DNA from: Bacilli bacterium
GTDB lineage: Bacteria; Bacillota_I; Bacilli_A; RFN20; CAG-826
Assembly (NCBI GenBank): GCA_024695235.1
Contig: JAILIP010000017.1
Location: 1-34,974 of the forward strand
Reading direction: 5' to 3'
DNA length: 34,974 nt
The position numbers and the translations under genes were made by a program. Position 1 is the stretch's first letter. Every line of letters begins with the position of its first letter. The notes beneath the pieces were generated by a model. That model saw nothing but the letters and a program-made list of their open reading frames with translations, was not told where the DNA came from and ran no database searches. Positions 1-34,974 of the stretch are shown piece after piece.

Positions 1-1419
1 AATAACAAACTATTAACAATCCTTAATAGTGATGTATATCAAGTTCAGCAAGGTGTACTTATTCTTGTAAGACTTATCGTAAGAGCACCTTTTATGATTA
101 TCGGTGCACTTACCATCTCCTTCCTTCTTGATTGGAGAATAGGTGTTGTATTTGCAAGTATTGTTCCTCTAATTTTATTAGTCATCTTCTTAGTGATGAG
201 AAAATCATCCAAAGAATATGTCACCATTCAAGGAAAACTTGATCGTATTTCAAATAAAACAAGTGACACGATCAATGGCATTAAAGTCATCAAGTCACTT
301 AATAGACAAGAATACGAAAATCTTCAATTTGAAGATAGAACAAGTTCATATCATAAACACGCTGTTAGAGTTAACAAGATTAACTCCCTTATCAATCCGT
401 TAACGTTTGCTATTATTTCTGCTGCCACAATTATCGTTGTCTATATTGGTGGTCAATCAATCATTAACTCAACAAGTGATAATGGAGTACTTCTTGCTAC
501 AACATTAATTGCAGAAACATCATATCTTGCTCAAATATTGTTCACTCTTGTGCAACTTGCTAATGTCATCTTGATTCTCACTAAGAGCAAAGTATCTCGC
601 AAAAGATGCGATGAAATTCTTTCTATCACCCCATCTATTGTTGATAATGATTCACAAAGTCAAAAAGAAATTAGCAGTGGTGAAGAAATCATTTCCTTCA
701 ACGATGTTTCCTTTGGTTATGAAAAAGATGGTAACTTTGCAATTAAAGATGTCTCCTTCTCACTTAAAAAAGGTGAATCACTTGGTATCATCGGTGGAAC
801 TGGTAGTGGTAAGTCCACTCTCATATCTTTGATAGAAAGATTTGTAGATGCCTCCAAAGGAGAAGTTATCTATAAAGGCGATAACATTAAAGATTATTCA
901 TTAACTGCTCTTAGAGATGAGATTGCTTTAGTAAGCCAAAAATCAGTGCTATTCAAAGGCACAATTAGATCAAATATGCTTATCGCTAAAGCTGATGCCA
1001 CTGATGAAGAAATCGTAAGTGCTCTTAAAGCCGCAGAAGCATATGAATTTGTATCTAAGTACGATGACTTCCTTGATCATGAAGTCGTTGAAAACGGAAT
1101 GAACTTCTCTGGTGGTCAAAGACAAAGACTTTGTATTGCTAGAGCAATCCTAAAATGTAAAGAGATTGTTATTTTAGATGATTCAACATCTGCTTTAGAT
1201 CTTTTAACTGATAAAAGAGTTAGAGAAAACATTTCTAAGATTAATGGAATATCTAAAATAATTGTCTCTCAAAGAGTAGCGACAGTTTCTAACTGTGATC
1301 AAATACTCGTCTTTGAAGGAGGAGAACTCCTTGCTAAAGGTAGTCACGAGCATTTGCTAAAGAATTCAGATGTCTATAAAGAGACTTATGAATCTCAGAT
1401 AAAAAAGGAGGGCGAATAA
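1..1419 (+). CDS. ABC exporter subunit A, degenerate ATP site (5'-truncated)
   Basis: Half of a heterodimeric ABC exporter of the inner membrane, substrate unknown. The reading frame is open from base 1, so the true start lies outside the window; the first in-frame ATG (94) falls inside a membrane segment and is not the start. The visible part holds the end of the transmembrane domain and a complete nucleotide-binding domain: Walker A GGTGSGKST, signature FSGGQRQRL, Walker B ending ILDDSTSALD. The catalytic Glu after Walker B is Asp, and the switch His is Gln (IIVSQR). These two changes are typical of the degenerate partner in TM287/288- or BmrCD-like exporters. One base separates it from the partner gene, which has an AAGGAGG ribosome site inside the end of this gene, so the two are surely co-transcribed. 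The family is clear; drug, lipid or peptide export cannot be told apart. Confidence 0.95.
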   Translation, partial: NNKLLTILNSDVYQVQQGVLILVRLIVRAPFMIIGALTISFLLDWRIGVVFASIVPLILLVIFLVMRKSSKEYVTIQGKLDRISNKTSDTINGIKVIKSLNRQEYENLQFEDRTSSYHKHAVRVNKINSLINPLTFAIISAATIIVVYIGGQSIINSTSDNGVLLATTLIAETSYLAQILFTLVQLANVILILTKSKVSRKRCDEILSITPSIVDNDSQSQKEISSGEEIISFNDVSFGYEKDGNFAIKDVSFSLKKGESLGIIGGTGSGKSTLISLIERFVDASKGEVIYKGDNIKDYSLTALRDEIALVSQKSVLFKGTIRSNMLIAKADATDEEIVSALKAAEAYEFVSKYDDFLDHEVVENGMNFSGGQRQRLCIARAILKCKEIVILDDSTSALDLLTDKRVRENISKINGISKIIVSQRVATVSNCDQILVFEGGELLAKGSHEHLLKNSDVYKETYESQIKKEGE

Positions 1420-1420
1420 T

Positions 1421-3163
1421 ATGTCTTTTAAGAAACGCTTCCTTTTCTATCTAACAAAGCAAAAGAGTTTACTCGCTTTAGTAATTCTCTGTGCTTTTGG
1501 TTATGTTGTCTCTTTGTTATCTCAACCATTCTTGATTGGTAAAGCTCTTGATTATGCCTTAGTCACCGACTGGTCATCATTTATTAGAGTGATCATCATT
1601 ATGTCCTGTTTAGCACTCCTAGGAGTGATCACTGGATATTTCTTTGAATTCTCCGTTGGTCTTATGAGCCAAAACATGATCAAAGAAATGAGAAATGATG
1701 TATATGAGAAAATGACATCCATTTCCTTAGAAACATATCATAAGTATCAAGCAGGTGATTTGGTCCAACTTGAAGTAGGGGATATTGAGAATATTGCGAA
1801 TGGTTTATTCTCAGTATTTAAATCACTTCTTGAAGGAATCTTAACCATAGTTATCACAATCGTGATGATGTTTATTATTAACTGGATACTTGCGATTGCA
1901 GTTATTATTCTTTCTCCACTTAGTGTTTTGATGTCTAAGTTTGTCGCTTCCTTCTCACATAAGTCATTTAAAAGACAAAGCGAACTACAAGCTTCTTTGA
2001 ATGCGATGTCTTTAGAGACTATTTCCAATAGTGAAATCATTCAATCTTTTAGCTATCAAGATGAAAGCTATGAGAAATATCATAAAGAAAATGCTGTGCT
2101 TAAAAAAGAAGGCACTATAGCCTTGTTTTCTGCCTCATGGGTAAATCCATCCACTAGACTAGTAAATAACGCTATATACGCGCTTATAGGCGTATTTGGC
2201 ATCATTATGATTTATGCCATGAACGGAAATGAAGCCTTAAACTTCATGTCAACATCTTTAACAATCGGTGGACTCATTTCGTTCTTAAGTTATACAACTC
2301 AATACACCAAACCATTTAATGAGATAAGTAATGTTATCTCTGAATATGAAACAGCTCTATTCTCATTTAAACGTTTAGACTCTTTCTTGAACAATCTAAA
2401 TGATGAAAGTAAAGGCACTGAACAAGTAGGTGAAATCAAAACAATTGAATTCAAGAATATGTCCTTCTCATATGATAAGAGCAAATCTCTCATCAAAGAT
2501 TTCTCTGAAACTATCAAAAAAGGACAAAAGGTTGCAATTGTTGGACCTACCGGTGCGGGTAAGACAACACTTATTAACTTGTTAATGGATTTTTACTCTC
2601 CAGATGAAGGAGATATTCTCTTTAACGATAAGTCCTATAAGGATTTAGATAGAGCCGCTTTAAGAAATAATATCGGAATGGTCCTTCAAGAAACATGGAT
2701 ATTCTCTGGCACGATTATGGATAATATCCGTTATGGAAAATTAAATGCCACAGATGATGAGGTAGTGGAAGCTGCAAAAAGAGCCCATGCGGATAAGTTT
2801 ATTCAAACACTTCCGTTCGGATATCAAACAAGAGTGTCTGCAAAAGAAGGACTTTCTGAAGGTCAAAGACAGATGATTGCTATAGCAAGAATCATGCTTC
2901 TTAAACCTGATGTCGTTATTCTTGATGAAGCTACAAGTAATGTTGACACCCGTAGTGAAAAACTTATCATTGATGCCTTTGATAAGATGATGGAAAATAG
3001 AACATCTATCGTTATTGCGCATAGATTATCCACAATCAAAAGTGCAGATATTATTCTTGTCTTAAATGATGGTCATATCATTGAACAAGGAAATCATTCT
3101 TCTTTAATGAAGAATAAAGGTTTCTATTATTCAATGTATTCTTCTCAATTTAAAAATAACTAA
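1421..3163 (+). CDS. ABC exporter subunit B, catalytic ATP site
   Basis: Second half of the heterodimeric ABC exporter, 580 residues, the usual length for a TMD-NBD half-transporter. Six membrane helices occupy about residues 15-300. The nucleotide-binding domain has Walker A GPTGAGKTT (375-383), Q-loop Q423, Walker B with catalytic Glu (LDEAT, E503) and switch His H534 (IAHRLST). Its signature is LSEGQ (478-482) instead of LSGGQ. This complements subunit A exactly: the intact Walker/Glu/His of this protein would pair with the intact FSGGQ of subunit A, giving one active and one degenerate ATP site. The start is supported by AAGGAGG upstream. The stop overlaps by four bases the stop of the convergent phosphatase gene, leaving no room for a terminator. 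Confidence 0.95.
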   Translation: MSFKKRFLFYLTKQKSLLALVILCAFGYVVSLLSQPFLIGKALDYALVTDWSSFIRVIIIMSCLALLGVITGYFFEFSVGLMSQNMIKEMRNDVYEKMTSISLETYHKYQAGDLVQLEVGDIENIANGLFSVFKSLLEGILTIVITIVMMFIINWILAIAVIILSPLSVLMSKFVASFSHKSFKRQSELQASLNAMSLETISNSEIIQSFSYQDESYEKYHKENAVLKKEGTIALFSASWVNPSTRLVNNAIYALIGVFGIIMIYAMNGNEALNFMSTSLTIGGLISFLSYTTQYTKPFNEISNVISEYETALFSFKRLDSFLNNLNDESKGTEQVGEIKTIEFKNMSFSYDKSKSLIKDFSETIKKGQKVAIVGPTGAGKTTLINLLMDFYSPDEGDILFNDKSYKDLDRAALRNNIGMVLQETWIFSGTIMDNIRYGKLNATDDEVVEAAKRAHADKFIQTLPFGYQTRVSAKEGLSEGQRQMIAIARIMLLKPDVVILDEATSNVDTRSEKLIIDAFDKMMENRTSIVIAHRLSTIKSADIILVLNDGHIIEQGNHSSLMKNKGFYYSMYSSQFKNN

Positions 3164-3597
3164 ATTAGTTTATTAAGTATGTGCTCAACGCAAGAGGTGA
3201 TTTGATCACATACTTTTTCATATCTATCTGTATACCAAGGATCTTCTATCTCATCAAAGTCTTCAAATAATGTGATTGGTTCAACAATACCTTTATAGTC
3301 ATCGATTAGATGAGATAGATATCTTTTGTTGTTATAGTCCATATAAAAGACATAATCAGCAAGTTCATAATCTCTTTGAGTAATTCTTTCTGCAAAGTGA
3401 TGTGAGAAAGGAACACCTCTTCTAAGAAGCTCTCTTTTCATTGGAGGATAAATATCATTTCCAATTTCTTCTAATGATGTTGCACGAGAAAAGATATTTA
3501 CTTCAATGTTATGTTCTTTGGCGTACTTTTTAGCGATATATTCTGCCGCGACAGAACGGCATATATTTCCATGACACACAAAAACAATAGTTTTCAT
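3160..3597 (-). CDS. Low-molecular-weight protein tyrosine phosphatase family
   Basis: A 145-residue cytoplasmic phosphatase. The P-loop CHGNICRS begins at C8 and fits the family CX5R motif (C8, R14); the general-acid loop is DPW at 119-121. Both are diagnostic of low-molecular-weight protein tyrosine phosphatases, which remove phosphate from phosphotyrosine (and in some bacteria phosphoarginine) proteins. The frame runs further upstream to 3903, but that part is antisense to the Nudix gene and has no homology, so the ATG at 3597, where the canonical N-terminus MKTIVFVCHGN begins, is the start. No good ribosome site precedes it. It is divergent from the Nudix gene and ends convergently on the exporter gene. 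Related enzymes include arsenate reductases and the phosphatases of capsule tyrosine-kinase systems; no kinase is visible here, so the target is unknown. Confidence 0.9.
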   Translation of the reverse strand: MKTIVFVCHGNICRSVAAEYIAKKYAKEHNIEVNIFSRATSLEEIGNDIYPPMKRELLRRGVPFSHHFAERITQRDYELADYVFYMDYNNKRYLSHLIDDYKGIVEPITLFEDFDEIEDPWYTDRYEKVCDQITSCVEHILNKLI

Positions 3598-3621
3598 GCC
3601 AATATTTAAGCAAATTTTAAG

Positions 3622-3649
3622 AATATATTCTATAATATTGACGTTACAA
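3622..3649 (-). promoter_or_regulatory. Promoter for the phosphatase gene
   Basis: On the minus strand a -35 TTGTAA (3649-3644), a 16-base spacer and a -10 TATATT (3627-3622) lie upstream of the phosphatase start. A plus-strand TATAAT at 3631-3636 in the same gap is a likely -10 for the divergent Nudix gene; no good -35 accompanies it. The two promoters would overlap face to face. Confidence 0.5.
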
Positions 3650-3660
3650 GGATGAATTAT

Positions 3661-4056
3661 ATGAAAAGAGAAGTATTCGTAGTTGCAGGTGCAATCGTAA
3701 AAGATAAAAAAGTCTTTGCCGCTCAAAGAGGCAATCATGGCGAGACTGCTTTTAAGTGGGAATTCCCAGGTGGAAAGATTGAACCACATGAAACACCTGA
3801 AGAAGCACTTGCCCGTGAGTTTAAAGAAGAGCTCAAAATCAAAGTTAAAGTTCACGAACTCATTACATCTATCATTGATGAATATCCAACTCAAATACTT
3901 CATATTGATACATATAGATGTGAACTCCTCGAAGGAGAACCTGTTTTAACGGAACATCTTGCAATGGCCTGGTCAAACAAAGAAGAGTTAGATAAGTTAG
4001 ACTTTTCTAAAGCTGACGCTCCAACATTAAAGAAGATTAAAGAGGAATATCTATAA
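3661..4056 (+). CDS. Nudix hydrolase, MutT-like nucleoside triphosphate pyrophosphatase
   Basis: A 131-residue cytoplasmic Nudix enzyme. The Nudix box starts at G38 and carries the conserved R52-E53 and E56-E57 metal ligands (GKIEPHETPEEAL then AREFKEEL); the usual final Gly is Lys. The N-terminus VVAGAIVKDKKVFAAQRG and the KWEFPGGK lead-in match the (deoxy)nucleoside triphosphate pyrophosphohydrolase group, which cleans oxidised or non-canonical NTPs. An upstream in-frame ATG exists at 3652, but the ribosome site AAGGAT (3648-3653) overlaps it and sits eight bases before the ATG at 3661, so 3661 is chosen. The stop overlaps the start of the alpha/beta hydrolase (TAATG), so the two are translationally coupled. 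The precise substrate cannot be read from the sequence. Confidence 0.88.
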   Translation: MKREVFVVAGAIVKDKKVFAAQRGNHGETAFKWEFPGGKIEPHETPEEALAREFKEELKIKVKVHELITSIIDEYPTQILHIDTYRCELLEGEPVLTEHLAMAWSNKEELDKLDFSKADAPTLKKIKEEYL

Positions 4057-5045
4057 TGCCTATTTGGCTAATTATTCTTTTATCTGTTTTAGGTGGCTTA
4101 CTAATATTAGCAAGCCTACCTTTGATTATTGTTGAAGTGGGATATAAAAAGATGTTTCCTCATCGTGCTGATGGGGTGAATTCAATCCGCTATTTTCATA
4201 AAGACGAATTTAATGGTTTAATGTATGAAAAGATCTACTTTCTTTCAAAAAAAGATCAATTAAAAGGCTATATCTATAAGAATAAAAAATGCAAATCATT
4301 TAAAGCATGCATTATTATGTGTCACGGCATCGGCTTTGGTCACGCATATTATTTGCCTTTGATTAATAAGTTATGTGAGGATAACTATATTGTTATGGCC
4401 TTTGATCAATATGCATCAGGAATTTCAGAAGGCCTTAAAGTGGAAGGTATGGCTCGTGGAGTAGTGGACTTAGATGCTGCGATTAACTTTGCATCCAAAC
4501 ATGAAGAACTTGGAAAGAATCCTTTATATGTATTAGGTCATTCTTGGGGAGGATATTCTGCTTTAGCAGTACTAGCGGTTAACAATAAACCTTTGAAAGT
4601 TATTTCTTTAGCAGGATTTAACAGCGAAGTAGATCTATATAACGGCTATGTCAAAGGAATCAAATTCCTAAAACCATATTTCTATCTTCATAACAAAATC
4701 AAATACGGAAAGCTTGGGAACCTTTCTGGAGTAGATGGTTTGAAGGTCACAGATGCAAAAGTATTATATCTTCAAGGTGAAAACGATTTAGTTGTTCCAC
4801 CTGCTATATCTTCAGATTTATTTAAAGAAGTTAAAAAAGATAATATCTCAATTGAAATGTTGCCTCATAAAGGTCATTCATTCTTCTTCTCATTTAACAG
4901 TGAAGAAAACCAAGGCAAGCTCCTTGCTAAATACGGACTTCTCGGAGGAGTGGATAAAGACTACAACAACTTTGTTGATTATAGAAAAATGTCAGAGCTA
5001 GACCCTGACATATATTCTAAGATTGTTTCTTTCTTTGATAATTAA
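4056..5045 (+). CDS. Membrane-anchored alpha/beta hydrolase (serine hydrolase)
   Basis: A 329-residue alpha/beta hydrolase with one N-terminal hydrophobic helix (residues 3-27) that probably anchors it to the membrane. The catalytic triad can be placed at S163 (GHSWGG nucleophile elbow), D244 (GENDLVVP) and H274 (HKGHSFFF); MCHGIGFGH near residue 90 would form the oxyanion hole. The layout resembles the BAAT/DUF-type and monoacylglycerol-lipase-like hydrolases, so a lipid or ester substrate is plausible, but the sequence does not fix it. It starts within the stop of the Nudix gene. Its stop overlaps by four bases the stop of the convergent acyl-AMP ligase, which could be a functional neighbour in lipid turnover. 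Confidence 0.85.
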   Translation: MPIWLIILLSVLGGLLILASLPLIIVEVGYKKMFPHRADGVNSIRYFHKDEFNGLMYEKIYFLSKKDQLKGYIYKNKKCKSFKACIIMCHGIGFGHAYYLPLINKLCEDNYIVMAFDQYASGISEGLKVEGMARGVVDLDAAINFASKHEELGKNPLYVLGHSWGGYSALAVLAVNNKPLKVISLAGFNSEVDLYNGYVKGIKFLKPYFYLHNKIKYGKLGNLSGVDGLKVTDAKVLYLQGENDLVVPPAISSDLFKEVKKDNISIEMLPHKGHSFFFSFNSEENQGKLLAKYGLLGGVDKDYNNFVDYRKMSELDPDIYSKIVSFFDN

Positions 5046-7012
5046 TGCTTATTCTTGAGAATAAATAAAGCGAATTGAGATGCGCTAAGTAATCTTCCAA
5101 TCATATCGGTTGGAATTTTTACATTAAACTCAGATTCAACTGAAGAGACAATTGACATATATGAGAATGAATCTCCACCTAAATCAGCGTTGATGTTGCT
5201 ATTAGGTGCAATATCATTCTTATCAATGAATAAGACGTCTGCAAATATATTGATTAGATGATCAATGATTTCTTTAACTTCTTTTTCATCATATTCTTCA
5301 AATGAAGCAGTTGCTCCATTGGTGAGTTTAACATAGTTATCATTCTTACTTTCAAGTTCTTCTTTTAAGATGAATTTTTTTATCTTCATAGAAGAGTTCA
5401 TTGGCAATGACTCTTTAGAGACAAAGCATTGTCTAATTTGCATTGCAAATGGAAGAGTTTGATTCTTCTCATTAATTGAGTTTTCTAAAAGAAGCATCTC
5501 TTCTTCATTTAATGGTCTTTCTAGACTGACCACTAAGGTTAGAAGTTCTTCACTCTTATCTTTGATACCTAAAACAGCAAGGTTATCTACAAATGGTAAA
5601 CCAGAGAATTTGATCTCAATTTCATCAGGATAGATGTTCTCGCCATTTGAACCGATAACAACATCCTTCTTTTTACCTTTAATGAAGACGTATCCTTCTT
5701 TATCTATCTCAGCGATATCTCCTGTATGGAAATATCCTTCTTTATCAATATCTGGTTCAAGTCTCTTACCATCTTTAAGTCTAGCAACATGGAGGAATGG
5801 TGATTTCACTAAGAGTTCATTATTCTCTAACTTAAATTCAACATCATATAATGGGAAACCAACAGATCCGCGATTTCTTTGATTTACATCAGGAGAAAGT
5901 TCAACGGCTGTAACACCCGTTTCAGTCATTCCATAGCCATCATATAAGTGATATCCAATTCCATTGATTGTGTGCAATGTCTTTTCACTTAGTGCACTGC
6001 CTCCAGCAATACAATAGACAACTTGATCACCAAGTATCTTCTTTTGAACTAACTTTTGAACAAATCTCTTCTTGGCTATGCCAGCTTCGTATTTGGTGAT
6101 GAAATCATTGTTATAATCCATCATCCTATGAACAAGCTTTTGTTTACCTTCACTTTGATTCTTGAGTTCATTAAGGAAGGTCTTTGCTACCATATCCCAG
6201 AATAATGGAACTGCATAGATATGTGTGCACTTATGTTTGATGCACGCTTCTTTTAAATCATTAGGTGCGAGTGATTTAGGGAAGACGATTGCCGCTCCAA
6301 AGAAGTTATACCAAGTTAAGACAGCAACGAAACCAAAGATATGTGAGAATGGAACGATTGCTAAAAGTCTAACCGGACCAATATACATAATGTCATCACT
6401 AATAAGTGGCATATCATATGCGGCGTATATTTGATGAATCAATGTTTTGCCATTATAGACAAATATTCTGGAATCACCAGTTGTGCCTGATGTACAGAAA
6501 GCAATTTCATCTGCCCACGGAGAATCATCTTTATCTTCTTCTTTGGTATCAATATTAAAAATATTGAAATGAGGAACACTATATTCAGTATCGTTATCTA
6601 ACACAACGGCTTTTGCATTAGCTTCTTCAATTAGTTTTTCAGTATCTTCTTTAGAAAGAATAGGATTGATTAAAAGAGGTTTATAACCAGCTTCAACAAG
6701 TCCCCAGAAGAATAATGGCCATTCAATAGAGTTATTGACTTTGAATGCAACAAATGAATCTTTCTCAATGTCTTTCAAAGCATCTTTTAAGCCTTTTGCT
6801 CTTTTAGATACTTCAAAGGCATATTCACTGTATTTGATTTTTCTATCATCAGAGATAAATGCTAAACGACCTTTATTAACAGGCGTTTCTTTAGAGACAT
6901 TCATGAATAAATCCTTCAATGATTTAGGACCATTTATGAGTATTTCTGCAACATCGTAAAAAGGCCTCATAGAGCCTCTATTGGTGTTATATCTATCTCT
7001 AACTTTTTCCAT
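5042..7012 (-). CDS. Acyl-AMP ligase fused to an acyl carrier protein
   Basis: A 656-residue adenylate-forming enzyme with its own carrier domain. The ANL signature TSGTTGDS lies at 174-181; further motifs are YGMTETG, HTGD (A7) and the hinge region with KGKKKDVVIGSNGENIYP, plus a C-terminal MKIKK carrying the catalytic Lys. Residues about 575-655 form an acyl carrier protein with the phosphopantetheine site at S615 (DLGGDSFS). It would activate a carboxylic acid, probably a fatty acid, as acyl-AMP and load it on the fused ACP. No acyltransferase, ketosynthase or other partner is nearby, so the destination of the acyl group is unknown. The ATG at 7012 lacks a ribosome site but fits a near-leaderless transcript; an alternative ATG at 6970 follows AGAGG by four bases. 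Fatty acid activation for membrane lipid or lipoprotein use is an inference. Confidence 0.88.
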   Translation of the reverse strand: MEKVRDRYNTNRGSMRPFYDVAEILINGPKSLKDLFMNVSKETPVNKGRLAFISDDRKIKYSEYAFEVSKRAKGLKDALKDIEKDSFVAFKVNNSIEWPLFFWGLVEAGYKPLLINPILSKEDTEKLIEEANAKAVVLDNDTEYSVPHFNIFNIDTKEEDKDDSPWADEIAFCTSGTTGDSRIFVYNGKTLIHQIYAAYDMPLISDDIMYIGPVRLLAIVPFSHIFGFVAVLTWYNFFGAAIVFPKSLAPNDLKEACIKHKCTHIYAVPLFWDMVAKTFLNELKNQSEGKQKLVHRMMDYNNDFITKYEAGIAKKRFVQKLVQKKILGDQVVYCIAGGSALSEKTLHTINGIGYHLYDGYGMTETGVTAVELSPDVNQRNRGSVGFPLYDVEFKLENNELLVKSPFLHVARLKDGKRLEPDIDKEGYFHTGDIAEIDKEGYVFIKGKKKDVVIGSNGENIYPDEIEIKFSGLPFVDNLAVLGIKDKSEELLTLVVSLERPLNEEEMLLLENSINEKNQTLPFAMQIRQCFVSKESLPMNSSMKIKKFILKEELESKNDNYVKLTNGATASFEEYDEKEVKEIIDHLINIFADVLFIDKNDIAPNSNINADLGGDSFSYMSIVSSVESEFNVKIPTDMIGRLLSASQFALFILKNKH

Positions 7013-7022
7013 AGTTATGAAT

Positions 7023-7031
7023 AGTTTAGCA
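7023..7031 (-). promoter_or_regulatory. Extended -10 for the acyl-AMP ligase gene
   Basis: Minus-strand TGC-TAAACT is an extended -10 element. Transcription would start about four bases before the ATG at 7012, giving an almost leaderless message, or a message with the AGAGG site if translation starts at 6970. It sits back to back with the tRNA promoter. Confidence 0.4.
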
Positions 7032-7035
7032 AATT

Positions 7036-7064
7036 TTCATTAAAATATGAAAATAGTGTATAAT
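7036..7064 (+). promoter_or_regulatory. Promoter of tRNA-Leu
   Basis: A perfect -10 TATAAT (7059-7064) lies ten bases before the mature tRNA 5' end. The -35 at the right distance is a weak TTCATT (7036-7041), 17-base spacer. Confidence 0.6.
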
Positions 7065-7073
7065 CTTTTTGCT

Positions 7074-7158
7074 GCAGCGGTGGCGGAATTGGTAGACGCG
7101 TAAGATTCAGGATCTTATGTTTAACGACATATGAGTTCAAGTCTCATCCGCTGCACCA
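7074..7158 (+). tRNA. tRNA-Leu (CAG)
   Basis: An 85-base class II tRNA. The acceptor stem pairs GCAGCGG (7074-7080) with CCGCTGC (7148-7154). The anticodon stem TAAGA/TCTTA encloses the loop TTCAGGA, anticodon CAG, reading the leucine codon CTG. A long variable arm follows, then a T-arm ATGAG/CTCAT around TTCAAGT. The CCA end is encoded (7156-7158). A terminator follows directly, so it is a single-gene transcription unit. Confidence 0.97.
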
Positions 7159-7165
7159 TATAGTT

Positions 7166-7187
7166 AAAGAGACATTGTCTCTTTTTT
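7166..7187 (+). terminator. Rho-independent terminator of tRNA-Leu
   Basis: Stem AAAGAGAC / GTCTCTTT with loop ATT, followed by further T residues, eight bases after the tRNA. Confidence 0.85.
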
Positions 7188-7189
7188 AT

Positions 7190-7213
7190 TAAAAAAACGA
7201 GCGTGTGCTCGTT
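7190..7213 (-). terminator. Terminator of the cytidylyltransferase-GatZ-GatD operon
   Basis: Read on the minus strand, the stem AACGAGC / GCTCGTT with loop ACAC is followed by a run of T. The 5' arm begins inside the stop codon of the dehydrogenase gene. It lies back to back with the tRNA terminator. Confidence 0.8.
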
Positions 7214-8276
7214 ATTTAATTCTTGCATCGTTCATCACAAGGAGACAACGACCAACTTTTCCGTCTTTGCCTTTCTCAATGAACTCGAATGCTTTCATTG
7301 CATCTTCTAATTTGAATATTCCTGCAAAGTAATCTTTGGTGAATACAAGTTCTTTAGACAACAATTTTTCATTTGTTTCTTTCCACTCATCACCAGGGAA
7401 TGGATTTGAATAGCACATCCAGCTACCTTTAAGAGTTAATTCTTTACGGTTGATGATTTCCCATTGTTTTTGAGTGAATGTTACTTCTTTTGTAGGAGTA
7501 CCAACTAGGCACACATCAGCTTTGTTATTAGCAATGCTTAAAGAGAACAATATTGTTGGTTGAGTTCCAGCGGCATCAAAGACCATATCAAAGCCTTTGT
7601 CTAATTTGCTTGCTTTAAGAGAATCTTTGAATCCTTCTTCACTGGAAACAAAGACATTTTGAACACCCATTCTTTGATAGACATCTTTGTTATCAAGATT
7701 TCTTTCAAATAGAGTGATGGATTTTGCTCCATAAATCTTTGCCCAATTGGCAATTAATGTACCAATAGTACCTCCTCCAACAATCGCGACATTTTTACCA
7801 CGGATTGAGTCATATAACTTAATCGCGTGTAAGGCAACTGCGGATGGCTCAAATAAGGCGCAGAATGGATTAGCTATCTTGCTATCAATCTTGAAAAGAT
7901 TAGTTTTAGATATATCCATCATTTCACAATATGCACCATTCAAGGAAGAACCAATGAACTTATAGTTCTTGCACAATGCAAAATTACCATCTTTACAGTC
8001 TTCACATTCAAAGCATGGTTTTAAAGGTATACCTACAACAAAGTCACCTTTTTTAAAGGAATTAACACCTTTACCGACTTCAACAACTTCACCGAAGAAT
8101 TCATGTCCAAGGATAAGTGGATAGAAATGCGCTCCATTAGATAAAACACGTGGAATATCTGATCCACAAATACCACATGAATAAATCTTCACTCTCACAT
8201 TTTCATCTGAAAGTGGTGGTAATTGAATGTCTTCTATCTCAATATTACGATTAGCTTTTAATATAGCGGCTTTCAT
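7212..8276 (-). CDS. Zn-dependent alditol-phosphate dehydrogenase, GatD-like
   Basis: A 354-residue medium-chain Zn dehydrogenase most like galactitol-1-phosphate 5-dehydrogenase (GatD), which interconverts galactitol-1-phosphate and tagatose-6-phosphate with NAD. Catalytic Zn ligands are C37 (GICGSD), H58 and E59; four structural Zn cysteines lie at 88, 91, 94 and 102; a GGGTIG nucleotide loop follows. The segment DIPRVLSNGAH and the C-terminal KGSWMCYSNPFPG closely match GatD. A TTG start at 8294 is possible in frame, but the ATG at 8276, one base after the upstream stop and behind AAAGAG, gives the family's N-terminus. It is last in an operon with a cytidylyltransferase, the arrangement of TarI-TarJ, where the dehydrogenase works in the reducing direction to make an alditol phosphate. 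That direction is inferred here; a catabolic role is the alternative, but no PTS genes are present. Confidence 0.85.
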   Translation of the reverse strand: MKAAILKANRNIEIEDIQLPPLSDENVRVKIYSCGICGSDIPRVLSNGAHFYPLILGHEFFGEVVEVGKGVNSFKKGDFVVGIPLKPCFECEDCKDGNFALCKNYKFIGSSLNGAYCEMMDISKTNLFKIDSKIANPFCALFEPSAVALHAIKLYDSIRGKNVAIVGGGTIGTLIANWAKIYGAKSITLFERNLDNKDVYQRMGVQNVFVSSEEGFKDSLKASKLDKGFDMVFDAAGTQPTILFSLSIANNKADVCLVGTPTKEVTFTQKQWEIINRKELTLKGSWMCYSNPFPGDEWKETNEKLLSKELVFTKDYFAGIFKLEDAMKAFEFIEKGKDGKVGRCLLVMNDARIK

Positions 8277-8277
8277 A

Positions 8278-9591
8278 TTAGTCTCTTTCAACAAAGTAAT
8301 CTTTCATAACTGCGAAGTTATAGTCTTCGACAATTTGGACAACGCTATCTTTAAGAAGTGCCCTTGGTTTTGGTTCTAACATGCCTTTTAGGCATCTTGC
8401 GTATTGAATAGGCATATATTGTTTTAACATGCCCATTGGAATCTCAACATTTTCAAGATTCACTAAGAGCTTTTCAATTGCCTCTTCAATATTTGGAAGA
8501 GTCATATAGTATCTTGATCTATCAGAGAAACCATATTTACGATTGAGTTTCTTTTCTTCTTCACTTCCAAGATAGTATTTTTCCCAGTATTTAGGATTCT
8601 TGACCATCTCTTCTTCTAAGAGTTCGATGAAGTGAGCTTGTTTATCTTCTTTAACAAGTTCTTTTTCCATTCCTGATAATTGGAATAATGCTTCTCTAAG
8701 AGCAAATGTTAAAGCTGGTCCAACTTTTAAGATAGCAATACCATCTTGAACCATTTCTCTAAGGCTATTTGGTGATTGATAGTCAGTAGAGTGACCTTCA
8801 AAGACTAAATCTGGATAACGTTTCAAAGCACGGCAAAGTTTCTTTGCGTCTTCTCTATCATATCTTCTAACGGATGTATTGGAGAATTCGACACCTGGTT
8901 GGATAACAACGGCAACGATATTTTCCCATGCATCACCTAAACCGTATTCTAAGAATACTTTCTTATATGCATAGATTGTTTCTTCAAATTCACTTGGTGA
9001 AGTTACAACCATCTTTTCTTCTTTGGTTGCGCCTCCTGGAACAGGAACTTCACTTCCAATGACGTATACTGGGTGAACTGAATCAGGATATTTTTTAAGT
9101 CTTTCTGCAAAGGCTTTTTCACAAGCTTTGTATAGTCTTGCTCCACGAGCAGCAATGATTTCTGTAGATAACGGCTTATTAACATCATCATCACCTAATC
9201 TCATAGATGTATCTAAGTGAATCTTGGTGTATCCAGCTGAGACGAAAAGTCGCACTAAGACTTCTGCATTTGCCATAGCGACATCTGCAGGTTGATCACA
9301 CCATGGAAGAGGTCCTAAGTGATCTCCACCAAGAATGATTCTACTCATTGGAAAATCTGTTTTCTTAGCGATCTTTTCAACCATTTTGACGAAGTCAATT
9401 GGTTGCATTTTGGTGTACCCACCATTTTGATTAACTTGGTTAGATGTTGCTTCAATGACAACAAAGTCATCAAATTGTTTTGCTTGTTCTAAGATAGATT
9501 CAACAACGATCTTATTTGCACAGCAAAAAGAAGGAACACCTGAGTTAATACCTACTTTTCTTTTAGATAAAATCTTTTTAATTTGGTTCAT
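8278..9591 (-). CDS. GatZ/KbaZ family protein (tagatose-bisphosphate aldolase subunit-like or ketohexose 4-epimerase)
   Basis: A 437-residue member of the GatZ/KbaZ family. The family blocks IEATSNQVNQNGGYT, ILGGDHLGP, YVIGSEVPVPGG, VVIQPGVEF, GHSTDYQ and LKVGPALTFALREA are all present and the length is normal. In enterobacteria these proteins are the non-catalytic partners of the class II tagatose-1,6-bisphosphate aldolases GatY/KbaY; other family members have been reported to epimerise fructose and tagatose at C4. No GatY/KbaY partner lies in this window. In this operon it could supply tagatose-6-phosphate (from fructose-6-phosphate) to the dehydrogenase; that is inference. The ATG at 9591 has AGGAT seven bases upstream. 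It is nine bases from the cytidylyltransferase and one base from the dehydrogenase. Confidence 0.85.
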   Translation of the reverse strand: MNQIKKILSKRKVGINSGVPSFCCANKIVVESILEQAKQFDDFVVIEATSNQVNQNGGYTKMQPIDFVKMVEKIAKKTDFPMSRIILGGDHLGPLPWCDQPADVAMANAEVLVRLFVSAGYTKIHLDTSMRLGDDDVNKPLSTEIIAARGARLYKACEKAFAERLKKYPDSVHPVYVIGSEVPVPGGATKEEKMVVTSPSEFEETIYAYKKVFLEYGLGDAWENIVAVVIQPGVEFSNTSVRRYDREDAKKLCRALKRYPDLVFEGHSTDYQSPNSLREMVQDGIAILKVGPALTFALREALFQLSGMEKELVKEDKQAHFIELLEEEMVKNPKYWEKYYLGSEEEKKLNRKYGFSDRSRYYMTLPNIEEAIEKLLVNLENVEIPMGMLKQYMPIQYARCLKGMLEPKPRALLKDSVVQIVEDYNFAVMKDYFVERD

Positions 9592-9600
9592 ATAAAAATC

Positions 9601-10308
9601 CTACTTTAGATAATAATCTAATAATTGTTCATATAGCTGCATATCTCTTTGATATGTGATCTTTAAATTTAGTAAGTCAATTTCAACAATTGCCATCTTG
9701 ATATTGAATTCAAGTGCTAGAGCACCTGCGGAAGTCATTTGTTCTAATTTCTCTTTTGGAGTGGTGAAGTAAATATCCGCAATATTTTTAAATGTGAATC
9801 CTTCTGGAGACGCTCCGACAGCAATTTTCTTACGATCGATGACTGAGGAAAGGAATCCATCATCTGTTTTTAGATATGCTGTATCGAAGATATAGTTAGC
9901 TAATGTACCTGCTCCAAACTCTTTAATCTTACCGATGAGTTCAGATGTTGCTTTTTTATCAACAAATGGATGAGTCGCGTCATGGATGAGAATTACATCT
10001 TTATCTGCAGCATAATTCTTTAAGGCTTTTAAACCGTTATAGACAGATTCTGAACGGGTTTCTCCACCTTTAGTAACTGTGAGAACTTTCTTTAATCCAA
10101 AAGACTTGCAGTAATTCTTAGCATCATCAACATAAGCACCATTACAAACAATAACAACACCCTCAATTTCTTCCATTTCATCATATTTTTTTAATGGATA
10201 AATAAAAATTGGAGTGTTCCTAATTTCTACAAATTGTTTTGGCTTACTTGCTCCGAATCTAACGCCGGAACCGCCCATCATAAAGAGGACAAATGTCTTA
10301 CTTTTCAT
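9601..10308 (-). CDS. IspD/TarI-family cytidylyltransferase, probably for an alditol phosphate
   Basis: A 235-residue nucleotidyltransferase of the IspD/TarI family, which transfers CMP from CTP to methylerythritol-4-phosphate or ribitol-5-phosphate. The CTP-binding loop MGGSGVRFGASKPKQF (residues 11-26) is intact and LKIT near the C-terminus carries the usual Lys. Substrate-side motifs differ from the norm: the family HDA(A/V)RP is HDATHP, so its Arg is His, and TPQxF is SPEGF. It is first in an operon with a GatZ-like protein and a GatD-like dehydrogenase, paralleling TarI-TarJ. This favours a CDP-alditol product over the isoprenoid precursor made by IspD, but IspD cannot be excluded without a genome-wide look. 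The ATG at 10308 coincides with the predicted transcription start. Confidence 0.8.
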   Translation of the reverse strand: MKSKTFVLFMMGGSGVRFGASKPKQFVEIRNTPIFIYPLKKYDEMEEIEGVVIVCNGAYVDDAKNYCKSFGLKKVLTVTKGGETRSESVYNGLKALKNYAADKDVILIHDATHPFVDKKATSELIGKIKEFGAGTLANYIFDTAYLKTDDGFLSSVIDRKKIAVGASPEGFTFKNIADIYFTTPKEKLEQMTSAGALALEFNIKMAIVEIDLLNLKITYQRDMQLYEQLLDYYLK

Positions 10309-10314
10309 AGTTAT

Positions 10315-10342
10315 ATTATATATACGTGTTAAAATAAAACAA
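10315..10342 (-). promoter_or_regulatory. Promoter of the cytidylyltransferase operon (predicted leaderless)
   Basis: Minus-strand -35 TTGTTT (10342-10337), 16-base spacer, -10 TATAAT (10320-10315). The start point seven bases on would fall on the A of the ATG at 10308, and no ribosome site is present. Confidence 0.6.
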
Positions 10343-10392
10343 CTGATACTATCAAAACAAAAGCAAAGAAGTTTCGCAAAAAAAATACAATT

Positions 10393-10401
10393 TGATATAA
10401 T
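10393..10401 (+). promoter_or_regulatory. Extended -10 promoter of the flippase gene
   Basis: TGA-TATAAT is an extended -10; the -35 (TTTCGC at 10372-10377) is poor. It would give a leader of about 25 bases. The 124-base gap 10309-10432 holds this and the divergent promoter and nothing else recognisable. Confidence 0.55.
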
Positions 10402-10432
10402 TTAATTCCTAAAGAGATAAGTAAACTTATTT

Positions 10433-11920
10433 ATGGATGAAAAAGAAGAATTAGTTACTGCTACTGAACCCACTCCTCAAGAAGAAGATGGTGGCAGTGT
10501 AACTTCTAAAAGAAACATCAAGAATATCCTCATTGTCTTAATTGGCAATATCTTTACTATTGTTTCAAGTATTCTTGTTGGCTTTTTTGTTCCAAAAATG
10601 ATGAATGTCGATGCCTTTGGCTATTACAAGACATTCGCTTTATATTTTGAATACACAACATTTTTAAGTGTTGGTTTCTCGGATGGTATTTATCTTTTAT
10701 ATGCTGGTACATCATTTGAAAAACTAGATAAGCCACGCTTTAGACTATTCTCTAAGTTGCTTTTAGCATCTCAGGCAATACTATCAATTCTTGTATGTGT
10801 TGTATCAGTATTCTTCATTAAGACTGATTATGGCTTTATCTTCTTCTTTGTTGGCCTATCAATATTTCTATCTAATTTATTAAATTACTATCAGTATTTA
10901 TCTCGTGTCACTGAACGTTATGGTGAATTAACTGTTAGAGACATGCTGAAGTCAATCTTAAACATTGCTTCAGTAGTGGTTCTTTTTGTCCTTTACAAGA
11001 TGGGCAAAATGTCCACCCTTAACTTTAAGTTATACATCGTTATTTATGTATCAATTCTTGCATTTATTGTAATTATCTATTCGATTAATTATCGTCATAT
11101 CATTTTTGGAAAATCCACGAAGCTTAAAGATGATCTATCAATCATTGGCACTATCTTTAAGATGGGCATTCCTTTAATGATTGCTAACTTTATCAATAGC
11201 TTCATTCTCATCATTGATAAGCAATTCGTTAACGTTTTATTTGATAAGTATACATATGGCATATATGCGTTTGCATATAGCATGCTCGGATTTATCACAA
11301 CAGCGATATCTGCTATTTCAACAGTCTTGTTCCCTGTTTTGAAACGTTTAAATGAGAATGCTTTAAAAGAAAAATATGTTAACTTGATTTCCGCTATTAC
11401 GATGGTTGTTGCAATATGTTTAAGTGGTTATTTCCCAATCCTTTGGATTTGTCAAAGATACCTCAACAACTATATTGCCTCAATGGAGTTCTTCCGTATC
11501 ATTCTCCCAGGCCTTATGATCTGTAGCCCAATTACTATGATCATGTATAACTACTATAAGTCGATGGGTGCTATTGTTGAGTACTTCATCAAGAGTATTA
11601 TCGTCTTAGCAGTAGCCTTCTTATTTGACCTTGGAGCATACCTCATTTTTAAGAATACGGACTACGCTCCAAAAGCCATTTCAATCGCCTCAATTTTAAC
11701 ATTCGTTGTATGGTATGTTGTTGTCGAATTTAAGTTCTACCGTATGTGGAAACTTAACTATGTTAAAAACATGCTATACCTCGCATTAATTGCAGGTGCT
11801 TTCTATGGCATTACATACATTCCAAATATCTATGTTTCATTCGGTGTTTGGATGGGCGCTTTAATCGTTATAACTGTCCTTTTCCAATTCAAGATAATTA
11901 AGAACAAATTCCGCATCTAA
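10433..11920 (+). CDS. Polysaccharide (oligosaccharide-lipid) flippase, Wzx/MATE-like
   Basis: A 495-residue polytopic membrane protein with about 12-14 hydrophobic segments after a cytoplasmic, acidic N-terminal tail (residues 1-25). The opening NILIVLIGNIFTIVSSILVGFFVPKMMN and the YGIYAFAYSMLGFITTAIS region are typical of Wzx-type flippases that move undecaprenyl-linked repeat units across the membrane. It lies amid sugar-nucleotide and polymerase genes, which supports that role. No upstream start codon is possible because a stop precedes at 10418; a ribosome site is not evident (AAAGAGAT is about 15 bases away). The next gene starts 15 bases later behind AAAGGG. The transported glycan is unknown. 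Confidence 0.88.
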   Translation: MDEKEELVTATEPTPQEEDGGSVTSKRNIKNILIVLIGNIFTIVSSILVGFFVPKMMNVDAFGYYKTFALYFEYTTFLSVGFSDGIYLLYAGTSFEKLDKPRFRLFSKLLLASQAILSILVCVVSVFFIKTDYGFIFFFVGLSIFLSNLLNYYQYLSRVTERYGELTVRDMLKSILNIASVVVLFVLYKMGKMSTLNFKLYIVIYVSILAFIVIIYSINYRHIIFGKSTKLKDDLSIIGTIFKMGIPLMIANFINSFILIIDKQFVNVLFDKYTYGIYAFAYSMLGFITTAISAISTVLFPVLKRLNENALKEKYVNLISAITMVVAICLSGYFPILWICQRYLNNYIASMEFFRIILPGLMICSPITMIMYNYYKSMGAIVEYFIKSIIVLAVAFLFDLGAYLIFKNTDYAPKAISIASILTFVVWYVVVEFKFYRMWKLNYVKNMLYLALIAGAFYGITYIPNIYVSFGVWMGALIVITVLFQFKIIKNKFRI

Positions 11921-11935
11921 AAAGGGTTAAAAACA

Positions 11936-12940
11936 ATGAACAAGTATTACATTATGTATCCATCTGGTAGTGTTGATGACTACATGTTTTTAGATGCTGA
12001 TAATTTGACATATATTGACGCTAAAGGTAAAAAGCCAAAAAATGGTTTTTCTCGTTTCCTTAAAAAGATCAATTTATCTCGTAAGTTAAATGCTATAATT
12101 CATCTTCCATTTAAGAAGAAATGGTATGACTTAAAAGGACTTGGAGAAGATGAGAATACTCAATACTATCTTTTCATCTTAGCAAGCTCATTTATATATG
12201 TTGATATGCATATGATTAAGAAGATGTTTTCTAAAGAAAATATGCATCTTAGACTCATCTTACTTGATCCTATTACATCCAATACACCTGTTCCAGAAAG
12301 AACACGTCTTGCCTTAAAGAAAATTCAATTTGAAAAGATATATACATATGACTTAGTTGAAAGTCAAACATATGGCTATAAATACATGAATGAGTATCTA
12401 TATACCGATACACTCGTCGAAGGAATTAAACCTACTCATGAATATGATTTATATTTCCTTGGTAGATTCAAAAGTGGTCGTGGTGAAAATGTCTTCACTC
12501 TTGCTGAGAAAATGCATGAAAAAGGCGTCAATTTTAGATGCAAAATGCAAGTCACTTCCGCAGGAATTAAAGACGCTAATTTAACAGAACTTAAAGATAA
12601 AGATATCATCGAATACTTTGATGATTTCATTATATATAATGACGTTGTTAAAGAATGCGCGAAGAGTAACTGCATCCTTGAGTTAATTCAAGATACTGAA
12701 TCTGATACAACATTAAGATATTTTGAAGCAGTTGTTTTGAATAAGAAATTACTCACCAATAACAAGAATATTGTCAACATGAGATACTACGATCCTAAAT
12801 ATATGAAAATATTTACTTCTTTAGATGACATTGATTATGAATGGGTCAAAAAAGAAGAGCATGTTGACTATGGTTATAAGCATGATTTCTCATCAAAAAT
12901 TTTCTTTGATGAAGAAATAAAATTGATAGAAAAGTGCTAA
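11936..12940 (+). CDS. Putative glycosyltransferase (GT-B-like), unrecognised family
   Basis: A 334-residue soluble protein, not confidently recognised. The central segment YDLYFLGRFKSGRGENVF and the C-terminal CILELIQDTESDTTLRYFEAV followed by NKKLLTNN look like the two halves of a GT-B glycosyltransferase: a second Rossmann start and an acidic nucleotide-sugar binding stretch with family-specific E residues. No signal peptide or membrane helix is apparent. It follows the flippase and precedes the aminotransferase in the same direction, and is the only candidate sugar transferase of the locus apart from the TagB-like protein. A role in adding one sugar of the repeat unit is a reasonable inference; the sugar is unknown. 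Confidence 0.6.
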   Translation: MNKYYIMYPSGSVDDYMFLDADNLTYIDAKGKKPKNGFSRFLKKINLSRKLNAIIHLPFKKKWYDLKGLGEDENTQYYLFILASSFIYVDMHMIKKMFSKENMHLRLILLDPITSNTPVPERTRLALKKIQFEKIYTYDLVESQTYGYKYMNEYLYTDTLVEGIKPTHEYDLYFLGRFKSGRGENVFTLAEKMHEKGVNFRCKMQVTSAGIKDANLTELKDKDIIEYFDDFIIYNDVVKECAKSNCILELIQDTESDTTLRYFEAVVLNKKLLTNNKNIVNMRYYDPKYMKIFTSLDDIDYEWVKKEEHVDYGYKHDFSSKIFFDEEIKLIEKC

Positions 12941-12955
12941 TTTAATAAAAAGGTG

Positions 12956-12995
12956 TATAATGGTATCGGGAATTACATAATTTTTATGTATTGCC
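12956..12995 (+). promoter_or_regulatory. -10 box and 5'-end hairpin ahead of the aminotransferase gene
   Basis: A perfect TATAAT (12956-12961) with no good -35 is followed by an imperfect hairpin: left arm 12968-12980, loop TTT, right arm 12984-12995. The stem starts at the predicted transcription start, so it would cap the 5' end of the message. The remaining leader is A-rich and ends in a strong AAGGAGG ribosome site. No known riboswitch class was recognised. Confidence 0.5.
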
Positions 12996-13039
12996 AAAAA
13001 CAAATAAAAACAAAATTGTGCTCATAAGGAGGACACACA

Positions 13040-14188
13040 ATGAGCGATAAAAAACAAATCCCACTATTCAAGGTCTATATGGCCCCTGAAGTTGATGAAC
13101 CTTTATTAAAAGTTTTACATAGTGGTTATATTGGAGAAGGTGAAGAAGTAGTTTCTTTTGAAAAGGCTTTAAAAGAATACTTTGGTACTCCATATCTAAC
13201 CACTCTTAATAATGGTACTGCTGGTTTACACCTTGCATACCATATGGCCCTTCACCAAGATGGCCCAAAGACATGGTTCAACTCCAATGATGCTGAAGTC
13301 ATTTCAACACCTATTACATGTACTGCTACAAATGAACCAATCATTGCCAATGGTGCAAAGATTGTTTGGGCAGACGTTGATCCAATCACTGGTAGCATTG
13401 ATCCAGATGATATCGAAAGAAAGATCACTCCAAAGACCAAAGCTATCACAATGGTCCACTGGGGCGGTAACCCATGCGATATTGAGCGTATAAATGCTAT
13501 TGCTAAGAAGCATAATCTCAAAGTCATCGAAGATGGTGCTCACGCAATGGGCATGGAATACAAAGGAAAAATGGTCGGTAATTGGTCAGACTATACCATG
13601 ATTTCTCTTCAAGCTATCAAACACATTACAAGTGTTGATGGTGGTATTCTCATGATGAAATCAGAGAAGGACTATGAAAGAGCAAAATTACTCCGTTGGT
13701 ATGGTATTGATAGAACAATCCGTGAAGGCATCGACCTCCGTTGCGAACTCGATGTTCCAGAATCAGGTTATAAGTTCCACATGAACGATGTCTGCGCTGT
13801 CATTGGACATACAAACTTCAATCATGTTAAGGAAATTCTAAAAGCTCAAAGAGATAATGCTAAGTATTACTACGAAGCATTCAAAGGACATGATAATATC
13901 ATTTGCTGTCCAGAAAACCCAGATGGCAAGAGTTCATTCTGGCTATTCACGATTCACCTCAAAAACAGAGATGAAGTTATGGCAAAGATGAAAGAAGAAG
14001 GCATTATGACTTCTAAAGTCCACGCTCGTAACGATACTCACTCAATGTTTAAAGACTCCTACGATCCAAATCTTCCAGGTGTTGAATCATTCAATAGAAC
14101 TCACCTCTGTATCCCAGTAGGTTGGTGGGTCACCAAAGAAGACAGAGAAAGAATCGCTAGCTTGATTATTAAATACGCAGCAAAATAA
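13040..14188 (+). CDS. DegT/DnrJ/EryC1/StrS-family sugar aminotransferase
   Basis: A 382-residue PLP enzyme of the DegT/DnrJ/EryC1/StrS family, which aminates keto-sugar nucleotides. The PLP-binding Lys is K194 in LQAIKHIT, with the Asp of EDGAHAMG (D165) and the NNGTAGLH phosphate-binding stretch (57-64). The N-terminal SGYIGEGEEVVSFEKAL is the usual substrate-loop region. The ATG at 13040 follows AAGGAGG by eight bases, the strongest ribosome site of the locus, and the gene seems to have its own promoter. The keto-sugar it would need is not made by any other gene in the window, unless a dehydratase acts on GDP-heptose elsewhere; so the product is open. A terminator follows. Confidence 0.88.
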   Translation: MSDKKQIPLFKVYMAPEVDEPLLKVLHSGYIGEGEEVVSFEKALKEYFGTPYLTTLNNGTAGLHLAYHMALHQDGPKTWFNSNDAEVISTPITCTATNEPIIANGAKIVWADVDPITGSIDPDDIERKITPKTKAITMVHWGGNPCDIERINAIAKKHNLKVIEDGAHAMGMEYKGKMVGNWSDYTMISLQAIKHITSVDGGILMMKSEKDYERAKLLRWYGIDRTIREGIDLRCELDVPESGYKFHMNDVCAVIGHTNFNHVKEILKAQRDNAKYYYEAFKGHDNIICCPENPDGKSSFWLFTIHLKNRDEVMAKMKEEGIMTSKVHARNDTHSMFKDSYDPNLPGVESFNRTHLCIPVGWWVTKEDRERIASLIIKYAAK

Positions 14189-14197
14189 ATCTCAATC

Positions 14198-14229
14198 AAA
14201 AAGGTGATGCCTCGCGCATCACCTTTTAA
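14198..14229. terminator. Bidirectional terminator between convergent operons
   Basis: A 12-base stem AAAAGGTGATGC / GCATCACCTTTT with loop CTCGC has A-runs on the left and T-runs on the right, so it can end both the aminotransferase transcript and the minus-strand TagB-like transcript. Confidence 0.88.
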
Positions 14230-14234
14230 TTTGC

Positions 14235-15383
14235 CTATATCTTAAGTATTTCTTTTAACTTATTAGTTAACTTCTTAGAATACTCGCCATCTAAGTCAGT
14301 GTTAAGCATCTTATTGAATTCATCTGCAAGAGATGAGGATGAATGAGCGATTTTCTTTTTTAAATCGTCGATAGAAAGCGAAACATCCTTATGCTTATAT
14401 ATTTGACTTGCCTCATCAAATAATGGCTCAGATTTAATGTATTCATCATAATCTGGTACATATAAAATAACTGGTTTTTTTGTTATGGCAAAATCAGTAG
14501 CAATACTAGAGTAATCAGTAATCAAGATATCAGTATCTAATAGTAAAGCCTGTCCATCCATTTTGGAGGCATCAATGACGTTGTCATTTTCTTTAATCTC
14601 AATGTTTTCAGTAACTGGATGAAGTCTAACATATAACTTGATGTTATTTTCTTTTAATAAATCTAATCCTTCTTTCGAAGAGAAGAAGTCGATTACATTT
14701 TTGATGTTGATGTTTTGCTCTTCAACTTTGCGATATGTTGGAGCATATAGCATAACCTTATGGTCTTTTTTAGATTCCTTCTTATCAAAAAAGATATCGT
14801 TACGTGGCTGACCATTAATGACATACTTAGCTTTGCTTCTTTTAAAACGAAAATCCCTCGCAAAGCATTCAAAAGCATATTCAGATGTTGCAACAGTTAA
14901 GTTGCGGTGGACATATGAGAAGAAATTACGATAGATCTTTTTAACGATATTGTCGTGGAAGTTTCTATCCGCATAGTACATCTCTTTAAAGCCCACACCA
15001 TGCCAAAGAGCAACAACGTATGAGCGATAGTTATAAATGTGCTCACCAAAATCATCAATACCATTTGTGTAAAAAGACACACCTGCTTTTTTAGCAATCT
15101 TCTTGGCTTCTTTTGAGCCTATAATGACACTATTAAGATTTTCTGATGCTAACTTCTTTTGAAGTTCTTCATTTTGAACGAAGTAAATTGCCTTAATGTC
15201 TTTCTCATTTTTAGAAACATATTCAAAGAGATATCTAGAATTATCTTGATATCTACCTAAATATGATGAGAATATCCAAAGCTTTTTGTCTCTTTTATGT
15301 CCAACACACTTATGAAAGAAATTAAAAAGCCAATTCTTTTTACGTGAGGCATTGATGTTAGTAATTGAAGCATTGCTAGCCAT
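14235..15383 (-). CDS. CDP-glycerol:polyol-phosphate transferase family (TagB/TagF-like)
   Basis: A 382-residue protein of the CDP-glycerol glycerophosphotransferase family, which adds glycerol- or ribitol-phosphate units from CDP-alditols to surface glycans at the membrane face. Family features are VALWHGVGFKEM, the mid-protein APTYR, and the C-terminal ITDYSSIATDFAITKKPVILY with YVPDYDEY. The N-terminus is basic, suitable for peripheral membrane binding, with no helix. It is the last gene of the heptose/polymerase operon, two bases after the polymerase gene. Its presence means a CDP-alditol donor is needed; the only CDP-forming enzyme in the window is the cytidylyltransferase at 9601, whose product could be its substrate. 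Glycerol-phosphate from a tagD gene elsewhere is the alternative. Confidence 0.85.
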   Translation of the reverse strand: MASNASITNINASRKKNWLFNFFHKCVGHKRDKKLWIFSSYLGRYQDNSRYLFEYVSKNEKDIKAIYFVQNEELQKKLASENLNSVIIGSKEAKKIAKKAGVSFYTNGIDDFGEHIYNYRSYVVALWHGVGFKEMYYADRNFHDNIVKKIYRNFFSYVHRNLTVATSEYAFECFARDFRFKRSKAKYVINGQPRNDIFFDKKESKKDHKVMLYAPTYRKVEEQNINIKNVIDFFSSKEGLDLLKENNIKLYVRLHPVTENIEIKENDNVIDASKMDGQALLLDTDILITDYSSIATDFAITKKPVILYVPDYDEYIKSEPLFDEASQIYKHKDVSLSIDDLKKKIAHSSSSLADEFNKMLNTDLDGEYSKKLTNKLKEILKI

Positions 15384-15385
15384 AT

Positions 15386-16786
15386 TTATTCTCTTTTCCT
15401 AGAAATGCTACAAACACCATTACCAACAAGGATGAAGAATAAACCAGTTGAGACAATAGCGACAGATGATTCAGAGAAGAAGTTTTCTACGAAAACAGCT
15501 GATAATAATATAATTGGCATCAACACTAGTCTATCTTTTGTAATTGAGTAACGGTGGAACATGATGAAGATGATGTAAATGACAAATAAGGCAAATATAG
15601 CAAAGCCAATATAGCCAATTTGTGATGTCAAAACACCAATAAAGCTTTCGCCTGTCAATCTATCGATGTTTGTCTTTGCAGATAGCATAACGCCTGCTTT
15701 ACCTATACCCGCACCAAAGAAGGATGATCCAAATACACCTTTAATAAAACCATCAATGTGAATGAGAAGTGATGAATTCGGGAAGAATCTATTGGCGATC
15801 AATAACACTATTGGGAAGGCAATAAGGGCTAAACCAAGCAAGATAAAGAATAATATCTTAAATGTCTTGAACTTGATGTTTTTGAAGACGTAGTAAATGA
15901 AATAAATGATGTATGAAAGGTAAATACCTTTAGATAATGTCATCAATGACACGACAAAGAATAATAAACTTAAAAGCTTCTTATGTCTTGAATTAGAAAA
16001 TCTTGTCACTGCAAAGCAGATGAATAAGAAGTGACCAGTTGTTAAAGGATCAGCAAATGTCGAAACAAGTCTTCTAACGATCTTTCCTGTTAGTTCAACA
16101 TAGTCCCAAGTATAGAAGTTAAGTGGTACTCCATGATATAGATCAAAAGCGACGCCTTTGTTCTCTTGATATTTAGCGATAGGAAGTGTGACCCAAATCG
16201 TGTCCTTCAAGAAGAATATTTCAATTAGACCAAAGAAACAGACGATTATTCCAAAAGTAATAACCAAATCAAAGAAACTTCTTTTTTGTCTTGGAGACAA
16301 GTCTAAGTAATAACCAAAATAGAAACAGACAAATGGAAGTAATAGTTGTCTAATTGCTAATACTTTTGAGTAGAATTCAGCATCTGAAACAAAGAATGAA
16401 AAAGTCAAAAGTAATAAGAATGCAATTGATAACACTTTGTGCAATTGGTGATTCCAACCTTTTCGTTTTACGAACATATTCTTAATAACAAATATGTAAA
16501 GCATTATTTCTTTACTTAAAGTAAATATCGTATTTGTTGTTTCGGTGAACTTCTCCGCACACAGTATCAACGTTATATTTTGCACAAATATAAAGCATAA
16601 GAAGAAAATCAAAAACTTAAAGTTTGATTTAAAGAGTAAATAAAAGCCAACACTATAAGTGACAATTATTGATAGGATTGGGGAGATGTAAGTTAATACA
16701 GGAATAACAATGCATGTCAAAAGAATGATATGCCATTGTTTTAAAAGCACATTTATTCTTCTAGGACTGCTTGCTACTGCTTCCAT
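15386..16786 (-). CDS. O-antigen ligase/polymerase-like membrane protein (Wzy-type)
   Basis: A 466-residue polytopic membrane protein with about 11-12 hydrophobic helices and a larger loop around residues 205-245. The stretch RRLVSTFADPLTTGHF resembles the conserved Arg-rich segment of O-antigen ligase and Wzy polymerases (the family usually shows R..G.F.DPN...), and FGSSFFGAGIGKAG fits its second conserved region. With the flippase at 10433 this would make a Wzx/Wzy-type pathway that assembles a repeat-unit polysaccharide outside the cell. No ribosome site is clear before the ATG at 16786, eight bases after the GmhA gene, so coupling to upstream translation is likely. Confidence 0.78.
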   Translation of the reverse strand: MEAVASSPRRINVLLKQWHIILLTCIVIPVLTYISPILSIIVTYSVGFYLLFKSNFKFLIFFLCFIFVQNITLILCAEKFTETTNTIFTLSKEIMLYIFVIKNMFVKRKGWNHQLHKVLSIAFLLLLTFSFFVSDAEFYSKVLAIRQLLLPFVCFYFGYYLDLSPRQKRSFFDLVITFGIIVCFFGLIEIFFLKDTIWVTLPIAKYQENKGVAFDLYHGVPLNFYTWDYVELTGKIVRRLVSTFADPLTTGHFLFICFAVTRFSNSRHKKLLSLLFFVVSLMTLSKGIYLSYIIYFIYYVFKNIKFKTFKILFFILLGLALIAFPIVLLIANRFFPNSSLLIHIDGFIKGVFGSSFFGAGIGKAGVMLSAKTNIDRLTGESFIGVLTSQIGYIGFAIFALFVIYIIFIMFHRYSITKDRLVLMPIILLSAVFVENFFSESSVAIVSTGLFFILVGNGVCSISRKRE

Positions 16787-16794
16787 AAATTAAA

Positions 16795-17442
16795 TTATTT
16801 TCCGAAGAAATACTCCTCAAGCATTAAACAAATAGAGTGATAGATAGGTAAATTTAATTCTTGAATTACATAAACCTCATCACTAGGCGCCTTAATTAAG
16901 ACATCTGAAATTTCATTAAGGTAACCGCCATTAGCTCCGCTAAGTCCGATAACTTTCATGCCTTTGGCTTTTGCACATACACATGCATAACCAACGTTTT
17001 TAGAGTTACCAGAAGTGGAGATGGCTAGTAAGACATCACCTTTTTTGCCATAGCAATTTACTTGTTGGGCAAATGTTAGTAAGCCACCATTTTCTACATC
17101 GTTAACAAAAGCGGTGTTAAGACCTTGGTGGTTAATTAAAGATATAGCAGGTAAACCTTGTTGAAGCTTTTCAGCAAGTTCTTTACCTCTAACTGGATCA
17201 ATAGATAACAATTCTTTCTTGAAAGAATCATTTAACTCTCTTTTGAGTTTGAATCCTTTCATGAGTTCACCAACAATGTGTTCAGCATCGGCTGAAGAAC
17301 CGCCATTACCGGCCACTAAAAGTTTTCCGCCTTTTTCAAAACATCCTTTTAATGTTTCAAAGGCTTTCAATATATTTTCCTTTTGACTAGAAAGTTGAGG
17401 ATATCTTTGTAAAAGATCTTCTAATATTTTGTTTTCTTTCAT
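16795..17442 (-). CDS. gmhA: Sedoheptulose-7-phosphate isomerase
   Basis: A 215-residue SIS-domain isomerase converting sedoheptulose-7-phosphate to D-glycero-D-manno-heptose-7-phosphate, the first step of nucleotide-heptose synthesis. GNGGSSADAEHIVGEL (45-60) is the GmhA signature; AISTSGNSKN is the SIS phosphate loop and PSDEVYVIQELNLPIYH the C-terminal metal/active-site helix. The ATG has AAGGAGAT at the right distance, inside the end of the preceding fusion gene. It is third in the operon with the kinase and the guanylyltransferase-phosphatase fusion, so the whole GDP-heptose pathway is encoded in three genes. Confidence 0.94.
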   Translation of the reverse strand: MKENKILEDLLQRYPQLSSQKENILKAFETLKGCFEKGGKLLVAGNGGSSADAEHIVGELMKGFKLKRELNDSFKKELLSIDPVRGKELAEKLQQGLPAISLINHQGLNTAFVNDVENGGLLTFAQQVNCYGKKGDVLLAISTSGNSKNVGYACVCAKAKGMKVIGLSGANGGYLNEISDVLIKAPSDEVYVIQELNLPIYHSICLMLEEYFFGK

Positions 17443-17443
17443 G

Positions 17444-18694
17444 TTATCTATCTCCTTTGCCTAATATCTCGTTAATAATGGTTTCAAAATTATTATTTAC
17501 AACTAATTTTGACACACATCCAGCGTTTTGACCACATAAAACATCGTTATCACTATCACCGACCATATATGACTTTGATAGATCGATATTGAAGTCTTTT
17601 GCAGCTTTAAGTATCATTCCTGGTTTTGGTTTACGACATTCACAGTCGATTTTAAGTTCTTTGACTTCACCCTCGTATCCACTGTGTGGATGATGTGGGC
17701 AAAAGTATATCGCATCAAGATATGCTCCTTCTTTCCCAAGAAGTGTTTCCATCTTGTTATGAATCTCATTAAGTTCTTCGAATGTAACTTCTCCTCTAGC
17801 AATAACTGGTTGATTTGACACAACTATTGCAAGGTATCCAGAATCGTTGATTCTTTTAATTGAAGATGCTACTCCATCAAGAAGTTCAAAATCATCAATA
17901 TTTGTTAGGAAACCAACATATTTATTTATTGTTCCATCTCTATCTAAAAAGATAGCTTTTTGCTTATTACGCAAATTCTTAGCCTTCACCAATCCACTTT
18001 CAAAGTCTTCACGGACTTTTTCAAGTCTATCAGGTGTGCCCATGTCTTTGACATACTCTGGGGAATCATAGGCATACATAACACCTTTACCAGCTAGTGG
18101 TTTTAATATTTGTCTATCGAGATCTACCTTAGGTGTATTTGGTCTATTCTCTAAGAGTTTCTTAGAAAGAATATGTAATCCAGCATTTACTCTATTCTTG
18201 TACCAGGTAGGTCTAAGATCTTCTTTGTTAAGCCACTTTGTGACTACTTTGTTTTCGTCAACAAAGATTAGACCACTATCATATGGATGTGAATTTGGAT
18301 GAGTGAATAATGTAGCTAAGCCACCATGAGACTTATGATATTCAACGAATCGATTGAAATCGATATCAAACATTGCATCAGCATTTAAAAGTAAAAAGTC
18401 ATCACTGAGCTTATCTTTTATTTCATAAAGTGCTCCAGCATTACCTAGAGGTTCTTTTTCAAAGAAGTACTCTATGTTCACCCCAAACTTAGAGCCATCA
18501 CCAAAATAATTCATGATGATGTTTCCAAGATGAGAGACAGTCAAAATGATATCTTTAAAACCCTGTTCTTTTAAACAGAGTATTTCATGTTCAAGAATAG
18601 GTTTACCCCCGATGGGGATCATTGGTTTAGGAATATCAGAAATAACAGAGGCAATGCGAGTGCCTTTGCCACCTGCCATTATGACAACTTTCAT
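17444..18694 (-). CDS. Heptose-1-phosphate guanylyltransferase fused to heptose-bisphosphate phosphatase (HddC-GmhB)
   Basis: A 416-residue two-domain enzyme. Residues 1-235 are a GT-A nucleotidyltransferase (MAGGKGTRI at 6-14, KPMIPIGGKP, NADAMFD as metal site) matching HddC, which makes GDP-D-glycero-D-manno-heptose. Residues 245-416 are a HAD phosphatase with nucleophile D251 and acid D253 (FLDRDGTIN), VVSNQP, and a GmhB Zn loop CPHHPHSG ... CECRKPKPG, which removes the 7-phosphate from heptose-1,7-bisphosphate. The two steps are consecutive in the alpha-heptose route (phosphatase, then guanylyltransferase). Each is usually a separate protein of similar length to its half here. Its start overlaps the kinase stop by one base (TAATG). 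The guanylyl rather than other NTP specificity is inferred from the GHMP kinase context. Confidence 0.9.
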   Translation of the reverse strand: MKVVIMAGGKGTRIASVISDIPKPMIPIGGKPILEHEILCLKEQGFKDIILTVSHLGNIIMNYFGDGSKFGVNIEYFFEKEPLGNAGALYEIKDKLSDDFLLLNADAMFDIDFNRFVEYHKSHGGLATLFTHPNSHPYDSGLIFVDENKVVTKWLNKEDLRPTWYKNRVNAGLHILSKKLLENRPNTPKVDLDRQILKPLAGKGVMYAYDSPEYVKDMGTPDRLEKVREDFESGLVKAKNLRNKQKAIFLDRDGTINKYVGFLTNIDDFELLDGVASSIKRINDSGYLAIVVSNQPVIARGEVTFEELNEIHNKMETLLGKEGAYLDAIYFCPHHPHSGYEGEVKELKIDCECRKPKPGMILKAAKDFNIDLSKSYMVGDSDNDVLCGQNAGCVSKLVVNNNFETIINEILGKGDR

Positions 18695-19725
18695 TATTCT
18701 TCTTCCTCTTCTACGACGTCTTCAAGATTACCTTTAATGTCATATACTTCAGGAGCGTAGTAAACTGTTCTTGTTCCGTAGTTTTCAAATTCAAATGGAA
18801 CTTCCATTAAATCAAGAGCTCTTCTAACAGCGTTTTGTTTTCTTTTTGGAACGTAGAAGAGAAGGAATCCTCCGCCACCAGCACCTAAAAGTTTTCCTCC
18901 AAGTGCTCCAGCAGCAATTCCTTTTTCATACAATTCATCAATAGCTGAGGTAGTAACTTCTTTACTAATACCTCTTTTTAATTGCCACGTTTTATCAAGG
19001 AGTCTACCAAAATCATCAAGATCTCTTTCTTTGTTTGTTAAAACATCTTGAGCATCATCAACTAATGCTAGAATCTTTTCGAGTTGTTTTTCTTTTTCTT
19101 TCATTGATGATTTTGCTGCTTCTTGAATTTCGGCCGAAAAACGAGTAAATCCTGTAAAGAACAACAATAAGTTGTTGTCTAATTGTTTCTTTCTTTCAGG
19201 AGAAATAACTATTGGAGTAATTTTGAACTCATCACCTTCAAAATCAATACGATTAAATCCACCATAGGAGGCAGCTATTTGATCTTGCCATCCACCAGCT
19301 TCATTGCACATTACTCTTTCAACATATATAGCGTCCTTAGCAAGTTTTTCTTTAGAAACATATTTTCCTTTTAATGAATAAAACGCATTAAGTAGACCAA
19401 CCGCAAATGTGGAAGATGTACCTAAACCTGTTTTAGCAGGTAAGTCAGCATCATATGAAATATGAAGTTCATGCATATCAAGAAGCTTCATAGCGTTTCT
19501 GACCATTGGGTGTTCAATGTCATCAACGCTACTAACTCTTTCTTGCTTGGAATACTCAATTTCAGTTGTGTATTCAAAGAATCTTGGCAAGTGTCTAACA
19601 GTAACATAGACATACTTATCAAATGTAGTGGATATAACAGATCCCTTACGTTCTTTAAAGAACTCTGGCATATCTGTTCCTCCGCCGAAGAAGGACATTC
19701 TGAATGGTGTTTTAGTGATAATCAT
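18694..19725 (-). CDS. hddA: D-glycero-D-manno-heptose-7-phosphate 1-kinase (GHMP family)
   Basis: A 343-residue GHMP-family sugar kinase that phosphorylates heptose-7-phosphate at C1. The N-terminus TPFRMSFFGGGTDMPEFF is typical of HddA and fucokinase-like members; the ATP loop is LPAKTGLGTSSTFAVGLL; the C-terminal motif is LLGAGGGGFLLFY. Use of a GHMP kinase, not the PfkB-type HldE, points to the alpha-anomer, GDP-linked heptose pathway. Its C-terminus ends in an unusual acidic run of five Glu. The ATG has GAGG seven bases upstream. It is first in the minus-strand operon and divergent from the HTH-CapE gene. Confidence 0.92.
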   Translation of the reverse strand: MIITKTPFRMSFFGGGTDMPEFFKERKGSVISTTFDKYVYVTVRHLPRFFEYTTEIEYSKQERVSSVDDIEHPMVRNAMKLLDMHELHISYDADLPAKTGLGTSSTFAVGLLNAFYSLKGKYVSKEKLAKDAIYVERVMCNEAGGWQDQIAASYGGFNRIDFEGDEFKITPIVISPERKKQLDNNLLLFFTGFTRFSAEIQEAAKSSMKEKEKQLEKILALVDDAQDVLTNKERDLDDFGRLLDKTWQLKRGISKEVTTSAIDELYEKGIAAGALGGKLLGAGGGGFLLFYVPKRKQNAVRRALDLMEVPFEFENYGTRTVYYAPEVYDIKGNLEDVVEEEEE

Positions 19726-19748
19726 AAATAACCTCGGTTTAATATGTT

Positions 19749-19794
19749 AGCAATATGATTTTATTTATAACGACTATATTCACTTCATATTGCT
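19749..19794. repeat. Perfect 10-base inverted repeat in the hddA / HTH-capE divergent region
   Basis: AGCAATATGA (19749-19758) and TCATATTGCT (19785-19794) are exact reverse complements with 26 bases between. They lie in the predicted leader of hddA, so they could act as a DNA operator or as an RNA hairpin. The divergent region 19726-19975 is 250 bases, the longest gene-free stretch of the window. Confidence 0.6.
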
Positions 19795-19811
19795 CGTTAA
19801 AAATCTCATAT

Positions 19812-19840
19812 ATTTTATACTTAAAATAATCTTTAATCAA
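19812..19840 (-). promoter_or_regulatory. Promoter of the heptose operon
   Basis: Minus-strand -35 TTGATT (19840-19835), 17-base spacer, -10 TAAAAT (19817-19812). It would give a leader of about 80 bases containing the inverted repeat 19749-19794. Confidence 0.5.
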
Positions 19841-19904
19841 ATTGACGACGAAAATGCACACTGAAAAACGTTGATTTTTGCTAGAAATAGACATTTCAAA
19901 ATAA

Positions 19905-19917
19905 TGCAAAGATTGCA
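19905..19917. promoter_or_regulatory. Short palindrome upstream of HTH-capE
   Basis: TGCAA-AGA-TTGCA is a 5+5-base palindrome of the size XRE-family proteins often bind. It ends eight bases before the -35 of the HTH-CapE promoter. Operator function is a guess. Confidence 0.3.
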
Positions 19918-19925
19918 CTTTTCCT

Positions 19926-19954
19926 TTTAACTTTGTCTCATATCTATATATAAT
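19926..19954 (+). promoter_or_regulatory. Promoter of the HTH-capE / capG / capF operon
   Basis: A perfect -10 TATAAT (19949-19954) lies 17 bases after a weak TTTAAC (19926-19931). The leader of about 15 bases contains GAGGTG before the ATG. Confidence 0.6.
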
Positions 19955-19975
19955 ATAAATACGCGAGGTGTAAAT

Positions 19976-21169
19976 ATGACACTTAAAGAAATACGCAAAA
20001 GTTGCAAATTAACTCAAAAGGAAGCTGCTGACTTAGTTGGTGTCTCTCAACGTAGTTTTGTTGAGTATGAAAACAATGAAAAGAAAGCAGATCAACTTAA
20101 ACTTGAAAGAATTAAAGAAAAACTAATGGAATTTATCGCTAAAGACACATCCATCTTAAAAGATAAGGTTCTTCTTATCACTGGTGGTACTGGTTCATTT
20201 GGCCATGCAGTTGTGGATAGATTCTTAAACACTGATATTAAAGAAATCAGAATTCTTTCACGTGATGAAAAGAAACAAGATGATATGCGCAAGGCATACA
20301 ATAACTCCAAACTTAAATTCTATATTGGAGATGTTCGTAACCTTGATAGCATCATAGATGCTTTTAAAGGCGTTGACTATGTTTTCTCAGCGGCCGCTTT
20401 AAAACAAGTTCCATCTTGTGAATTCTATCCAATGGAAGCTGTGAGAACCAATGTTATTGGTAGTGATAATGTTATTACCGCCTGTGTTCGTAATGGAGTT
20501 AAAAAAGCTATTTTCTTATCTACAGATAAGGCAGCATATCCAATTAACGCAATGGGTATTTCAAAAGCCTTAATGGAAAAGAACGTTATCGCTCGTAGTA
20601 GACAACTACTTCCTGGCGATACAGTTCTTTGTCTAACTAGATATGGAAACGTTATGGCAAGCCGTGGAAGCGTCATTCCTTTATTCTTAAATCAAATTCA
20701 TGAAGGTAAACCGATTACCATCACCAATCCAGAGATGACCAGATTCATGATGACTCTTGATGATGCGGTTGATCTTGTCTTATATGCCTTTGAACATGGT
20801 GAGCAAGGTGACTTGTTCGTTCAAAAAGCACCAGCTGCTACAATTGAAACACTTGCTAAAGCAATCATTGAACTAACAGGTTCGAAGACAGGTATCACAT
20901 ATATTGGTACACGTCATGGTGAGAAATTATATGAAACACTTGTCACTCAAGAAGAAATGATTAAATCAGTAGATTTAGGAAACTTCTTCTGTATTAAAGC
21001 AGATAACCGTGATCTTAACTATGATAAGTATTTCTCTAAAGGAAACAAGAAACTCAACCTTGGAGAAAGTTATACATCGCACAATACTGGTAGACTTGAT
21101 GTAGAAGGTATGAAAAAACTTCTTAAGAAGTTAGAATTATTCGGTGGAGAGGTGAGACAACATGACTAA
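19976..21169 (+). CDS. capE: UDP-GlcNAc 4,6-dehydratase/5-epimerase (CapE) with N-terminal XRE helix-turn-helix
   Basis: A 397-residue fusion. Residues 1-55 are an XRE-type helix-turn-helix (LTQKEAADLVGVSQRSFVEYEN). Residues 60-397 are a full CapE/FnlA-type dehydratase: the NAD loop GGTGSFG (70-76), STDK (182-185), and M193/K197 in YPINAMGISK, where Met replaces the usual short-chain-dehydrogenase Tyr, as in CapE. The enzyme starts UDP-N-acetyl-L-fucosamine synthesis from UDP-GlcNAc. The family normally begins at ILKDKVLLITGG, so the first 59 residues are extra. The ATG follows GAGGTG. There is no internal ATG with a ribosome site at the enzyme start, and the frame is continuous, so one fused protein is expected. 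The same domain heads the glutamine synthetase at 23447. Autoregulation is inferred. Confidence 0.9.
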   Translation: MTLKEIRKSCKLTQKEAADLVGVSQRSFVEYENNEKKADQLKLERIKEKLMEFIAKDTSILKDKVLLITGGTGSFGHAVVDRFLNTDIKEIRILSRDEKKQDDMRKAYNNSKLKFYIGDVRNLDSIIDAFKGVDYVFSAAALKQVPSCEFYPMEAVRTNVIGSDNVITACVRNGVKKAIFLSTDKAAYPINAMGISKALMEKNVIARSRQLLPGDTVLCLTRYGNVMASRGSVIPLFLNQIHEGKPITITNPEMTRFMMTLDDAVDLVLYAFEHGEQGDLFVQKAPAATIETLAKAIIELTGSKTGITYIGTRHGEKLYETLVTQEEMIKSVDLGNFFCIKADNRDLNYDKYFSKGNKKLNLGESYTSHNTGRLDVEGMKKLLKKLELFGGEVRQHD

Positions 21170-22286
21170 GAAAATTAAAGTTGTGACCATCATTGGCACC
21201 CGTCCAGAAATCATTCGTCTTTCTGAAGTAATCAAAGCCCTTGATAAAGATGATGCTTTTGAACATATCTTAGTTCATACAGGACAAAACTATGACTACG
21301 AACTCAACCAGGTCTTCTTTGAAGAACTCGATTTAAGAGCGCCTGATTACTATCTCAATTGTGCTGGTTCACATTTAGGTGAAACAATTGGCAATGCAAT
21401 TGCTAAATCATACGAACTATTAAAAGAACTTAAACCAGATGCAGTGCTCATCTTAGGAGATACAAACTCTGCTTTATGTGCGATATCCGCTAAACGTCTT
21501 AAACTTCCTATTTTCCACATGGAAGCAGGAAATAGATGTGGTGATTGGAATGTTCCAGAAACAATCAATCGTAAAATCGTTGATCATATATCTGATATCA
21601 ATCTTCCGTACACAAATCACGCATACGCAAACCTTATGAAAGAAGGCATTGAACCAAAATATACATTTGTCACTGGCTCACCGATGCTTGAAGTTTTAAA
21701 TGCTAACAACGAGAAGATTGAAAAGAGCGAAGTTTTAAAAGAACTCAAATTAGAAAAAGGCAAATATATCGTTGTCTCTTCTCATAGAGAAGAAAATATT
21801 GATATTGAAAAGAATTTCAATCAACTTATGCCTGCGATTAACGCTATTGCAGAGAAATACAAAGTACCTGTAATCTTCTCAACACACCCACGCACAAGAA
21901 AGCGTTTAGAAGCTAATAGCTTCAAGATGCATCCACTTATTCAAAATCTCAAACCATTAGGATTCCTTGAATATGTTAAGCTACAAGAAAATGCATTGTT
22001 TGTTCTTTCTGATAGTGGAACTCTTACTGAGGAAAGCGCTATGAGACACTTCCCAGCTGTTTTAATTAGAACATCTACTGAAAGACCAGAAGGCGTTGAA
22101 GCTGGATCAATTGTTGTCTCAGGTATCACCGAAAAAGAAATTATGGAAGCAATTGAAAAAGAACTCGCTAATTATAAGAAAGCATCAACTCCCGAAAATT
22201 ATGATGTGAAAGATGTCTCTTCTAGAGTGCTTAAAATCATCAAAGAAAAGATTGATGTTGTTAATAAGGAAATTTGGGATAAATAA
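21162..22286 (+). CDS. capG: UDP-N-acetyl-hexosamine C2-epimerase (CapG/FnlC-like), UDP-FucNAc synthesis
   Basis: A 374-residue cytoplasmic epimerase of the UDP-GlcNAc 2-epimerase superfamily. GTRPEIIRLSEV at the N-terminus, HTGQNYDYELNQVFF, GDTNSALCAISAKR, HMEAGNRCGDWNVPETINRKIVDH and SSHREENID are the diagnostic blocks; the HMEAGNRC form with INRKIVDHISDINLPY is that of CapG/FnlC/WbjD, which converts UDP-2-acetamido-2,6-dideoxy-talose to UDP-N-acetyl-L-fucosamine. It overlaps the end of capE by eight bases and its ATG follows GGAGAGGTGAG. Together with capE and capF it completes the three-step pathway. The gene order here is E-G-F rather than the E-F-G of Staphylococcus aureus. Confidence 0.92.
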   Translation: MTKKIKVVTIIGTRPEIIRLSEVIKALDKDDAFEHILVHTGQNYDYELNQVFFEELDLRAPDYYLNCAGSHLGETIGNAIAKSYELLKELKPDAVLILGDTNSALCAISAKRLKLPIFHMEAGNRCGDWNVPETINRKIVDHISDINLPYTNHAYANLMKEGIEPKYTFVTGSPMLEVLNANNEKIEKSEVLKELKLEKGKYIVVSSHREENIDIEKNFNQLMPAINAIAEKYKVPVIFSTHPRTRKRLEANSFKMHPLIQNLKPLGFLEYVKLQENALFVLSDSGTLTEESAMRHFPAVLIRTSTERPEGVEAGSIVVSGITEKEIMEAIEKELANYKKASTPENYDVKDVSSRVLKIIKEKIDVVNKEIWDK

Positions 22287-23377
22287 TGAACGTATTAGTA
22301 ACAGGATCTAACGGATTTATTGGTAAACATATGTGTCTACATTTTAGAAGATGTGGTCATGAAGTTTTAGGATACGATTTAGATACCAAAGAAGATTTAA
22401 AAGAACTTGTATCTAAAGCAGATTTTGTTATCCATCTTGCAGGAATTAACCGCCCATTAACAAATGAAGAATTCTATGACGGAAATACAAACTTCACAAA
22501 GAAACTTGTAGATGTAATTAAAGAATCTAGAAAGAATCTTCCAATTATCATGTCTAGTTCAATTCAAGCTGAACTCGATAATGACTATGGTAAATCCAAA
22601 AAGATGGGTGAAGACTATTTGTTTAGTAGTGGTCTTCCGGTATATGTCTTTAGACTTGCAAATGTTTTCGGTAAGTGGTGTAGACCAAACTACAATTCAG
22701 CTTGCGCAACATTTTGTTATAACATCGCTCATGACTTACCAATTATGGTGAGAGATAGAGAATATGTAGTGCACTTCAACTATGTTGAAGATATCGTTGA
22801 TACATTTATTTCTATCATCAATGATAAAGAACATAAAGGAAGCCAAGATATCTTATCTGTAAAACCAGTATACGATTGCTCATTAGGAAAACTCGCAGAC
22901 ACTCTTTACTATTTCAAAAAAGAAATTGAATCAGATAGACACTTGCCAATCATCAAAGATGAGTTTGAATTAAAACTCTTCAAAACTTTCTGCGATTATC
23001 TAAGTGATGAAGGATGTAGTTATAACTATGCCTCGGATAATAGAGGTTCTTTTGAAGAACTATATAAATCCAAGAAATATGGACAAATAAGTGATAACGT
23101 TGCATTTCCAGGAATCACTAAAGGTGGTCATTACCATACATATAAAAAAGAAATCTTCTATACAGTTATAGGAGAATCTGAAATAAAACAACGCGATATT
23201 AAGACAAATGATGTGATTATTAACAAAGTTAAAGGTAGTAATCCTGAGCCAATTGCTATTCGCGTTGGATACACTCATCAAATAACTAATATCGGTAAAG
23301 AAAATAGTCACACAATCATGTGGATTTCTGAGATTTATAATCCTGAAACACACGATACTTATAAAGAAGAAGTATAA
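22286..23377 (+). CDS. capF: Bifunctional epimerase/reductase with cupin domain (CapF/FnlB-like), UDP-FucNAc synthesis
   Basis: A 363-residue two-domain enzyme. Residues 1-245 are an NAD(P)-binding short-chain fold (VTGSNGFIGKH), with DYGKSKKMGED carrying the Tyr-Lys pair. Residues about 255-363 are a cupin, FPGITKGGHYHTYKKEIF and GYTHQITNIG, holding the His metal ligands. CapF epimerises in the cupin and reduces in the N-terminal domain, the middle steps to UDP-N-acetyl-L-fucosamine. The start overlaps the capG stop (TAATG). No terminator is visible after it, so read-through into the glutamine synthetase gene is possible in addition to that gene's own promoter. Confidence 0.92.
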   Translation: MNVLVTGSNGFIGKHMCLHFRRCGHEVLGYDLDTKEDLKELVSKADFVIHLAGINRPLTNEEFYDGNTNFTKKLVDVIKESRKNLPIIMSSSIQAELDNDYGKSKKMGEDYLFSSGLPVYVFRLANVFGKWCRPNYNSACATFCYNIAHDLPIMVRDREYVVHFNYVEDIVDTFISIINDKEHKGSQDILSVKPVYDCSLGKLADTLYYFKKEIESDRHLPIIKDEFELKLFKTFCDYLSDEGCSYNYASDNRGSFEELYKSKKYGQISDNVAFPGITKGGHYHTYKKEIFYTVIGESEIKQRDIKTNDVIINKVKGSNPEPIAIRVGYTHQITNIGKENSHTIMWISEIYNPETHDTYKEEV

Positions 23378-23397
23378 AATAACATAAATTGCCTATA

Positions 23398-23443
23398 TTG
23401 ACACAAAAGTCTCCTTAATTTATATTAAATGCAGGAGATTTTT
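23398..23443 (+). promoter_or_regulatory. Strong promoter and overlapping dyad of the HTH-glutamine synthetase gene
   Basis: -35 TTGACA (23398-23403), 17-base spacer, -10 TATATT (23421-23426): the best sigma-A promoter of the window. TCTCCT (23410-23415, in the spacer) and AGGAGA (23433-23438, at the start point and ribosome site) are inverted arms centred on the -10, flanked by AAAA and TTTT. A protein bound across both would block the polymerase, which fits an autorepressor. Confidence 0.7.
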
Positions 23444-23446
23444 ATT

Positions 23447-25000
23447 ATGACCATTAAAGAAATACGCAAAAATTGCCGATTAACACAAGAGGAAGCTGCC
23501 AAATTAGTGGGAATTCCTCTAAGAACGTATACTTCATATGAAAATGATGAAGAAAATGCTAATGATATTAAGCTAAAACATATTAAGGAATCATTGAATG
23601 ATTACTATGAAAGGTATTCATATGCAAATTCACTAAATGAATTCTCACAACATAGAGATGCTAAATACTCAAAAGCTGAAATTCTAAAAATCGTTAAGGA
23701 ACAAAATGTTCAATATCTTCGTCTTCAATTTACTGATATGCTCGGAACAATCAAAGCGGTGGAGATTCCAGTATCAAAATTAGAAGACGCTTTAAATAAC
23801 AAAATCATGTTTGATGGATCGTCCATTGAAGGATTTGTTCGTATTAAAGAAGCAGATATGTATCTCCATCCAGATATTGATACATTCCTCATCCTCACAT
23901 TTGAAGATTCTTCCTTTGGAAGAGTGGCAAGATTTATCTGTGATGTATACACTCCAGATGGTCAACCATTCAAAGGCGATCCGCGTTATCTTTTAAAGCA
24001 ACAAATTAAAGCTGCTCATAAACTTGGTTTCCATAAAATCAATGTTGGTTTTGAACCAGAATTCTATCTATTTAAATTAGATGAAAACAAAAAACCAACT
24101 CTAAACAGTTCGGATGAAGCATCATATTTTGATAACGCTCCAATGGATGGTGCCGAATATGTTAGAAGAGACATTTCTCTTGAACTAGAAAAACTCGGTT
24201 TTGATATTCAAACATCTCACCATGAAGTTGGCCCAGGTCAAAATGAAATCAATTTCAAATATGATGAAGTTTTAAGATCTTGTGATAGAGTTCAAACATT
24301 CAAACAAGTTGTTAAAGTTATTGCTAGAAAACATGGATATCTTGCAACGTTCATGCCTAAGCCAATGACAGGTCAAGCCGGTAGTGGAATGCACACAAAT
24401 ATCTCTATTGTTAATAAAGAAGGTAATAACCTATTCCACGATAAGGAAGCTGATATGGAATTATCTTTACTTTGTAAAAAGTGGATTTCAGGTGTTTTAA
24501 ATCACTCAAGAGAATTATCTGTTTTAACAAACCCAACAGTTAACTCATATAAGAGACTTGTCTCTGGATATGAGGCCCCAATATATGTCTGTTGGAGTGA
24601 TGCAAATAGAAGCTCACTTATCCGCATTCCTGCTATTAGAGGTAAAGCAACACGTACTGAAATTAGAAATGTTGATCCTACAGCTAACCCATATCTTGCA
24701 TTAGCAGGTATCATTGCCGCAGGCCTTGATGGTATTCAAAACATCAAAGAAAAAGATTTAGTCGCTCCTCAAAGCGATAACATCTTCCTTTTAACTCCAG
24801 AAGAGTTGAACGAAAGAAATATTGCTCGTCTTCCTCAAACACTTCACAGTGCAGTTGAAGAGTTTAGAAACTCAAAACTTCTAAAGAAAGCCCTTGGAGA
24901 ACATACATTTAACAAGATTATTGAAGCCAAAGAAAAAGAGTGGTTTGACTTCCACACAACAGTCACTAAATGGGAATTGGAGCATTTACTAGATGATTAA
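23447..25000 (+). CDS. glnA: Glutamine synthetase type I with N-terminal XRE helix-turn-helix
   Basis: A 517-residue fusion. Residues 1-55 are an XRE-type helix-turn-helix (LTQEEAAKLVGIPLRTYTSYEN); residues 56-72 form a linker; residues about 73-517 are a complete GS-I: MFDGSSIEGF (121-130), GFEPEFYLF, the HHEVGPGQNEINFKYDE metal-site block, GSGMHTNIS, and NSYKRLVSGYEAP with the flap Glu. It makes glutamine from glutamate, ammonia and ATP, as a dodecamer. Normal GS-I starts near AKYSKAEIL, so about 71 residues are extra. An ATG at 23429 is in frame but lies upstream of the predicted message start; AGGAGA eight bases before 23447 decides the start. Bacilli usually regulate glnA through a separate GlnR protein that senses GS; here a DNA-binding domain is built in. 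Self-regulation is inferred. Confidence 0.93.
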   Translation: MTIKEIRKNCRLTQEEAAKLVGIPLRTYTSYENDEENANDIKLKHIKESLNDYYERYSYANSLNEFSQHRDAKYSKAEILKIVKEQNVQYLRLQFTDMLGTIKAVEIPVSKLEDALNNKIMFDGSSIEGFVRIKEADMYLHPDIDTFLILTFEDSSFGRVARFICDVYTPDGQPFKGDPRYLLKQQIKAAHKLGFHKINVGFEPEFYLFKLDENKKPTLNSSDEASYFDNAPMDGAEYVRRDISLELEKLGFDIQTSHHEVGPGQNEINFKYDEVLRSCDRVQTFKQVVKVIARKHGYLATFMPKPMTGQAGSGMHTNISIVNKEGNNLFHDKEADMELSLLCKKWISGVLNHSRELSVLTNPTVNSYKRLVSGYEAPIYVCWSDANRSSLIRIPAIRGKATRTEIRNVDPTANPYLALAGIIAAGLDGIQNIKEKDLVAPQSDNIFLLTPEELNERNIARLPQTLHSAVEEFRNSKLLKKALGEHTFNKIIEAKEKEWFDFHTTVTKWELEHLLDD

Positions 25001-25418
25001 ACAAGTTAAAGCAATCATTGATAAATCGTTGCCGTTAATGAGCAATCTTTCAAATGTCTCTGCCATTCTTTTTAAACAAGAAAACATCAACTGGGCAGGG
25101 TTCTATTTAGTTGATGGAGATACTTTGTATCTCGGACCATTCCAAGGTGATGTTGCGTGCACCAGAATTCCTATGGGAAAAGGTGTATGTGGAACATCGT
25201 TTTTAAAGAAAGAAACAATCATTGTTGATGATGTAACAAAATTTAAAGGTCACATAGCATGTTCATCATTATCAAAAAGTGAAATAGTCGTTCCAATCAT
25301 TAAAAATAATCAAGTTAAAGCAGTCATTGATATCGATTCGCCAGTGCTAAATAGATTCAATAAAAATGACAAAGATCAGCTCGAGGAAATATCTAAGATA
25401 TTGGGTGAATTGTTCTAA
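24993..25418 (+). CDS. msrC: Free methionine-(R)-sulfoxide reductase (GAF domain)
   Basis: A 141-residue single GAF-domain protein. Three cysteines at 56, 66 and 90 (GDVACTRIP, GKGVCGTS, HIACSS) match the catalytic and resolving cysteines of fRMsr, and NWAGFYLVDGDTLYLGPFQG is the family hallmark. It reduces free methionine-R-sulfoxide to methionine with thioredoxin-type reductants. It overlaps the end of the glutamine synthetase gene by eight bases, so it is co-translated with it. No functional link to nitrogen assimilation is known to me. Confidence 0.92.
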   Translation: MIKQVKAIIDKSLPLMSNLSNVSAILFKQENINWAGFYLVDGDTLYLGPFQGDVACTRIPMGKGVCGTSFLKKETIIVDDVTKFKGHIACSSLSKSEIVVPIIKNNQVKAVIDIDSPVLNRFNKNDKDQLEEISKILGELF

Positions 25419-25423
25419 TATTT

Positions 25424-25441
25424 AGTTAGTAAATGCTAACT
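25424..25441. promoter_or_regulatory. Palindromic operator candidate 1 of the feo operon
   Basis: AGTTAG-TAAATG-CTAACT, six-base arms exactly complementary, ending six bases before the -35. Near-identical to the second box at 25481. Confidence 0.7.
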
Positions 25442-25446
25442 TTTAG

Positions 25447-25476
25447 TTGACTTCCTAATTTCTTATGCAATAATAT
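25447..25476 (+). promoter_or_regulatory. feo promoter
   Basis: -35 TTGACT (25447-25452), 18-base spacer, -10 TAATAT (25471-25476), placed exactly between the two palindromes. Confidence 0.6.
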
Positions 25477-25480
25477 AACA

Positions 25481-25498
25481 GGTTAGTTAATGCTAACC
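25481..25498. promoter_or_regulatory. Palindromic operator candidate 2 of the feo operon
   Basis: GGTTAG-TTAATG-CTAACC, six-base arms exactly complementary, covering the predicted transcription start. The half-site GGTTAG/CTAACC is that of DtxR/IdeR metal repressors, but with a six-base gap instead of adjoining arms. Iron-dependent repression is the likely function. Confidence 0.72.
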
Positions 25499-25521
25499 AC
25501 GATCAGAAAGGAGATTCAAAA

Positions 25522-25734
25522 ATGCCAATTATGCTAGCACCTCTTAATGAGGAAGTAAGAGTCATCAAGATTCTTGCCAATGACAAAATCAAAAAGCATT
25601 TAGAAAGTTTGGGCATTTTAGTGAACTCCAAACTCACAGTCATCTCATCTGTAAATGGGGGAGTGATTGTGATTATCAAAAATGGTCGACTTGCTTTAGA
25701 TCATGAAATCGCAAGCAAGATTCTAGTTGCATAA
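25522..25734 (+). CDS. feoA: FeoA-like protein 1
   Basis: A 70-residue SH3-like FeoA-domain protein: MLAPLNEEVRVIKILANDKIKKHLESLGI resembles the FeoA opening (MPLSxLKxGExxxI), with a short form of the C-terminal strands. FeoA is a small cytoplasmic helper of the FeoB ferrous-iron transporter. The ATG follows AAAGGAGA by seven bases. It is less typical than the second FeoA at 25751; two FeoA genes before feoB are common in Firmicutes. Confidence 0.82.
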   Translation: MPIMLAPLNEEVRVIKILANDKIKKHLESLGILVNSKLTVISSVNGGVIVIIKNGRLALDHEIASKILVA

Positions 25735-25750
25735 GAAAGGTAGGAATTTT

Positions 25751-25987
25751 ATGTTAAAAAGACTAGATGAATTTAAAATAGGCGAGACTGGCCTAATTAA
25801 AAAAGTCGAAGGAGAAGGACGCCTTCGTAGAAGGCTGTTTGATATGGGCGTTACTCCAGGGGCAACTGTTTATTTAAGAAAGAAAGCTCCTCTCGGCGAT
25901 CCTTACGAAATAACAATTAGAGGATATGAATTAACACTTCGTAAAAGCGAAGCTTGTTTGGTAATCCTAGAAGTGGAGGACAAATAA
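25751..25987 (+). CDS. feoA: FeoA-like protein 2
   Basis: A 78-residue FeoA: LDEFKIGETGLIKKVEGEGRLRRRLFDMGVTPGATVYLRKKAPLGDPYEITIRGYELTLRKSEA is the textbook FeoA fold. A TTG at 25727 would extend it by eight residues, but AGGAA six bases before the ATG at 25751 sets the start. It ends exactly at the first base before feoB, so the two are translationally coupled. Confidence 0.93.
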   Translation: MLKRLDEFKIGETGLIKKVEGEGRLRRRLFDMGVTPGATVYLRKKAPLGDPYEITIRGYELTLRKSEACLVILEVEDK

Positions 25988-28318
25988 ATGAAAAGATTTG
26001 CCCTTGCTGGTAACCCAAACTGTGGTAAAACCACCTTATTCAATTCTCTTACCGGATCAACTGCTCACGTTGGTAACTGGCCAGGTGTCACAGTTGAAAG
26101 AAAAGAAGGAACATATAAAAGACTAGAAGAACCAGTGTCCATCATTGACCTTCCAGGTATTTATTCATTGTCTCCTTATACAAATGAAGAAGTAATTTCT
26201 AGAAATTATATTCTTGATGAACATCCAGATGTAGTTATTAATATCGTGGATGCTACTAACTTAGAAAGAAACCTCTATCTCACAACCCAATTATTAGAAA
26301 TTAACGTTCCAGTTATCGTCGCATTAAATATGATGGACGTGCTTGAAAAAGCCAATGCATCAGTTGATGAGAAAATTCTAGAAGAAAAACTCGGTGTGCC
26401 TGTAGTTAAGGTATCTGCCTTAAAGGAAGATAACCTTGATGAACTTATGAAAAAGGCATACGAGGTTTCAAAGTCTCCTCGTGAAGGAAGAACAATCATC
26501 TCCAATAAAGATTTACTTCACTTAATTGGTGATGTCTCCATTGCCTTTAAAGGCAAAAAGGTTGAAAACCCATTGTTCCATTCCATCAAACTCGTTGAAA
26601 ACGACGAAGTTGAAGTTAAAGATCACTCCGATCTTCTTGAGATGGTCAATGAATTCAAAAAGACATTTAAAGATGACACCTTTGGTGAAGACTTCGAAGC
26701 TTTAATTGCCGACAATAGATATCACTACATTGCTGATAACTTTGCTAACGCAGTTAAAAAACCAGAAGTTGAAGAAAACGAAGCCAAAGCTGTTAAGATG
26801 TCCAAATCCGATAAGATTGATAAAGTCTTAACACATCGTGTATTTGGTTTACTCATTTTTGCCGCTATCTTATTTATTGTTTTCCACTTAACATTCTCGG
26901 AAAACTTATTCTTCCTTGGTGGTTTGTTTAGTGAAGTTGCTCCTTCATTTGAAGGAACAATCTATGAAGGTTTGTTCTGGACAGATGGAGGTATTAACTC
27001 TCCAGGTGTAATTCTCTTTAACTTCTTTGATATGTCCTTTGGGGCGATCATTGATGCTATTAGAGGTGCTTTAGAAAGTGCACCTGCATGGTTGAGCGGA
27101 TTCCTCTGCGATGGTGTTCTAACTGGCTTATTTGCTATCTTAGGATTCCTCCCACAAATCTTAGTACTCTTCCTCTTCTTTGCCATTATGGAAGACACAG
27201 GCTATATGGCTCGTGTCGCCTTCATTCTTGATAGAATGTTCCGTAAATTTGGCTTATCAGGTAGAGCCTTCATCCCAATGATCATGGGCTTTGGATGTTC
27301 AGTCCCTGCTATGATCAACACTCGTACACTTGCAGATGATAAAGAAAGAACTGCTACAATCCGTGTCATTCCTTTCTTCTCCTGCGGTGCTAAACTCCCA
27401 ATTCTAACTGCTATTGCAGGTGGTATTGCCATGGCCTTTGGCTTCCATCATGTTGATTTAATTACATACTCAATGTATGTTGTTGGGGTTATTGTCGCTA
27501 TCATTGCAGTTCTCTTAATGAGAAACACCACCTTAAAAGGTGATCCTGCTCCATTTATCATGGAACTCCCAGAATATCACTGGCCACAATTCAAGGCTTT
27601 GATGATTCACCTTTGGGACAAAGCAAAACACTTCGTTAAGAAGGCATTCACAATTATTCTTGCTTCAACAATCGTTGTTTGGTTCTTATCTAGCTTTGGA
27701 TGGAACTGGCATATGGTTGATTCAATGAGTGATTCAATCTTAGGAAGCTTAGGTCAATTAATTCAACCTATCTTCACACCTCTTGGTTTTGGTTCACAAC
27801 TTGGTGCATTTGGCTGGGTATTTGCTGTTGCAGCAATTACTGGTCTTATCGCCAAGGAAAACGTTATTGCTACATTCTTCATGCTTGCAGCAGTATTCGT
27901 ATCATCCAGCAATCCAGAGATTGTTGAAATCGTCAACTCCTTAATTGAAGCTGGTGAAGCTACTGAAGAAGGTATTGATGAGGCATTCATCATGATTGCC
28001 GGTACAGGCATTTCATGGCAAGGATGTATCTCATTTATCGCCTTCAACATGCTCACCATTCCATGCTTTGCTGCATGTGCTACTGCTAAAGCAGAACTTC
28101 CAAAAGGTCAGTTTAAATGGACATTACTCTTCTGGTTAGCTGCTTCATATATTGGTAGTGCCTGCATTTACTCAATTCTTTCTTGCTTCACAAGAGATAC
28201 TTCACGTCTTGCTTGGGCTATCCCAGTCACATGTGGAATTCTTCTTGCTGCAGCAGCTGTTGTTGTCTTTATCGTGTTACGTAATAAACGCAATGCTAAA
28301 AAGGAGGCTAACGCCTAA
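25988..28318 (+). CDS. feoB: Ferrous iron transporter FeoB
   Basis: A 776-residue inner-membrane Fe(II) transporter. The cytoplasmic G domain has G1 GNPNCGKTT (8-16), G3 DLPG (54-57) and G4 NMMD (114-117), followed by a helical domain to about 270. The membrane part has two Gate motifs with the conserved Cys: MIMGFGCSVPA and FSCGAKLPI in the first, then a second set near GISWQGCISFIAFNM, and AKENVIATFF. Length and order are normal. The start follows GGAGG in the feoA end. Its stop overlaps the start of a small Cys-rich membrane protein. Confidence 0.96.
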   Translation: MKRFALAGNPNCGKTTLFNSLTGSTAHVGNWPGVTVERKEGTYKRLEEPVSIIDLPGIYSLSPYTNEEVISRNYILDEHPDVVINIVDATNLERNLYLTTQLLEINVPVIVALNMMDVLEKANASVDEKILEEKLGVPVVKVSALKEDNLDELMKKAYEVSKSPREGRTIISNKDLLHLIGDVSIAFKGKKVENPLFHSIKLVENDEVEVKDHSDLLEMVNEFKKTFKDDTFGEDFEALIADNRYHYIADNFANAVKKPEVEENEAKAVKMSKSDKIDKVLTHRVFGLLIFAAILFIVFHLTFSENLFFLGGLFSEVAPSFEGTIYEGLFWTDGGINSPGVILFNFFDMSFGAIIDAIRGALESAPAWLSGFLCDGVLTGLFAILGFLPQILVLFLFFAIMEDTGYMARVAFILDRMFRKFGLSGRAFIPMIMGFGCSVPAMINTRTLADDKERTATIRVIPFFSCGAKLPILTAIAGGIAMAFGFHHVDLITYSMYVVGVIVAIIAVLLMRNTTLKGDPAPFIMELPEYHWPQFKALMIHLWDKAKHFVKKAFTIILASTIVVWFLSSFGWNWHMVDSMSDSILGSLGQLIQPIFTPLGFGSQLGAFGWVFAVAAITGLIAKENVIATFFMLAAVFVSSSNPEIVEIVNSLIEAGEATEEGIDEAFIMIAGTGISWQGCISFIAFNMLTIPCFAACATAKAELPKGQFKWTLLFWLAASYIGSACIYSILSCFTRDTSRLAWAIPVTCGILLAAAAVVVFIVLRNKRNAKKEANA

Positions 28319-28491
28319 TGGTTTGGCTTGCTATATTAGTCATTGGTTTAGTTGTTCTATATTTTGGCGCGCTTATTGCCTCTTATATTTATAAGAGAAA
28401 ACACAATATCCCTGTGGGAGAATGTGCTCATTGTGCGAAAAGAAAACAACGATTAGTGAAAGAATATCGTAAAGCCTATAACAAGAATTAA
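28318..28491 (+). CDS. FeoB-associated Cys-rich membrane protein
   Basis: A 57-residue protein starting in the feoB stop (TAATG). One membrane helix (residues 2-25) is followed by a basic tail with GECAHCAKRKQ, the CxxC of the FeoB-associated Cys-rich membrane protein family. Genes of this type sit right after feoB in many Firmicutes; their role is not established, possibly passing iron on or stabilising FeoB. Its position supports the call strongly. A terminator follows. Confidence 0.85.
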   Translation: MVWLAILVIGLVVLYFGALIASYIYKRKHNIPVGECAHCAKRKQRLVKEYRKAYNKN

Positions 28492-28504
28492 GACGTTATT
28501 TATT

Positions 28505-28536
28505 AGTCGGGTTAGGATTTCTAGCCCGACTTTTTT
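28505..28536 (+). terminator. Terminator of the feo operon
   Basis: An 11-base stem AGTCGGGTTAG / CTAGCCCGACT (one G-T pair), loop GATTT, followed by six T. Confidence 0.92.
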
Positions 28537-28551
28537 ATATATTTTCATTCA

Positions 28552-28580
28552 TTGCACGCGATTTTTGTTTTAGATATGTT
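28552..28580 (+). promoter_or_regulatory. Promoter of the LPG-flippase / recX / yhaM / gpsA operon
   Basis: -35 TTGCAC (28552-28557), 17-base spacer, -10 TATGTT (28575-28580). The leader of about 20 bases shows no ribosome site. Confidence 0.5.
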
Positions 28581-28605
28581 AGAATTAACATGTTAAAAAT
28601 TTCAT

Positions 28606-30159
28606 ATGGTTACAAAAACGCTTGATAATGATGAAATGATGAGTGTCGATGAGCTATCGACGCTTAAAGAAGACGCTCCAAAAGAAAAGAAGAAAAAGCA
28701 TCCTGCTTTAAAATTCTTTCTCTATTTTTTATTCATCATTATTGCTACAGCGTTAGCCTTATTCCTATCTTTATACCAAGACTTTAACGGTGTTATAACT
28801 TCTCTTAGCAAAGTTGACTATCGTTATTTCTTACTCATTTTAGGACTTGTCCTATTTTCCTACATGGTAGAAGCTTTTGTCTTTTTCGTATTCTCTAGAC
28901 TTTACACAAGAAAATACTATTACCATCAAGGTTTAGCTACTACAGCAGTAGGTGCTTTTTATGGCGCTATAACTCCAAGTGCTAGTGGTGGACAAGTCAT
29001 GAGAGTTTACACCATGAAAAAGCAAGGCATTGAAACATCAAATGCCGCTTCTATTATGATCATGGCGTTTATCGTCTATGAATTTGCTTTAACTACCATG
29101 GGTGCAGTTTCACTTTTCTTCTCAGCTGGTGAACTCATTTCATCTGTTGGTACTTTTAACATCCCTTTAGGAAGTGGTCGCGTCTTTAAGATTCCTGCTA
29201 TCCCACTTACCATCATTGGTTTAAGTGTTAACGTCATTGTTATTTTAGGTTTATTCTTGATGTCATATTCTCATAAGTTCCATAACTTCATTATGCATCA
29301 TGGAATTGATCTAGTAGCAAAGCTAAAACTTTTAAAGAATCCTGAAAAGACTAGAGAAACACTTCGTATTCAAGTTGAAAACTTTAAGCTTGAACTACGT
29401 CGTCTTTTATCAAATATTCCAGTCATGATTTTGATTTATATCTGCTATCTCATCATCTTGATTACAAGATATTCAATTCCATTTTTTGCCGGTATTGCTC
29501 TTGATGGATTTGGATATTGCTTAAATATCGATGGCACTTTAGTAACTAAAAACATTGTTGACGCAAGTGGCAACATAATTGGTGTTACTCCAGTTATGTC
29601 TACTGGTTCATATAACATTCAAAGTTTTTGGAGAGCTGTGTTCCTTGGATCATATCACTCCATGGCTGTTAGTATTATTCCAATTCCAGGTGCCGCTGGT
29701 ATTGCTGAATACTTCTTTAACACCATCTTCCAAAACTACTATGTTTCAAAACAGATTACATCTGCTGCTCAAATTCTTTGGCGATTCTCAACTTACCACT
29801 TAGTGCTTCTTGTATGTGGTATTGTCGCTGCGACATATCGTTCATCACCTAAAGGTGAAATTCATCATGTTGATCGTCATACATTCGTTACAATGCAACT
29901 TGAAACTTATGAACTTCGTAAAGCAAGTGCTGATACGATGTTTGAAACAGCCTCGCTTTCTCGTAAAGAAATTCAGGCCCGTTTAGCAGGCTTTGGAAAG
30001 AAGAATCGCACGGTTGGAAATGATGATATTGAAGTCGAAAAAGAAGAGCCTATAAAAGAAAAGAAGGCTAAACCAATTAAGCCGTTAAAAACTCCAAAAC
30101 AAAAACCTCAAGTTGAAGAGAAAGAAGCTTGGGATTCAATAAATGCAGGAGAAGACTAA
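28606..30159 (+). CDS. LPG-synthase-type integral membrane protein (flippase domain only)
   Basis: A 517-residue membrane protein with about eight helices from residue 40 to 420, matching the membrane domain of lysylphosphatidylglycerol synthase/flippase (MprF-like, UPF0104). Diagnostic stretches are YFLLILGLVLFSYMVEAF, AFYGAITPSASGGQVMRVY and SIIPIPGAAGIAEYFF. There is no C-terminal aminoacyl-transferase domain, so it is not a full MprF and may flip a lipid or be a sterol/glycolipid-type homologue. The N-terminus is acidic then Lys-rich; the C-terminal 100 residues are a charged Lys/Pro-rich tail (KEKKAKPIKPLKTPKQKP). It heads an operon with recX, yhaM and gpsA. No SD is seen before the ATG. 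Confidence 0.82.
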   Translation: MVTKTLDNDEMMSVDELSTLKEDAPKEKKKKHPALKFFLYFLFIIIATALALFLSLYQDFNGVITSLSKVDYRYFLLILGLVLFSYMVEAFVFFVFSRLYTRKYYYHQGLATTAVGAFYGAITPSASGGQVMRVYTMKKQGIETSNAASIMIMAFIVYEFALTTMGAVSLFFSAGELISSVGTFNIPLGSGRVFKIPAIPLTIIGLSVNVIVILGLFLMSYSHKFHNFIMHHGIDLVAKLKLLKNPEKTRETLRIQVENFKLELRRLLSNIPVMILIYICYLIILITRYSIPFFAGIALDGFGYCLNIDGTLVTKNIVDASGNIIGVTPVMSTGSYNIQSFWRAVFLGSYHSMAVSIIPIPGAAGIAEYFFNTIFQNYYVSKQITSAAQILWRFSTYHLVLLVCGIVAATYRSSPKGEIHHVDRHTFVTMQLETYELRKASADTMFETASLSRKEIQARLAGFGKKNRTVGNDDIEVEKEEPIKEKKAKPIKPLKTPKQKPQVEEKEAWDSINAGED

Positions 30160-30932
30160 TGGAAAAGAAGATCCTTGCCATTCATTTAGGTGAAAAGAAA
30201 GTCATTCTCCGTTTCGAGGATGAAAAACTTTCAATTCATCCAAATACATACACTGAACTTAGACTATATCCAAATAAGGTTTTAACGGATGAAGATTTTA
30301 AGGAAATCAAATATCTTGATGAACTTGATGAACATTTGAACTACGCGAAGAAACTTCTTGCGAAAACCCCTAAGAGTGAAGCAGATATCAAAGAAAGACT
30401 TGCTAAAAGAGGTGCTAATAAAAAGCAAACTAAAGCCGTTATTGAATCACTTAAGAAATATCATCTTCTAGATGATGGAGCATATCTTAATGAACTCCTC
30501 GAGTTATATGAATATAAGTGCTATGGCAAAAACAAGATAATTGAATCTTTAAAAAAGAAGGGTGTATCTTCTAGCATGATTGCTTCGTTACATTTCTCTG
30601 AAAAGAAAGAATATGATAAGGCATCAAAAGTCCTTCCATCTTGTGAAAAGAAATTTGGTAAGTATAACTTTGCTTCTAAAAAAGAACATGCTTATGCATA
30701 CCTACTAAGATACGGGTTTGATATGGAAGTAGCGAGGGCTACTGTTGAACTATTAAAACCTGGTGACTACAAATACGAGATGGAAAAGCTAGAAAAAGAT
30801 TATAAGGCCACCTATATAAGATATATGCGAAAATATAGGAAGGAAGAAATACATGAAAAAGTAACTAACTACCTCCTAGGTAAAGGTTATAGATATAACG
30901 ATATAAAGAAAGTGAGAGGAAAAATAAAATGA
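30159..30932 (+). CDS. recX: Regulatory protein RecX
   Basis: A 257-residue RecX, the modulator that binds RecA filaments and limits recombination. It has the repeated three-helix units: LAKTPKSEADIKERLAKRG and YHLLDDGAYLNELLELYEYKCYGKNKIIESLKKKG, with later units after about residue 150. An in-frame TTG at 30129 lies inside the preceding gene; the ATG at 30159 (TAATG with the upstream stop) follows AGGAGA and is chosen. It ends ATGA with yhaM, a four-base overlap, and is the one gene here with a TGA stop. Confidence 0.92.
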   Translation: MEKKILAIHLGEKKVILRFEDEKLSIHPNTYTELRLYPNKVLTDEDFKEIKYLDELDEHLNYAKKLLAKTPKSEADIKERLAKRGANKKQTKAVIESLKKYHLLDDGAYLNELLELYEYKCYGKNKIIESLKKKGVSSSMIASLHFSEKKEYDKASKVLPSCEKKFGKYNFASKKEHAYAYLLRYGFDMEVARATVELLKPGDYKYEMEKLEKDYKATYIRYMRKYRKEEIHEKVTNYLLGKGYRYNDIKKVRGKIK

Positions 30933-31870
30933 AAGTTGAATGGGTAAAAGATTTAGTTGACGGTCAACACGTTCATGATGAATTTATCGTGGCAAGTGTT
31001 GCTAAATGTGCATCTGATAAAGGAAAAAGCTATCTTAACATTAATCTTCAAGATAAGACTGGTGTCTTAGCTGCTAAGAAATGGGAAGTAAGCGATCATG
31101 ATTTAGAAATCATCGTTCCAGGTGCAGTCTTAGAAATTGAAGGAGATATCACCTCATATAAAGGTGCTCTTCAATTAAAGGTATTATCTGCAAATGAAAC
31201 AATTAAAGAACTTGTTGATATTTCTAACTTCAAGAAAGTATCCCCAATTCCATTAGAAGAAATGAAAGCAAAGCTTGATATGTATCTTCATTCCTTCAAG
31301 GATAAAGATGTTTCTTTGATCACCAACAAAGTTGTTGAACATTTCTATGATAAATACATCACCTATCCAGCTGCTGTAAGAATTCACCATGAATTCGGTA
31401 GTGGAATTATTCATCACTCCCTTGCAATGGCAGATATGGCAGAAGCAATAGCAAAGCTATATCCAGAAGTTGATAGAGATATTCTTGTTGCAGGAGCACT
31501 TCTCCATGACATTGGAAAAACCATTGAATACAAAGATCTTCCAGTCCCTGAACAAACTGTTGAAGGAAAACTCATCGGACATATCTCACTTATGTACGCT
31601 GAGTTTAAAAAGATCGTTGATGAACTCAATATCAAATCAGAAGTTCCTTTACTTCTTGAACATATGATTTTAGCTCACCATGGTCAACTTGAATTTGGTT
31701 CACCAGTTCTTCCAACTACAAGAGAAGCTATGCTTCTATCCATGATAGATTTAATTGATTCTCGTATGATGGTGCTTGATAAAGCATACGCAAATGTTAA
31801 ACCAGGCGAATTCACTGAAAAAGTGTGGTCCATGGATAACGTTTCATTCTACAAACCAAAAGAAAGATAA
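30929..31870 (+). CDS. yhaM: 3'-5' exoribonuclease YhaM-like (OB-fold plus HD domain)
   Basis: A 313-residue protein with an N-terminal OB-fold nucleic-acid-binding domain (about residues 10-95: FIVASVAKCASDKGKSYLNINLQDKTG) and an HD metal-dependent phosphohydrolase domain: HHSLAMADMA, GALLHDIGKT with the HD pair, and MILAHHG. This is YhaM of the Bacilli, a 3'-5' exonuclease acting on RNA and single-stranded DNA. It overlaps recX by four bases and lies three bases before gpsA. Confidence 0.94.
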   Translation: MKVEWVKDLVDGQHVHDEFIVASVAKCASDKGKSYLNINLQDKTGVLAAKKWEVSDHDLEIIVPGAVLEIEGDITSYKGALQLKVLSANETIKELVDISNFKKVSPIPLEEMKAKLDMYLHSFKDKDVSLITNKVVEHFYDKYITYPAAVRIHHEFGSGIIHHSLAMADMAEAIAKLYPEVDRDILVAGALLHDIGKTIEYKDLPVPEQTVEGKLIGHISLMYAEFKKIVDELNIKSEVPLLLEHMILAHHGQLEFGSPVLPTTREAMLLSMIDLIDSRMMVLDKAYANVKPGEFTEKVWSMDNVSFYKPKER

Positions 31871-31873
31871 AAT

Positions 31874-32857
31874 ATGAAAATTGCTATTTTAGGAGCAGGT
31901 ACTTGGGGTACCGCCCTTGCTAATTCTTTTATTGATAAACATGAAGTTCATGTCTTTTCTACGTTTGCTGAAGAAGTTAAGAAACTAAATGAAACTCACA
32001 CCCATAAGAATCTTCCAGGTGTAAGCCTATCAAAAGATATCGTCTTCACATCCTCGATGGAAGAAGCTTTAAAAGATAAAGAACTAGTGATCTTTGCGAC
32101 ACCATCCATTTATATTAGAAATACTGCCGTTATGGCAAAGCCATATCTTAGAAAATGGCAAATTATTGTCTCAGTCGCTAAAGGTATTGAAGAAGGCACA
32201 TTATATTCAACATGTGAAATCATTGAAGATGTCATTGGTAAAGAATTCTTATTTGTCGCCTTAAGTGGCCCAACACACGCTGAAGAAGTGGCAATCCATC
32301 TTCCTAGTGCAATTGTCGCAGCCTCTAAAGACATTGAAGTTGCTAAGAAAGTTCAACAAGAGTTATCTCTCCCATACCTACGCATATACGTTAATGATGA
32401 TATAAAAGGCGTTGAATTGTCAGGCGCTTTGAAAAATGTTGTCGCCCTCGCAGCAGGTATATCTGATGGAATTGGCTATGGGGATAACGCTAAAGCCGCA
32501 ATTATCACTCGTGGTCTTGCTGAAATATCTCGTTTAGGAGTTGCTTTAGGAGCAAACGCAAAGACATTCTCAGGTCTAACAGGCATTGGTGATATTGTCG
32601 TAACTGCTACCAGTAGGCATTCTCGCAACAATAAGGCGGGTAATTTGCTTGGTCAGGGATATTCTCTAGAGGAGACCCTAAAAGAGGTCCAAATGGTCGT
32701 TGAAGGCATTAACTGCTTAAAAGCAGCTAGAGAGTTAGAAGCTAAAGTTAATGTTGAGATGCCAATTGTTGATGCGGTGTACTCAATTGTCTATGAACAC
32801 ATAGATCCAAAAGAAGCAGTTAATAGACTCTTAGCAAGAGACTTGAAACAAGAATAG
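31874..32857 (+). CDS. gpsA: Glycerol-3-phosphate dehydrogenase [NAD(P)+]
   Basis: A 327-residue cytoplasmic enzyme reducing dihydroxyacetone phosphate to glycerol-3-phosphate, the head-group precursor of phospholipids and of glycerol teichoic acids. GAGTWGTALA is the nucleotide loop; SVAKGIEEGT, ALSGPTHAEEV, and GALKNVVALAAGISDGIGYG with the catalytic Lys are typical. It closes the operon with yhaM; a bidirectional terminator follows. Ribosome site is weak (AGAAAGAT). Confidence 0.95.
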   Translation: MKIAILGAGTWGTALANSFIDKHEVHVFSTFAEEVKKLNETHTHKNLPGVSLSKDIVFTSSMEEALKDKELVIFATPSIYIRNTAVMAKPYLRKWQIIVSVAKGIEEGTLYSTCEIIEDVIGKEFLFVALSGPTHAEEVAIHLPSAIVAASKDIEVAKKVQQELSLPYLRIYVNDDIKGVELSGALKNVVALAAGISDGIGYGDNAKAAIITRGLAEISRLGVALGANAKTFSGLTGIGDIVVTATSRHSRNNKAGNLLGQGYSLEETLKEVQMVVEGINCLKAARELEAKVNVEMPIVDAVYSIVYEHIDPKEAVNRLLARDLKQE

Positions 32858-32860
32858 AAA

Positions 32861-32890
32861 AAAGATGCACAATCGCGTGCATCTTTCTTT
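32861..32890. terminator. Bidirectional terminator between gpsA and the HIT gene
   Basis: Stem AAAGATGCAC (32861-32870) / GTGCATCTTT (32877-32886), loop AATCGC, with A-runs before and CTTTT after, between two convergent genes. Confidence 0.9.
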
Positions 32891-32896
32891 TAGTAA

Positions 32897-33319
32897 CTAT
32901 TTAAGACCTTTTTTGATCTCACTTGCTAAAGCAGGTAGTGATAATTCACTTGCTTTAGGATTTTCTTTCATTGTGATTTGGAATCCTTCGTTAGAGATGT
33001 ATCTAGGAATAACATGCACATGGAAGTGGATGATGCTTTGGCCAGCTTCTTTATTGATGTTAGAAAGGATGTTAATTCCTTTTGCTCCAAGCATCATAAT
33101 TTGGGCTTGCCCAATTCTTTGAGCGACATCCATCACTTTATGCATGATCTCCTTAGGAGTGTCTAAGAAGTTATCGTAATGTTTCTTTGGAATAACTAGA
33201 GTATGTCCAACGGTTGTTTGAGATATATCAAGAAAGGCTAAGACATCATCATCTTCATATACCTTAGTTGAAGGTATTTCACCTGCGACAATTTTACAAA
33301 ATAGACAATCTTTTTTCAT
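32897..33319 (-). CDS. hit: HIT-family (histidine triad) nucleotide-binding hydrolase
   Basis: A 140-residue HIT protein. HFHVHVIPR with H98, H100 and H102 is the histidine triad; CLFC at 5-8 is the N-terminal Zn pair of the HINT-like branch; KKHYDNFLD and GINILSNINKEAGQ are family blocks. HINT enzymes hydrolyse nucleoside phosphoramidates and aminoacyl-adenylates. The ATG follows AGGAGA by five bases. The neighbours yhaM and a PrsA-like gene echo the arrangement in Bacillus. Confidence 0.93.
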   Translation of the reverse strand: MKKDCLFCKIVAGEIPSTKVYEDDDVLAFLDISQTTVGHTLVIPKKHYDNFLDTPKEIMHKVMDVAQRIGQAQIMMLGAKGINILSNINKEAGQSIIHFHVHVIPRYISNEGFQITMKENPKASELSLPALASEIKKGLK

Positions 33320-33335
33320 ATATTCTCCTTGTAAA

Positions 33336-33355
33336 AGGAGGGCACAAGCCCTCCT
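33336..33355 (-). terminator. Hairpin between the PrsA-like gene and the HIT gene
   Basis: Eight-base stem AGGAGGGC / GCCCTCCT with loop TTGT (minus strand), then only TTTT. A weak terminator or attenuator that might let some transcription pass into the HIT gene. Confidence 0.6.
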
Positions 33356-33366
33356 AATAGATACGA

Positions 33367-34974
33367 TTAATCTTCTTCAAATAAATCAGGATATTTTTCT
33401 TTGAAGAAATCGTAGATTGATGTGTCGTGATATTTAATTGCGTATGCTTCGATTAAGCTTGAGAATGCTTTGTTTGAATAAGTATCCTTTGTACCTAATG
33501 CGTTAGCAAGTTCACGTGCAACTTCTTCTGTGAAGAGAACATCTCCGCCTTTGTTCTTGGCGAGGTATGATTCATCACCATCAAGGTCGAGTTTAGAAGT
33601 TGAGACAGCTTCGACGACTTCTACCATGTAGAATGTACCGTCGTTATAGACAACAAAGTTGTTATCATCACCAACTTCAGAAACCTTTGGTGTGAGGTAG
33701 TAGTGACCCTTGATATTTCTAACATAGTTATCAGAATCATATGGGTGTTCTGCATCTTCAGGTTCAACTGTATCAACATTACGAGCAACATTGATGTTGA
33801 ATAAACGATCTCTAAGTTCACTTGGAAGTTCACTTAAGCCACCGTTTTTAACAAACCAACCATCGGTTGTGTAGTCTTGTGTTGCAAGTTCAGCAAGTTT
33901 GATTGTTAAACCTTTTTGCTTGTTGTAAGTGAGGTTTGAAGTAAATTCATTTAAGGCATCCATTGCTTCTTGAGAAGCGAATTTGTTACCTTCATCAATC
34001 TTTTTGTATTTCTCAATAAGTTGACCATATTGAGTTTCTTTGAAGTAGTGATATGTAACATTTGGAGTGACTGATGTATCAGTCCATGTTGCAGATGTTG
34101 CTACTCCGTTGAGTAAATCGTATTCAATGGAATCAGTATCAGTAATTTCAACTGGTTGACCATCAGCATCAACACCATAGAAACCTCTCCATGCATTAGC
34201 GATGTTTTCAAAATCAACATCTTTTCCTGCGTGGATGTAGCTTGTAGCGTACTTGTTGAGAAGTTTGTTTGGAAGATCCTTGAAGTCATTATCACGTTTG
34301 AGGGTGATGACGTTCACTTTACGTCCATAGGCACGACCGAGTGTAGAGTAGTTGTTCTTGAGCAAGTAATCTTCAACGATCTTGTCTTTATAGACGGTAG
34401 GAATGATTTGACGATTGATGTAATCAGCATATCTGCTAGATCCATCTGCTTCAAATAAGTGAACAACAGATGAGACATCTTCTTTCTTCAAAGAAGAAAC
34501 GAGATAACCTTCATACCAATCGGTTTTGCTTAAGTCGATATCATATAAACTTGAGTAACGTTCATAAGCAAGTCTTTCTTCAAAGAATTTACCTGTGTCA
34601 TCACTGTAAGTTTTGGATGTGATATCAGCATAGAATGATTTGTTAATTTCTTCGAGGACACTCTCATAGAATTTCATCATTCTGTTGCGGCGAATAACTT
34701 TAGCTTCGACACCTGCTTTTTCAGCGAGGAAGTCATCTTCTTCTTGTTCGCCAATCTTGTTATCGTGCTTGTAGGCGGCATGTTTTTCTACGAAAGCATC
34801 TTTTTCTTCGTCAGTTCCTTCATAGGCTTTCTTGAGATCTTCAAATAAGCCATATTGATCTTCAGTGACGATATTGAGGAAACGTTCTAAGACATCATCC
34901 TTCTTTGAAGAAGAGACGGAATCATAGATTGTACCCATGATATTTTCATAGATTTGATCGCCTTCAACGATTTT
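33367..34974 (-). CDS. PrsA/parvulin-like foldase or lipoprotein (5'-truncated)
   Basis: At least 535 residues, open to the window edge, so the N-terminus (signal peptide or lipobox) is missing; the ATG at 34938 is internal, since the upstream codons read IVEGDQIYENIM. The N-terminal part is a long, charged helical stretch like the SurA/PrsA chaperone region. Residues GWFVKNGGLSELPSELRDRLF followed by a beta stretch NDGTFYMVEVVEAV look like the end of a peptidyl-prolyl isomerase domain of the parvulin type (usual G-xx-G-x...P-E-F...IVV). The synteny (yhaM, hit, prsA) supports PrsA. The parvulin part is divergent and may be inactive. It is low in Cys, as expected for an extracytoplasmic protein. 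Confidence 0.55.
   Translation of the reverse strand, partial: KIVEGDQIYENIMGTIYDSVSSSKKDDVLERFLNIVTEDQYGLFEDLKKAYEGTDEEKDAFVEKHAAYKHDNKIGEQEEDDFLAEKAGVEAKVIRRNRMMKFYESVLEEINKSFYADITSKTYSDDTGKFFEERLAYERYSSLYDIDLSKTDWYEGYLVSSLKKEDVSSVVHLFEADGSSRYADYINRQIIPTVYKDKIVEDYLLKNNYSTLGRAYGRKVNVITLKRDNDFKDLPNKLLNKYATSYIHAGKDVDFENIANAWRGFYGVDADGQPVEITDTDSIEYDLLNGVATSATWTDTSVTPNVTYHYFKETQYGQLIEKYKKIDEGNKFASQEAMDALNEFTSNLTYNKQKGLTIKLAELATQDYTTDGWFVKNGGLSELPSELRDRLFNINVARNVDTVEPEDAEHPYDSDNYVRNIKGHYYLTPKVSEVGDDNNFVVYNDGTFYMVEVVEAVSTSKLDLDGDESYLAKNKGGDVLFTEEVARELANALGTKDTYSNKAFSSLIEAYAIKYHDTSIYDFFKEKYPDLFEED

Follow-up and report, generated by a model that had tools for sequence, protein, structure and literature searches.

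The window analysed here, a stretch of 34,974 nucleotides from a Bacilli bacterium (assembly GCA_024695235.1, contig JAILIP010000017.1), raises the question of why genes for an IspD/TarI-type cytidylyltransferase (CT), a GatZ/KbaZ-like protein and a GatD-like dehydrogenase (DH) stand together in a polysaccharide locus. The first-pass annotation had read them as an operon supplying a CDP-activated hexitol. Three consecutive open reading frames on the minus strand (10308-7212) were confirmed, and Pfam and PDB matches corroborated the three family assignments and the polysaccharide setting, which also includes a TagF-like transferase gene (Table 1). The CT and GatZ genes are separated by 9 bp, and the GatZ and DH genes are in near-contact or overlap, the DH having an alternative TTG start at 8294 that would give a protein of 360 aa. 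Because the intergenic gaps are so small, the three genes form a single operon. Judging from the sequences, its quite probable product is a hexitol activated with CDP, with CDP-galactitol as the likeliest candidate, for TagF-like transfer to a surface polysaccharide.

Table 1. Features of the polysaccharide locus, with positions in the window.
Feature	Position	Strand	Length	Evidence	Assignment
CT	9601..10308	-	235 aa	PF01128; motifs HDATHP, GASPEGF	IspD/TarI-fold cytidylyltransferase, distinct clade
GatZ/KbaZ-like protein	8278..9591	-	437 aa	PF08013, 562 bits	predicted fructose-6-P/tagatose-6-P 4-epimerase
GatD-like Zn dehydrogenase (DH)	7212..8276	-	354 aa from ATG		predicted tagatose-6-P (or CDP-tagatose) reductase
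TagF-like transferase	14235..15383	-		PF04464, 149 bits; WHG and RLHP motifs in translation	predicted CDP-alditol user
Wzx-type flippase	10433..11920	+		PF13440/PF01943, weak matches	
WaaS/CpsH-family glycosyltransferase	11936..12940	+		NF053598, above cut-off	
DegT/PseC-like aminotransferase	13040..14188	+		PF01041	
Protein with many membrane spans	15386..16786	-		no family match	probably Wzy polymerase
GmhA-like, HddC-GmhB fusion and HddA-like kinase (three genes)	16795..19725	-			probable GDP-heptose supply
FnlA-, WecB/FnlC- and WbcJ/FnlB-like genes	19976..23377	+			probable UDP-L-FucNAc supply

The window CT is a member of the PF01128 superfamily (109 bits, cut-off 27), and its AlphaFold2 model (pLDDT 92) has the IspD/TarI fold; structure comparison gave Z values of 26-28 to IspD and TarI structures, with the two tied. 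Its scores were below the curated cut-offs for both IspD (TIGR00453, 137.8 against 181.3 bits) and the TarI ribitol-5-P cytidylyltransferase (NF001183, 130.5 against 166 bits). A tblastn search of plasmids with this protein yielded the Escherichia coli record LR890578.1, whose CT shares with it the motifs HDxTHP and VGASPEGF, instead of HDxxRP and TPQxF. A profile built from these two proteins recovered 51 genome loci, 50 of them with clear relatives (36-53% identity); the criterion for picking the 50 loci was a peptide of the CT, in most cases MMGGSG[VT]R, independently of GatZ or DH. Phylogenetic analysis of 86 CTs placed the window and plasmid proteins in one long-stemmed group with 48 of these relatives (SH-aLRT 100), separate from IspD, TarI-like and SDR-paired CTs. 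Residues R20, K27, D106, T140, R157 and K213 (E. coli IspD numbering), which are CTP-site or general IspD residues, were kept in the clade. The substitutions R109H, T165S and Q167E were found in 47-48 of 48 clade CTs; outside the clade, R109 was present in all other CTs and Q167 in nearly all. In E. coli IspD, R109 and T165 are located at the methylerythritol-phosphate pocket, so that the substitutions would fit a new acceptor.

In a phylum-wide CT search, every hit besides the window protein had different motifs and was of the TarI, IspD or SDR-paired kind, and viral sequences scanned with the window CT gave no match. A CT on a Leptospira plasmid (35% identity) was rejected on account of its HDAARP motif and the lack of a neighbouring GatZ or GatD, and the apparent CT beside GatZ in loci L012 and L034 proved to be a HAD protein. 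No adjoining CT was found when GatZ genes of the same class were checked.

The 50 loci of the CT clade span Bacillota, Coriobacteriia and Methanobrevibacter, so that the gene set occurs across dozens of unrelated bacteria of the gut and, in part, in methanogenic archaea, with cultured carriers including Parvibacter caecicola DSM 22242 (L117) and Slackia exigua ATCC 700122 (L139). GatZ was present in 47 of them and a GatD-like DH in 45; in four further loci, all from Methanobrevibacter, the DH is replaced by an SDR reductase adjoining CT and GatZ. A TagF or LicD polyol-phosphate-type transferase is encoded in 45/50 loci. In two of the three loci without GatZ (L097 and L124), the CT lies close to where the contig ends, and the third, L140, is on a contig of 4.3 kb. 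At least nine gene orders were observed; thus, the linkage has outlived shuffling. At 29 loci carrying other CT-family genes, GatZ was never found (Fisher p ~1e-18, a value that ignores relatedness and compares against control loci with shorter, 1.5 kb flanks), and the contrast was still extreme when only GatZ directly adjoining CT was counted. Among plasmid proteins, the Methanobrevibacter SDR is closest (39% identity) to a Streptomyces SDR that has a CT as its partner. It matches UDP-glucuronate decarboxylases about as closely as the structures 8v4g/8v4h, whose deposited name is putative nucleotide-sugar dehydratase; we take 8v4g/8v4h to be probably the Campylobacter jejuni HS:5 enzyme.

E. 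coli GatZ and KbaZ convert fructose-6-P to tagatose-6-P in cells (PMC11907403). The seven E. coli GatZ residues named in that study (C20, E44, D87, H88, E171, H257 and K279) are all conserved in the window GatZ, a member of PF08013, and in all 46 related GatZ proteins aligned. The DH contains the ADH_N/ADH_zinc_N domains of zinc-dependent medium-chain dehydrogenases, and its best PDB match is the E. coli galactitol-1-phosphate dehydrogenase GatD (4a2c, 222 bits; next 121); both GatD zinc sites (C38, H59, E60, E144 and C89, C92, C95, C103) are kept. On these sequence characters, the DH is placed in the GatD, not the TarJ, lineage. Identity to the E. coli counterparts is 41% for the window GatZ and 35% for the window DH. 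The GatZ scored 493.8 bits against 568.8 for the AgaZ/GatZ equivalog (TIGR02810), and the DH 289.5 against 550 for galactitol-1-phosphate 5-dehydrogenase (NF007642), by far its best family; since both are under the equivalog cut-offs, their substrate could have shifted.

For the identity of the substrates, the plasmid locus provides the strongest evidence. LR890578.1 brings together a TagF-like gene, gatZ, gatD and a CT belonging to the clade of the window protein, with no PTS genes. The plasmid gatZ, gatY and gatD are 68%, 64% and 58% identical to those of the K-12 galactitol operon; the plasmid GatZ clears the equivalog threshold for GatZ (775 against 579), and the GatD is at its cut-off (548.4 against 550). 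As the plasmid GatZ and GatD are near-genuine galactitol enzymes, they anchor the substrates as tagatose-6-P and galactitol-1-P. That the plasmid GatZ shares one origin with the remaining CT-linked GatZ proteins was rejected by the AU test (p = 0.0002); with the plasmid left out, a single origin of CT-linked GatZ was not rejected. Three origins had appeared in a first quick tree, but the better model forces only the separate origin of the plasmid gene. Members of this CT clade have thus acquired a galactitol-type GatZ as partner on at least two occasions. A counterpoint is that the plasmid also holds gatY and is riddled with IS remnants. A second E. coli isolate carries such a locus (NZ_JBTZOT010000002.1), with a CT that looks damaged near its start.

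The host genome (0.99 Mb) is 70% complete, and all absences from it are to be read subject to that incompleteness. A second CT gene passes the IspD cut-off (189.6 against 181.3) and lies about 9 kb from IspF on the same contig; by these profile matches, the host has a separate true IspD, distinct from the window CT. The possibility, raised by the first-pass annotation, that the window CT is the only IspD of its genome is thereby excluded, and its other caveat, a link of the DH to galactitol use, lacks support, as no sign of galactitol uptake was seen. PTS genes and GatY are missing from the window, as the annotation had noted, and no match to EIIC-GAT was found in the 70%-complete genome, which therefore shows no galactitol catabolic operon in the sense of EIIC-GAT and GatY together with gatZ and gatD. 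One class II aldolase is encoded, on another contig than the three genes; the only GatZ and the only PF04464 gene detected in this incomplete genome are those of the locus itself. Since GatZ was not found in 58 close relatives of the host, the three genes were probably gained by transfer and look like a recent acquisition here.

Comparison with known systems demonstrated partial likeness to several of them. CDP-6-D-glucitol has been shown in C. jejuni HS:5 (HS5.18/HS5.17) and CDP-mannitol described in Streptococcus pneumoniae 35A (Mnp1/Mnp2); in HS:5, the CT uses a ketose phosphate first and an SDR then reduces the CDP-ketose (PMC10918830). The earlier statement that no such teichoic-type precursor is known was thus too strong. 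Both systems, like the window, combine a PF01128 CT with a reductase and lead from fructose-6-P to a CDP-hexitol for a surface polysaccharide, and the HS:5 locus shares heptose genes with ours. Unlike the window, they have no C4 epimerase, and reduction is carried out on CDP-fructose by an SDR; the HS5.18/HS5.17 type of pairing, a PF01128 CT with a PF01370 SDR, is absent from the window, where the CT is paired with an MDR. The SDR-paired plasmid CTs fell outside the window clade on a tree that does not include HS5.18 and Mnp1 themselves. With TarI/TarJ, which supplies CDP-ribitol for wall teichoic acid, the window shares the CT fold, the partnership between a CT and a Zn dehydrogenase of the medium-chain type and the TagF-type use of the product; however, the CT scores under the TarI cut-off and groups in a different clade, the DH belongs to the GatD line, and GatZ is almost always added. 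The TarI-TarJ logic of the first-pass annotation therefore holds as an analogy only. The E. coli gatYZABCD operon has the same GatZ and GatD chemistry, which would be reversed in the window, but the window lacks the GatABC PTS, GatY and the regulator and instead has a CT and polyol-phosphate-type transferases. IspD of the MEP pathway shares the fold and CTP-site residues of the window CT and differs in the R109H, T165S and Q167E pocket.

In an alternative reading, the same end product would be reached in another order: the CT would first convert tagatose-6-P into CDP-6-tagatose, a CDP-ketose that the GatD-like DH or SDR would then reduce. That is the order of HS:5 and of pneumococcal Mnp1/Mnp2, and the HS:5 CT takes fructose-6-P and rejects glucitol-6-P (PMC10918830). 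The occurrence of one CT clade beside either an MDR or an SDR, together with the CT-paired plasmid relative of the Methanobrevibacter SDR, is in keeping with it. Against these points, SDR-paired CTs belong to other clades with the motifs HDxVRP and APQ/TPQ/TPE, GatD is known for free hexitol phosphate, and a near-genuine GatD was recruited in E. coli. We regard cytidylylation before reduction as rather unlikely, yet as the alternative to be taken most seriously.

A different CDP-alditol, either CDP-talitol through the opposite reduction or a pentitol (arabinitol, ribitol) from a 4-epimerised pentulose phosphate, seems improbable: the modest identity of the window GatZ and DH to the E. coli enzymes and their sub-threshold scores leave room for it, but the active site of GatZ retains all seven residues, the zinc sites of GatD are likewise intact, the plasmid enzymes are close to true galactitol enzymes, and TarI-type CTs form a separate group on the tree. 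As for a remnant of galactitol or tagatose catabolism beside a stray IspD paralogue, with no biosynthetic link, the family names GatZ and GatD do come from catabolism, and many catabolic GatZ loci of the same class carry PTS genes. Yet the gene set recurs in 47/50 loci in shuffled orders, GatY and the tested PTS genes occur in none of the 50, and the host genome has a separate IspD and no EIIC-GAT match. This reading is already contradicted by the locus survey and can be given hardly any credence.

We infer each reaction in this organism, as well as the stereochemistry, reaction order and polymer, as follows. In the favoured route to CDP-galactitol, GatZ would epimerise fructose-6-P at C4 to tagatose-6-P by retro-aldol/aldol chemistry on a metal, and the GatD-like DH, running in reverse with NAD(P)H, would reduce this to galactitol-1-P. 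The CT would then form CDP-galactitol and pyrophosphate from galactitol-1-P and CTP, and the TagF-like enzyme would move galactitol-phosphate onto a growing surface polysaccharide, which would probably also contain heptose and L-FucNAc. Reduction may follow cytidylylation, since the Methanobrevibacter SDR is related to SDRs paired with CDP-ketose-type CTs. The core of the first-pass proposal, that an epimerase, a polyol-phosphate dehydrogenase and a CT yield a CDP-hexitol for a TagF-type enzyme, is strongly supported by co-conservation, the CT clade signature, intact catalytic residues and the independent recruitment of E. coli gatZ and gatD; as a whole, that interpretation is partly supported.

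CDP-hexitols as a class are already known, and the GatZ-based variant is apparently undescribed in the open papers searched. In these papers, we found no description of a GatZ-containing CDP-alditol route or of CDP-galactitol, no mention of galactitol with a cytidylyltransferase in the relevant sense and no report of galactitol phosphate in a surface polymer; PMC10918830 mentions neither tagatose nor galactitol. The word galactitol in PMC5116648 refers to a methylation-analysis derivative and was rejected as a precedent.

On balance, it also seems likely that horizontal transfer has led Bacillota, Coriobacteriia, Methanobrevibacter archaea (where the reductase is exchanged) and a plasmid of enterobacteria to share the CDP-galactitol route, and that it feeds undescribed galactitol-phosphate surface polymers of gut microbes. 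If so, CDP-galactitol would join the few CDP-alditols on record (those of glycerol, ribitol, arabinitol, mannitol and glucitol), and GatZ, a family regarded as an aldolase "chaperone," would gain a biosynthetic role as a 4-epimerase. The signature of the CT clade would allow the reassignment of genes annotated as "IspD" and "GatZ." Many gut bacteria and methanogens are predicted to carry galactitol phosphate in their surface glycans, and the prediction is directly testable because some carriers are cultured.

In four Methanobrevibacter loci (L103, L108, L110, and L095), an SDR reductase took the place of GatD beside the cytidylyltransferase and GatZ, and LicD or TagF genes were found close by. 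Both cytidylyltransferase types were present on a single actinobacterial contig (L124); one was located close to an SDR gene, and the other belonged to the window clade and adjoined a GatD-like gene. In a Ruminococcus MAG (L128), the trio of cytidylyltransferase, GatZ, and GatD-like dehydrogenase stood by itself, with no obvious polysaccharide locus around it, and was followed by a membrane protein that had the appearance of an acyltransferase and no family matches. The E. coli plasmid loci L091 and L093 were polysaccharide loci full of IS elements, in which several TagF-like genes, the cytidylyltransferase gene, gatZ, gatY, and gatD were present; the PTS genes were gone, but gatY was retained.

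Further genes of the window are listed in the table. The HTH_3 domain at the N-terminus of both the FnlA-like dehydratase and the glutamine synthetase is an unusual fusion, observed twice within one region of the window.

Locations of the compared loci and of window genes
Feature	Location	Details
Two cytidylyltransferase types	L124:3824-5452	Actinobacterial contig
Stand-alone trio	L128:9992-14474	Ruminococcus MAG
Consecutive genes for a cytidylyltransferase, an SDR, a protein resembling ribulose-phosphate 3-epimerase, and two proteins resembling CDP-glycerol glycerophosphotransferase	L148:4301-9252	Parabacteroides distasonis plasmid NZ_OY725754.1
AMP-binding (acyl/aminoacyl-adenylating) enzyme	window 5042-7012	Carrier domain at C-terminus; adjoins operon
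HddC-like nucleotidyltransferase and GmhB-like phosphatase	window 17444-18694	Fused in one gene
FnlA-like dehydratase	window 19976-21169	N-terminal HTH_3 helix-turn-helix domain
Glutamine synthetase	window 23429-25000	N-terminal HTH_3 helix-turn-helix domain

On the cytidylyltransferase tree, the Parabacteroides protein (L148) was a weakly placed neighbour of the window clade, and its TPEAF sequence was intermediate towards the motif of that clade. The gene row of this plasmid perhaps represents a parallel route, via a 3-epimerase, to a different CDP-alditol.
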